The notes under the pieces: model-generated
The model's input: the letters and a program-made list of their open reading frames with translations, nothing else
The model's database searches: none
What the model was told of the DNA's origin: nothing
Made by a program: the position numbers and the translations under genes
Assembly (NCBI RefSeq): GCF_949628265.1
Contig: NC_088789.1
Coordinates: forward strand, 35,209,883-35,273,882
DNA: 64,000 nucleotides
From: Cloeon dipterum
Lineage: Eukaryota; Arthropoda; Insecta; Ephemeroptera; Baetidae
Direction of reading: 5' to 3'
Shown here: positions 1-64,000 of the stretch, piece after piece
Layout: each line of letters begins with the position of its first letter
Position numbering within the stretch: position 1 is the first letter of the stretch

Positions 1-253
1 CGCCGACTAGACCTGAGGCCGCGGCCGCGGGTGCCAGGGCGGCCTCGGCGGACACCGCGACGGCCGCCCAGACGAGGAGGCCGGCGGCCAGGAGGAGCTG
101 GGAGGCGCCGGCATGCACGCGGCGGCGGTCGGCGCCGTCGGAGGCACTGAGGGGCGGCGGCGGCGACCTGGCGTCAGGGCTCGGACCTGAAGGGTCGGCC
201 AGCACGCCCTGGCTGCTGTCCGTCAGCAGGGTTGCACTCGAGGTCGTCGTCAT
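1..253 (-). CDS. N-terminal exon of an unidentified membrane or secreted protein (partial)
   Basis: An open frame runs from an ATG at 253 leftwards to the window edge (84 complete codons) without a stop. An in-frame TGA lies four codons upstream of this ATG and GCCGCG precedes it, so the start is credible. The peptide begins MTTTSSATLLTDSSQG, is rich in Ser, Pro and Ala for about 50 residues, and then has a hydrophobic segment (LLLAAGLLVWAAVAVSA) followed by an Ala-rich stretch. That layout fits a signal-anchor (type II) segment or a long signal peptide. No family is recognisable from this fragment; the rest lies outside the window to the left. Confidence 0.5.
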   Translation of the reverse strand, partial: MTTTSSATLLTDSSQGVLADPSGPSPDARSPPPPLSASDGADRRRVHAGASQLLLAAGLLVWAAVAVSAEAALAPAAAASGLVG

Positions 254-429
254 CGCGGCATTTCACACACACTGACTGGTTTCTCCGCAGGTATGCGCGC
301 ACCTGACGTCCAGGTGGAGGGGAGCCGCCTCTCCCAGTGCCGTACCTGACTCTGCGCATACCTCCTTCCTCCTCTCCTCTTCCGTAAATTTTAATCTACT
401 TCTTTAACGATCTAGAACACATTAGAAGG

Positions 430-1310
430 CGAAATTGCAATTGTTAGAAAATTTTTTAATTTTCAGCCGAAAAAATTCATAAAAATTCGAAAAATGGTCC
501 GATTTTGGAAAACTGAACATGGGTGGACGCGTATCGACGTGATGCGTCGATTGGTGACAGAATCGGCGCCGTCCGGCCCATAGGGGCCCGCCTGGGCCCC
601 AAAAAACGAAGTTTGTAATGTCACAAATCGCGTTTTTCAAATTTAAAAATTAATTACTCGGCTCCTATGCGTCGCGGAGTAAAAAATACTGAAAAATAGT
701 TCAGGTCACGTGACCTGAGGAAGGTCTATGACAGACAATGGCAAAAATGTTCAAAAATTACTGAAAAATGTTTTAAAATCCAGCTTGGAAGCGGATCTCA
801 GGTCGGGGTACCCTGAAAAAGGTTGTTAGGGTACTCCAGGTCAAAGTGCCGTCCAAGACCTGTCCATTGAGGGGTTGTGGTCAATGATCAGACAATCAGC
901 CGAATTTAAATAAAAATAAAACCATTTTTGTGAAATATTTTGACTTTTTCGAAAAATCGGCTGAAAAAAATTCGTTAAAATTCGAAAAATGGTCCGATTT
1001 TGGAAAACCGCACACGAGCGGACATGCCTCACCAAGGAGCATCGACTGGTGCCAAAATAAGAACACTCCGGTCCATAGGGCCCCGCCTGGGCCCCAAAAA
1101 CCAAAATTTTTAAATGTCAAAAATCATGTTTTTTGAACTTTAAAAATTCATAACTCAGCTCCTATGGGTCGTAGAGTAAAAAACCAACATTTTTCAGACT
1201 TTCCGTAAAATTTTACGTCTTTTAGGCCCCTTTGCAACCCCTGCCCGCCCCCGCCGCCTCCAATGCCCCCAAACTCTGCGCAATTTGAAGGTTTTCTATA
1301 TATTTTTTTT
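430..1310 (+). repeat. Dispersed repeat R1: a truncated copy followed by a full copy
   Basis: A truncated copy (about 430-690) and a longer copy (about 711-1310) lie head to tail. Both contain AATTCGAAAAATGGTCCGAT, then a CATCGA-TTGGT stretch, then GGCCCATAGGG-CCCGCCTGGGCCCC, then ATAACTCGGCTCCTATGGGTC-like sequence. The full copy starts ACCTGAGGAAGGTC and carries the hairpin GGGTACCCTGA...TTAGGGTAC. Further copies lie at about 11833-12290 and 17150-17770 (same orientation) and a fragment at about 24470-24620 (opposite). Short ORFs inside differ between copies and look non-coding. The transposon class is not recognised. Confidence 0.75.
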
Positions 1311-2279
1311 AATTCCCCTATAGGCTGGATTTGTAAAAACAGTTGCCAGAACTCGCAAAAAGTGTTCTGCCGTTGCTTTGCTGTAATATCAGGGGAGAAA
1401 ACAGGAAAGAAATCTTAAATTAGAGCTAAACTTCCGTGTTTTCTGGTTTATTTTCTCTTTAGCTCTTTGAAAACGCGTGGTTGGTTGGTTGGTTGGCAGC
1501 TGCTGAAAGAGCGAAATGCCTTTGGAGAGACAAAAAGCGGTCGTTTCTCAGACAAGCTCGGTCTGGAATCGACGGCGGAGTGAATTTAACCGCAGATTTG
1601 CTTTCATTATTTGCGTATTTGCCGGCGAAAGCCTTTGCTCTGAAATAGGCTTTGCGTGGTGCAAAAACGGCGCGTCTAATGGCACATATTTCCACTTTGC
1701 GAGCGATCGAATCGGATTTTAGGAGGAGCAGTTCATCATTCCGAGCAGACAAGCGGCCTAATGGCGGATCCGATTATTGTTTGCCGAAAAAGCGAGAGCG
1801 GCGCAGAAAGACAATTTTTGTTTGTCGCTGCTCGGAGCAGCAGCGATTCTTCGATTGCCTCCCGGGAAATCATTGTTTCGGTCCCCATTTGCATTTTTGG
1901 CGGCGTCTCTATTTGGATTGGCTGCGCGCTTTTCATGCTTCATTGAACACACGGCTTTTTATCCCGAAATAACTCTGGCAATCGATCAGTGGCGCGGATA
2001 AACGAGCGTTAATTATAATTCCTATTGTTTCTGCTGTTGGTCCGATCGCTTTTTTATTTGGAATAAATTCCTCGTCACTCGCGTCTGCCTGCCTGCCCGA
2101 GCTAAATCAATATTTCAATAACGCTCATCGACAGACACGAATTAATTTATTCGGCACAGAGAGGGAAATTACGAGTAAATATTTGTTCGATTAATTTCTC
2201 TTTACCTATGCAAACTTCAAAGCTGTTTTTGCTTTGCTCTAAATTAACGAAAAATCGGTAAAAATTATAGAATGTAATT
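1311..2279. other. Non-coding stretch, no feature supported
   Basis: Several overlapping ORFs of 60-106 codons lie on both strands in the GC-richer part (about 1500-1990), but none shows a recognisable domain or convincing splice context. The rest is AT-rich. It may be upstream or intronic DNA of the gene at the left edge. Confidence 0.4.
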
Positions 2280-3040
2280 CTTTTGAACCCTTGTAATGTT
2301 GAAATTCACCCCTCTTCAACCAGAAATCATGGTTTTTATTTAGTTTTCATAAGAAAAATTTATTATCAATTTCATTTGTCACTTTTCGTCGTTTTTTGGG
2401 ATTTTCAAAATTAATTTTTCAACAAAATTAACAAGTTAAAAGGTTCAAACTCTCCATAATGACCCTCAGGATAGAGGTTAATCACCCTGGAAAATTTAAA
2501 CTTTCTACAACACTCAAGGGTTGTTATATTTTAGTGGAAAATTACGAAAAAAATCATTTCGATCAATATTTGCTCATTTTTCTTGGATTTTAAGATTTAT
2601 TTTCTCTTTCAATTTCCAAAATAATAAGGTTCAAACCCTACGAGAGAAAGCTCAGGGTAGTGGATTGTCGCCCTGGAAAATATCAACCCTCATTGAAAAC
2701 TAGGGGTTGGTATTTTAGAGGGTAAAAATGACAAAAAAGTCATTTTGGTCATGTTTTCATCGTTTTCTGGGTTTTTTAAAATTAAATTTCCCTACTAAAA
2801 TCAAAACAAAAATGGTTCGGACTCTTCATAATGACTCTCAGGGTAGAGGTGAACTACCCTGGAAATTTTTAACCACGATAAGTACTCAGGGGCTGTTATT
2901 TTAGGGGATAAAACTGGCGAAAACGTGTCAGTTTTCAAAAAATGGATTGTGAATTTCATCCCTTAAAACACAACCCCTACATTTTTAATTATTTCAAAGT
3001 TCTATCATCCCCTAAACAACCCCATAATTCAACCCCTAAA
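2280..3040 (+). repeat. Array of about 186-bp repeats, block 1
   Basis: Diverged tandem units share, in order: TTCAAACTCTCCATAATGA, CTCAGGGTAGAGGTTAA-ACCCTGGAAA, a GGGGTTGTTATTTTAGGGGGT segment, a run such as AAATGACAAAAAAATCA, then CATCGTTTTCTGGGATTTT. The CAGGGTAGAGG landmark recurs near 2467, 2652 and 2838, a spacing of about 185 bp. Units have point changes and small indels, so the array is old. Confidence 0.8.
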
Positions 3041-4019
3041 GATTTTTGGTGCCTTTTCGTGCTCTTTTTCAGTACTTATTAGTGCCTAAATTTATGCAGA
3101 AAATTACTTCCAAAATAATATTCAACCCTAATTCATCCCCTAGAAACCATAATAAAAATTTTATTCAGAAAATTTCTGCCAAAATCTCGGAATTAAATTT
3201 TCAGACTGGAAAAAGGGGATGTAAATATCAACGTAGGATTTTTACCACCAAATAAACAAGGAAATAAATTATTTAAAAATTTAAACTGCTCATTTTTATT
3301 AAGAAAACAATGTTTTCAGGCGTAACCACCGCAAAGGAACGTGAGAAAAGGGTTAATCCGTTTTGTGCCGGGGCGGAGAAGCGCAAATTGGCCGCGGCCG
3401 CGGGCGTTTCGTCCGATTCGCTGCTCCGCACCGAGTCGTTTTCGCCGTTTTCGCATGCCAGAGTGTATTTATCGCTGGCTGGCTGGATGGCTGGCGGAAA
3501 ACGCAAAGTTTGCACTCTGATCCGCACACACACACACACATACGCTTGCTCTCGGCTAATCTTTGTGTTCTCTCTTCTCTCTGCTCGGCGCTCACTCGTT
3601 ATATCGACGCTGCAGCTGGAAAAGCGGACGAAAACCTTTTCCCTTTCCTGCGCTGGCAAAAAAAATATGGCTAAAAGTTGTGAATCGAGAGAAAGAAAGA
3701 AAGAGCGAAATTGCGTCACGCTTTTATCACAAAAATAATGGAAGGAACAGCGCACTCTCTCGCAATTGTCCTCTTGCTCGCTTCAAACACCAAATAAAAT
3801 ATTAAATTTAATGCTTTTGAAAGTGGAAACTTACATTTTCTTGGAACAATTTCATTCTGATGTCGAATTTTATAAATTCACTACAAAAAACACGGAACAT
3901 GAAGATGAAATTATCCTGAGCCTCGGTGAGAAAATTTCGGGCCTAGAATTTACAAAATAAATATGAATAAAATAAATAAATAAATTAAATACCGTTCCTA
4001 GAATTAAAAAATAATTTTA
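3041..4019. other. Inter-array island with a CA microsatellite
   Basis: About 3310-3740 is GC-richer and open on both strands. It holds a GGCCGCGGCCGCGG stretch, a CA run (about 3526-3541) and purine- or pyrimidine-rich tracts. No protein family is recognised in any frame, and the opposite-strand ORFs look compositional. The flanks are AT-rich. Confidence 0.4.
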
Positions 4020-5060
4020 TGTTAAAATGCTGATTTGCTCATTTTTCACAGATTTTGAGATGTCTTTTCTTTTCAAATTTCCAAAATAATAAGGTTCAAA
4101 CACTACGAAATGAAGCTCAGGGTAGTGGATTGTGACCCTGAAAAATATCAACCCTTATTATAAACTAGGGGATGTTATTTTAGGGGGTAAAAATGACAAA
4201 AAAGTCATTTTGGTCATTTTTTCATCGTTTTCAGGGATTTTCAAAATTAATTTTTTCTACTTAATTCAGAAGACAAAAAGTTCAAACTCTCCATAATGAA
4301 GCTCAGAGTAGTTTATTATCATCCTGGAAAAAATCAACCCTCATTGAATACTAGGGGTTGTTATTTTAGGGGGTAAAAATAACAAAAAAAATCATATTAC
4401 TCGTTTTTCATCGTTTTCTGGGATTTTCAGAGTTAATTTTCTTTTCTAAATTCACAAGACAAAAGGTTCAAACTATCCATAACGGCTCTCAGGGTACAGA
4501 TTAACAACCCTGAAAAATTGAAGCCTTCTGTAATAACCGACGGTTGTTATTTTTGAGTAGAAAGTTACGGAAAAAATCATTTCCACCAATATTTGCTCAT
4601 TTTTCTTGGATTTTAAGAATCATTTTCTCTTTCAATTTCCAAAATAATAAGGTTAAACCACTACAGTATGATGCTCGGGATAGCGGATTATCATCCTGGA
4701 AAAAATTAACCCTCATTCAAAATCAAGGGATTGTTTTTTTAGGGGGTAAAAATGACAAAAAAATCATTTCGATAATTTTTCATCGTTTTCTTGGAATTTC
4801 TTAGTTATTTTTCTCTTCTAATTTTAAATGATTAAAGGCCAAAACTCTCCACAATGACTCTCATGGTAAAGGTTAACCACCCTGAAAATTTAAGTCACCT
4901 AAAATAATCAGGGGTAGTTTTTTTAGGGGATGAATATAGCGACAAAATCATTTTTCATGAATTTTAAAATTCCTATTTCTTTTCTAATTAATTAATTATT
5001 TAAATGCTACCCTGAAGCAAGGTCCAGTAGCAGTTCAGGGCTCTGGAAAAGGGATTAATT
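4020..5060 (+). repeat. Array of about 186-bp repeats, block 2
   Basis: The same unit as block 1, same orientation. The CAGGGTAG or related landmark occurs near 4113, 4305, 4490, 4674 and 4862, a spacing of 184-192 bp. About five units are recognisable; the last decays into AT-rich sequence near 5000. Confidence 0.8.
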
Positions 5061-5869
5061 TATATTTTAATATATAGGAAGTGAAAAAACTGATGTCAGG
5101 TAGTTTTTTTTTTTAAATAAAATGCGAAAATGCCAGTTTTGATAATTTTTTCGCTTAAATATGTTTAACCTGAGCCCAGGATTTATTTATTGCGGATTTT
5201 CTGATTTATTTTCAATTGTCGGATCACAATGAAGCGCATAAGGAATATATTTATGCACACATGTTTATCATGGATCAGCTACAATAAAAAGCACTTTGAA
5301 TCGATCGACACGCGGAGAAAATTGCCTTGTCCAGCAGCAGTGAAGCGAAATCGACGTCACTCACTCGCTCTTTTCCGCTTTTCCGAGATGTAATCTGAAT
5401 GACAAGAGGATGAAAAAACGCGGCGTACAATGGCAAAGTGCAGCCGCCGCCTCACTGAGCCGCGCGCGCTTTCTAAACTTCTTGTGCGCGCGTGCAGTTG
5501 TGTGTGTGTTTGTCGGCCGCGTGTACATTTGCTGCTGGCTGGCCCATTGTGTGTCGTCGCACGGTCGCAAGAAGACGCCCCGTCGGCCCCTTTTCCGCAG
5601 CAAACCAACGCATTTCGCATTTCCAGCAGAACGAAAATCTCGTCTGCGCCGGAAAAAGCGCTCTCACGCTGACATACGAAACTATTAATAACGCACCAAA
5701 ACAGGCCGAGAGTGAAGAGAGAAGAGAGCACGAGCGCAAAAACATCATAAATTATCGCCCTACAAGAAGACATGTACAGTGTGTTTCTTTAAATAAATAA
5801 ATGGAGATTTTTCTAAATGAGATTTTTTCATTTTTTCTTAATTTCAACTTGATTTTTCTCAATTTGTAG
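5061..5869. other. Inter-array island
   Basis: AT-rich to about 5290, then a GC-richer island (5330-5780) with a GTGTGTGTGTTTGT run and overlapping ORFs on both strands. Its base composition and TG/CA run resemble the islands at 3.3-3.7 and 6.7-7.2 kb. No coding similarity is recognised. Confidence 0.4.
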
Positions 5870-6560
5870 AAAAGCTGTAGGTCTAAAAATTTCAGCACGT
5901 AGAGTCAGGGTAAAGGTAACGCAGCTGTTAAAATTTCGTACCTTCGTGGTAATTAGGGGTTGATTTATAAAGGGCTGAAATCAGACATTTGGCGTCTCTC
6001 TTTTAAAATTTTTTTTATTTTAATTATAAAAAATCATTCTAGTGAACTATGCCTGATATCAGGGTAAGATTAATTGCCTCTGGAAATTTCAACCCCCTTA
6101 AAGCATTAGGGGTTGATGGATTTTTAAAATCACATTAGTCATTTTTTTTTCGTTTTCTTCGATTTTCAAAGTTCATTTTATTTTCTAAATTCAAATGATA
6201 AAACGTTCAAACTCTCTATAACGACTTTCAGGGTACAGGTTAACAACCCTGGAAAATTTAAACCTTCTACAATACTCGAGGGTTGTTATTTTAAAGCTGA
6301 AAATTGCGCAAAAAATCATTTCGATCAATATTTGCTCATTTTTCACGGATTTCGAGATGTCCTTTCTCTTTTAATTTCGAAAATAATAAGGTTAAAACCC
6401 TACTAAATCAAGCTCAGGGTAGAGGATTTTCATCCTGGAAAATATCAACCTTAATTAAAAATTAGGGGTGGTTATTTTAGGGGGTAAAAATGGCAAAAAA
6501 ATCATATTGGTAACTTTTTTCAAAAATAATTTTCTCTATTAAATTTAAAAAACAAACAGT
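5870..6560 (+). repeat. Array of about 186-bp repeats, block 3
   Basis: Landmarks occur near 5908, 6060, 6228 and 6414. The first two units are the most diverged; the last two carry clear TTCAAACTCTCTATAACGA and GGTTGTTATTTTA segments. Confidence 0.75.
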
Positions 6561-7229
6561 TAAAACTCTACTTTCCAAGAAAACATTTTCAGTGTTTATT
6601 TAATTAATCAAGGACCGAAATTACCCTGTGTGGTCCTCCGGGGCAAAAGTTCAGCATGAGCTGCATTAAATATTCTCTTAGCCTCATGGTTGTAATTGAA
6701 ACCAAGTTTGGTGTTTGGTCGCGTCATTGATTTTGCTCTGCTCGTAAACAGAGAAGTCTCCGATTTTCAAGAGCTGTCAGCAGAAATCTGCGACGTGCGC
6801 GATATTCTGCTCGAGTGGCTCTCAAATTCCGGGCCGCGTCGCTTTTGACTCTCTGGTTACCTCCGAGGACAAAAGCAGAAGCAAACTGTTCGCATTGAAA
6901 GCAGTAATTGCATTCGAGTCGCTCGGTCGACGGCACAGTTTCCAACTTTCACTAAATAAAGGCAGCCAGCGAATGCGAGTGTGTGTGTGTGTGTGTGAGT
7001 GCCGCAATTCGCTCTGGAATGCACGCACGCCCACGCCGCAACCCTTTTCCGCACCTGCCGACCGGAAACTCGACCCGGCACGCGTCCCAAGCAGCAAGCA
7101 CGACAAATCCATAAATATTATGCAGAATAGTCCGTGCCGTCAAATCCGCTCACCCAGAAACTAATAAATTTTATGGAAATTTAAAAGTGAAAATATAACG
7201 AAATTGTTTCGAGCTTCCGAAAGATTTTT
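6561..7229. other. Inter-array island with a GT microsatellite
   Basis: A GC-richer island (about 6720-7160) with a GTGTGTGTGTGTGTGTGTG run near 6979-6997 and overlapping ORFs on both strands. No protein family is recognised. Confidence 0.4.
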
Positions 7230-7980
7230 TTGGTAGTTTTCACCCCCAAAATATTCACCCCAGGTTATTGTAGAGGGTAGAAATTTTATAACGTTGTTGT
7301 CCTCTACCCTGAAGGTCATTATGGAGAGTTTGATCCGTTTGTCTTCAAAATTTAGAAGAGAAAATTAATTTCGAAAATCCCAGAAAATGACGAAAAAATT
7401 ACTAATTTGATTTTTTTGTCAGTTTTACCCCCTAAAATATCAACCCTAGAGCATTGTAGATGGTTTTAATTTTCCTGGTTGGTAAACCTCTACCCTGAGA
7501 GTCATTATGAAGAGTTTGAACTTTTTGTCTTGTGAATTAAGTAGGAAGAAATAATTTTGAAAATCCCAGAAAACGATGAAAAAATGACCGAAATGATTTT
7601 TTTTGTCATTTTTACCCCCTAATATACGCACCCCTAGATTTAAATGAGGGTTTGATTTTTTCCAGATTGATAATCCTCTACCTTGAACTTAATTTCGTAG
7701 GGTTTTGATCTTATTATTTTGGAAATTTAAAGAGAAAATAAATCTCAAATTCTGTAAAAAATGAGCAAATTTTCATCGAATTAATTTTTTTCGTAAATTT
7801 CCGCTATTAAATATCAACCCCCGAGTATTGTAGAAGATTCAAATTTACCAGGGTGGTAAACCTCTACCCTGAGAGTCATTATGGAGAGTTTGAACCTATT
7901 GTCTTCTAAAATTAAAAAAGAAACTAAACTCAAAAATTGAAAAAAAATGATTTTTTTTTTCTAATTTTCACCCTATTTAA
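7230..7980 (-). repeat. Array of about 186-bp repeats, block 4, inverted
   Basis: The unit appears as its reverse complement (CTCTACCCTGAGAGTCATTATGGAGAGTTTGAAC). Landmarks near 7301, 7488, 7676 and 7860 give a spacing of 184-188 bp. The orientation is opposite to blocks 1-3. Confidence 0.8.
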
Positions 7981-8869
7981 TTTTTCTTTTTATTAAAATA
8001 ATCATTTTTCCATCCTCTTTTTCTCTTTAAAAGGGTTGAAGGTTTTTCGCGGAAACAATTTGAGGACGCCTCGCGATGAAAAGTTTTAAAAATAACAGAG
8101 AAATTCCAGTCACGCGCTTAGAAATATCAAAAAGTTGACTAAACGCGCGAGTTTTATGGGACGAAAATTTTATCTAGAGAACGAGGAGCGCGCAACAAAT
8201 GCGGCGCACGAGCGCGGCCAAAAAGAAAAAGAAGCGAGAGACAAAACTGCTGTTATCATTTCTCGCGGGCCGGCAAAACAAAATAAAAATGTCGGACAGC
8301 TAGATTTTGCTGGTGGCGCAGTCGAGTCACGTGCCGCGAGCGAGCGCGCGCGCGGCGCGAGAAGAACGCTTAATTGCTTTTCGCACACACAAGTTTGGCC
8401 AATTATCTGCTCCCTCCGCGCGTTTGTTGTTGCCGATTTGTATTAAATCGCTCCATCCACTTGTCGACAACTTCGTGTTCGCTGAGCAGTGAGCAATTAT
8501 GCCAAATTTAGCTCCTTGCTCGGCAATCATTCCGCTGTCGCGACTCTCAATTTAATCACACTCTCGTGATTATTCAAGGTGTGACAAGTTGAAAATCAAT
8601 ATTCTGGCACAAATCAACCCCTTAAAATTAGCAAAATTTTACCCTCAGGATCTAATTTTAATAAAAAATTACTCAGGATAATGCATTGCAATTTAAAAAA
8701 GTTTAAGATATTTTTGACCTCTCAGTTTAGAAAAACCCGATATTATTTTAGATGAAATTTCATATGATAAAAAACCTGACCCTGACGTCAGGTACATGAT
8801 TTCCAAATATCAGGGAGAACTTTTTAATTAAATTCAGATTTAAATGGTTAATATCTTTGATTTCACTTT
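7981..8869. other. Inter-array island
   Basis: A GC-richer island at about 8040-8560 with a CGAGCGAGCGCGCGCGCGGCGCG stretch, then AT-rich sequence with weak traces of the array unit from about 8610. No gene is supported. Confidence 0.4.
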
Positions 8870-9500
8870 TCTGAAATTTTTAAAAATATCGTCGAATTTC
8901 ACCCCCTTACAAATCAACCCCCAAACAATTTGAGGGGGTTGAAATTTCCAGAGGCAATAAATCTTATCTAAGAAAACGAAGAAAAATGACCAATTTGATT
9001 TTTTCGTGATTTTCACCCCCTATAATAAACACCCTTGAGCATGTGATAGGGTTTTAAGTGTCCAGGGTGAGTAAACTCTACCCTGACATTCATCATGGAG
9101 AGTTTGAACCTTCTGTCTTTCATAATTAGAATATAAATGAACTTTGAAAATTCAAGAAAATGACTTAAAAATGACAAATCTGATTTTTTTTCGTGATTTT
9201 CACCCCTTATAATAACAACCCTTGAGCATTTGATAGGGTTTTAAGTATATAGGGCGACTAACCTCTATCCCGAGAGTCATCATGGAGAGTTCGAACCTTC
9301 TGTCTTCCATAATTAGATTAAAATTAAACTTTAAAAATTCAAGAAAATGACTTAAAAAATGACAAATGGGATTTTTTTCACATTTTCGCCCCTTAAAATA
9401 ACAACCCCTGAGTATTGCACGTGGCTATAATTTTCCAGGGTGGTTGACCTCTACCCTGAGCCTGGATTCAGAGAATTTTAAACCTGTGAGTCGGCTAAAA
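8870..9500 (-). repeat. Array of about 186-bp repeats, block 5, inverted
   Basis: Reverse-complement units with landmarks near 9076, 9265 and 9450. The units starting near 9076 and 9265 resemble each other closely (GAGAGTTTGAACCTTCTGTCTT-type segment), which suggests a more recent duplication within the block. Confidence 0.75.
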
Positions 9501-10189
9501 AATGATATTTTACACATTTTCTCCAACGAAAAAAAAATCAATTTTTTTTTAATTCCCCATGGAAAAGAAATTCGAGATTTTAAACATTAAATTATACAGC
9601 CGCTCCGTTGAGAAATGATATTGCGCGGCGCTTTGAGTGCTTTCGCGCATTAAAAACGTAATAAATTAGGCGGAGAAGCGAGTGCGCGCGTGAAGAGAAG
9701 AGAGAAGTCGGAGAAAAGTGCTGTTCACGTGATTCCGTCCTCTTTGCTAATTAATTCCAGCCAAGAAAGAGATAATTAATCGGCGAGCGACGCAGGCGGC
9801 GGGGCAATTTGTTATTCGTCACTTTGAGCCGATCATTCTTTTCGCTCGCTCGTACAATTCAAGCAAGAGAAACGCGCTCGATAGCCTCAAATGCTCCAAC
9901 AACTGTAATTCGGTGCGTGATCGAGATTTCTCTTCCAAGGCCGAACAGCGGTGCCTGTTCCTTTTTTTATATCGTTTCCGCCCAAATAGGGGTGCGCTTT
10001 TTATCGGAGACCGGTATAATTCTGTCGTTTCGACATGCAGAAATTTATTCCGATCGTGGCTACCTGAAATTTAAATAAAGGTGCAATATTTAGGTAAACA
10101 GCTGTTAAAAAAATTTCCATGTAATTTAAAAAAAAAATGAATTTATTGCTTGAGAAAATACCCTAAAATATAATTTTGTTGCAGACTGT
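9501..10189. other. Inter-array island
   Basis: A single-copy-looking island (about 9600-10080) without recognisable coding content. An 89-codon ORF at 9809-10078 shows no domain. Confidence 0.4.
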
Positions 10190-11240
10190 CAGGTTAAACA
10201 TTTTCTGGAACCAGGCTCAGGGTAGAGGTTAACCACCCTGGAAAGTTAGAACCATGTGAGATACTCAGGGTTTTTTATTTTGAGGGGTGAAAATACAAAA
10301 AAATCATAAGTGTCATTTTCGGGTCATTTTTTTTAATTTTTAAAGTTTAATTTTAATCTAACTATGGAAGACAGAAGGTTCAAACTCTCCATCATGACTC
10401 TCAGGGTAGAGGTTAATTGCCCTAAATACTTAAAACCTTTTCAAATGCCCAAGGGTTGTTATTATAGGGGGTGAAAATTACCAAAAAAATCGAATCGGTC
10501 ATTTTTCGCTCGTTTTTCTTAGATTTTAAAAATGATTTTCTATTTCAATAAATTAAATAAAATGTTTTTAACTCTACAGAATGGAGCTCAAGGTTGATAA
10601 TTATCACTTTTAAAAATTTTCAACCCTCCTGAATAAATAGGGCTTGTTATTCAAGGGGGTAAAAATGACAAAAAAATCAAATCAGTAATTTTTTGCTCAT
10701 TTTTCTGAGATTTTAAAATTCATTTTCTCTTTTAATATATTAAATAAAATGTTTTTAACTCTTCAGAATGAATCGAAGGGTTTAGAATTATCACCATTAA
10801 AATTTTCAACCCTCCCCAACAAATAGGGCTTGTTATTCAAGGGGGTAAAAATGACAAAAAAATCAAATCGGTCATTTTTCGCTCGTTTTTCTTAGGTTTT
10901 AAAAATGATTTTCTATTTAAATTAATTAAATAAAATAGTTTTAACTCTACAGAATGGTGCTCAGGGTTGATAATTATCACCATCAAAATTTTCAACCCTC
11001 CTCAATGAATAGGGCTTGTTATTCAAGGGGGTTAAAATGACAAAAAAAAATCAAATCGGTCATTTTTTGCCTATTTTTCTTTGATTTTAAAATTCATTTT
11101 CTTTTTAAATATCTTAAATAAAATGGTTTTAACTCTACAGAATGAATCTTAGGGTTTATAATTATCACCCTAATAATTTTCAACGCTCCCTAATAACTTG
11201 GGGTTGATTTTCAAGGGGCGTAAAAAGACAAAAAATCACA
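10190..11240 (+). repeat. Array of about 186-bp repeats, block 6
   Basis: Plus-oriented units with landmarks near 10208, 10400, 10590, 10760, 10960 and 11150. Three units at about 10590-11150 share a diagnostic variant (TTTTAACTCTACAGAATG...AATAGGGCTTGTTATTCAAGGGGGT), so this block expanded locally after the family spread. Confidence 0.8.
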
Positions 11241-11467
11241 TGAGTCAATTTTTTCAACGTTTTCTTTGATTTCGAGATGAAAGGCCGGCTTTGGATTAGA
11301 ATATCAAAGGCGCGCGCCGTGTTTGCTCGCGGCTCAAAGCAAAGGTAATAAAAGGGCGGCATGTTTGCCCTCTGCACGCAGCCCAGCGAATTAAAGCAGC
11401 AAATCGATCAGACCTGTTGCACCCCTGTGAGTAAAAGCAGCCAACGGGTGGAATAAAGGGCAAAAAA

Positions 11468-11473
11468 TTTATT
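11468..11473 (-). terminator. Polyadenylation signal AATAAA for villin
   Basis: The plus strand reads TTTATT, that is AATAAA on the minus strand, 57 nt past the villin stop codon. Confidence 0.6.
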
Positions 11474-11529
11474 TCAACTTAATCGTAGGTTTCACAACGC
11501 GTTTGCTTACAAATTATTATTTGTTTTGT

Positions 11530-14500
11530 TCAGAAGATGCCGGCCTGCTTCTTGAGGTTGGCGCGGCGCCACTGCGGCAGCGCCTCGAACGCGGCAAAGT
11601 CCATGCCGAAGAGTGTGCTGAACTCCTCATTCGACAGATGCATCTCCTTGTTTGTCGGGTCGACGTCCTCAGGAAGCTTTTCAGGGTCTTTCTCACTCAG
11701 CACGCTCAACGGGTACTTCGGGTAGTCCTTTAAAGAGATAAAATTAAATATTAAAGGACCAGTAAACCCAAAATGTGATGTTATTTGGTGAAAAATTAAT
11801 TTAATTGGTGCAAATAATTGACCAAAGCACTCAAATAGGCGACCTGAGGAAGGTCGGTGACAGGCAAAGATGAAAAATCGTGAACGAGTATCGCAAAATG
11901 TGCTCGAAAGTACTGAAAAAGTATTAAAAACCGGTCTCAGGTCGGGGTACCCTGAGAAAGGTCGTTAGGGTACCGCGAGTCAAAGCCCCGTCCAAGACCT
12001 GTCCGATGAGGGGTCGTGATAGATGATCGGACCAACGGCTGAATTTAAATAAAAATAAAACCAAATTTTCGACTTTTTCAAAATTCTGGTCGAAAAAAAT
12101 TCGTAATAATTCGAAAAATGGTCTGATTTTGAAAACGTAAACACGAACGGATGCGCCTCACCAAGGGGCATCGATTGGTACCTGAATCGGCGCCATCCGG
12201 CCCATAGGGCCCCACCTGGGCCTCAAAAATAAAAGTTTGAAATGTCACAAATCACGTTTTTAACTTTAAAAATTCATAACTCAGCTCCAAAATTAATTTA
12301 ATTGGTGCAAATAGTAAATCTGTCCTTAAGAAAGCCATTTTTAATGGCAATTAAGGACGCCATATTGGATTCTTTAAGATTAAAAATGGCCCACAATTTA
12401 AAAAATGGCGGTCATGACAGGATATAGCGTCCTACAGTTTAAAAACCAACACAATAATCTACCTCTGAAAGAATACAACAGAAATAAATTCAAGGTGGTG
12501 GCAGCAGGGTCCTTTAAGACAAATTCTCACCTTAAAGGTGGATCTGCCGCCATTGACAGAGCTGACGTCGAGCTTGATGACGCCATTTTGGCTGACGAGG
12601 TCGGCACGCATCTGCTCGAAGGACTTGTTTTCGCTCCACAGGTTCGGATTCCAAGCGCCGAAGAAGCCAGTGAAGTTCGGCGGCTCGAAACCCTGCTTGA
12701 GCTGCAGAAGGGGCGTGCCCTGACCGCGGCCCGAAGGGTCCGTGCGCAGGTACTCGAGGGCCAGCTCGACGGCCGCCTTCTGCTCGTCCTTGCGCGACTC
12801 GCTGCCCACCCACACGAAGATGCACTCGTTCGCGTCCAGCAGCATCACGTCCTCAGGGATCAGGTCGGTCTGGGCGAAGTTCACGATCTCTTCGGCACGG
12901 AACGTGCCTGTGGCGTTGGAACATTGGAACAGACGCGCTGGCATCGGGTCTGCAGCGTCGGAGAGACGTTTGCTGTAAAGGAATTTTTTGAATTTTAATG
13001 GCGGGAAAATCATTTTATAAGCGCCAGGGTCTTAAAAACACCATGTAAACCTGTTTGAGGTAATATCTGATTATTTTAAAGTAGATAAATGGAATTAAAA
13101 TTTCCAAGATGGCGGACTTTGAGAAATCCTTTAAGATTTCTAAATTAAAAATGGCGGAGTCTTTATAATTTTAGTAAAAAGAGCTGTCTTATATCTTGAT
13201 TTTAATGCTTTCTGGCCTCTTAAAAAATTCAAAATGGCGGACAGCTCCTTAAAGGTTCCTTTAAAGTTCAGGTTTTTTTCGTTACTCATTTCCAATCTGA
13301 CGTACCTGTCGGCGTAAGGCTCTTTCCCGCCAAGAACCTTCCAGAAGTCCTCCTTTTCCTGTCCTTCAGAGACGAAGGTGTTGTCTTCTCCACCCACCTT
13401 TGAGGCGATACCCTTGCCCATTTCTCGCTCGTCTCCCGTTGATCCCTTGCCGCACCAAACGTACACGCCCCCTTTGTGTTTCACTACAAACACGTCATTC
13501 GTGTTGAGCGACGCGGCTCTGAATGGCACCTGAAAAAGGTCAAAAAAACTATTAAAGGAGCCTTCAAGGTCATCATGCTTAAAGCTGTTGTGAGTGTAGT
13601 TCTGGCGTCTGTTTCCAAGATGGTGGACCATTCTTAAAGGATTCTTCAAGATGACCGCCATCTTGGATCACTTTTCGCGTAAATTTAACAATCCCAGAAA
13701 GCACTGGTACCTGAGTGGCCCTGGTGTTGATCTTGCTGTTGCCGTAGACCTGAAGCATGTACTCCTCAGGCACGACCCACTCGCGCGTCTTCTGTCCCTC
13801 AGACTCGTCAAAGGAGGACGCGTAGCCGCCGTTGATGATGATGAACTTGCCGGCGAAGAGCGAGAGGAAGTGCGGCGGCTCCTTGCCCTGAGTCACCCTG
13901 ACCTGAACGGCAGAGCCACCCAGCTCCATGTCCTTCTCCACGGCCTTCAGGGCCGCTGTACCCTGCTCATCCTGGGAGCTCTCCAGACCCTGAAATACGA
14001 TTTTTAATACTTCGGACTGAAGGAGGAGGGGAAGGCTCAGTTACCAGCCAGTAGTAGAGGATGTACTGCTCCTTGGTGCCGTTCAGGTAGGTGTACTTCA
14101 GCAGGTAGCAGTCGCCAGAGAAGAAGATACCTTCGTGTTTGTCTTCAACGTTCTCAAGGCCGAACTTTCGCACGCGCCACAGCTGCACGTCACCGCTCGC
14201 GTCGTCCACCAACTGCGTCTCGGCCGCCATCTGCGGCCTCTCGTGCAACGTCGTCGCGTCAAACACCGTTGACACTGTCCTGGCGATCCGGTTTGCTGCA
14301 AATAAGGAGTAGAAATCGTTAGAGTTGTACTGCGCATGTGCAATTAGTCTGGAAAGCTACTGTGCATGTCTAAAAAGGTTCCAGTGCCTTGTGCGCATGT
14401 CCCAAGGGCTTGGCCACCTACTGCGCACGTCCACAGGGTTCAAGTATCTACTGCGCACGTCTCAGAATTTACCACGCAAATTTCAAATGTTCCCGATCCT

Positions 14501-17500
14501 ACTGCGCATGTCCAAAGGATTCGGGTATCTACTGCGCATGTTTCAAAGCATCTGGTACATATTGCGCATACGTAGATGGCAACAAATACTACTGCGCATG
14601 CTCAGGGTCCGTCCCTGCTGCGCCGACATCATCAACCAACTCCACGCATGCGCAGTAGGTAAGAAATCAGTCACTCACCGGAATTTGGGCGCTGGTTGAG
14701 CATGGCGGGGCTGGTCTGGTCCTTGTTGCGCCATGAAACGAACAGCTGTTTGAAGTCGACTGGTTCGCCGCCATCGATCACCCTGGTGACGGCTGTGTGG
14801 CTCGGGTAGCCCTTCTTCTTGACGAAGCCGTGAGCGTTGCGCATCGCCTCCACGCGCTCCTTTGGACTGGCCCGCTTTCCCACCCACACCCAAATGCCGT
14901 TTGCACCGTTGTCCACGATGTAGGAGTCCTAAAATGGGGAAAAATTCAAGATGGCGGACATGATTGTGGATTTTTAACCATTTTTTGAACGTTAGAATTA
15001 TTGGAACAGGATTCACAGGATCCCAGTACGTTTATTTACTTGATATGCTTTAAATTTAAAAAATTCAAAATGGCGGCTGTATAGTTCCTTTAAGAATTTT
15101 CACCTTACTGCTTTAAAGTCGCCATTTTGGATCCTGATACAGCTAACAGAACTAATTTAATGTGAATCATGAATTTATAAATTTTCAAAATGGCGGCTTC
15201 CCAGTTCCTTTCAGGGTTTTCGCATATCATTTTTAAAGGCGCTGGTATAAAATTAAAAATGGCGGTTCACTTACAGTGGACGAGAGATCTGATTGGCTGA
15301 GCGGGCCGGTCTTGACCTCTGTGACCTTTAGAGTGCCTGACTCGTCGCTGCAGTGGTAAAGGCGGAGCTGCTGGCGCGCCGCGGTCTCGACTGCGGCGTC
15401 GTTCGCGTCCTCGGTGGCCTCGGCGATCTCCGACCTGGCCGCCTTGGGGTCCAGGTACAGCGACAGGATCTTCCTTTCGACGTCCGGAAGGGCGAGCTCC
15501 TGGCCCTCCTCGATGAAGACGACGCCAGTCGCCTCGTGCTCGGTCTTCAGCTGCTGGGCCATCTGGAAATTTTCGTTTCAGGTTGATTTTGTCAGGTTAG
15601 ACCTATGGGAGTTGTACCTTCGCCGCCGAGAGTTTTTCCATGTTGTTGGCCTTCTTGCCGGTCCACACGAAGACGATGTCCTTGGTGTCGATGATGAAGC
15701 AGTCGCCGCTGTTGAAGTGCTTCCAGCTGATGGCCGCCATCTCGGTCATCACGGGCGACCTGCGACCTTTCACCCTGTACAGCCGCGGCGTGAACGTGTC
15801 CGTCACCTTCTTGAAGCCGGAAGACACGCCCCCTTTCATCAGGCTGAAAAGCAGAGTGGATTTATTGTCGGTAATTATATTCCTAGCGAGGACATTCTGC
15901 CGAGATAAGGCTAATCTTTACATCTTTACGGCGACTAATTGCCATTAGCACTCGCCAAATAGCACCTTTTATGGCGTTGGCTCGTTAATTATATGATGGG
16001 ATTAAAGGTCGCAGCAGAGGACGATTTTTTTTTTAATTGTTTGATTTTTAAATAAAAATCAGAGCTAAATATTGGGTAAGATTTAAAATTTTTACATCGG
16101 TTAAAAGGTACCTGATTAACATTCCTGGGTTCAGAGACGACCCTTTTTCAGGTTCAGGGTGGTTAAAAATCCTGAACTTCAGGGTGGTTGAGCACCCTGA
16201 ATTTTTTAATTGATAAAAAATCGAATTTTTACCATTTTGTAAAATAAAAATTATTTTTACAGCCCTCCAGAATGAATTTTTCCTCGAAAGGTTGATTTTG
16301 AAAGGTGCTTACCGCATGCCCTTGGGAAAGTAAGCCTGAAAGCGGGAGGACTCCTGTCCCTGGATCTCTCGGTGCTGGACGGGCCCTCCGCCGAGCAGGT
16401 CGTCGAGCTCGACCGTCTTGTAAGCGGCGACGCCGGCCTCGTCCTGCGACGTCTCCAGCCCCAGCCAGAAGTGCAGGTGGATTTCAGGGTTGCCCTTGAC
16501 GGGAGACGGCTGAAAAAGGTCCGAATTAATAAAAATCGATTTAATTTTAATTTTATTTACCTTCATGTCGGCCGTGGCCGGCTTGCCGTACTCGGAGGCC
16601 GCGTAGACGATGTACGAGTCGCCCTCGGAGAACTGGCCGTACTGGTCCCTCGGCAGGGCCACCACCTTCAGGTTCTGAGTCAGACATAACATTCGTTAGT
16701 GGTGAATCACCCTGCATTTCTGCCTGTTGACATCAATTGTGCATGGCAGGATGATAAAAAAACGGCTCTCCGCCAAGTCAAACAGCGTGCGTGCAGATAA
16801 GATAAGTTTAGAATATCGTTGTCATTAATCAAACTGGTAATTTGGATGACATACGCCCTGGTACTACAAAATAAACGCTGATTTATCGTTTTAGGCGAAG
16901 GAAATTATTCGTTTAAAATTTTAATATTAATTTCAGGGAAGATTTGAATTTAAATTACAATTTCGGCTGCTGTTATAGGAAATATAGTAATTAAATTTAA
17001 CTATCCATTTAATTTTTTTAATGATTTAGACGGTTTATAGTTCGGCTTAAGGTTCAGGGTTGAAAAAAGGAAAAAAAAACTAATTGAAAACTTTAAATTA
17101 AAAATTTCTTTTTATATAATTTATTGACGAAATTGACCATTAGACTCAAATATGCAACCTGAGGAAGGTCGGTGACAGGTAAGGATGAAAAATCGCCACT
17201 TAGTATCGCTAAATTTACTCGAAAGAACGGAAAAAGTATTAAAAACCGGTCTGGGAGCGGATCTCAGGTCGGGGTACCCTGAAAAAGGTCGTTAGGGTAC
17301 CGCGGGTCAAAGCCCCTTCCGAGACCTTTCTGATGAGGGGTCGTGGTAGATGATCGGACGAACGGCCGAATTTAAATAAAAATAAAACCAAATTTTCGAC
17401 TTTTTCACTATTCTGGTGGAAAAAAATTCGTAGCAATTCGAAAAATGGTTTGATTTTGAAAAAGTAAACACGAACGGATGCGCCTCACTAAGGGGCATCG

Positions 17501-18018
17501 ATTGGTACTTGAATCGGCACCATCCGGCCCATAGGGCTCCGCCTGGGCCCCGAAAACCAAAATTTTGAAATGTCACAAATCACCTTTTTTGAACTTTAAA
17601 AATTAATAACTCGGCTTCTATGGGTCGTAGAGTAAAAATCCAAAGTTTATCTGACTCGCCGTAACATTCTACGTATTTTAGGCCATTCTACCGCCCCCGC
17701 CCGCCCCAAAAATCTGCGCTAATTTTAAGTTTGATTTAATTAATTTTTTTAATTCACCAATTAGCCGGATATGGTTTTAGACCTGAAATTACCCTTCCCC
17801 GCGATGAAACACGTTGAAATTCGCAACTATTTGCCTATATTTTTACACGAGCTTGACCAAAAATAAAAAATAAATTGCGGCTCTGAAATCTAATATTTGT
17901 ATAAATCTGGTAATAAATGAATTTTAGTTACCTCTATCCTCCATATGTGCAGTCCGGTGGAGTTGCGCGGGATGCTGGCGAAGGCCGGGTCGACGTTGCC
18001 TGCGTTGTTGCCTGACAT
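11530..18018 (-). CDS. Villin: six gelsolin modules plus headpiece, 11 exons, complete from the chosen start
   Basis: Villins bind, cap, bundle and sever actin filaments in the cytoplasm under calcium and phosphoinositide control. Exons (5' to 3'): 18018-17932, 16674-16561, 16509-16313, 15843-15618, 15562-15275, 14928-14679, 14295-14045, 13989-13711, 13529-13306, 12972-12531, 11727-11530. All phases join; the product is 851 aa (vertebrate villin is about 830). Gelsolin landmarks include [76 protein letters not shown] and [11 protein letters not shown]. The last exon has [19 protein letters not shown] and ends LKKQAGIF, the villin headpiece with its C-terminal basic-Gly-Phe signature. The first exon runs open upstream of this ATG to an acceptor at 18057-18058, so an upstream exon could lengthen the N-terminus, perhaps with a secretion signal. 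Closest animal families: villin, advillin and Drosophila quail. Confidence 0.93.
11833..12290 (+). repeat. Dispersed repeat R1 in the last villin intron
   Basis: Begins ACCTGAGGAAGGTCGGTGACAG, has the hairpin GGTACCCTGAGAAAGGTCGTTAGGGTACC (about 11947-11975), then the AAATGGTCTGAT, GGCCCATAGGGCCCCACCTGGGCC and ATAACTCAGCTCC segments. It matches the copies at about 711 and 17150 and lies antisense to the host gene. Confidence 0.8.
14327..14660 (+). repeat. 30-bp minisatellite with a TACTGCGCATGT core, in a villin intron
   Basis: The core TACTGCGCATG(T/C), with variants TGTGCATG and TGCGCACG, recurs with near-exact 30-bp spacing: cores near 14331, 14361, 14392, 14422, 14452, a decayed one near 14481, then 14503, 14533, 14563 and 14593. 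A reversed copy (GCATGCGCAGTAGG) ends it near 14646-14659. The segments between cores are unlike one another. Because 30 is a multiple of 3, spurious ORFs appear in all three plus frames. Confidence 0.85.
17150..17770 (+). repeat. Dispersed repeat R1 in the first villin intron
   Basis: The fullest copy: ACCTGAGGAAGGTCGGTGACAGG start, GGGGTACCCTGAAAAAGGTCGTTAGGGTACC hairpin (about 17271-17301), the conserved AATTCGAAAAATGG and GGCCCATAGGG segments, then TATGGGTCGTAGAGTAAAAA and a C-rich CCCCCGCCCGCCCC tail also present near 1240. No ORF is conserved between copies. Confidence 0.8.
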
Positions 18019-18056
18019 TGCGCCGACGAGCCCAACAATGTCCAAGTCTGCTTCGG

Positions 18057-19010
18057 CTGAGAGAGAGAGAACAAATTAGTGCGTGCAGCTCATCAACGAC
18101 ACGCAGAGAGCGAGAGATAATCGCGCCACATTCGATTGTTTAATCTAATCTCGGAAATATTCTCGTTCGGCTTGCTCGGGGCGCATTTTATATTTCTGTT
18201 GCTTTGCTCTCCACTTGAAATAGAAATAAAAATTAAACAAACCCAAATAATTATAATAATTGGTTCCCACGCGCGCAAGAGAATCGATCTGCTTTGAAAA
18301 GGAAGCAGCGGCGCAACAATTGTTGCTCGTCATGAATATTCTCGCGGATGCGGCCAGAGAGCTGCTGCTCTCGTAATTTCGAGCTATAACGGTGAATTTC
18401 GCGATTGCGGATAAATTGCTCTTTACCCGCAGCCAGATGATTGATTTAATGTAACTGTCACACAGTTATCTTCCTGGGTTCAAGCGTCAGTAATTAATGA
18501 TGAATCAGTTTCGCTTCAAATTCGATAAGATAAAATAATTTCTAGACTTGTAAATTCGAAAAATGCGATGCATTCGAGCGTGACGAGCCAGAAAGTGTGA
18601 AAAGAGGCATGCGCGACCTTTGTCTACCGCCCCTCGGCGGCCTTGACTCTCTCGCAGGTGGCGAAAATGGCTCCCAAAGGTGAAAATACCTGGTTTAAAG
18701 GGTCCGCGTCTAGTGCATGGCTGGCAGCGAGCGAACGAACGGGCGAGCGGCTTCGGCTCTTCCTCTCGAGCCACTGACCGTCCGTGCGTCCGTCCCCTCC
18801 CGGCATCGCCCTGGCAGCCGCCTCCCCTCCCGACCTGCGCCTAACGGCACACAGCCAGCCGGCCGCGCCGGCCGGCTCCTCTTTTTTATTTTTATTTTGC
18901 TCCTCGCTCGCCTCGCCTCGCTCACAATCAGCGCCTCGGGGAGCACTCACTCGCTCAGGGATTCCGATTTAAGGAGAGGAAAATTCAGGGAAAAATGAAG
19001 CCGTTTTATA
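18057..19010 (-). promoter_or_regulatory. Probable villin 5' region (promoter and non-coding first exon)
   Basis: The first coding villin exon begins after a CT-rich acceptor at 18057-18058, so at least one upstream exon must exist. The CpG-rich interval at about 18590-18970 is the only such patch between villin and TSFM. On the minus strand it has a candidate donor (GCGAGTGAGTGC, about 18940-18955). The transcription start cannot be fixed by eye. ORFs here lie on both strands and show no domain. Confidence 0.35.
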
Positions 19011-19349
19011 TATTTTGAAATTTTAATTTCACGCCTCGGTAGCTGCGTTGATTTAATAAGAGCCGCACTCTTGTTGTGACCAAACTTACCAACGAACGGA
19101 ACGCTTGAGTGAGCAAGCGTGAAAAATTCCTCGCCGCGCTTGAATATTCGTTAATAATTTTCACTAATTATTTGACTTGGCATTTCGGTGATTAATTATC
19201 TTTCACCGCTCCTTCGCCAAGACAGATTAATCCTTATCTCGAAATAACGGAACAAGAGCAATGTTGACTCTAGATGTACCTCGTCCGAGCTAATTTAATT
19301 CGTTTTAAAAAGAAAAAAATCAGTATTTATTATTAAAATGACTGAAACA

Positions 19350-20170
19350 AATCTGCAAGCCACGCCCCTTTATAATTCCGTCATTTTAAATCTGTCCCTG
19401 TCGGCCAGACGGGTCACGTGATCAGAGTGACGTCATTATTTACCGTGCGGCACGCCACCAAGGAGCCAACTTCACTCCGATCAGGTGACAGCATCGGGTT
19501 AGAGGGGCGTGGCACAATAATAAAACATGTATGTATAGCAACCATTATTTACAGAATTTTCAAGACCAACGCCGTTTTTAAGACTTTTGACGTCAAATAA
19601 AATAATTCTTTTCAGCCCCGCCCATTTCTGTGACTCTATCTAAGGTATTTCCATCCCTTATTTCTAATTCTGACACTTAAAATTACAAAATTCCGCGGTT
19701 TTCAGCACCGGCCACGCCCCTTTTCTAATTTCCCGGTAAGAACAAAAACGTTATTTAAAGAATTCTCAAGAACAACACCAATTTTAAGACTGTTGGCGCC
19801 AAATTAAGAAAATTCTTTCAAGCCACGCCCATTTCCGTGACTCAATCCAAGCCTATTTTAGGTATTTTCCTCCCTCTTTTCTAATTCTGACATTTAAAAT
19901 CACAAAAATTCCGCAGTTTTCATCGCCTGCCACGTCCCTTTTTCTAATTTCCCAGTAATAGCAACCAATTTTTACAGAATTCTTGAGACCAAAACCATTT
20001 AAATGACTTTTTGGCGCCAAATAAAAAAATTCTTTCAAGCCACGCCCATTTCCGCGGCTCAATCCAAGCCTATTTATCTATTATCCCCATTTACTTGGAA
20101 TGCTGACACTTAAAATTCCAAAAATCCACGGTTTTCAGCACCTGCCACGCCCACTTTACGAATTCTCCAA
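19350..20170. repeat. Tandem repeat of about 210-bp units, roughly 3.5 copies
   Basis: Units share CCACGCCCATTTCCGTGACTC (near 19619, 19827 and 20045), TTTCTAATTCTGACACTTAAAAT, AAATTCCGCGGTTTTCAGCACC, TTTACAGAATTCTCAAGACCAA and GGCGCCAAATAA. Spacing is about 208-218 bp. It is distinct from the 186-bp family and lies between the villin and TSFM genes. Confidence 0.75.
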
Positions 20171-20672
20171 CGAATTTTACGTTCTCTGGACGGTTAGTGC
20201 CTAATAAAACCCACCGGCAGCTATTAAAGAGGTATTTGGTTGCGTGAAAAAATTCTATTCACGGTCGGGCACATTTAATTGCCTCAACTCGTTCTTCCTC
20301 TCCCGACTATTTGCATACACAGACAATTATTTAGAAAAGGATCGACTCACCGAATGGGTTGCTGCAGGGCCGCAGGGAACGAGAGTGATGAGACACGTCT
20401 CTCTCTCTCTCTCTCGATCTTATCGCTGATAATATTCATCCAGGCAAATGGCGTGGCGTGTATCCCGCCCCGATTACAATAAAGAGCGTCTCTACATCCA
20501 CTCAGTCAATCAATGGTTATCAGGCTGCGATAAAAACTAGCCGTGTGTGAGTGTGTGTATATGCAGTCGATGGCATAATTTATTATTCGCTCGGCCCAAA
20601 TTAGTCACGACTGGGCCGCCTGACTCGAGAGATTAAATTGCAATTCTAAATTTCACAGGTTTCCTTTTTTGT
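20171..20672. other. Intergenic stretch 3' of TSFM
   Basis: A short CT repeat (about 20399-20415), a TG-rich run near 20546-20559, and TTTATT at 20579-20584, which is AATAAA on the minus strand and a plausible TSFM polyadenylation signal 89 nt past the stop. Nothing else is recognised. Confidence 0.4.
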
Positions 20673-22632
20673 TCAACACTTCTCGCCGCACTCGAAACGC
20701 GCAAAGTCCAAAATCGAAGCGTCGTGCTCCTCCAGGACGTTGCCCACGGTCTGGTTCACGTCCAGCAGGAACTCCTGGAAGATCAGAACCGACTCCGAGT
20801 CCGTGTCAGGGTTAGGGGAGTCCTTCTCAGGGTCGCCGATCCGCTCAGGACACATTCCTGGAAACAATAGGTTGAGGAATGAGTGTTAAGGGTTAGAAAC
20901 TAAAAAAATTGACCACCACACACTTGGCCCCCCCTCAAGAGCTGGAGTTTAGGAATGAAAAGAGGAAGATTGAGGAATTTTTGAGTGAAATTCCTTTGGT
21001 GTAGACTTCAAAAGTCTTAAATTAGGGAAAATTTTGAAGAGAAAAAATAAAAATGGCGGATTGACGGGTCCTTTAAAGTGCAATTTATGCCAATTTAAGG
21101 AGTTGGAAGCCTAAAATCGTTATTAAAAGTCAAAATCCATCCCTAATCATGTAAAATAAAGAATTTGAAAAATTCAAGATGGCGGACGCATGGGACTTTA
21201 AAGCCGCCATCTTGATTTTAACCAAAATAAATTGTCATAAACCTCCAGTGAACAAAAATGATCAAACACAAAAACCAAGATGGCCGCTTTAGTGTTTTAG
21301 CAACCGCCGCCATCTTTAAAAAATGGCGCTCACCGACAATGTGTTGACAAAGCTGCCTTCCGAGGATCTGCGTCTTCGGCGCCGAGTCCAGGGCGGCTTT
21401 GAAGGCGACCAGGGCGCCGTACCTGCCGCACAGCACAGGGCCGACGCCGAGCGAGTTCTCGGCAGGGTGCGTGTACCCTGACAGGTGCACCGCCGACCTG
21501 GGCGGCGCCTGCAACACGGCGCATCGCCGCAGTGACAGGTTCTCGCCCACGTTGCCGATCGCCAGGGCCACGTGGTCGGCCAAAGGGCCGCCCTCCTTGC
21601 CGCAGGGCACAGTCTTCAACTGATCAGCTGAAAGGAAACTCTGCAAATAGAACCGCCATTTTGAAAAATGTTAAAGGTTTAGTCGCCATTTTAAAACAGT
21701 AATGAGCTTTGGAGGCGACTCACGGCCACCATTTTGAAAATGTCCGCCATTTTGAAAATGTCCACCATTTTGAAAAATGCTAAAGGTTAAGACACCATTT
21801 TGAAAGAAGAATATGAGTTTTAGAGACGACTCACGGACGCCATTTTGGAAATTTTTACGTTTCAATCAAAAAATTCGTTCCGATACCTTCGTCAGGTTGT
21901 CCTGCGGAAGGGTCTTGGCGTGGTTGAGGCAGGCGGCCGCCACGCGTTCGACCAGCGAGCGGAAGGTCTTGTTCCTGGCGACGAAGTCAGTTTCGCAGTT
22001 GACCTCGACCATGGCGACGCAGCTCGAGTCGGAGGCCACGCCCACCAGGCCCTGCGCAGTCGCGCGGCCCTCGAGTTTGTTCGCCTTGGCCCAGCCTAGC
22101 GCCTTGGCCTGCTCGTGCAGCCACTCCTCCGCCTGAAACACCAATCCAACATGGCCGAGTGTGAGGGCGGGAAAATTCAAACTTGTTCCTTTAAAGATTT
22201 TCAAAATTCTTACGTTTATTTAGAATAAAAATGGTGGAAATTGCAGTTCTGGTTTGCAAATACAGTATTGAATGGAAATATGTGTCAAAAAATTACAATT
22301 TCAAACATTCTTAATGATTTTCAATATTTTTTATTTTTAAAATCCACGAATTTTCTGAATTCTAAACGAATTTCCAGCTAATGAACCACCCCACAGCCCT
22401 GAATCGGTTCGAAGGTGCGCCCTGCAGGGCCGAAGGGCCCTTGAAACCTCTGCCGAAGCGAATTTTTGGGAATTTTCGGGTTTTTTGGTACCTTGGTGAT
22501 GTCATTGCCGCAGACTTCGAGCGCCTTTTTGCAGTTGCTGAACGTGTAGCCGGTCTTTTTGCGCAGCTTGCCGAGCATGGCCTTGTCCAGCGACGCCCAC
22601 AGCGGCGCCGACGAGTGCAACAGCCGCTGCAT
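20673..22632 (-). CDS. TSFM: Mitochondrial translation elongation factor Ts, 4 exons, complete
   Basis: EF-Ts exchanges GDP for GTP on mitochondrial EF-Tu. Exons: 22632-22492, 22132-21887, 21640-21334, 20857-20673. Phases join and give 292 aa. The N-terminal [20 protein letters not shown] is the EF-Ts UBA-like signature; [13 protein letters not shown], the core motif [14 protein letters not shown], and a C-terminal [13 protein letters not shown] follow in the family order. The start at 22632 ([12 protein letters not shown]) gives a compact mitochondrial presequence; an in-frame ATG at 22827 would add 65 residues (357 aa), but that extension is not conserved in the duplicated copies, so it is probably 5' UTR. 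A frameshifted copy of exon 1 lies at 57803-57942. Confidence 0.93.
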
Positions 22633-22689
22633 CTCCGCCAACACGCGAAAAACGTGCCGAATCTGATGCAATTGGCGAGAAAAAACACG

Positions 22690-22990
22690 TCCGCCGGCTC
22701 GATCAGCTGCTCTGGTGGCCGCGAACGCTAAACGCCAAGGAGCGAGAAAAGCAGCGAGTGAGAGAGGTGCTGCCCCCGCGTAGCAACTGCGAGAATTATC
22801 TGCAGCCAGCAAGAACTGTGACGTCAATCAATTCAAACACTTTAGGCGCGAACTCCACGTTGTTTTTCTGTGGTACTAGTGGCAGCTAGTGCATCGATCG
22901 CGTCATTTTCAAAAATGAGAATTTAGAGGCGAGGAGCAGTTGCAAATGTCAAATTAAATAGATTAAAAACGTCGAGAATCGAACCAGGCA
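22690..22990. repeat. TSFM upstream block, duplicated elsewhere in the window (module A)
   Basis: The segment carrying GGCTCGATCAGCTGCTC, CGCCAAGGAGCGAGAAAA, GACGTCAATCAATTC, GGCGCGAACTCCACGTTG and GTCGAGAATCGAACCAGGCAACATT recurs as diverged copies at about 34240-34420 (3' part), 35505-35830 and 57985-58290. It is the immediate 5' flank of TSFM, so this copy probably contains that promoter. Confidence 0.75.
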
Positions 22991-23059
22991 ACATTTTTCA
23001 TGATATGATGCATTAAAACTTAAGAGCAACCATAATTTATGCGAAATAGAGCCACATTT

Positions 23060-23890
23060 GGCGGGAATTGGTGCATCAAATTAGACCTTTAATAATTTTT
23101 TCCCAATTTTATCCGGCTGCTATTTATTTTTCAATTAGAAATATTTATTGCTCTTCTAAAAAGGTGAGGGCCATCATAGCTCGTCACAGTGCAATAATTA
23201 CAAAAAAAAAAACAGACATGGGCATGAATAAAAAAGCTGCGACTGCTTTACGGCATGCGTTTTTTTATTTATTTATTCGAGGCACCGAGAGAGGGAAGCT
23301 GACTTGCTGGCGCTCACTCGCGCGCAGCCTGTTTGCCACCACAGACGGATGATCGCGGGCAGCGACGAAAAGTCTCACTCTTCTCTCTTCTCTGACCGCG
23401 AGCAGGAGAGAAAAAAGGTCGAGAGTGACAGCCAAACGAGAGGGAAAGACGTACGAGCTTCACCCACAATCGCGGCACGTTTGGTAAGTTTTTTGCCGGA
23501 TCTGATTAATTTTTAATGGCGCGCAGAGTCAGAGAGCACAAACAGGATTAATTTTTAAAATAGAATTCCTGCAATAATAATTGTGGCCCAAATTTATTTT
23601 CAGAAGGGAATGTCACATTTTTTAATTTTCGCCAGAATTTTGTACCGTTTTAATTCCCTCCTATGTTGAAAAATTATTTCCCTCGGAATTTGTTCCACTT
23701 TTCATATCATGGAAATTAAATATACTTAAAAATGCTCGGCTGATAAGAAGAGTGGCAGGAAGGGTGCGGCGCGTCCTGGCTTTGCAAACATTGTCAGCGG
23801 AAGACGTGACCGCAGGAAAGTTCGCGTTTCAAAGGAAGTGAGGCAAAGAAAAAAATAAATTAATTGGAGAGGAGAAATTTAATGCAGCTT
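23060..23890 (+). promoter_or_regulatory. Module F-D-E: putative promoter and non-coding first exon of the first caspase-NACHT gene
   Basis: Three sub-blocks occur in order. F (about 23060-23160) has ATTAGACCTTTAATAATTTT and ATCCGGCTGCTATTTATTTTTC. D (about 23270-23483) has CACCGAGAGAGGGAAGC, GCAGCGACGAAAAGTCTCACTCTT and ends at a strong donor, TTG|GTAAGTTTTTTGCCGGATC. E (about 23730-23850) has GCTCGGCTGATAAGAAGAG and GACCGCAGGAAAGT. The same order recurs at 39.6-40.8 kb before the second paralogue. Splicing D to the acceptor at 24756-24757 would give a 5' intron of about 1.27 kb. The promoter role is inferred. Confidence 0.45.
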
Positions 23891-24469
23891 TAAAACCACG
23901 ACGGCAAAAATATTTATCACAAAAAAATGTATAATTAAATGTGAGGTGATAGTAAAATAAATGTACTTAAATTCGAAATACTCTGAATTTAAGAAAAACA
24001 TAATTGTTCATCTCTATACTCGGCGTGGGAAATTAGCTCTCGAGAGTTCATTGTATTTTATGATAAAAACTCTGGGAGGGAATTAAAAAACAAATTCTCG
24101 TACTGTTCAGCAGAATTTTGCGATCCTTTATGCCTCAGATCAGCAGACATATCACCCTCGTAAACAAAATAAGAGCAACATTGTACAAATTCGTTCGTCT
24201 GAAGCATTTTTATTCTCTGCTCAATTCACCAGTTGCATAAACCCTAAGTGTTCGAAGCCACCAACAGATGGCGCCACCTTAGACTTTCGATTTTAAGGCA
24301 CTTCCGCTGCGATTTCAGACTCAATCAAGCTCCTGTGCATTCTTCAATTAATTTGCTAATTTTTGACGTGCTGAAAACCAAAATCGGTTCAGCCAATCGC
24401 CGTAGAATCGTGAAAAACTATTTTTTGAAATAAAAAAATCTTTTCCAACGTTTCTACGGCGAATGGCTT

Positions 24470-24620
24470 TTTTCCTGGTGGTTTTCAGGGCGCGATCCGG
24501 ACCCTATGGGCCCCAGGCTCATGATTCTTGGACCAGTCGATGCCCCTTGGTAAGGTGCGTCTCCCCATGTGAAGTTTTTTTTTTTTAAACCGGACTGTTT
24601 TTCGAATTACTGCGCTGTGG
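24470..24620 (-). repeat. Fragment of dispersed repeat R1, inverted
   Basis: The reverse complement holds the R1 order AATTCGAAAAA, CACCTTACCAAGGGGCATCGACTGGTCC, GGGGCCCATAGGG. The plus strand reads CCGGACCCTATGGGCCCCAGG. Only the 3' half of R1 is present. Confidence 0.6.
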
Positions 24621-24757
24621 CGAAAGCAGAGCCATGGTCAGTGGGTAGCTTTGTGGATCGAACGGTTTTGATGAAAATAAAATCTTATAATATAGACGTA
24701 TGCCTCATAGATGAGTTTCTATTAAATTTCTCGTTGTGTCACTTTCTCTGGTTACAG

Positions 24758-24819
24758 ATTTCTTAATGAAATGGAAAAATAATATATTGTGAAAACGGCA
24801 TTGTACTCATCCCAGTAAG
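24758..24819 (+). promoter_or_regulatory. 5' UTR segment with an 8-codon upstream ORF (first paralogue)
   Basis: The segment follows the acceptor TTACAG. A short ORF (ATG at 24766, TGA at 24790-24792; MKWKNNIL) ends 27 nt before the main ATG. The second paralogue has the same 62-nt segment with MKWNNNSL in the same place. This could damp translation of the main frame; that is inference. Confidence 0.5.
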
Positions 24820-27800
24820 ATGGAAACAGAAAAAAATTACTTCGCTTACTGTTTGGAAACGAACACCAAAATAAATTACTTCATTGTGCCGTCAAAATTT
24901 TTGAAACCAAGACCAAATGCAAGACATTCGAATCCGGGATTGGCCTGGGACTCTCTTGGACAAGACTTCTGGGGAGCTGTGTTGCAATCAGCATGGCACT
25001 GGTCTTTGGAGGTGGACCCTGACGATGGGTCCTTCCTGGATCAAGAACCCAAGGATGACAAGGATTTCGAGCACTTGCTGAGCGAGGCAGAGTACAAAGA
25101 TTGTCTCGTTCTTGCCACTGCTTCCTCCGTGCAAGAACTGCAACACTTCGTTCAATCCTGCAACATCAAAGTTCCAAAGAAATACAAACGTTTGGATGAG
25201 TCTGTCGCTTCAGGAAGTCAACAACAAGACAAGCCAGAGCAGGTACATCAAGAGTCTAATTTCTTTAAACCAATTTTATCAAAGGTTGATTTGATCTTGA
25301 AACCTCGGACAGTGATAAAAAATGACTTTCTACGACAATGTTTCAGGAAAAGAAGCCATTCAGGAGTAGTGAATCCAATCAGCAAGAGAGTAGCAAAGAT
25401 AATTCAATGTTCTCACAAAGCTTGGAGTTGAAATCTGTTTCTGCAAGAGCATCTCCTTCCGATACACCACCAGAGGACACACAAATTGAAATGGAAGAAC
25501 CGATCGAGTCGCATGATGATAGAGGTAATTATCTTTCATGAGTGTTAACTACAAAAGATTTCATCCACCGTCACTTAGAGTTGTGAGGAATTAATAGCTA
25601 TTCATTTATTCAAGGCGCTGCACACATTCGACCTCAAGGGAAAGCAAATCTAGGATTTTTCGAATCTGAAATAGATGAACGTGTCGTCACCAGACAAAAT
25701 GCGGACAAGTAATTTTCCAGAGTTTAGATCTCATTATAAGAAACTAAATTATTGCTCTTTCAAGTGTTTGTGTCCTGGTCATTCACTACGAGTTCAAAAA
25801 CAATCCAGATTATTTCCGAAAGGGAGACGCCTGTGACGTAGAACGCCTAAATAGTATCTTCGGGAAAAACCGGAACTGCAATTTCCGTAACTTTCGGTCA
25901 CCGAACAAGAAAACTTTGCTCAAACTTCTCGGCGATCAAGAGAAGCTTTTGCAGTTTTTCAGCTCACAAGGTATCACGTTCAATAAATTAATATTCATCT
26001 AAACATAAATTGTCCCTTTTTTATTCAGATGACGTGCCCTCAGTTTTCGTGCTTTTCATTCTCTCTCATGGGACTGAAAACGGAACGATATTGACCGACC
26101 ACCTGAAAAGGAATTCTGATGAATACGAATGTTTCACAACGGATGAGATCCTTGACTCCTTACAGAAGCTAAAGAGATTCGACAAATGTCTGAAAATCGT
26201 GAATTTTGGGGTAAGCTTCGACCACACAAACTTAAAACTATAAATAAAAAGGAAAAGTACGAGATGAATAGTTATATAACAAAATTTTCCGTGTTTCAGC
26301 CATGTCGGGGTTCGTTGGAGGATTCTAAATACGACACAAGGAATTCGTACAAAAACTATGAAAACAGGAATGCATGTAGAATCACCAATCGCGCAGGAAT
26401 GCAAAACTATGTCATGTTCTATTCGACAGTTGAGAGTAATTTTTTAACGGCAAAGATTACAACTGCCTAACTTCAATTAATTTATAAAACTTTCAGCGAC
26501 AATGGCAAACACTGATGAAAAAGGTTCGTGGTTTGTCCGTAATATCTGCATGTGTCTTAACAATGCCGATGATGAGCCATTGTTGAAATTCTTTACCATT
26601 GTTCAGAATCGAATGCATCATTCGTCACGCAGTTTAATGAACTTTGCAAAAAACACTCCACTGGGACAGACGCCAGAACTCAAAATGTTTACACAGGACA
26701 GAAAATTTGTAATCTCAAAGTGAGTATCGCATAAAATGGATCCCGACAAAAATTATTCAAGAATACTTATCATTAACTATTGAATCCAGAAGACAGTAAG
26801 ACAGAGTGTAACAACCGATTTTTTTCAGGGCTAATATCACAGAAAAACCTATTTCAAACACTGATGCGTCTAGTGGCAAGAGCAAAGTTTTAAATGAACT
26901 ACATTCCGGATATTTCGCCTGGAAATCGGACGAAGGACAAGACATCAGGGGCCGTAGAGGTTTCATTTTATCCGTGACTCATTGCAAACAAGTACAAGAT
27001 ATGAAAAGAGTTCTTCAGAACCTAGACTTCGAAATCACAGACTGGACACTTAGCAGTGCGTCCATGAATTTCTATTTTAAGATTGGCAAGTATAAAGTCA
27101 AAGGAATTTTAAATTTGGTTTATAATTATATGGTTTTGCAGTGTCCGAGTTGGAACCAGACGTGGGCTGCATTTTGACCTGCATTTTTGGCCCTGTGTGT
27201 GAAAATGAACACAACGAGGTTTGCGTGCGCGTGCAAAAGGGCCAAGAGATTCCGATCACTGACATCCTGCACAGCTTGGTTGGTCCTAAAAACGATAAAT
27301 TTATAGGGAAGCCAAAACTTCTGTTTGTTGTTAACGTGGAAGCACCTCAAACGGACAGTGTAAGATCTCTACTACAGCTGAAGAAATTTTTAGATGAAAC
27401 GGATTTTTTATTTAGATCTCATTGCACACGAAAAATTTACAAGTCTCTGCAACCAACCACAGTGGCTGGCTAATTTTGATTTTAAAATACGATGGTACGT
27501 TAAAAAAGGTTTTATTAAGTTGCGCATATTTAGAAAATATATTTTCACAGATGCACTACAAAAGTTTAATGAAAAGTTGGAAAAAATCGGTGAGAAAAGC
27601 CTACAAGAACTTCTGGAGAATCTGATAACTTGTGAGTCAAATAGAGAAGATGTGGTTCTTCTCAATTCCACTTTGCAGTATCTCATCAAATTTCCTAATT
27701 GGCCAAGAGCATTTGTCAAACCCCATTTGAAAATTAAAATGAAAAAAATACCCCGTGAACAAATTTATAAAAATTCATCGGAACCACTTATAGAGGAAAA

Positions 27801-30800
27801 GATCGATTTTGATACATTGACTAAAGAGGCCAAACGATTGTTTGAGGAAAACAAGAAATCAATTGAAAGTCTTCTTCAGACAATGAGTCTTCAAGAAAAA
27901 CTACAAATTCCAAGTGAAATTGAACCCTCGAAAAAGTTGAATCTCGTCAAAGACTTAGAAGCTGTTTCTACAGTGAGAAATTCAGCTGAAGCGAGCATTT
28001 TATGGTTATTTAATTCTGTTGCTGGAGCAGGTAAATCGACCGTTCTGAAAGAAATGGCGCGCCAACTAACCAAACATGATGGAGGTTTTAAGGTACTGCT
28101 GATTCCTCTTAAAAAATATTATCGATATTTACTTAATATGCCTGCATCGAAAGTAAATGAAATCGAATTCCTCGCAAACACAACCTGCAATTCTAATGAC
28201 GATATTAAGAACTGGATTGAGAAGAGAGAAACTATTGTTTTCCTTGACGGATTTGACGAAGTGTGTCCAGATTTCAGAGAAAAAATCATCAAAATTTTGA
28301 TTGCGTTAAATCAAGCAAGAGTCCCACTCATTATAGGGACCAGGCCTCACGAAGTGCACCACATTCAAGACAGGATACAAAAATCTATGATAGTTGAGAT
28401 TGAACCACTTGATGAAGCAAAGCAAATCGAGTTTCTGGAGAAAGTTGCCCGAAAGAGTCCACAGGAAATCGCACAATTGAGGAAAATCTTCAAAGACCAA
28501 GACATTCTGGGAAACCCACTCTACCTCTCCTTGTTGGCCGAGTACAGCGGTGATGGAAACTTGTACGACATCTTTGACAAAATAGTGCGGCACAAAGTGA
28601 AAATTTGTTTGGTTAGAGAAAATGGAGGCAAAGATGTTGGAGAAGAGATGATTGACAAAGAACTGAAATTCATACAACTGGTGGCCTCTCGTTTCGTAAG
28701 AGGAGTGAAGATTGACCAAGGCAGTGTTACAAAGGAAGCATTGGAAAAGATGAACGCTTTTGGAGTTGTGACACATTGCAATGACAGAGTCAATTTCACC
28801 CACCAAACGTTTGCAGAATTTCTTACCTCACAAAAATTTATTGAGGACTTAAAAAATCCAGTAGATGAGGAAGTGCCCTTGTTCAACGAAGAACTAGTAC
28901 AGTGCAGGAAGTTCGTTGACCTATTCCTTTCAACGGAGAAGGGGAAGGACGCGTCCTACACTGATGCTTTTGCGGATTGGGCCATATCAAACCCTTTGAA
29001 ATTAGTCAAACTTATTTGTCGAGAGAATTTGCGACAAATGTTCAACTTGCTCAATCCCGATCTCTCATTAAAAGATGAAGACGGTAAAAACGCTTTGCAC
29101 TTCGCTTTGCGGCACCTTGAAATGGTCAAGATGGTGCACGAAAGAAACAGCAGGTTGGCAACCGAAACAACAAACGATGGAGAAAATTGTCTCCACCTAG
29201 CGATTATTGACGAAGAATGCAGCGAGGAAGTTGCTATTTGGCTCTTAAAAAACACTGATGTTGACAAAAACGCTGAAACAATTTTTGAGCACACACCGCT
29301 GTTGTTAGCTGGTGAAACAGATAAATGGGAAGTGGCACAACATCTTATATTCGCCGATGATGAAGCTATCAAAACTGTTAAAACTGGAGTGTCAATTTTG
29401 CCTTATTTCATCCTGGGAAACAAATTAGATTTGGTGAAAGCACTCATTGATAGGGGCTCCGATGTCAATTTCAAAAATGATGACGGACGCACAGCTCTTC
29501 ATCTAGCTGCTCGATGGAATGAAAACCCAGAAATAGCGGACATTTTGCTTGAAAGTGGTGCGAAAGAAAACGCACAAGACAATTGCAAATGGACCGCACT
29601 GCATTTCGCCGCTAAATATAACAAAACTCCAGGGATCGTCTTAAAACTGCTCGAAAATGGCGCTGATGTTGATATACAAGATGACGTTGGATGTACAGCA
29701 CTCCATCTAGCTGCAAGGTGGAATAAAAACCCACAAATTTTGAATACTTTGCTTGAAAAATGTTCTAAAGTAAACGCACAAGACAGAGATAAAATGACCG
29801 CACTGCATACGGCCGTTGAAACAAACCCAAATGTAGAGGTGATCCAAACACTGCTCGAAAACGGCGCCGACGTTCATTTACAAAATATATATGGATCTAC
29901 AGCCCTTCACCTAGCTGCCAGGAATAGAAACCCAGAAATTGTGAAAATTTTTCTTCAAAAAGGAGCCAAAGTAAACGCACAAGACAATAAAAAACAAACT
30001 GCTCTGCATTACACAGTCGATTCATTTGACCCAGCTACAGCAGTAGTCCGAGAGCTGCTCGAAAACGGTGCCGACCTTGATTTACAAGATAAGGATGGAT
30101 TCACAGCACTTCACCTAGCAGCTATGTCAAATGAAAACCCAGAAATGGTGAAGATTTTACTTGACAAAGGTGCTAAAGTAAACGCAACAAACAAAGATAA
30201 ATGTACCGTACTGCATTACGCCGCAAGACATTACCCAGTTTCAGAAATTATCCAAAAAATGCTCGAAAATGGCGCCGACATTCATTTACAAAACAGTGAT
30301 GGAAATACAGTCCTTCACCTAGCTGCTGGGTTTAATCGAAACCCAGAAATAGTGAAAATTTTACTAGAAAAAGGCGCCAAAGTTAACGTACAAAACCATA
30401 ATAAATGGACTGCTCTGCATTACGCCGCTAGATATAGTTCATCCAGAGAAGTGTTTCAAAAACTGCTCGAAAACGGCGCCGACGTTGATTCACAAACTAA
30501 AGGACGAAAATCAGCCCTTCACCTAGCTGCTGAATGGACTGAAAACCCAGAACTAGTGCAAATTTTGCTTGAGAATGGTGCCAAAGTTAACGTACAAAAC
30601 AATGACAACTGGACCGCACTGCATTTTGCCGCTAGATATAACCCAGATTCAAAAATCATCCAAATGCTGCTCGCAAACGGCGCCGACGTTCATTCAAAAA
30701 ATAAAGATGGATACACAGCCCTTTACCTAGCTGCTGGGTGGAATACAAACCCTGAAATAGTGAAAAATATGCTTGAAAATGGCGCCAAAGTAAACGCACA

Positions 30801-32139
30801 AAACAATGATAAATGTACCGCACTGCATTTGGCCGCTGAAAAGAACTCAAATGCAGAGGTGATCCAAATACTACTCGAAAACGGCGCCGACGTTCAATCA
30901 CAAAATATTTATGGAAATACAGCCCTTCATCAAACTGCCGGGTTGAATAGAAACCCAGAAATAGTGAAAATTTTACTAGAAAAAGGCGCCAAAGTTAACG
31001 TACAAAACCATAATAAATGGACTGCTCTGCATTACACGGTCGATTCATTTGACCCAGCTACAGCAGTAGTGCAAGAGCTGCTCGAAAACGGTATCGACGT
31101 TGATTTACAAGATAAGGATGGATTCACAGCACTTCACCTAGCTGCTAGGAGGAATAAGAACTCAATAATAGTGAAAATGTTGCTAGAAAATGGTGCCAAA
31201 ATAAACGCCGAAAGCAATGATAAATGTACCGCACTGCATTTGGCCGCTAGATATAACCCAGCTGGAGAAATTGTCCAAAAGCTGCTTGAAAATGGCGCCG
31301 ACGTTGATTCGCTAAATCAACAAGGAGAATCAGCCCTTCACTTAGCTGCTTGGTATAATACAAGCCCTGAAATAGTGAACCTTTTGCTTGAACAAGGTGC
31401 CGAAGTAAACGCACAAGACAATTATAAATGGACCGCACTGCATTTCGCTGCTAGATTTAACCCAGCTTCGGAAATCGTCCAAACTTTGATCGAAAACGGC
31501 TCCGACGTTGATTCACACACTAGTGGAGGAAAAGCAGCCCTTCACCTAGCTGCTCAGCATAATATAAACCCTGAAATAGTGAAAATATTGCTTGAAAATG
31601 GTTCTGATGTTAACGCACAAGAAAATGACGGTTGGACAGCACTGCATTTCGCTGTCAGATTCAACCAAGCTCCAGAAATTGTACAAATGCTGATTCAACA
31701 CGGCGCCGACGTTCGTTTACAAAATAAAGATGGATACACAGCCTTTTACCTAGCTGCTGGGTACAACACAAACCCTGAAATAGTGAAAATCATACTTGAA
31801 AATGGTGCCAACTTAAATGCAGGAGACAATGGTGAATGGACCGCACTACTGCATTACGCTGCTACACACAACCGACGTCCTGAAGTGGTCCAAATGCTGC
31901 TTGATAAGGGCGCCTTGATAAATGAAAAAAATAGTAAAGGAGAGACTGCTTTATTTCTCGCGGCTAAGCACAATTGTGAGGAAAAAGTGGTTCAAATTCT
32001 GCTCGACAATGGAGCCGCAGTAAACAAAAAGATATTGAATGACAAAGAATGCGCTGCTGTATTACGTCAAATGAAAATCAACGGGGAAATTTTAAAAAAA
32101 CTAACCAAAAACGATCGAAAAGACTGTTGTTTAATTTGA
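24820..32139 (+). CDS. Caspase / pseudocaspase / NACHT / ankyrin protein, paralogue 1 (2194 aa, 11 coding exons)
   Basis: Exons: 24820-25242, 25347-25524, 25615-25708, 25765-25970, 26029-26210, 26300-26435, 26497-26719, 26829-27085, 27142-27359, 27416-27494, 27551-32139; all phases join. Domains: 1-141, unrecognised; about 142-230, acidic linker; about 232-485, caspase with VFVLFILSHG (His314), KIVNFGPCRG (Cys363) and p10 YSTVETTMANTDEKGSWF; about 519-720, second caspase fold with IFG for SHG and NVEA for ACRG, so no catalytic residues; about 810-1120, NACHT with SVAGAGKST (Lys827) and VFLDGFDE (Asp898); about 1173-2170, about 29 ankyrin repeats; C-terminus DCCLI, a CaaX form. Intron 8 appears to start with GC (G|GCAAGT). 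Known families: C14 caspases and NACHT STAND NTPases, which oligomerise on ligand binding. A self-contained cell-death or immune sensor is inferred; the ligand and substrate are unknown. It could instead signal without proteolysis. Confidence 0.9.
29071..32030 (+). repeat. Ankyrin-coding array, about 29 units with a two-repeat period
   Basis: Units of about 34 codons carry the ankyrin signature TALHLAA...NPEIVKILLE.GA. From the fifth unit on, two kinds tend to alternate: one ending GAKVNAQ with NPEIVK, the other ending GADVDxQ with xEIVQ. The effective period is about 204 bp. Units 10 and 20 share the rare DSFDPATAVV segment, and units 13-14 resemble 19-20, which points to block duplication or gene conversion inside the array. 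Confidence 0.85.
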
Positions 32140-32526
32140 TGGTGAAAAAAGGGCGCAGATAAAGTAAACGAGACAAAAGTTGGGGATTGCTATCTTTATT
32201 ACGTTACAATTAATTATTGCAAAGCAGTGACTTTTGGTTAGAATGCTGCAATTTTACATCAGAAACACACAGGCCTGATAAGTAAGTTTTCAATTGTAAA
32301 AATTAATAGATCCGTGCATGCTGTGTAAATTAAAGTATTGATGGACCAATTTTGAGTGTAGGATGGCATTAAGAAATAAATGTACAGTTAATTAACAGTC
32401 TCCATCTGTTAATAGAACAATAAGTAGTTGCTTTGTAACATGTATTTGTAAATGAGTTGCTGTTAGCTTTATATAGTTTTTACTGTATCAAAGGTTTTGT
32501 TAAATATTTTGTATTTATGTATATGG

Positions 32527-32532
32527 AATAAA
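32527..32532 (+). terminator. Candidate polyadenylation signal, paralogue 1
   Basis: AATAAA 388 nt past the stop, followed by the T-rich stretch at 32566-32572. The flanking sequence (ATGCTGGTATGTTGT) resembles that near the signal of the second paralogue (CTGCTGGGATGTT). Earlier AATAAA copies exist (for example near 32376), so the true site is uncertain. Confidence 0.4.
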
Positions 32533-32539
32533 AATGTAT

Positions 32540-33920
32540 TCATGCTGGTATGTTGTAAAGTAAAGTTTTTTCAAACATTGAATAGAATTTTTCAATTTTT
32601 GGTTAAACTCTTAGAATGTATTAGAGTGAAAATTGTTGTGAATAATCTGATTGACCCTTTCGAGTGGAAGTAGTCCAGTGGAATGAATAAAATAATATAG
32701 TTTCCTTCTATAAATTGATTTTTTATAATATAATTTCGGCGATTTATTTGCTTGAAAAGGTGTTGCATTCATCATCGCATTACATTATTGAAGGAAGAGA
32801 GGAATCCAAGAAAATACGAGATGAATATTTTAAAATAAAAGTGTTAGCGAGTGGTGTTGCTTCCAACCTAAAAATTGCATCACTTTGTCGACAAGTTCAT
32901 TCCAGAGGTGCTTTTATTTGCTGCTTAACTGACGTTGCTAATTTCAAAAGCAGTTTTTCGTCAGCCCGATTAAGACAATGGTAGATTTTGCGAACAAACT
33001 AAACTCTCCCCTTGGCTATATTGAACCTACGAGAAAATCTGGAGTTTGATTGATTGAATTTCTTGTTAAAGAGCCGTAAAAGTTGACCGCGAGGAAAAGT
33101 AACATCAAGCTACACTGATTTGGTCTGAATCCCAGTTTCCTATTTTATTTGCAGCAAAACCCCTTTCGAGATTTTCGCGTTTAGCAACAGATGGAGTGGT
33201 AAGTTGGTATATAGGCTAAAATGTCGAGGCCTCACTGTATAGGAAAGGGACGATGGTTCACTTTGTCTCTCTTGCGCGGTGCCAGAGTGGATTTTGCTGC
33301 TCGTGCTTTGGATCAGCGAATACAGCGGATGCGGAGGGCCATTCCTGTGCTTAAAGTCAAGTAAGTTCATTTCAATACGTTTTTTGCATTTAATAAAATA
33401 GTATTTTGTTTTCAATTTACTGATTGTCAAATAGAAAAATATTATTTTTCCCGAGCTGAAAGCTCACAACAGAGACGGATCTGATTGTGAGTAATTTCGT
33501 CTCCATTTGTTTCGCTTTTCAGTTTCTAATTAAATATACTCTACTGGATCGCTAACTCAAAAAACTGTCAAAAGTACAAAAAATGCATTTAATAAGTCTA
33601 TTTGAATGTTATTAATAATTAAATATCTTTTGCCTGCTTGAAAGATATTTTAAAACACTCGAAGATCGCTCTGTATTGGCACTCTAGCTTAGTCGGTGAT
33701 GCCTACAAAATTAGAATTGACTGAATGCGAGGGCATTTCCTCTCTCTTTTCGAGTACACTCGCCAATTTGAGACGAAATAATACGTATACGCGTTTTATG
33801 GACTAAATTAAACCTTCTAATTTAACGAAAAACACACCAAAGATACGATCGAGTGTGCGAGCGGGCTCTACGAGTAAGTTTACTCTCCAGCAGGGTCAGG
33901 TGCGTCCAACACATTTTTCA
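32540..33920. other. Intergenic stretch, no gene supported
   Basis: AT-rich. A short GC-richer patch at about 33220-33362 ends in AAAGTCAAGTAAGT, which could be the donor of a non-coding first exon, but no partner exon or protein similarity is visible. An 89-codon ORF at 32715-32984 shows no domain. Confidence 0.35.
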
Positions 33921-33929
33921 TGTTTGGTT

Positions 33930-34240
33930 GTGTGCTAGAGGATTCTCAAATTCTAAAAATTCATATAAAAAAATCTCCAAACTGAAGCAGCTGCGAGAGG
34001 GAGTGTTGCAGCAGTGCAGCCGAGATGCGCGCTGACCTTGCTGTTTATTATTTTGTCATCGAAATTAAAAGAATAATGGGTTATTGATAAAAGAAAACAA
34101 AAATCGTGATTTTGGTCAGTCAAACTCAGTGAATATATTTTTTGAGTAAGGGTGAGAGGGGAGGGGGCGAATCACAGACAATGGCTAGACGTTTTGATTT
34201 GGAAGGTGGTGTCCAGCAAGAAAATAATATGACGTCATGC
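33930..34240. repeat. Module G, first of three copies
   Basis: Carries GTGCTAGAGGATTCTCAAATT, CTGAAGCAGCTGCGAGAGG, GAGTGTTGCAGCAGTGCAGC, then GGGCGAATCACAGACAATGG and TTTGGAAGGTGGTGTC. The order recurs at about 52750-53015 and 54060-54260, where it sits just before Dscam-region exon fragments. No convincing ORF is shared. Confidence 0.65.
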
Positions 34241-34420
34241 AGTTCGATCACATTTGGCGCGAAAACCACGTTTGTTTTCTATTGAGAAGGTGGCATGTTC
34301 GTGTCGATCGCGTTACTTTCTAACAATAAGAAGACAAGAAACAAGAAGAAGTAAAAATCAAAGAAAAGAAAGGAGAAAATCGAACCATGCAACATTAATG
34401 ATACATAAAAATTCATACAA
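34241..34420. repeat. Partial copy of the TSFM upstream block (module A)
   Basis: Carries TTTGGCGCGAAAACCACGTTTG, GTGTCGATCGCGTTACTTTC and GAAAATCGAACCATGCAACATT, matching 22830-22990. The rest of module A and the TSFM exon are absent. Confidence 0.6.
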
Positions 34421-35136
34421 ATTTTCCTGACTGAAAATGGGCTTTGCTGAGTGAGAGATGGTAATAATTTTTGAATTGATTAGGAAGCGATCTATCGCGG
34501 AGAAGAGGAAACTTGATATTTGATCCAATTATTTTGATGCGAAATAAAAATTACCCGCTAAATGTTGGATGTTGATTGGAAAGAAGTTGAGTAAGCGCCA
34601 AGGCCGCTTTTGCCTTATCTCGCTTATTTGTGTGCTCCGAGTGGAGATTGGCATTTGGCAGGAGAGAGAAAAATGAAGCGGCAGCTGGAATAAAAAGCAG
34701 CAACGAGAGGGGAGACGAAAAAAGGCCATTATTGCGCACTGTCGGGATAAATAAATTTAAACAAATAACGGACAGCTGGCTGGCAGTCCGAAAATCAACA
34801 AAAATTATCAATTTGTAGACTCCGAAGGGGGTGCTGATGCAGGGCATGAAGAGAAGAACGAGCAGGGAAACCCGATTTAAAAGCACTTTTCTGGATGGAA
34901 TCGCTGCGTCGATGAGCAATTTTGTTTATTTTTCTTTGTCCGAGACTCCGAGAGTCCGAGAGTGACTGCGTGAGTGTCTTTTGTGCTTGGAGAAAAAATA
35001 AATCTCGCTATTTGATAAGTAATTAATTTTAATAAACCTCCTGAAAGCTTTGAATTGCACCTAAAAATAAATAAAACGAATTTTTAAGACGGAAATTAAA
35101 TTTAAACAAAATGCCGATTGGCAAAAAGATCGATAG
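34421..35136. other. Non-coding stretch with a partial duplicated block
   Basis: About 34550-34760 (AAGAAGTTGAGTAAGCGCCAAGGCCGCTTTTG, GGCATTTGGCAGGAGAG, GGGAGACGAAAAAAGGCC) resembles 37025-37210 and 59530-59720. The rest is AT-rich. No gene is supported. Confidence 0.5.
35123..35127 (-). terminator. Candidate Pol III terminator of the 5S gene
   Basis: On the minus strand a TTTTT run lies 9 nt past the 3' end of the 5S-like sequence, as expected for RNA polymerase III termination. Confidence 0.5.
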
Positions 35137-35254
35137 GTCTACAACATGCAGTGTTCCCAGGCGGTCACCCATCCAAGTACTGACTGCACTCAATGTTGCT
35201 TAACTTCGGTGATCGGACGAGAACCGGTGTTTTCAACGTGATGTGGTCGTAGAC
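35137..35254 (-). rRNA. 5S ribosomal RNA gene, isolated copy
   Basis: The minus strand reads GTCTACGACCACATCACGTT, GGTTCTCGTCCGATCACCGA, AGTTAAGCAACATTGAG, AGTACTTGGATGGGTGACCG and CCTGGGAACACTGCATGTTG, ending TAGAC. This is 5S order over 118 nt, with complementary ends (GTCTAC and GTAGAC). The box C region (GGATGGGTGACCGCCTGGGA) is well kept; the box A region is less typical. Only one copy is seen and no cluster, so it could be a dispersed functional gene, a pseudogene, or the head of a 5S-derived SINE. Confidence 0.8.
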
Positions 35255-35504
35255 ACTAATACCTTGACAAGAAAAGCTATATAATTTCATGAGATTATAT
35301 TTCCTGATTAACCGATAGGTGTCAGGAGAATCGTAAAGCGCGGGCGGGCACCACAGCAATAATAATTATTGCTCCTTTTGACGTCACAGCAGCGATAAAA
35401 AGCCCTACCTAATTGTTTCTCGCCTTTGGTTTTGGACAAACCTGAGGGAAAAAAACGGATGAATTTTCCCTTTCGACGTAAACCTGGCATTTATAATAAC
35501 GCGG

Positions 35505-38500
35505 CTCGATCAGCTGCTCCGCTCGCCGGCCGCCGCAAACGGCGCAAACGCAAACGCCAAGGAGCGAGAAAAGGAGCGAGTGCGAGAAGTGCTGCCCTCG
35601 CGTGGCAACTCAAAGAGTTTTTTGCTGCCAGCAACAATAATTTTATTGTGACGTCTCTCAATTCGAACCCTTCAGGCGCGAAAACCACGTTGATTTTCTG
35701 TGGAAATAGCGTGGCAGTAGCGTTTTTTTACGCTAGAATTTTTAAACTAGAAGCGATGAGCAGGCATAGAAATAAAATAGAAAGAACGTCGAGGATCGAA
35801 CCATATTAGCAACATTTAAACAGATGGGAATAATTTTTCAATTAAGTACTCGTTTTCTTAATTAATATCTGATGGTCTTAAGATTTAAAGAGTCGTTATT
35901 AAGATTTATAAACCGACTACAACCTTTTTCCAGGTAATATTTTGCAAGGGGATGATTTAAAAAAGAAATAATGAATTTACGTCAAGAAGCAAACGAGCAG
36001 CGATCTTCGGTGGGCCGTGCGGACAGTCGCGACCTGCGCGGCTGCACCCAGAGGGTCGAGAGAGTCCCTCGTGAAGCACGTCCTGAGTCCCGAGTCCTCA
36101 CCGACGGACTTCCAAACACGATGAAAAAGCGGAGAAAGTGGAAAAAGGGCAGACGACCGCCGCCGCAAGAGGCGAGAATTCTGCCAATCAACATGCGCTT
36201 ACAATTAGAGACTTGAATTTGTTCCAAAATTGCGAAAATTGCGCGAGGGAGGTGCCGCACCGACTTGTAAAACCGCGAGGTGGCGCGACCGACCGGCACC
36301 TCTTTTCGGTTTGTGGCCAGCCTGCTTCTTCCTTTAGAGTGAAAAAAAAGTGCCACCAGAGCTCCAGGACTACACCCTGTTAGCTGAATTTCCCACTTCC
36401 CACCCTCTGCAAAAAAAGGCGCTTGTGGCAAATATGCACAATGATTGTATTTTTATTTGTGGCTCAGTGCAGCGTGATATTTTACTTTTTAATTAGATTT
36501 ATTTCGCTCTTTGCAATTTCCTGCTTTCAAATTTTCATGTTTAATATATTTTTTTTGTTCAGAGATATTTTCATGGAAATTGGGCAAAAACCTCCGTGGT
36601 GTAAAATAATTTGTATCAGATCGATTAAAGCGACTAATTTTCTCAGCCTTTTATTTACTCAGTGTTTAATATTCGATTTTGAGGTGCTTAGAAATCGTTT
36701 TTTCCTGCGATTCCAGCCATTTTTTCGGCGGGAATTCCAGCAAATCTGGACCGGTGGGTGTCTACACTTTTTTATTAATTATTATTTGCACCAAATCGGG
36801 CTGGTCAGCTGATCAACAACCAAACGGCACGGTTCGAGTTGACCTTCTTCCTCTCATCGAGCTCAGATTCGATTTTATTTCTCATCGTGAAAATTTGGAA
36901 AATTGGGAGAACATTCAGGAAGTGTGTTCTGGTAAAATGATAATAATTTTTGAATGAATTAGAAAAGGCAATTAATTGATTTTTGATTGAATTATTTAGA
37001 AAATTTAGCCGGTGAATTTTTGTGAGCTGATTAGGAAGAAGTTGAGTGTCAAATGTCAAGGCCGCTTTTGGGTTATCGCGATTTGTGTGTTCGGAGAGGA
37101 GGTCGGCGCACTTGGCAGGAGAAAAAATTCCACAGTGAAGCGACGAGAGGAGAGACGAAAAAAGGCCGCGCAGCGAAGTGTCATCGTGGTAATAAATGAT
37201 TTGAATGGAAGCAACAGTTCAAGTTGATTTATTTCACTTTTGCCTCGCTCTTCGCCTTCACACGAAACACCAAAGTTTTCGGCCTCGATTTGTTTGTATG
37301 TTCGTTGCAAGTGGTGAGAGTCAAACCAAATGGAACAATTTTCTCAGTTAAATTCAACTTTATTATGGGGATTTGGACAGAAGACGGCGGGTTGCAGGTC
37401 AAAGGAAAATTAAAAATAGTTCATCAACCAAGCTATATAGCCCAGCTGCTGTGATTATTTTCATTAATTTTAGAATTTAATTCATGGTAAATTTGTGCTG
37501 CGAATTTCCACTCTAGTTGAACTGTCAATTTTTTAGGAGAAAAAGTATAAAAAATAAATCCTAAAAAGAATGGAGAAAAAAATCTGGCATATTAAATGGG
37601 AGCGGAATTTGCCATCGAATTAATCGGCCTGACAACAAAAACAGTCCAACTCTTGATTATTTTTTTCTAGCGAGCCACGCAGAGTTTGAAGGTGCGACCT
37701 TTTTTTAGAGCCGTTACCTGTTACCTGGCCCCACTGCTTCTTCAAAACGGCGCAGCATAGAATATAAATAAACGTTTTTATCGTCTGATTGTGCCAGCAA
37801 AATAGCAAATAAATATGTAAATAAAATAAACTGGACCTTATGGAAAGCTCTGATCGAATAAAAAGGGCGCATTCGACGCATTTCGTGATAAAGTAAAAAT
37901 TAAAGCAAAAACGGCGCTTGCTTTGTTTCATTTCGAGCCCAAAATAAATTATTAGAAAAAAATAAAAGGGTTAACCTGCTTTTGATCGAGAAAAGGGATT
38001 CGATGCATCAATTTAAATCTTTGAAAATACTTTCTTGGTGATTTGATTTGGTCGCTTTTTATTTTTAATTATGAAGGGCCAGGATCGTCGCAGCGGAATA
38101 AATGAGAGGTCACGCGCGGCTTTGCGTTCGGTTTTTTATTTGGGAGAGGCGCCGGGAGAGGGAAGCTGGTCGGTAAAATAAATGGTTGGATACACGCAGG
38201 CAGCGACGAAAAGTCTCAGACTCTTCGCTGACGAGAGCGAGAGAGAAGAGGAGGCAGCCGCAAATAGGTCGTGAGCGAGAGCAACACCAGAGAGAAGGAC
38301 GGATGCGCTCATCTACACCTTTTCCACTCGGCAGTTTCTGTAAGTTTTCCAGCACTCGCATCTCCTTGCCGGATCAGAATTATTTGTAAAAACGTATTAC
38401 TCAATAGGAATTTAATTTCGGAAATTATAATTTGAAAAGTGCTTGCGGCCAATTAATTATCGCAAAGGCAAAGAGTGTCACATTCTCTCATTTCCACCAG

Positions 38501-38830
38501 AATTGTCCTAATTTTTAATTGCCTGTTAGAGTAGTAAATTATTACCATCGGAATTAGTTAGACTTTTCATAGTGAGAAAAGTCGCAGCACTTGCAAAATT
38601 GCTCGGCTGAGAGAAATAGCGGCGCGTGCAGGCCTCGGAAAAATTATCAGGCAACAGCAAGGTCCACGTTTTGTATGTTAAAGTGTCGCGATTTAAAGAG
38701 GGGCGCAGCAAATAAACTGGCCCCGAGCATTCATTTGATTTTCGGCTCAATGTGTGCAGCAAAAATGGACTGATTCTTGTTTTCGCAACCGCTTCAAGGG
38801 GGTAGTATAAACTTACAATTAAATTAATTT
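35505..38830. repeat. Segmental duplication, copy 1 (paired with about 57985-62100)
   Basis: Shared blocks in the same order include GGCTCGATCAGCTGCTCCGC (35507; 57985), GCAGCGATCTTCGGTGGGCC (35997; 58475), TGTGGCAAATATGCACAATG (36424; 58882), TTTTTCGGCGGGAATTCCAG (36720; 59175), AGAGCCGTTACCTGTTACCTGG (37708; 60470), a D-type block (38130; 61250) and an E-type block (38590; 61880). Small indels break the ORFs differently in each copy (for example 36423-36812 against 58994-59296), so no protein gene is supported. The D block ends in TTTCT|GTAAGTTTTCC but no coding exon follows. Confidence 0.8.
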
Positions 38831-39609
38831 AAAAAGGGGATGGTGAACATATTTTTCACAATTCTTGCAATAAATTTCTGTTTGTAATATCGATAACAAA
38901 AAATATACTTGGGCGAATTTATTAATATTTAAAAAAAACTATTCATTTATTTCGGATTATTTTGCCGTCAGTTCACGAACACTAATACTGTTTTCCGCGA
39001 CATTTTTCCACCTTTGTCCAAGTCAAATCAGCTCGTGAATATTTTTGGCCTGGTTCAAACTCCTCACAAATTATTAATTGCAAACTGGGGATCACCGGGA
39101 GGGCTGGCAAATTTAGAAAGAAATAAAGCAAATCAACGTTTGTCTATTTGGCTCGCGCCGAATTGGTCTCGGTTTCCGGCTCTCCTGCAGCTCCTTCGCG
39201 GAGAAATTATCGCGAATTGAAGCCGCAGCTGTTCGCATCCACATGGAGAGATTTTTGTCTTTGCAATTCGTGTCGCGTCAAGTTTTTGCCTTCCTCGCAA
39301 TATTTGCACTTGTCTAATTATTTTTAAGCGTGACTATGAATCACTTTCCGAATCGTTGCTGCCTATTTCGACGCCTATATACAGGAGAGCACATTTTATT
39401 TTATCGTTGTGATATTCTTTTCTTATCACCTGCAATCCGCCAAAATCCGACTGCAACAATTAAAAGGCCAATCAACAATCACATTCGGCATTTCACTTTC
39501 AAAAAGCGTCCAGAACTGAGGTCGTGCGAGCGAAGGAAAAGCAAATTTAATCACGATAGCCACATTCGGCGGATGTGCAGCTGCTTTTCAATAAGAAAAT
39601 GAAAGAGGA
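38831..39609. other. Intergenic stretch, no gene supported
   Basis: Mostly AT-rich with ORFs under 95 codons. The segment at about 39430-39490 (CAATCCGCCAAAATCCGACTGC) also occurs near 60755-60785, another trace of the duplication. Confidence 0.4.
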
Positions 39610-40800
39610 GCGGGAATTTACGAATCAATTCGGACCTTTAATAAAAATTTAAATTCTTTATTTCATCTGGCTGCTTTATATTATTCAATTAGAAGCAAAG
39701 CTTGGATTTAGAAAATTGTATTTGAGTGAGCAGAAATATTTATTTCCTCAAGTGCAACATAATTAACCATAAAGGGTTAAACAGGACACTAGATGAAGAT
39801 CTTTTAAAGAGGTCGTCTTGGACGTCACAAAGGAATAATTAAAAAAAAGTAAAGGAACTGACGGGGACTGGGGGATGGATAAAAATGTTTTTTAAATTGG
39901 AGTTCTAGCCAAAATAAGCCTGGCAAATTTTCGAATTTTATTAAGTTGAGCGGATGAGTTGATTTGTGGAAATGAGAGGTCGCGTGTTGGGCTGCGATTG
40001 CACGATCCGGCGTTTGTGTGTTTTATTAAGTCGCGGCGCCGAGAGAGGGAAGCAAGCTGCGGTTGCCTCCGACACACACACGCGCAGCCTGTTTGCCACT
40101 CGATGGATAAATGCGAGGCATAGGCAGCGATAAAAAGTGTCACTCTTCATAGAGAGCGAGAGAAAAAAGGAGGCAGGCGTTCTTAAGTCGAGAGGGATCG
40201 AGAGCCAAAGCTGAAGAAAAGACGGATGCGCTACACATTTCTCACTCAAAATCAGCAGTTTTTGTAAGTGTTCCTGCACTTTTATCTCCTTGCCGAAATT
40301 ATTTGTAATTACGAACAGCCGGAAATCGCCAAAACAACTGTTTAAAAGATATTCAAGTGTATTCTTGCAATTGAAACAAAATTTCGGTCCAAATTTATTT
40401 CCCGAGAAGCTATTTGAAAGCGTAGAGTTATTAAATAAGAATTTTATATCTGAAATTACAATTTGAAAATCCATTGTGGCCAATAATTTATTTAATCACC
40501 GATGAACATACTGAATATAGACTTTTTTCAAAAGTCTCCCATTCTCATTTTTATTTCCCTGCTAAAATTGTAATCATTTCCGGGATAGTCCGACTTACAA
40601 AATTGCTAGGCAGATAAAGAAAAGTGGCGCGTGCTGGCCTTGTATAAAAATAGGGCCAATGACATCACCGCAGGAAAGTCTAACATTTAGATGTTGCTGC
40701 GTCGCGTTTGAAAGAGAGGCCCAGCAAACAGGCATTTGATTCGCGGCTCAATTTGTGGAGCAAAATGGACTGATTCCGCTTCTCAGCCACTTCGTTAGCA
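39610..40800 (+). promoter_or_regulatory. Module F-D-E: putative promoter and non-coding first exon of the second caspase-NACHT gene
   Basis: F lies at about 39620-39750 (TTCGGACCTTTAATAAAA). D lies at about 40030-40262 (GCCGAGAGAGGGAAGC, GCGCAGCCTGTTTGCCAC, GCAGCGATAAAAAGTGTCACTCTT) and ends in TTTTT|GTAAGTGTTCC. E lies at about 40600-40720. The distance from the D donor to the acceptor before the start codon is about 1.13 kb, close to that in the first paralogue. The role is inferred from this shared position. Confidence 0.45.
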
Positions 40801-41396
40801 GGTTCTCTATCTATTTGATGAATGCTTTTTAACAGGTGATAGATTTTAGGATTTAAAAATCGGTGTTAGACGCAGGGAGAGGATTAGGAAGCGATTCCGC
40901 TGCGGGATTTGTGTTGAATGAGAAGATGATGAAATTAAGCGAGGAGTTGGTCGTTGGTCGCGCTGAATGCAAATGCAGGTGGCGGAGCGAACGCGGGCGT
41001 AGATGAGAACACACGCGGCGCGTTTATGCTGATGCCGTTGGCCGAGTGATACACAAAATGACGAAACTCAAATCCATCCTGTTCAAAAGTATGCTAAACA
41101 TTTTTGAGTGTGCACGAGAACGAGACGACTCGCAGAGATAACAGCCTTAACCACGGGATGTGTGTCACACTTAAAGTGTTGGAGGCTATCTGACTCTCAA
41201 TTACCCGTTAAAGATTTGGTAAAACAATAATGAATAAATATGTATATCATTTTCATAATTTAAATGTCTGTGCTAATTTCACATTGCACTATTAACAATA
41301 CATCGTTATATCGTTAATCGCGTGTTTTTGAAATTTATAAAGTATGTAAGAGAATTTTTATTGATACTCTCTTTTTGTCACTTTCTTTGATTACAG

Positions 41397-41458
41397 ATAT
41401 CTTAATGAAATGGAATAATAACAGCTTGTGAAAACGACGTTGTAGTCATCCCAGTAAG
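41397..41458 (+). promoter_or_regulatory. 5' UTR segment with an 8-codon upstream ORF (second paralogue)
   Basis: Follows the acceptor TTACAG. The ORF (ATG at 41405, TGA ending at 41431; MKWNNNSL) ends 27 nt before the main ATG, exactly as in the first paralogue. Confidence 0.5.
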
Positions 41459-44400
41459 ATGGAAATAGATCCAAATTATTTCGCTTACTGTTTGGACGTG
41501 AAGACAAAAATAAATTACTTCATTGTACCGTCAGAGTTTTTGAAACCAAGACCAAATGCAAGACATTCGAATCCAGGATTTGCTTGGGACACTCTTGGAC
41601 AAGAATTCTGGGGAGCTGTGTTCCAATCAGCATGGCATGAATCTTTGGATGTAGACCCTGACGATGCGTCTTTCCTGGACCAAAGCCACAAAAATGACAA
41701 AGATTTCGAGCACTTGCTGACCGAGGCAGAGCACAAAGAATGTCTCGTTCTTGCCACAGCTCTCTCTGTCCAAGAACTGCAACAGTTCGTTCAATCCTGC
41801 AACATCAAAGTTCCAAATAAATGCCGACGATTGGATGTTTCTAACGCTTCAGTAAGTCAACAGCACGACGAGCAGCAGCAGGTAAGACAAGAGAATTTAT
41901 GAAGAGACCATAGGTTTTGATTTGATCTAGACGTCTAGAGCCAAAAACCTCAGACAAGGATTAAAAATAAATATACTCTACAAAAATGTTTTAGAAGAAC
42001 GAGCAATTCAGGAGTAGCGAATCCAATCAGCAAACGAGTAATAAAGATAACCCAACTGCCTCAAAAAGCTTGGAGGAGTCAACCTCTGCAACATCTCTAG
42101 AAGGTGTGCAATTATTTTGTCATTTTCAAATTGCATAAATCTAACTTTAAAATGAGGTATTTCTCTTTGATGCGTGTATACTACAAAGATTTACGTCCAG
42201 CATTATTAGTCCTAGAGTTTCGACAGTTTCATATCATTTCATATATTCCAGGTGATGCACACAAACGACCTACAGGAGCAACTCCTTTCTCTATGCCACC
42301 AGAGGACACAGAGATTGAAACGGAAGAACCGATAGAATCGCACGTTGACTCGGAGAATGACGACAGACGTACGTATTTCTCCATGCTACGTGTTTGCTGC
42401 AAAGTTCACAAAGATTCCCATCTGGCATTTTACTTGGTATGACAGTTGTTCATATACTACAGGTGATACACACATTCGACCTGACGGGAAAGCGAATTTA
42501 GGATTTTTTGAATCTGCAATAGATGGACGTGTCATCAGACAAAACGCAGACAAGTAATTATCCTTGAGTTTAGATTTAATTTGAAACTAATGTCGCTCTT
42601 TCAAGTGTTTGTGTCTTGGTCATTCACTACGAGTTCAAAAATGATCCTAAAGAGATCCGAAATGGAGACGCATGTGACGTAGAATACCTCAAGACTTTCT
42701 TCGGGGAAAACCGGAACTGCAATTTCCGTAACTTTCAGTCACCGGACAAAAAGACTTTGCTTCAACTTCTCGGCGACGAACAAAAGCTTTTGCGGTTTTT
42801 CAACTCACAAGGTATATCACTTTCGAATCAATATTAATATGAACTTATGACCCCAATTTTGGTTCAGATGACGTGCCTTCTGTTTTCGTACTTTTCATTC
42901 TCTCTCATGGCACTCAAAACGGAATAATATGGACAGACCACATTAAAAGGAACAATGATGAATACGAATGTTTCACAACAGATGAGGTCTTTGATTCATT
43001 ACAGAAGCTAAAGAGATTCGACAAATGTTTAAAAGTCGTGAATTTTGGGGTAAGATCTAGATCCGAGCACACAATTTGTAAACATGCATGATCCTAGGAA
43101 TATATTGCGAGAATGGTATTTTATAGGACCATATAAAAATATATAACATGTTTCATGTTTCAGCCATGCCGTGGGTTATTGGATGACTCTAAGTTTGACT
43201 TAAAAAAATCAAAAGAAAAATATGAAAACTTGAATTCATGCAGAATCACCCATCGCCCAGGAATGCACAACTTTGTCTTGTTCTATTCGACAGTTGAGAG
43301 TAATTTTTTAACGGCAGCGTCTGCTTGTTCATAAAATTAACACATTTTTAACATCTGTTACAGCAACATTGGCAAACACTGATAAAAATGGTTCATGGTT
43401 TGTCCGAAATATCTGCGTGTGTCTGAACAACGCTGATGATGAGCCTTTATTGAAATTCTTCACTATTGTACAGAATCGCATGCATCAAGCGTCGCTCATA
43501 TTAATAAACTTTGAAAAAAACACTCCTCTTGGACAGACACCAGAGCTCAAAATGTTTCAACAGGACAAAAAATTCATAATTTCAAAGTGAGTTACATTAA
43601 AAAATAGATAAAGTCGATAAAAGCAATCCTAGTTGACTCAACATAAATCCAAAGAGTGTAGCAAACTGTACAAATTTCAATCAACCAAATTTTTTTCAGG
43701 GCGACAATCCAAGCAAACACAATTTCAGACATTGATGGGCTTGGTGACACGAGAAAAGTCTCAAATGAACGACTTTCTCCATATTTCTCTTGGAAATCAG
43801 ATGAAGGCCGAGATATCAGGGGTCGTAAAGGCTTCATTTTATCCGTGGTCCAAAGCCAAAAAGTACAGGAAATGACAAAAGTTCTTCAAAACCTAGACTT
43901 CATAGTTACTAACTGGACACTTAGCGGTCAATCTATCGCTTCTTATGCGAAGATGGGTTGGTATTAACACAATGAATGACTCAGATTTGGTAAAATTGTG
44001 GTTGTAGTGTCCAAGTTGGAACCAGACGTGGGCTGCATTATGACCTGCATATTTGGCCCTGTGTGTGAAAACGAACAGCAAGAGGTTTGCGTGCGCGTGC
44101 AAGAGGGTCAAGATATTCCAATTACGGACATCCTACACAGTTTGGTTGGCCCTGATAACGATAAATTGATTGGGAAGCCAAAAATTATGTTCGTTGCTGA
44201 CGTAGAAGCTCGACAGACTGACAGTGTAAGCTCTACTCTAACTGATGCAAAAGATAAATGACATTAATACGTACCTTTTAATTTAGATATCTGCTGTTGA
44301 CATGAGAGAATTACAAGTCTCTGCAACAAACCACAGTGGCTGGCTAGTATTGATTCTAAAATATAAAGGTAAGTTCAGTTAAAACGTGTTTTATTAAAAA

Positions 44401-47134
44401 GGTGCCCATATTTAAAACATCTTTCACAGATGCATTGGAGAATTTGATTGAACTCCTTGGAAAAATCGGTCAGAGAAGCCTACAAGAACTTCTGGAGCCT
44501 CTTCTATTAACTCGTGAGTGCAACAGAGAGGATGCAGTTCTTCTCAATTCTACTTTGCAGTATCTCATCAAATTTCCTAATTGGCCAAGAACATTTGTCA
44601 AACCCGATTTCAAACTAAAAATGACAAAAATCCACCGTGACCAGATGATAGTTAGTTTTGTGAAGTCAACGGAATCTCTTATTGAGGAAAAGATCGATTT
44701 TGATACTTTATTAAAAAAGGCCATGCGATTGTTTGAAGAAAACAAAAAATCGATTGAAATAATGATTTGTCTGGATAATCTTCCATTTTCGAGCGATATT
44801 GAACCTTCCATAAACTCAAAACCCGTCGGAAACTTGGAAGCTATCTCTCCAGCGAGAAATTTAGCTCAAGAGAGCATTGTTTGGTTAATTAATTCTGTTG
44901 CTGGAGGAGGCAAATCGACCGTTCTCGAAGAAATGGCACACCAACTCACCAAATTTTATGGAGGGTTTCAAATACTTCAAATACCTTTAAAAAAATATTA
45001 TCGGTTAATACTTGACATGCCTGCAGTGAAAGTGGATGAAATCGAATTTCTCGCAAACACAACCTGCATTTCTCATGATGATATCAAGAACTGGATTGTG
45101 AAGAGAGAACTCATTGTTTTCCTCGACGGCTTTGACGAAGTGTGTCCAGATTTCAGACAAAAACTCATCCAAATTTTAATTGCGTTACAAAATGCAAGAG
45201 TGCATATCTTTGTCGGGACCAGGCCCCACGAAGTGCACCACATTCAAGGAAAGATAAAAAACTCGACGATAGTTGAGATCGAACCCCTTGATGAAGCAAA
45301 GCAAATCGAGTTTCTGGAAACCGTTTGCCAAAAGAATCGGCCAGAAACTGAACAATTGAGGAACAGATTCGAAGGTCAAGACATTCTGGGAAACCCACTA
45401 TATCTCAAATTGTTGGCCGAGTACAGCGATGATAAAAACTTGTACGATATCTTTGACAAAATGGTTCGGCGCAAAGTAGAAATTTGCTTGAAGAGAGAAA
45501 ATGGAGGCAAAGATGTTGGAGATGAGACGATTGAAAAATCACTGAAGGTCATTCAATTGGTGGCTTCGCGTTTTGTAAGAGGAGTGAAAATCGAATATGG
45601 CAGTGTTACAAAGGAAGAATTGGAAAAGATGAACGCTTTTGGAGTTGTGACATATGGCAATGACACAGTCAATTTCACTCACCAAACGTTTGCAGAATTT
45701 CTTACCGCACAAAAATTTTTATACGATTTGAAAAATCCAGGACCTGAAGAAGTGCCCTTGTTTAACGATGAACTGGTGCAGTGCAGGAAGTTTGTTGACC
45801 TTTTCTTTTCTACGGAGAAGGGGAAGGACGCAACCTACGCACAGCCTTTTGTTGATTGGGCTAAATCAAGCAACCCTTTGCAATTAGTCAAGCAAATATG
45901 TCGTGAGAATTTGAGTCAAATGTTCGAGTTGCTCAAACCAGATATCTCGTTAAGAGACGAAGATGGAAAAAATGCTTTGCACTTCGCTTTGCGGCACCTT
46001 GAAATGGTCAAGATGGTGCACGAAAAGAACAGCAAGCTGGCGACCGATGCCACTAACAATGGAGAAAGCAGTCTACACCTTGCGATTGCTGACGAAAAAT
46101 GCAGCGAGGAAGTGGCTATTTGGCTCTTGAGAAAAACTGAAGTCGACAAAAATGCTGAAACCAGGTTGAAGGACACACCGCTTCTTCTGGCGTGTAAAAC
46201 AAAAAAATGGAAAGTAGCACTAGAGCTTATATTGGCCGGTGTTAAACTGAACAAAAATGAGCTATTGGAAGAATCAATTTTGTACCATGTCGTCAAGTCA
46301 AATAAATTAGAATTGGTGCGAGCACTTCTTGATAGGGGTTCCAACGTCAATTTAAAAGATGATGATGGAGCAACAGTTCTTCATCGAGTTGCTGAGTGGA
46401 GAATTGACCTAGAAATAGTAAAAATATTGCTTCAAAAAGGTGTCAACGTAAACGCACAAGACAATGGAAAACGGACCGCTCTGCATTATTGTTTGGTCGA
46501 AAAATTTAGCCCAGAAGTGGTCCTAGAGCTGCTCAAAAACGGCGCCGACGTTGATTTACAAGATCAAGAAGGATTCACAACTCTTCACCTAGCTGCTAGG
46601 TGGAACAAAAACCCAGATATATTGAAAAATATGCTTCAAAAAGGTGCCAAAGTAAACGCACAAGACAATGGAAAACGGACCGCTCTGCATTATTGTTTGG
46701 TCGAAAAATTTAACCCAGTTCCAGAAATGGTGCAAGAGCTGCTCGAAAACGGCGCTGACGTTAATTTACAAGATCAAGAAGGATCGACGGCCCTTCACTT
46801 ATCTGCTGAGTGGAACAAAAACCCAGATATATTGAAAATTTTGCTTGAGAAAGATGCCAAAGTCAATGCAGAAGACAATAAAAAATGGACCGCACTGCAT
46901 TTGGCCGCTAGATATAATCCAGTTCCAGAAGTAGTTCACCAGCTGGTTAATAAAGGCGCCGAGATAAATGCAGAAAATGATAATGGAGAGACTGCACTAT
47001 TTCTCGCGGCCAAGCATAATCCAGCGAAAGAAGTGGTTCAAATACTGCTCGATCATAAAGCCGAAGTAAATGAAATGATTACGAATGACAAAGAATGCAC
47101 CGAGGTATTACGCCAAATGAAAATCAAACCTTGA
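41459..47134 (+). CDS. Caspase / pseudocaspase / NACHT / ankyrin protein, paralogue 2 (1582 aa, 12 coding exons)
   Basis: Exons: 41459-41881, 41995-42103, 42252-42368, 42463-42553, 42606-42811, 42868-43049, 43164-43299, 43364-43586, 43700-43956, 44008-44225, 44287-44368, 44430-47134; all phases join. Exon 1 and the exons encoding most of the two caspase-type domains match paralogue 1 in length (423, 206, 182, 136, 223, 257, 218 nt). Active-site motifs are FILSHG (His329) and FGPCRG (Cys378), with p10 NTDKNGSWF. The second caspase-like domain reads IFGPVC and ADVEA where His and Cys would be. NACHT has SVAGGGKST (Lys843) and VFLDGFDE (Asp914). About 11 ankyrin repeats follow and the protein ends RQMKIKP, with no CaaX. 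The linker is two exons (75 codons) against one (59) in paralogue 1. The role is inferred as for paralogue 1. Confidence 0.9.
45955..47080 (+). repeat. Ankyrin-coding array, about 11 units
   Basis: Ankyrin units with the TALHLAA.WN.NPDILK pattern. Units 6 and 8 share the peptide DNGKRTALHYCLVEKF, and units 7 and 9 both open DQEG, so a two-unit block was duplicated recently. Confidence 0.85.
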
Positions 47135-47574
47135 ATCATTAAATGACTAAACGAAAATGGCTCTTTTGACGCATTTTGAGGTGATCGGAAACGCCGTTGT
47201 TTATTTTGTCCGTGAAAAAAAGAGTGCAGAGAAATAACACGAGACACACATTATTTGTAAGTTGATCGAGACTTTATTAACTTAAAATCTGCAATTTTAT
47301 CTGAATGAGCTCAAATTTTTGCAAACTTACTGTGTATACACAAATACACTTTTTCAATCGTTAAAATTAATCAAAAATCCATATTTGTACCATTGAATAG
47401 GTGATGGATTAATTTTATTGTATGCAAAGCATTAAGAAATGAACAATTAATCACTAAATGTTAAATTTTTTAATTATTTTAGTTGCTTTTATCCAATTTT
47501 TAGGTTGAAATTTATTTTAAAAAATGTATATATTTTAGACTAATGTAATTTAATGTACTGCTGGGATGTTTTTA

Positions 47575-47580
47575 AATAAA
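47575..47580 (+). terminator. Candidate polyadenylation signal, paralogue 2
   Basis: AATAAA 441 nt past the stop, in a context resembling that of the candidate signal of paralogue 1. Confidence 0.4.
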
Positions 47581-48600
47581 ATATCATCTTAAAAGAATGA
47601 TTCGACTTTTAGCTTTTAGCGTACCATGTTTTACAATGTTTTAGTGAGCAAGATTGCTTTGAATTTTCAAATTTGACCCTTTCGTGCAAGAGCCTATTTA
47701 TATAATTCTAGCTTGGCTGATTAAGAATGAAAAAAATGATGTTTCCCTTTAAGCTTTCTTTAAATTGATTTCATCGATTCTTTGTCAAGAATTTTAAAAG
47801 TGGTTTTAATTTAGACAGTCACAGAATTTTCGAACAAACCAAGATTTATTTTCTTTATTGTTGGCCACAGGCAATAACACGTAGTTACAGAATGCAGTCG
47901 ATCAGCGCGTTACTGTAAATTGAATGCAATATTTAGTAAAATAAAATAGAAAGTATATTTAATCATATATTTATTCCACCCCTTCTGAGCCGAGTTTTGC
48001 TTGAATTTCAAAACACGAAAGTGCTGAAATCCATGATTACCGGCAAATCACAATAATTATAATTTTTACCGTCCGATTTTGAGAGCAAAAATAAGCCAGT
48101 AATTATAAACTCAACCGAAACTCTGACTGAATAAAAATTGCTCATTTCGTGGTAAAAATTAAAGCAAAAATGGATTGCTCTATCTCATTTTGAGCCTAAA
48201 ATAAATGAAAAGAAAAGGGTTGTCAACACTCGCTGGTCCAGCGTTGATGAGATTCAAGCTCTGGTCATCCTGCAAAGTGCGTCTCCTCCGCTGAGAAGAG
48301 AAAAGATCGATCCCAGGACAAGTGAAAGGTTAGTAATTTCCGCTTTAAATCCTAATCCCACTCGCAATATTAGTTAGAATTGACAATAAAAACCTCAAAT
48401 CTCGGCCTCGCTCAGCTTTCAGCTCGTGGTGCGAGTCGGAGAAGCGTGGGTGGGCCTTAAAAACTTCCCTCTCTGACTTAAGGTTGAGTCATTTGAAGTA
48501 ATATTAAAAAAAATCTGAACAATTTAAAAACTCAGGGTATGTATCCTGATGTCAGATCAGGGAGTTGTCAGCTTCTAGGATAGAAGTGAATTTTAATTAG
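47581..48600. other. Intergenic stretch with a duplicated block
   Basis: AT-rich. About 48130-48260 (TTTCGTGGTAAAAATTAAAGCAAAAATGG, GAGCCTAAAATAAATGA, AAAGGGTTGTCAACACTC) resembles 37875-37980 and 60620-60745. No gene is supported. Confidence 0.5.
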
Positions 48601-48609
48601 GATACCTGA

Positions 48610-48775
48610 AGGTTGTCTCGTCAGTGTGGCTGCTGGTGCGCACCTGGCGCTTGGGCAAAGGGTACGACTAGCGGCCGCTCGACAACAACGTCTCGGACGA
48701 CGACGAGGCGGAGTTGCAACGGCGCCGGAACGACACCATCTCCTGCTCCACCTCCGAATCGCACATTTCATCTCG
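48610..48775 (-). pseudogene. Fragment of an acidic/Ser-rich exon, copy 1 of the tail-like exon family
   Basis: The minus strand encodes a DSEVEQEMV-like stretch, then Ser/Arg-rich sequence, and has diverged relatives at about 50180-50420, 53330-53500 and 54500-54760. Frames are broken differently in each. The family is unidentified; its proximity to Dscam-like exons suggests it came from the same gene. Confidence 0.35.
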
Positions 48776-48779
48776 AGCC

Positions 48780-49260
48780 ACATTGATGCATCAATCTGGA
48801 CCTTTAATAAAATTTTATTCGTGATTTTATCCGGCTGCTATTTATTTTTCAACAGTAGAAAAATAGTTTGGTTGCAGCAGAAATATTTATTTCACCAGCT
48901 GTGACATGCAGCACGGTGAAAAAAGGGTTTAACAAACACTTTAACAGGCAATGAGTTGCTTTTCTAAAAAGACGAGGTTTCTTCATTTTGTATTGAGTTA
49001 TTAACATAAGAATTTGTTCAACTTTTCGTGTCAACAAACTTACAAAAATGCTGGGCTGATAAGACGGGCAGCAGGAAGCATACGGCGTGTGCTGCCTTTG
49101 CAAATCGATTATCGGCGCAGACGTAACCGCAGAAAAGTTCAGCTTTCGGTTTTTAGACTTAAAACGTTGCGTTTGAAAGGAAAAAGGAAGTGAGGCAACA
49201 AATAAATTCATTTGATAAAGCGGCTCAATTTTTGTGGATTTTGATTCCGCCTCTAAACTT
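48780..49260. repeat. Modules F and E without D
   Basis: F-type sequence (ATCTGGACCTTTAATAAAATTTTATTC, ATCCGGCTGCTATTTATTTTTC) at about 48790-48900 is followed by E-type sequence (GCTGGGCTGATAAGACGG, GACGTAACCGCAGAAAAGTTC) at about 49045-49210. The intervening D block, with its donor site, is missing. Confidence 0.6.
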
Positions 49261-49388
49261 CACACACGATTCTTATTGGTAGGTCTTTACACCTGGCAAC
49301 AAATTCTCTATCCATCTATTTTATGATCCTATTTCTCAGGGCATTTAATTTTTCATTAAAATAGTTACTTTTCAGCTTTCCAGGTGCT

Positions 49389-49652
49389 ACCCTGAGTTCC
49401 GCGAGCAATTGCTGCCAGTGGCTGTTGGTCCGCGACTCTCCATGCTGGCGCCAGGTCTTTTAAAAATCTCAAAGGTGTGTTTCTACCCTGTCCCTGAATT
49501 TCCACCTTTAATTTTTAAAAATAAAATTCAGGTTCGACTGGAGGACCGTGGAAAGTATTTGTGCTGGCGAGGAGACGGTTCAGGTGGCGCTGACGGCCCA
49601 CGTCCAGCCCCAGCATCAGGTCGTTGACGTCGGAACGGCGGCCGCGTTCAGG
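49389..49652 (+). pseudogene. Dscam-like half-Ig exon pair, broken
   Basis: After TTTCCAG an exon-like stretch encodes REQLLPVAVGPRLSMLAPGL (end LKISK) with a GT donor near 49476. A second, after TTCAG near 49531, encodes VRLEDRGKYLCW, the RxEDxGxYxC hallmark of an Ig domain. Compared with the copy at 51296, a 16-nt gap just after the Cys codon shifts the frame. The conserved Trp at the start of the first half is Cys here. Confidence 0.6.
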
Positions 49653-49924
49653 TGACAATATTTTTATGATTTTTATCTAAATAATTAAAAATAAAAAGGG
49701 ATATTTTTTTGGAAGTTTTAAAATTAATGTTTTAATTAAATTGAATTATCTAGTTAGTTTAAAATTATTTTAACCTGATATCAGGGTCCGCAGTTTAACC
49801 ATTTCACAAAATTTAAGACCTTTATTTTTCTCACAGACCCTTTGACAAGGATTCAAAAACACTAATTTGGTCCATGTGGATGCGAGAAATATTTTTTTCA
49901 CAATTTGGTGAGGCGAGGCGGCAC

Positions 49925-50065
49925 TCGGCCTCGCTCGGCTCTCAGCTCGTGGCGCGAGTCGGAGGAGCGGCCGAACGCCAACATCTGCACCCGCTTGCAC
50001 GCCGACGCTCGCTTCCACGGCACAACAGTGCAACACGAGTCCAAAATTTAAATCGAAACCAACTA
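49925..50065 (+). pseudogene. Exon fragment ending LQHESKIKIET-like, copy 1
   Basis: After CTCTCAG one frame reads an ESEERPNANICTRLHADARF-like sequence, then VQHESKI and a stop. Relatives at about 53030-53140 (open, RFDAKTLQHESKIKIETTLK, then a GT donor) and 54260-54360 (decayed). No family is recognised. Confidence 0.3.
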
Positions 50066-50179
50066 CAAACGAAATGTTTAAAAACAGCCTAGCCGGAGCA
50101 TTTTAAGGAATATTTTTTAAAAAAAGAATCGATATAAAATTCTGAACAATTTACAAACTCAGGGTCTTTACCCTGATGT

Positions 50180-50420
50180 CAAATCGGGGAATTGTTAGCT
50201 TGTAGTCGCTGGAGGTGCGCACCTGGTGCTTGGCGGCGACCTGGCCCTTTGGCTTGTGCTCGCGCGAAGGGTACGGTTTGCGGCCGCTCGAGACCGACGC
50301 CTCGGAGGACGTTGAGGAGTCGCCTCCGAATCGGTGCCCAGGTTGTCCTTTGCTCTGCACCTTGCTTTACCTCCTGCTTTTCTGCCAATCAGGGTCAACC
50401 CTCGTCAGGTTAGCGACCTC
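50180..50420 (-). pseudogene. Tail-like Ser/Arg-rich exon, copy 2
   Basis: One minus frame (150-360) reads open with SKGQPGHRFGGDSSTSSEAS, SSGRKPYPSREHKPKGQV and HQVRTSSDYKL. The 5' part (LTRVDPDWQK-like) is in another frame, implying an intron or a frameshift. It could still be a real exon. Confidence 0.35.
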
Positions 50421-50835
50421 CTCGCGCAAATAAATATTTTTTTCAGGGCCAATTTTTTATTTTCTTTCCAATTTGCCTTTTAATTCCGGTTTTTTGAATA
50501 CTTAGAAAGTTTAAAATTTGTTTTGCTGGACAAAAACACCCTGAGATTAAACCCAAAAGATTTCAGATCTGTCACCTAGGTTGTTAACAAAAATTTAATT
50601 CAGTATAAATTTGTGAAAAATAATTTTTCCGCCACCTCCACATGAAAAAAACCAGCGTTACTAAATTTTGAACCCTTTCAAATGAGGCCCGTAGATAATT
50701 AGAGGTCTAAAATGTCGTAGAAAGGTTAAAATGCACCCTGATATCAGGTTAATATTATTTTAAACCAACATTTTAAAATTGTTTAATTTTTTCTTATTTA
50801 AATAAAAATTTTCTCCCCTGAAGACGGCCGCCTTT

Positions 50836-50935
50836 CCGACATCAACGACCTGGTGCTGAGGCTGGTCAAGGGCCAACAACGTCCAGGTGAAAATCGCCGA
50901 ATTGAGGCTGCAACAAATTAAGCCGAGTGACGATC
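50836..50935 (-). pseudogene. Dscam-like Ig exon fragment, minus strand
   Basis: The minus strand encodes DQPQHQVVDVGKAAVFR, matching the end of the intact-looking exon at 51296-51447 (QPQHQVIDVGEAAVFR). The upstream half with the Ig Cys is missing. Confidence 0.5.
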
Positions 50936-51138
50936 GCAGCTGAAAAGTTCCCGTGAAATTGGTCAATTTTTAGCAGTTAATAATTATTATTAGAACTAGA
51001 AATTTGGCAAAATTCGGCTTCGGAAACACTTCACACACGACTCTTGGGCCTTGCCACCTGCCAACAAATACTCTATCCATCTATTTTTTTCTCAGGGCAT
51101 TTAATTTTTCCTTAAAATAATTACTTTTTTACTTTTCA

Positions 51139-51447
51139 GGTGGTACCCTGAGGACCGCGAGCAATTCCTGCCGGTGGCCGTAGGTCAGCGACTCTCCCTG
51201 GTGGCGCCAAGTCTTTTAAGAATCTCAAAGGTGCGTTTTACCCTGACCCTGAATTTCCATTTAATTTTTAAAAATAATACAAATTCACTTTTAGGTTCGT
51301 CTGGAGGATCGCGGAAAATATTTGTGCTGGGTGAAAAATTCGGCTGGCGAGGAGACGTTAAAATTGCAAGTGGCGCTGACAGGGTCGACCGACGTCCAGC
51401 CTCAGCACCAGGTTATCGACGTCGGAGAGGCGGCCGTGTTCAGGTGA
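51139..51447 (+). CDS. Dscam-like half-Ig exon pair, open frame
   Basis: The exon after CTTTTCAG (51140-51230) encodes WYPEDREQFLPVAVGQRLSL, then VAPSLLRISK, with a GT donor. The next, after TTTTTAG (51295-51447), encodes VRLEDRGKYLCWVKNSAGEE, then TLKLQVALTG, then DVQPQHQVIDVGEAAVFR, and ends in a GT donor. This is the second half of one Ig domain and the lead into the next, with the junction placed as in Dscam genes. Both exons are open and in phase. Flanking Ig exons with the partner Cys are not found nearby, so it is either a relic or one exon of a gene extending beyond recognition. Confidence 0.5.
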
Positions 51448-51849
51448 CAATAATTTTAGGTAAATAATAAAATTTCATTTTTGGCAATTTTTAAATTAGT
51501 ATTTAAATCTAGTTGGTTTAATAACCTGATATCAGGGTGCATTTTAACCATTCTAAAATATTTAAGACCTTAGTTTTCCTCACAGACCCTTTGATAAAGG
51601 TTTAAAAACACATTTGGTTCGAGTGAAGGCAAAAAAATTAATTTTTCACAATATTCAACTGTGAATACAATTTTTCACAACAACCTGACGGGTTGGAAAC
51701 CTTATGAGTTTCATCCCAGGGTGTTTTTATTTTGCAAAAATAATTTACATCTTTCTAAATAACCGAGAACTGGATTTTTAAGGTTTTAAATTTTCCAAAA
51801 TAGCGCAATTTGGAAAGAAAATTCAAAAATATCAACCTTTAAAATTTTT

Positions 51850-52070
51850 ATTTATTTGCAGACACGTGATTAGCTGTTGCGTGAGGAGCTCGCTGACCTG
51901 TCGAGGGTTGACCCTGATCGGCAGAAGCAGGAAGCAGCCTTTGGGCCCTCCGATCCGGCTCGACACGTCCTCAGACAGACACACCTCCGGTCCGGCGGCC
52001 GCCTTGGCGAGACATTCGCGCCGCACGCGTTTTTGCTTCGCTTCTTTTGAATTATGTTGAAAAAACCCTG
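51850..52070 (+). pseudogene. Tail-like exon fragment, plus strand
   Basis: After TATTTGCAG a frame reads LREELADLSRVDPDRQKQEA, close to MQEEVAELTRVDPDWQKQE encoded on the minus strand at about 54690-54745. It shows that the fragment family lies in both orientations here. Confidence 0.35.
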
Positions 52071-52749
52071 AGCGGATGTTGAACAATGGCGAAAACGTTG
52101 GCGTAGTGTGAAAATGGTCGGCGGCGTTGAACAAATCGCGAAAAGTTTCACTAGAATCGATCTCAGGATGCGGTAACCTGTCAAAGGTCGTCAGTATATA
52201 AATTTTTTGGCTATTTCTTAAAATTATTTTTATAATCTGTGTTTGTAATATTTTAATCGCACGCGTAATTAAATTTTAGATAATTTTCCAGTTAAAAATG
52301 CAAGTTTGTCATGTTTCAAGGAAGGAAATCACAAATTACAGCTGAAAATCCGGTTGTTAAATTGATCAATACAAATAAATACACGTGTATTAAAGAATTT
52401 AGATAAAGGCTTCATTAATTACCATCGACTCTTTCAATGGGAACATCGCATAATTTTAAATTAATAAAAAATAAACATTTTAAAGTTAGAGGTAACTGAA
52501 TTTAATTTTCCTCTTTGAGTCTCTTTCAAAATAAAACTGCCGTGCCAATTTCTAAGATTTAAGGCAATTTAAAATTAAATAGGTCAAATTTAAATTTTTA
52601 AAATAAATCTTGATTATAAAAAATGCCAAATCTCAGGCGAATGTGTAGGTTGCGGCTGCACCTTTGCCGCGGAAAAGAAAGACTAATTCGCTTTATTCGC
52701 CAACTGATGTGCCGAAACGATTCCTCCGCCTGCTAAACCTTTTCAGTTT

Positions 52750-53015
52750 GTGTGCTAGGATTCTCAAATTTTATTCCAAGTTCTAAAAATTCTTAAAAAA
52801 ATCCCAAAACTGAAGCAGCCGCGAGAGGGAGTGTTGCAGCAGCGCAGCCGAGATGTTTGATTATTATTAATTAAAAGAATAGCGGGTTGGCCGGGTTGAT
52901 AAAATAAAGAAAATTCGAGATTTTTGACAGTACAAAATTTAATTTAAGTAGGGGAGGGGGTAGCGAACTCAGAGACAATGGCCGGACGTTGGTTTGGAAG
53001 GTGGTGTCCTGTCGA
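52750..53015. repeat. Module G, second copy
   Basis: TGTGCTAGGATTCTCAAATT, ACTGAAGCAGCCGCGAGAGG, GAGTGTTGCAGCAGCGCAGC, then GACAATGGCCGGACGTTGG and TTTGGAAGGTGGTGTC, as at 33.9 kb. Confidence 0.65.
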
Positions 53016-53024
53016 GGTGAGAGG

Positions 53025-53145
53025 AGAGGCGGCACTCGGCTTTCAGCTGCGAGTCGGAGAAGCGGCCCGACGCCCGCTTCGACGCCAAGACACTGCAACA
53101 CGAGTCCAAAATTAAAATCGAAACCACCCTCAAACCAGGTGAGGA
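53025..53145 (+). pseudogene. Exon fragment ending LQHESKIKIET-like, copy 2 (open)
   Basis: After GGCTTTCAG a frame reads CESEKRPDARFDAKTLQHES, then KIKIETTLKP, before a GTGAGG donor. It is the best preserved of three copies. Function unknown. Confidence 0.35.
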
Positions 53146-53329
53146 CATAGATGCCGATAACAACATCCTACCCTGACTCAGGGTATATTTAGGCTCACTT
53201 TTTTAAAGTTAATTTTTAAAAATAAAAGGAAATTCTTAAAACAATTTTTAAAAAACAGGTTTTTACCGCTGAAATCAGGTTGAAGACCTCGCAACTTTAA
53301 GGTTGGAAGGTAAGTGACTTTGGATGATT

Positions 53330-53500
53330 ATACCTGAAGGTGGAGTCGTCAGTGTGGCTGTAGCAACCTGGCCCTTGCGCCAAGGGTGCGACTTGTGGCC
53401 GCTCGACACCGACGTCTCGGAGGACGCGGCGGTGGCGGAACGACACCATCTGCTGCTCCGCACCTCAGAGTCGCTGCCCAGGGTTTTTCACTCGTGGCTC
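53330..53500 (-). pseudogene. Tail-like Ser/Arg-rich exon, copy 3
   Basis: The minus strand encodes SDSEVRSSRW, then SSETSVSSGHKSHPWRKGQV. It is related to the fragments at 48.6, 50.2 and 54.5 kb, with indels. Confidence 0.3.
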
Positions 53501-54059
53501 TCGGCGTCGAAAACATGTCGCCTAAATGGCTGGCAGTTTCTCCCTCCTTACCAGGTGCCGTTTTAATTATTGTGAAAATCCACCTTTTTAAATTAAAGCA
53601 AAAATGGCACACCGCTCTATTCTTGTGACGAAGAGACAGCAAAATAAAAAATCTATCTTAGATAAGACCGAAAATGATCGCAAATCGAGCTGAAAAACGA
53701 ACTAAAAGTGGCTCAAAATGAAAAGGTTAAATTTCGGCCTGGCGGAAATTTTAAAATTGCGCGATGCTTTTGGTTCAAAATCGATCGTGGCCGCTGGCAA
53801 GGTGATCAAATTGAAGCAGAAAGCAGAAGGTTTGAAGAATTCAGTCTGACGAGCCTGCCGAGGTTGCTGCTCGCTGTTCCTCGCGGAAAAAAGGCTAATT
53901 TGCTTCCTCCACCTTCCACTCATTTGCCAAATTGATTCTTGCTGAATAAACTTTGCATTAAAATTGAGACTTTCGCGTTAACTATTAGGATTAGAAAATT
54001 TTATTGCTAAAATCACAGCAAATATTCTCAAAGCTTTAATTTATTCCTAAAATTGCCTG
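53501..54059. other. No feature supported
   Basis: ORFs of 73-75 codons overlap on both strands at 53702-53935 without recognisable content. The remainder is AT-rich. Confidence 0.35.
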
Positions 54060-54260
54060 CAGCGAGTGCAGCGAGAGGGAGTGTTGAGGCAGCGCAGCCG
54101 AGATCGAATTAATTAAAAGAAGCAGTGGGTTGAAAAGAAAGAAAAGTCGCGATTTTCACGTCAGTCAACGCAGTGAATATTTTTTTATAGTGGTGGATTT
54201 GGGGTGTGAAGGGGCGAATCACAGACATGGAAGGTGGTGTTGGTGGTGAGGCGAGTCGGC
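54060..54260. repeat. Module G, third copy
   Basis: GCGAGAGGGAGTGTTGAGGCAGCGCAGCC, AGTGGGTTGAAAAGAAAG, GTCAACGCAGTGAATATTTTTT and GGGGCGAATCACAGACATGG match the copy at 33.9 kb, shortened at its 5' end. Confidence 0.6.
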
Positions 54261-54499
54261 ACTCGGCCTCGCTCAGCTCTCAGCTGGTGGTGCGAGTCAG
54301 ACTAGCACGCCGACGCCCACTCCCACGACACAACACTGCAACACGAAACCATAATTAAAATTGAAACTAAACGTACACCACGCGGGACAAAAAAGACGTT
54401 AAATATTAAAAAAATATAATTATAGAAATAAAATTCTGAACAATTCAAAGGGTATTTAGCCTGAGATCAGGAGATGGGAACTTTTAGCATGAAGGTAAG

Positions 54500-54760
54500 T
54501 GAATTCGAATCAGTTAACCTGAAGGTGGTGTCGTCAGCGTGGCTGGAGGTGCGCACCTGGCGCGAAGGATACGACTTGCAGCCGCTCCACACCGACGTCT
54601 CGGACGAAAAAGTGGAGTTGCCGTGATGCTGCTCCACCTCCGAGTCACTTTCCACGGCGTCCTTTTCTCCGCACCTTGCCCTTACTCCTGCTTCTGCCAA
54701 TCAGGGTCAACCCTCGTCAGCTCAGCGACCTCCTCCTGCATCAGCGCATATTTCTGCAAA
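54500..54760 (-). pseudogene. Tail-like exon, copy 4
   Basis: The minus strand reads KYALMQEEVAELTRVDPDWQ then KQE and a stop; a second frame continues ESDSEVEQHHGNSTFSSETS. An intron or a frameshift must separate them. It is the most complete member of the fragment family. Confidence 0.35.
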
Positions 54761-55212
54761 TTAAAAATATTTTTCAGGATTGATTTTTTAATTTTTGGTT
54801 TAAAATGGTATTTTGGCAAATTAAACACCTTATAAATCGGGATTTTGATTACTTGGAAAGCTGAAAATTGGCATGGCTAGAGAAAATTACCCTGAGATTA
54901 AACTCAGAGGGTTTCAGACTTGTCAGGTTGTTGCAAAAAATTTAATTCGAAGTTGAAAATTGAGAAAATGTGTTTTTTGCCTCGATTTCCACCAAATCAG
55001 CATTTTTAAACCCTTTTAAAAGGAGCCCTGAGAGGAATAGAGGTCTGAAATTTCGTTTGAGGGTTAAACTGCACCCTGATATCAGGTTAAAGTGATTTTA
55101 AATGACCCACATCATTGTATGAAATCAAAATATGAATTTTAAAACGCCAAAAATGAAAGTTTCACTATTTTAACAAGCCAATTTTTCCTCTTAAATTTAA
55201 ATAAAAATATTC

Positions 55213-55540
55213 TCACCTGAACAAGGCCGCCTTTCCGACGTCAAACGTCGACGACCTGATGCTGGGGCTGGACGTGGTCCGACAGCGGCGCCGTCATCGT
55301 CAGCGCCACCTGAACCGTCTCCTCGCCAGTCAAATTATTCGCTCAGCACAAATACTTTCAACGCTCCTCCAGACGAACCTGAATTTTATTTAAAAAATTA
55401 AAGGTGGAAATTCAGGATCAGGGTAAAACGCACCTTTGAGATTATTAAAAGGACGCCACAAGGGAGAGCCGCTGACCTACGGCCACCGGCAGCAATTGCT
55501 CGCGGTCCTCAAGGTAGCACCTGAAAAAGGTCAGAAGGTT
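55213..55540 (-). pseudogene. Dscam-like half-Ig exon pair, minus strand, with stops
   Basis: The minus strand carries the two-exon layout of 51139-51447: EDREQLLPVAVGQRLSLV, a GT donor, an intron like the other copies, then VRLEE followed by an in-frame stop, a second stop after the Cys codon, and QPQHQVVDV with a third stop. It is clearly dead. Confidence 0.65.
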
Positions 55541-55665
55541 ATTATTTCATGGAAAAATTAAATGCCCTGAGAAATAGGAACTGTTAAAGATTTGTTACAA
55601 ATATGTATTGCCTTCAGTATGCTTGTGTTTTAAATTAAATAAATTCTAAATTCAAGAAAAGGAAA

Positions 55666-57630
55666 TGAGCAGTTATTCGCGAGATTGGAGGTCGATTGGA
55701 CGCGATTTTTCAGCGTAGAAATTTTTAGATGGCAGTTATATTTGCTTAAAGTACTTGTTAATAGATGGTGAAATTCCAAATTTGGAGCTCGGGAATGGGG
55801 GCGTTCCCTATTTTTTCGGTATCTCAAAAATACCCGAAAAACGAATTGTGTTAATGAATTCTAAACTGCAACTCTTGACTGCATTGAGGTATCACCTTGA
55901 AATTTTCACTGCCCAACCTAGTTTTTGATCCTGAACAACTTTTGCATTTACAAAAAATTCGCAGGTCGAAGGTCGAGGTCACCTTTTGCGACCTTTTTTT
56001 GAAAATTCAAAATTAAGGGATGATAGCCCCCTACGATTTTTTTGGGGTTCAGGGCTGAAATGTAGCCCGTGAAATTCTGCACAAGTACACCAAGTTTCAT
56101 AGGTGCAATCGCGATAGTTTTGCTGCAATTTGAATTTGAAGTTTGAAAAACTGCTCGAGGCCGCTTTACCGCGCATGCACTCAGAGCGGCGAGTTCGCCT
56201 CTCGTTCTTCAAGTTGATTTATTTCGCATTTCACTTGCTTAGAAACACCAAGAGGGCCTAGGGTAGACAGAGGAAGTTTCAAATCGACCTTCAGGGTCTG
56301 TCCCTGACGTGACCCTGAGATAAAAAATTTCGAAAATTTCCAATTTCATCGAACTTGGTGTCTTTTCATAGGTTTTCACCGATGTACATCTCAAATATAC
56401 AGCCAAAACGGCCGAATGACAATCCTGAAACCGGTTCTTGAAATAATTGTGGTAGCAATTAATCCAGACGTGATGTGTAAAATGGTCAAATTTTGAAATC
56501 TTAAATTTATGAAAAGGGACTTATATTTTGCACATAATATTATGTGCTGATAATAAAGGATCTTATGCTTAATACTATGAACAAATGTTATTAAATGCAA
56601 TAAAAAATAATAGTCTACTTTTAAAAACTAAAAAAAATTGTTTCCTTACTTCTTTAAGTAAAAATTTTAAACATGTAATTTATTTGTTATTGCTCTAAAT
56701 AAATTTGTTAACTTTGTAAAAAAAACGATCGGTTTTTTTAAAACTTAATATAAACTTCGTGTGTACAAAACAGAAGAATCTTTTCATAAATTTAAGATTT
56801 CAAAATTTGACCATTTCACACATCACGTCTGGATTAATTGTTACCACAATTATTTCAAGAACCGTTTTCAGGATTGTCATTCGGCCGTTTTGGCTGTATA
56901 TTTGAGCTCTACGGTGGGGAAAACCTATGAAAGGACACCAAGTTCGATGAAATTGGAAATTTTCGATATTTCGGATCTCAGGGTCACGTCAGGGACAGAC
57001 CCTGAAGGTCGATTTTGACCTTTCTTGGTCTACTCTAGGCCCCATTGGTGTTTCTAAGCAAGTGAAATGCGAAAAAAATCAACTTTACGAACGAGAGGCG
57101 AAATCGCCGCTCAAAGTGCACGCGCGGTAAAGCGGCCTCGAGCAGGTTTTCAAACTTCAAATTCGAATTGCAGCAAAAGTATCGCGATTGCACCTATGAA
57201 ACTTGGTGTGCTTGTGCAGAATTTCACGGGCTACATTTCAGCCCTGAACCCCAAAAAAATCGTAGGGGGCTATCATCCCTTAATTTTGAATTTTCAAAAA
57301 AAGGTCGCAAAAGGTGACCTCGACCTTCGACCTGCGAATTTTTTGTAAATGCAAATGTTGTTCAGGATCAAAAACTAGGTTGGGCAGTGAAAATTTCAAG
57401 GTGATACCTCAATGCAGTCAAGAGTTGCAGTTTAGAATTCATTAACACAATTCGTTTTTCGGGTATTTTTGAGATACCGAAAAAATAGGGAACGCCCCCA
57501 TTCCCGAGCTCCAAATTTGGAATTTCACCATCTATTAACAAGTACTTTAAGCAAATATAACTGCCATCTAAAAATTTCTACGCTGAAAAATCGCGTCCAA
57601 TCGACCTCCAATCTCGCGAATAACTGCTCA
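55666..57630. repeat. Large inverted repeat: arms of about 850 bp, loop of about 260 bp
   Basis: The left arm (55666 to about 56516) and right arm (about 56780 to 57630) are reverse complements along their length, with scattered mismatches and small indels. The outer ends read TGAGCAGTTATTCGCGAGAT and its complement. The loop (about 56517-56779) is AT-rich. Mirror-image ORFs exist in the two arms but differ and look non-coding. It may be a foldback-type element; no clear target-site duplication beyond a few A/T bases is seen. Confidence 0.85.
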
Positions 57631-57639
57631 AATTAAATT

Positions 57640-57984
57640 TTAGAAAATTTTCCTTTTTGAAACCCGCAAGAGCTTTCTCAATTCCAAACGCATTGCAGCT
57701 AATGAAGCATCAGACAGCCCTGAATCAGTTCGAAGGTGCGCCCTGCAGGGTCGAAGGGCCCTTGAAACCTCTGCAGGAGCCAATTTTAGACTTTTTCTAT
57801 ACCTCGGCGACGTGGTTTCCGCACTTCTCGAGCGCCTTCTCGCTATTTCTGAACGTGTCGCCGCTCTTTTCCGCAGCTTCCCGAACGTCGCCTTGTCCGG
57901 CGGCGCCGACAGCGGCGCCGACGAGTGCAACAGCCGCTGCATCGCCGCCGATCGTGTCCAATGCGCGAGACGTAAACACAAACA
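57640..57984 (-). pseudogene. Frameshifted copy of TSFM exon 1 with flanking intron
   Basis: The segment 57942-57803 encodes [17 protein letters not shown] and then shifts frame, because one A is missing from the run after CTGCGG (140 nt against 141 in TSFM). The donor (GAG|GTATAG) is kept. The next sequence matches TSFM intron 1 (TTCGAAGGTGCGCCCTGCAGGG, AAGGGCCCTTGAAACCTCTGC), so this is a genomic, not a processed, duplicate. TSFM exons 2-4 are absent. Confidence 0.8.
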
Positions 57985-60900
57985 CGGCTCGATCAGCTGC
58001 TCCGCTCCGCTCGCCGCAAACGCAAAAAACGCCAAGGAGCGAGAAAAGGAGCGAGTGCGAGAGGTGCTGCTCTCGCGTGGCAACTGAAAGTTTTTGCTGC
58101 CAGCAACAAGAATTGTGACGTCTCTCAATTCGAACCCTTCAGGCGCGAAAACCACGTTGATTTTCTGTGGAAATAGCGTGGCAGTAGCGTTTTTTTACTC
58201 TAGAATTTTTAAACTAGAAGCGACGAGCAGGCATACAAATAAAATAAAAAGAACGTCGAGGATCGAACCATATTAGCAACATTTAAACAGATGGCAATAA
58301 TTTTTCAATTGTAAGTACTCGTTTTCTTAATTATTATTTGGATTATTTGATGGTCTTAAGATTTAAGAGTCGTTATTTGATGATTTATAAACCGATTACG
58401 ATCTTTTTCCAGGTAATATTTTGCAAGGGGATTATTTAAAAAAAAAATTATGAATTTACGTCAAGAAGCAAATGAGCAGCGATCTTCGGTGGGCCGTGCG
58501 GAGAGTCGCGACCTGCGTGGCTGCACCCAGAGGGGCGAGAGAGTCCCTCGTGAAGCCCGTCCCGAGTCCTCACCGACGGACTTCCAAACACGATGAAAAA
58601 GCGGAAAAGTGGAAAAAGGGCAGACGACCGCCGCCGCAAGAGCCGAGAATTCTGCCAATCAACATGCGCTTACAATTAGAGACTTGAATTTGTTCCAAAA
58701 TTGCGAAAATTGCGCGAGGAAGGTGCCGCACCGACTTGTAAAACCGCGAGGCGCCGCGACCGACCGGCACTTTTCGGTTTGTGGCCAGCCTGCTTTTTCC
58801 TTCAGAGTGAAAAAAGGTGCCACCAGAGCTCCAGGACTGCACCCTGTTAGCTGAATTTCCCACCCTCCGCAAAAAGCACTTGTGGCAAATATGCACAATG
58901 ATTTTATTTTTATTTGTGGCTCAGTGCAGCGTGATATTTTACTTTTTAATTATATTTATTTCGCTCTTTGCCATTTCCTGATTTCAAATTTTCATGTTTA
59001 ATATATTTTTTTTGTTCAGAGATATTTTCATGGAAATTGGGCAAACACCTCCTAGGTGTAAAATAATTTTATCACATCAATTAAAGCGACTAATTTTCTC
59101 AGCCTTTTTTACTCAGTGTTTAATATTCGATTTTGAGATGCTTAGAAATCGTTTTTTCCTGCGATTCCAGCCATTTTTTCGGCGGGAATTCCAGCAAATC
59201 AGGACCGGTGGGTGTGTACACTTTTTTATTAATTATTATTTGCACCAAATCGGGCTGGTCAGTCGATCAACAACCAAACGGCACGGTTCGAGTTGACCTT
59301 TTTCCTCTCATCGAGCTCAGATTGGATTTTATTTCTCTGCGTGAAAACTCGAAAAATTGGGAATAAATTCAGGAAAATTCCCTGTGTGAAACTGGGCTCT
59401 GCTAAAATGATAACAATTTTTGAATTAATTAGAAAGCAATTTATCGGAAATGAAGCGCATCTTGTCTTTCGATCGAATTATTTTTTACTTGAAAAAATAG
59501 GCGTGGTTATTAGTTAATCTTGTTGATTTGAAAGAAGTTGAGTGTCAAGGCCGCTTTGGCGTTTTCGGAGTGGAGCTTGGCACTTGGCAGGACATAAAAA
59601 AGGAACACGCATAGATAGTGACGCGGCGGCCGGAATAAAAAGCAGCGTCGATTAGGAGAGACGAAAAGGCCGCGCGTAGCCAAGTGTCAATAAATTTAAC
59701 GGAAGCAACGGCCGGGCTGCAGTTCGAGTTAATTTATTTTTATTTTTGCCTCGCCCTTCGCCTTAACCCTTAACTATTAACACCAGGGGTTTCCGGTCTT
59801 GATTTGTTTTTGTTTGTGTCTTCGAAATTCAACTGGGATTCGACACAAAAGGCGCCGAGATGTCAGTTGATGAAAAGTCCAACTCTGTCACTTTCCGCCT
59901 GGCAACAACGAAAGAAAGCGATCAGACACTTAAATATAGGCCAATTCGCCCCTGCGTTCAGCGTCAACTGTGTCGGAAAAGTGGAGGAAGCCTTCATTTT
60001 TCACCATGACCGTGGCAGGCAATAAAAAATCCAGTTATCAAATGGTTAAATCGGAATTGGCGATAAATTAATAGAAAAGTGTGTCGGTCGCAGGTCGCAG
60101 GCCAAATAAGGCATATTTATAAATTAAAAATTATTTATCAATCAAACAAACCTTTTCGCATGCTGCTGTGATTATAATTATTTTTTTTTAAATTTTCTTA
60201 TTGGAATTAATTAAAATTAAGTATTTACGATCGATAGCTGCTCTGTGCTGCGAAATTTCCACTCTAATTCTACTAAAATCCCTCTATGTCAATTTTTCGC
60301 AGAGAAATAAACAATCACAAATCATTTTCATTAAAAAAGCACATTTTTTCTAAGAAAAGGTCTGGCATTAGACGGGAGCCGTCGAAATACGCGGCCTGAC
60401 ACGTTGAAAGCCTAACTCTTGATTATTTTTATAGCGAGCCACGCAGGGTTTGACGGTGCGACCTTTTTTAGAGCCGTTACCTGTTACCTGGCCCCACTGC
60501 TTTTCCCAACCGCGCAGCATAGAAAATAAATAAATGTTTCTCCTCTGATTGTGAGAGCAAATAAATTAAACTGAACCTCGTCCAAAGGTCGGAAAAAGCG
60601 AATTCCGCACTCAAGTGAACTTAATTATCTCATTTCTTGCTCAAATCTAGAGCAAAACTGGCGCCTGCTTCGTCAGGATTCGAGCCCAAAATTAATGAAG
60701 AGAAAAATTAAAAAATTAAAAGGGTTATCAACACTCACCAGTCCGTCTGCATCAATCGCAATCTGCCAAAATCCGACTGCAACAATTGACAGGCATAAAC
60801 CGACAATTAACTAAGATCAAACGATCACCAGCACACGCTTTTATCACTGCTCTCTTAGAAAAATGGCTGCACAAACACTTTGCGCGCGGTTCTCTGTTCT

Positions 60901-62100
60901 TCCCGGCTGATATTAAAACATTAAAATCTAGAAAAAATCTTTGAGTGATCACAATTAATTTTGTCGATGCGGCCGCAGAGCTGATTCAAGAGCATTCAAC
61001 AATTATTAAAGGGATTCGATTTAAATCTTTATTAAAATATTAAATCGGTGATTTGGTTTGGCCGCTGTTTATTTTTAATTATAACGAGAAGCTGTTTTGA
61101 AAAGGCCAGGAATTAATAAGTCACAAAAAGGAACAGACGGCAACGGTGAAAAATGTTCAAATCAAGCATGTGCTGAAATTTACAAAAAGGTCGTTTGCAA
61201 AAATGAGGGGTCACACGATTCGCTGTATGTTTTTTATTTTTATTTTTAAGAGGTGCCGAGAGAGGGAATCAAACTGCTCGGCGGCCTCCGCAAAATAACG
61301 CGCAGCCTATTTGCCACTAGAAAAGCAAACGCGAGGCAGGCAGCGATAAAAAGTCTCTCACTCTTCCCTGGCGTGAGAGCGAGAGCAGAGGAAAGAAGGA
61401 AGGCGCACTCGAGCCGAGAGCGACAGCCAAATCAGCCAAACGAGAAGCAAGGGCGCATGCTGAGCTTCCCCTTTCTCTCACTCTGCACTTTGGGTAAGTT
61501 TTCCATTTTCCAGCACTCATCGAAAGCCGGATCTGAATTATTTTTAATTACGAACGTAGCCAGGATATATAAATGCCAAAAAGATTTCTTTTTCAAAAGT
61601 TTTCCTGCGATTATTGGAAACAAATTATTTTTTCCGAAGGCGTGTGATTTTTTAAAAGCGTTTTATTCAAAAGGAATTTAATTTCAAAAGTTGTTGCGGC
61701 CAATTGATTATCGCCGATGAGAGCGTTTTAACGAGAGGTGAAAAGTCTCCTCCCTCGGTCTAATATTCATCAAAATCGTCTACATTTTATAATTCCCATC
61801 TGGAAATAATGTAAATTATTAAATCATTATCATCGGAATTTTTTTACATTTTCATAGCAAGAAAAGTCTAAGCTTGGCATAAAAACGCTGGGATGATAAG
61901 AAGAGCGGCGGGAAGGATGTGGCGTGAGCTGTGGCCTTGGAATAATTTCGTCGGCCATATTGGCGTCACCGCAGCAAAGTCCAACACTTGCGCATGTTAT
62001 CGCGTTTAAAAAAAGGGGCGTAGCAAATAAATTAATTTTATTCGCGGCTCAACTTGAGGAGCAAAAAAGAAACTGTTTCTTGTTTTCAACCATTTCGAGA
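57985..62100. repeat. Segmental duplication, copy 2 (paired with about 35505-38830)
   Basis: Shared landmarks are listed at copy 1. Here module A is joined to the TSFM exon copy, as at the true TSFM locus, so copy 2 keeps more of the ancestral join than copy 1. It contains a D block (about 61250-61493) ending TTTGG|GTAAGTTTTCC and an E block (about 61880-62020). No caspase-NACHT coding exon follows before the window ends. Confidence 0.8.
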
Positions 62101-62204
62101 GGGGAGGCAGATTTATAATCAAATTATTTTTATATCTGAGAAAAGCATTTTAATATTCAAAAGGAATTTTCTTTAAATAGCGGCCAACAATTTATCTATC
62201 CGAG

Positions 62205-62340
62205 TCACAAAAGTGCTCGGCTGACTGAGAGAACGAGCTGCATGTATGCTGGCCTTGGAGATTATTTTCGGCTCGTGCTGACTTGATCACCGCGGGAAAG
62301 TCAAACATTTGCATGTTATCGCGTCGCGTTTAAAAAAGAG
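62205..62340 (+). repeat. Module E, extra copy
   Basis: GGCCAACAATTTATCTATCCGAG, GTGCTCGGCTGACTGAGAGAACGAGC, GATCACCGCGGGAAAGTCAAACATTTGC and ATCGCGTCGCGTTTAAA match the other E copies. Confidence 0.65.
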
Positions 62341-62586
62341 CAAATAAATTCCATTTGGTTCGCGGCTCAACGTAAGCATAAAAAAGGTGACCTGCACAGA
62401 TGAAAAAAGACGGGTTTTTGTTTTCGCCCACGTAGATAAGAATTTTGTTTTAACCTCTGCTCAAAACTTGCAGTCGGATGTGAGCCGACCACGCAGTAAC
62501 ACACTCTGCTGAGCGGATGTGGCCTCGCGGGTGGCCGCAGAGCGGAGCTGGCGCTCAATCGTGCGGCCATCTTTTCGCCTGCCCGC

Positions 62587-62917
62587 CAGGGTTCGCCAAA
62601 TTTGCAATGCACCACTGAGTTTTTGCGCAAAAACTCAGCTGGAAAAACCCACCAGCTCTGGATTTTTCCGCATTTTTCGGGATTTAACCCGAAAATAGTC
62701 AGAAATTTTGGAAAATTACGTTGAGAGTAAAAATTTTCCGTCTTTTGGTGAAACTGATTTTTTAAAATTCTTAATTTTGGTTATGAGAATTTAGGATCTC
62801 CCATAAGAATGCATGTGTTTCGGAAAAATGCTAAAAATTTCAGAAAACCCCGCAAAAAAATCTTTATTTTTCAATGCAGTCGGTTTTTTCGGAAAATGCG
62901 GGTTTTTGCGAACCCTG
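62587..62917. mobile_element. Probable non-autonomous element with CAGGGTTCGC termini
   Basis: Ends are CAGGGTTCGC and GCGAACCCTG, perfect 10-bp inverted repeats, 331 bp apart. The internal sequence has further GGTTTTTCC/GGAAAAACC-type inverted stretches. The CAGGG start is common in hAT-type elements, but an 8-bp target duplication is not seen (CTGCCCGC against GGCCGCAC), so the assignment is tentative. Confidence 0.45.
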
Positions 62918-63160
62918 GGCCGCACCAATCAAGGTCTCTTTGATTAAAACGCCAGATGGAAAGGCGCGAAAACCATCCCGTTGAGCTATTTGAGCATTTA
63001 GAGTCGCCAAAAGTAAAGCACCTTTTGATATCTCCAAATCCCTAGCATTGGGCAGCCCGAATATCTCCCGTTACTTTGCCACTCCCGAAAATACCTTTTA
63101 ACAAATGCGAGCCACGGGCTGGTCATTGGAATTCTAGAGATCAAATGAATGCTTGCAGCC
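62918..63160. other. No feature supported
   Basis: Mixed-composition intergenic DNA with no recognised content. Confidence 0.3.
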
Positions 63161-63164
63161 TGTA

Positions 63165-63330
63165 AATTTGCTTTTTTAAACGCGACGCTGTGTTAGACTT
63201 TTGTGCAGTGATGTCACGGGCGGACTATAATTTCCAAGGCCAACACGTGCAGCTCGTTCTCTCACAATCTGCCGAGCACTTCTGTGAGTCGTAAATGCCC
63301 GGATAGATAAATTATTGGCCGCTATAAAAT
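63165..63330 (-). repeat. Module E, inverted copy 1
   Basis: The reverse complement reads GCGGCCAATAATTTATCTATCC, AAGTGCTCGGCAGATTGTGAGAGAACGAGC, TTGGCCTTGGAAATTAT and GTGACATCACTGCACAAAAGTC, matching the plus copy at 62205. Confidence 0.65.
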
Positions 63331-63850
63331 GTTAAGAAAATTCTTTCGGAATTATAAAATTTTTGCCACACAAATATTGAGAACGCTTTATTATTTTTTT
63401 GCTTTAGGTCATCACGTTGTCATGCAGAACGATCAAATCTTTGTATCGCGCCGCATTGATTAATATAAAAATGATATCTTCCGTCGTGCTTTGCCATCCA
63501 AGTGGGATGCGTTTCTTTCTAATTGGTTGAAATTTCAACACCGTGCAAAAAATTGAATTTGCGCATTTTTTTGTTGGTAAAAGATTAAATTTAAAAAAAA
63601 TGTGCGTAGAGGAGCTGACGGCAAAGTAATCAGTAAAGAATGGTAATTAAATGATATGTTTTTTGAACCTTAAAAATTCTACTCCAGATTTTACGTAAAT
63701 TTGAAATCAACATAACTAGCAGAAGGAAATTTTCCATCTCAGATTTAAAATAATTTGATTGTAACTTTACTGCCCCTCTCGAAACGGTTCAAAACAAAAA
63801 TTAGTCCATATTTTGCTTCTCAATAAGTTGCTCGGGAGCCTATTTACAGC
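63331..63850. other. No feature supported
   Basis: AT-rich DNA without ORFs of interest. Confidence 0.3.
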
Positions 63851-63854
63851 GCGT

Positions 63855-63985
63855 CTCTTTTAAACGCGACGTGATAATATCATCCAAATGTTAGACTTTC
63901 CTGCAGTGATGTCACGACGGATGTAATAATTTCCAAGGCCAGCGAGCGCCGCTCGTTCTCTCAGCAGATAAATTTTGCAAGTCGG
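63855..63985 (-). repeat. Module E, inverted copy 2
   Basis: The plus strand reads AAACGCGACGTGATAATATC, TTAGACTTTCCTGCAGTGATGTCACGACGG and TTTCCAAGGCCAGCGAGC, the reverse complement of module E. Confidence 0.6.
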
Positions 63986-64000
63986 ACTTTTCTCGATATC

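What the first reader, a model, noticed from the sequence alone, without database searches (positions are those of the whole stretch)
24820..32139. A single-chain caspase-NACHT-ankyrin receptor
After splicing, one frame carries a complete caspase domain (FILSHG and FGPCRG, plus the p10 GSWF motif), a NACHT NTPase (AGAGKST and FLDGFDE) and about 29 ankyrin repeats. Known inflammasomes and apoptosomes recruit caspases as separate proteins through death-fold adaptors; here protease and oligomerisation switch are fused and no death fold is recognised. As I recall, Drosophila has no NACHT-ankyrin protein of this kind. The suggestion that ankyrin-sensed ligands trigger NACHT-driven caspase proximity is inference.
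Basis: partly seen in the sequence, partly recalled or inferred. Interest (0 to 1): 0.92.

Follow-up and report, generated by a model that had tools for sequence, protein, structure and literature searches.

The report
Caspase-NACHT-ankyrin receptor with built-in pseudocaspase
Two neighbouring genes in this animal genome each appear to encode one long protein holding a caspase protease, a second dead-looking caspase-like part, a NACHT switch and ankyrin repeats, which would put the sensor and the cell-death protease of an inflammasome on one chain, although nothing here shows that it is expressed or active.

Summary
An 11-exon gene (24820-32139, +) reads as one frame of 2194 aa with Peptidase_C14 (E 4e-17), NACHT (1.2e-8) and ankyrin repeats (25 regular, about 4 degenerate). 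(1) A paralogue at 41459-47134 (1582 aa) keeps the domain order, splice phases, catalytic His/Cys and Walker motifs; dS to gene A is 0.47 and dN/dS is below 1 in all five stretches tested, so the fusion is a maintained gene. (2) Between caspase and NACHT lies a second caspase-like domain without the catalytic Cys (Pfam C14 is the best hit in both genes, E 0.0049 and 0.002, below cut-off; 12 of 13 PDB profile hits are caspases, best E 0.32). Best reading: a death-fold-free caspase-NLR in which NACHT oligomerisation and a built-in c-FLIP-like pseudocaspase control one protease. That is inference: two substrate-pocket residues are altered and activity is untested. The kind is not new: bacteria have metacaspase-NACHT-WD40, Acropora has inactive/active double caspases, and a sponge NLR figure legend lists CASc. 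The combination in an animal was not found in the searches made.

The parts
24820..25242 (+). Gene A exon 1: start codon and N-terminal stretch of unknown family (aa 1-141)
   Evidence: Open frame, 77% identical to B exon 1; no Pfam family reaches its cut-off and NCBIfam gives none; low-confidence mixed alpha/beta model, pLDDT 51.1
25347..25524 (+). Gene A exon 2: linker
25615..25708 (+). Gene A exon 3: linker to the caspase
25765..26719 (+). Gene A exons 4-7 (25765-25970, 26029-26210, 26300-26435, 26497-26719): caspase domain, His314 and Cys363, GSWF p10 motif
   Evidence: Pfam Peptidase_C14 E 4e-17 at aa 233-472; all 16 PDB sequences at E<=0.1 are animal caspases
26929..27624 (+). Gene A second caspase-like domain, aa about 515-690, in exons 8-10 (26829-27085, 27142-27359, 27416-27494) and the start of exon 11; Val at the catalytic Cys position; intron 8 is GC-AG
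   Evidence: Pfam C14 best hit, E 0.0049, 17.0 bits, below the 21.4 cut-off; 7 of 8 PDB hits at E<=10 are caspases, best E 0.58; 12 of 13 with the A/B profile, best E 0.32; dN/dS 0.34; coordinates
27551..32139 (+). Gene A exon 11: NACHT and ankyrin exon with the stop codon at its end
28018..28452 (+). Gene A NACHT core (aa 822-966; Walker A Lys827, Walker B Asp898)
   Evidence: Pfam NACHT E 1.2e-8, above its cut-off; coordinates, residues
29074..32052 (+). Gene A ankyrin array: about 4 degenerate and 25 regular repeats, two-repeat (about 204 bp) period
   Evidence: Pfam Ank, 27 stretches; repeat listing; coordinates
41459..47134 (+). Gene B: intact paralogue, 12 exons, 1582 aa, same domain order, 7 regular ankyrin repeats by the same pattern
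42606..43586 (+). Gene B exons 5-8: caspase domain (His329, Cys378)
   Evidence: Pfam C14 E 8.4e-17; residues
43700..44368 (+). Gene B exons 9-11: most of the second caspase-like domain (continues into exon 12)
   Evidence: Only Pfam hit is C14, E 0.002, 18.3 bits, below the 21.4 cut-off
44430..47134 (+). Gene B exon 12: NACHT (Walker A Lys843) and ankyrin repeats
   Evidence: Pfam NACHT E 1.3e-6, 28.8 bits against 26.7; Ank, 8 stretches

Best explanation
Both genes most likely encode cytosolic NLR-like sensors with the effector protease on the same chain. Order: novel N-terminal stretch, linker, caspase with His/Cys, inactive caspase-like domain, NACHT, ankyrin array. Shown: the architecture, the kept catalytic dyad and Walker motifs, the missing Cys of the second domain, and purifying selection in two copies. 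Inferred: the ankyrin array binds a ligand or holds the NACHT closed; nucleotide exchange lets NACHT domains oligomerise; this brings caspase domains together and activates them without CARD, DED or PYD adaptors; and the adjacent inactive domain pairs with the active one, within or between chains, as c-FLIP(L) pairs with caspase-8, setting threshold or specificity. The outcome would be local proteolysis and probably death of an infected or damaged cell.
For: Single open frame over 11 exons. C14, NACHT and Ank above Pfam cut-offs in A and B. Catalytic His and Cys, the Arg of the RxGD motif and the Walker Lys and Asp are identical in A and B. dN/dS 0.27 (caspase), 0.34 (second caspase-like), 0.39 (NACHT region), each with 0 of 1000 codon bootstraps at or above 1; exon-1 stretch 0.48 with 11 of 1000. 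The second domain's best Pfam family is C14 in both genes (E 0.0049; E 0.002), and its profile aligns through the KPKL strand with caspase p20 chains. Ankyrin repeats vary more at hairpin-tip and helix-turn positions than at core positions. Precedents: c-FLIP(L):caspase-8 (PMC4819448, passages); Acropora caspase-X, inactive plus active, with the same c-FLIP suggestion (PMC4715348, passages).
Against: No transcript, protein or activity. The active site reads GPCRG, so the Gln of QACRG is Gly, and the p10 Arg of SWR/SYR is Thr, Asn or a gap in the alignments; by recall both help hold the P1 Asp, so specificity or activity may be altered. The second domain stays below the C14 cut-off in both genes, its PDB E-values are not significant (0.32 and 0.58), and hhalign to the first caspase domain finds nothing, both profiles having two rows. 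Gene A has a His (590) at the gap-dependent place of the caspase His, gene B a Gln. The NACHT has no significant PDB match (best E 0.33, NLRP3) and its structure model failed (pLDDT 37.7). The immune role rests on analogy. The ankyrin rate contrast used positions grouped after looking at the repeats, which are not independent.
Confidence: 0.6

Rival explanations
1. Proteolytically silent scaffold: the first caspase domain has also lost useful activity, and the protein signals by binding, as a NACHT-ankyrin hub with two pseudocaspases.
For: The Gln of QACRG is Gly and the SWR Arg has no aligned counterpart (same residues in both genes); low similarity to every solved caspase (best E 0.00034).
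Against: His and Cys are kept in both copies while the neighbouring domain has lost the Cys, and the caspase has the lowest dN/dS of the five stretches (0.27).
Confidence: 0.2
2. Two products: a stand-alone caspase and a NACHT-ankyrin protein, from alternative splicing or separate promoters, with the fusion a minor form.
For: Retaining the intron after the last caspase exon puts a TGA at once in both genes (sequence), though a GTGAGT donor at this phase does that automatically; gene B's intron holds one ATTAAA. No RNA was available.
Against: The frame runs through all exons in two paralogues at dS 0.47; no AATAAA in either of these introns.
Confidence: 0.12
3. Same single-chain receptor, but with a non-immune role, for example developmental, germ-line or non-apoptotic caspase signalling.
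For: Nothing in the window ties the genes to infection; two neighbours looked at are a gelsolin-repeat gene and an EF-Ts gene.
Against: A duplicate copy, very different ankyrin numbers (25 against 7 regular repeats) and exchange within the array (86-bp exact repeat 612 bp apart) look like a receptor under changing pressure.
Confidence: 0.15
4. Artefact: unrelated exons joined across a pseudogene, or one locus assembled twice.
For: Decayed caspase-exon relics lie nearby on the other strand.
Against: Two intact frames, dS 0.47, dN/dS below 1 in every stretch computed (0.27-0.64); too diverged to be alleles or an assembly duplicate.
Confidence: 0.03

Closest known systems
Bacterial metacaspase-NACHT-WD40 proteins (PMC3501461, passages)
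   Same: Caspase-superfamily protease, NACHT NTPase and repeats on one chain
   Different: Metacaspase rather than animal-type caspase; WD40 rather than ankyrin; no second inactive caspase domain in the passages seen
Acropora caspase-X (PMC4715348, passages)
   Same: One chain with an inactive caspase-like domain and an active-looking one; c-FLIP/caspase-8 comparison made there
   Different: The inactive domain comes first in Acropora and second here; it lacks both His and Cys there; no NACHT or ankyrin in that paper's main text by word search
Animal NLR inflammasomes and the Apaf-1 apoptosome
   Same: STAND NTPase that oligomerises and brings caspases together (established knowledge)
   Different: There the caspase is a separate protein recruited by death folds; here it is fused, no death fold is found, and ankyrin replaces LRR or WD40
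c-FLIP(L):caspase-8 heterodimer (PMC4819448, passages)
   Same: Active caspase beside a catalytically dead caspase homologue
   Different: Separate proteins with DEDs; here one chain without a DED found
Sponge (Dysidea avara) NLRs (PMC12909245, sections 19-20 and passages)
   Same: The legend of the NLR architecture figure lists CASc, and NACHT-Ank is named as shared by early-diverging animals, so CASc-NACHT-LRR may exist in animals
   Different: LRR receptors; the figure and tables were not seen, so order and number are unknown
Fungal NLRs including NACHT-ANK (PMC4986451 and PMC9815663, passages)
   Same: Effector-NACHT-repeat layout; CHAT and S8 protease effectors are named for fungal NLRs (not for the ANK ones in particular); repeats highly alike and changing by unequal crossing-over
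   Different: No animal-type caspase effector in the passages seen
Animal TRADD-N protein expansions (PMC8195603, passages)
   Same: Death-related animal proteins with STAND NTPases, ankyrins or a caspase among variable C-terminal domains
   Different: Built on death-like plus TRADD-N units; no caspase-NACHT-ankyrin chain in the passages seen

Membership tests
Caspase (Peptidase C14A), first domain | C14 profile above curated cut-off | tested here: met
   63.1 and 62.1 bits against 21.4 for A and B
Caspase (Peptidase C14A), first domain | Catalytic His and Cys | tested here: met
   His314/Cys363 in A, His329/Cys378 in B
Caspase (Peptidase C14A), first domain | QACxG pentapeptide and the Arg of SWR that help bind P1 Asp (role recalled) | tested here: not met
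   GPCRG and no aligned Arg
Caspase (Peptidase C14A), first domain | Aspartate-directed proteolysis | not testable with these tools
   Needs an enzyme assay
Pseudocaspase, second domain | C14 profile above curated cut-off | tested here: not met
   18.3 (B) and 17.0 (A) bits against 21.4, though C14 is the best hit in both
Pseudocaspase, second domain | Caspase-fold sequence pattern | tested here: inconclusive
   12 of 13 (profile) and 7 of 8 (gene A alone) PDB hits at E<=10 are caspases, best E 0.32 and 0.58; hhalign to the first caspase domain negative
Pseudocaspase, second domain | Catalytic dyad lost | tested here: met
   Val at the Cys position; His590 in A but Gln605 in B at the gap-dependent His place
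STAND/NACHT NTPase | NACHT profile above cut-off with Walker A and B | tested here: met
   35.4 (A) and 28.8 (B) bits against 26.7; GKST and FLDGFDE in both
STAND/NACHT NTPase | Nucleotide-driven oligomerisation | not testable with these tools
   Structure model failed, pLDDT 37.7
Bona fide animal NLR | C-terminal LRRs | tested here: not met
   Ankyrin families head the list; no LRR among the 25 families shown of 29 for A or the 12 for B
Bona fide animal NLR | N-terminal death fold (CARD, PYD, DED, Death) | tested here: not met
   No death-fold family up to E 10 in the N-terminal 232 aa of A or up to E 1 in B exon 1

The most novel reading that the evidence does not exclude
A self-contained animal inflammasome: sensor repeats, NACHT switch, caspase and its own c-FLIP-like pseudocaspase on a single chain, with the death-fold adaptor layer left out, in a lineage (probably arthropod) said to lack effector-bearing NLRs, and kept as a duplicated, diversifying gene family.
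Probability: 0.48. Interest if true: 0.85.

Novelty: new variant of a known kind. Interest (0 to 1): 0.68.

Why it matters
In known animal systems the sensor and the protease meet through death-fold adaptors. Here an animal gene pair puts them on one chain, as bacteria do, and adds a dead-looking caspase partner next to the live one. If it works as proposed, it would be a simple one-protein system for testing how NTPase oligomerisation and a pseudocaspase partner switch a caspase on. It would also go against the statement that inflammasomes may be absent from arthropods because their NLRs lack an effector domain (PMC11508797, passages), provided the organism is an arthropod.

Tried and rejected
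Gene model: my first two models used other exon 8 donors; one search also missed exon 10 and had seven stops. Comparison with the paralogue gave the GC-AG donor, equal exon 8 lengths (257 bp in both) and 2194 aa. Searches had used the model for the second caspase-like stretch, which lacks ten residues; there gene A showed no C14 hit. The probability of the novel case went from 0.45 in my draft to 0.48 for this; the draft also said that the second domain lacks His in both genes, which is mended here (His590 in A).

Organism: no whole genome is held; the collections I could search are microbial or viral. Relatives were not found in viral contigs (NACHT stretch; caspase) or genome contigs (NACHT stretch); each scan used two short peptide patterns, so relatives are not excluded. 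That the 5S rRNA looks insect-like is recall only.

Horizontal transfer from bacteria: not favoured. All 16 PDB hits of the caspase profile at E<=0.1 are animal caspases and the gene has ten introns. PADLOC gave no hit for the caspase and mad8 (E 0.00044) and PprDinG (0.028) for the NACHT stretch of A. NCBIfam gave EruA, a NACHT antiphage protein, far below its cut-off (35 against 1000 bits, E 4.4e-9), and two weaker NTPase hits.

Structure: the two AlphaFold jobs (start of exon 11; exon 1) with two-row alignments gave pLDDT 37.7 and 51.1. I ran no fold search on them.

The promoter scan is for bacterial promoters and tells nothing; no tRNA was found.

Print: ten paper searches over open-licence PMC papers did not show a caspase-NACHT-ankyrin animal protein in their listings, nor did the passages or sections seen of 14 papers. 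No paper was read whole. PMC2246300, PMC11121540, PMC11797021 and PMC13133943 (passages) added nothing decisive. Subscription papers (for example Hamada 2013 on Acropora NLRs, seen only as a reference) and protein databases were not searchable, so an unread precedent is quite possible.
Full report
What is there. The + strand at 24820-32139 carries a gene of 11 exons that reads as one frame of 2194 aa with a single stop at the end. Nine introns are GT-AG and one (27086-27141) is GC-AG; introns are 56-109 bp. Pfam finds Peptidase_C14 (E 4e-17, 63.1 bits, cut-off 21.4) in exons 4-7, and NACHT (E 1.2e-8, 35.4 bits, cut-off 26.7) and ankyrin families (27 Ank stretches) in exon 11. Four non-ankyrin families also pass their cut-offs on the array (Gal-bind_lectin, Orn_Arg_deC_N, DUF6375, ROQ_II); I take them as repeat artefacts. 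A pattern count lists 25 regular repeats; about four degenerate ones precede them by eye. Catalytic residues are His314 and Cys363; Walker A Lys827 and Walker B Asp898.

A paralogue. tblastn of the model against the window found a second gene at 41459-47134. Spliced from 12 exons it gives 1582 aa with one terminal stop. It has one extra exon in the linker and otherwise the same intron phases; 7 of the 11 shared exons have equal length. Pfam gives C14 (E 8.4e-17), NACHT (1.3e-6) and Ank; the same pattern finds 7 regular ankyrin repeats. A and B are 70% identical over 1554 aligned codons, with dS 0.467 and dN/dS 0.40; the eleven rows computed, including the whole, lie between 0.27 and 0.64, the highest being the linker after the caspase, and in the array the repeats paired may not be true counterparts. 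With 1000 codon bootstraps each: exon-1 stretch 0.48 (11 at or above 1), caspase 0.27, second caspase-like domain 0.34, NACHT region 0.39, aa 1148-1308 (end of the NACHT region and first ankyrins) 0.39 (0 each). This argues against a pseudogene or a chance join. A caution: exon identities between A and B (0.74-0.88) overlap those of nine intron pairs (0.71-0.89, with gaps), and one intron pair shuffled 50 times still averages 0.72 under the same gapped aligner. The clearer sign is that exons 4, 5, 7 and 8 align without a gap while all nine introns need gaps.

A second caspase-like domain. Between caspase and NACHT, aa about 515-690 shows GFILSV, a run ending LDFEIT, CILTCIFG, GKPKLLFVVN and SGWLILILKYDDALQKFNEKL. 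Peptidase_C14 is the best Pfam hit in both genes and lies below its cut-off of 21.4 bits in both: B, E 0.002, 18.3 bits, the only hit up to E 1; A, E 0.0049, 17.0 bits, the best of three up to E 10. With a wrong exon 8 lacking ten residues, A gave no C14 hit; that the final model restores one also speaks for the GC-AG donor. Against PDB, A alone gives 8 hits at E<=10, 7 of them caspases, best E 0.58; the two-row profile gives 13, 12 of them caspases, best a chain named Caspase (3sip; drICE by recall) at E 0.32, aligned through the KPKL strand. None of these is significant alone. Comparison with the first caspase domain finds nothing (two rows on each side). The Cys position holds Val. At the gap-dependent place of the catalytic His gene A has His590 and gene B Gln605. 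I take it as a probable pseudocaspase, not a proven one.

Active-site reservations. The pentapeptide is GPCRG rather than QACxG, and the Arg of SWR/SYR in p10 has no counterpart in the printed alignments. By recall these residues contact the P1 Asp; a third, the Arg of the RxGD motif, is present in both (Arg250, Arg265). The protease may have unusual specificity or be weak.

N-terminus. Exon 1 encodes 141 aa, 77% identical between A and B, with no Pfam family above cut-off, none in NCBIfam up to E 1 and no PDB relative (best E 1.2). A low-confidence model is mixed alpha/beta (pLDDT 51.1), weakly against an all-helical death fold.

Ankyrin array. Gene A's array has an 86-bp exact duplication 612 bp apart and is most alike at a 204-bp shift, pointing to exchange within the array. 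Among repeats of exactly 34 aa (11 odd, 9 even; five others dropped: one of 33 aa, three of 35 aa, and the last), the rate ratio at hairpin-tip positions is 1.79 (odd) and 0.87 (even), at helix-turn positions 0.54 and 1.90, in core positions 0.42 and 0.32. Positions were grouped by hand and the repeats share ancestry, so this only hints at a variable binding surface.

Likely mechanism. Shown: layout, kept dyad and NTPase motifs, loss of the Cys in the second domain, selection. Inferred: ankyrin-gated NACHT oligomerisation brings caspases together without an adaptor, and the inactive domain partners the active one. The precedent is c-FLIP(L), which forms an active heterodimer with procaspase-8 without cleavage (PMC4819448, passages). 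PMC3141678 (passages) mentions inactive caspase homologues in Diptera and cites a title on an Aedes caspase-like decoy that enhances a paralogous caspase.

Comparison with the known. Bacterial metacaspase-NACHT-WD40 is the nearest layout (PMC3501461, passages). Acropora caspase-X has an inactive domain before an active one (PMC4715348, passages). For sponge NLRs a legend lists CASc (PMC12909245, sections 19-20 and passages; figure not seen). A cnidarian survey found 35 non-LRR domains with NACHT; a caspase domain is not among those named in the passages seen (PMC8260672). A metazoan survey states that arthropod NLRs lack the N-terminal effector domain (PMC11508797, passages). Ten paper searches did not show this architecture in an animal (listed in Tried and rejected); protein databases could not be searched.

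Organism. Not identified. The genes look animal: caspase hits are animal caspases, and two neighbours are a gelsolin-repeat gene and an EF-Ts gene with the mitochondrial N-terminal family. That it is an arthropod is a guess from short introns and a 5S rRNA that looks insect-like by recall.

Verdict. A real, duplicated, selected gene with an unusual combination. Caspase-superfamily protease fused to NACHT is known outside animals, the inactive/active caspase pair is known in corals, and their union with ankyrins in one animal protein is a new variant.

Noticed in passing
32915-32998 (-) and 47809-47892 (-): Two decayed relics of the caspase p10 exon, inverted and about 0.7-0.8 kb downstream of genes A and B, suggesting older family members or a duplicated block.
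   Followed up: partly
about 12462-16695 (-): Gelsolin/villin-like gene: Gelsolin repeats scored in both pieces tested; the extent is by eye.
   Followed up: partly
21221-22827 (-): EF-Ts gene with the mitochondrial N-terminal family (all three pieces tested); 22317-22996 matches 57637-58284 at 73.0% and 22720-22996 matches 35543-35817 at 73.3%, so parts of its 5' region are duplicated.
   Followed up: no
35498-36976 and 57981-59444: Segmental duplication, 90.8% identical over 1508 aligned positions, more alike than genes A and B.
   Followed up: no
35136-35254 (-): A 5S rRNA copy (Rfam RF00001, 107.1 bits) between genes A and B; the only Rfam hit at gathering threshold.
   Followed up: no
2372-11281: Family of dispersed direct and inverted repeats, about 66-82% alike, filling much of the first 11 kb.
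   Followed up: no
26719/26720 and 43586/43587: Retention of the intron after the last caspase exon would end the protein at a TGA at once, giving a caspase-only form; a GTGAGT donor at this phase does that automatically, so it may mean nothing.
   Followed up: partly
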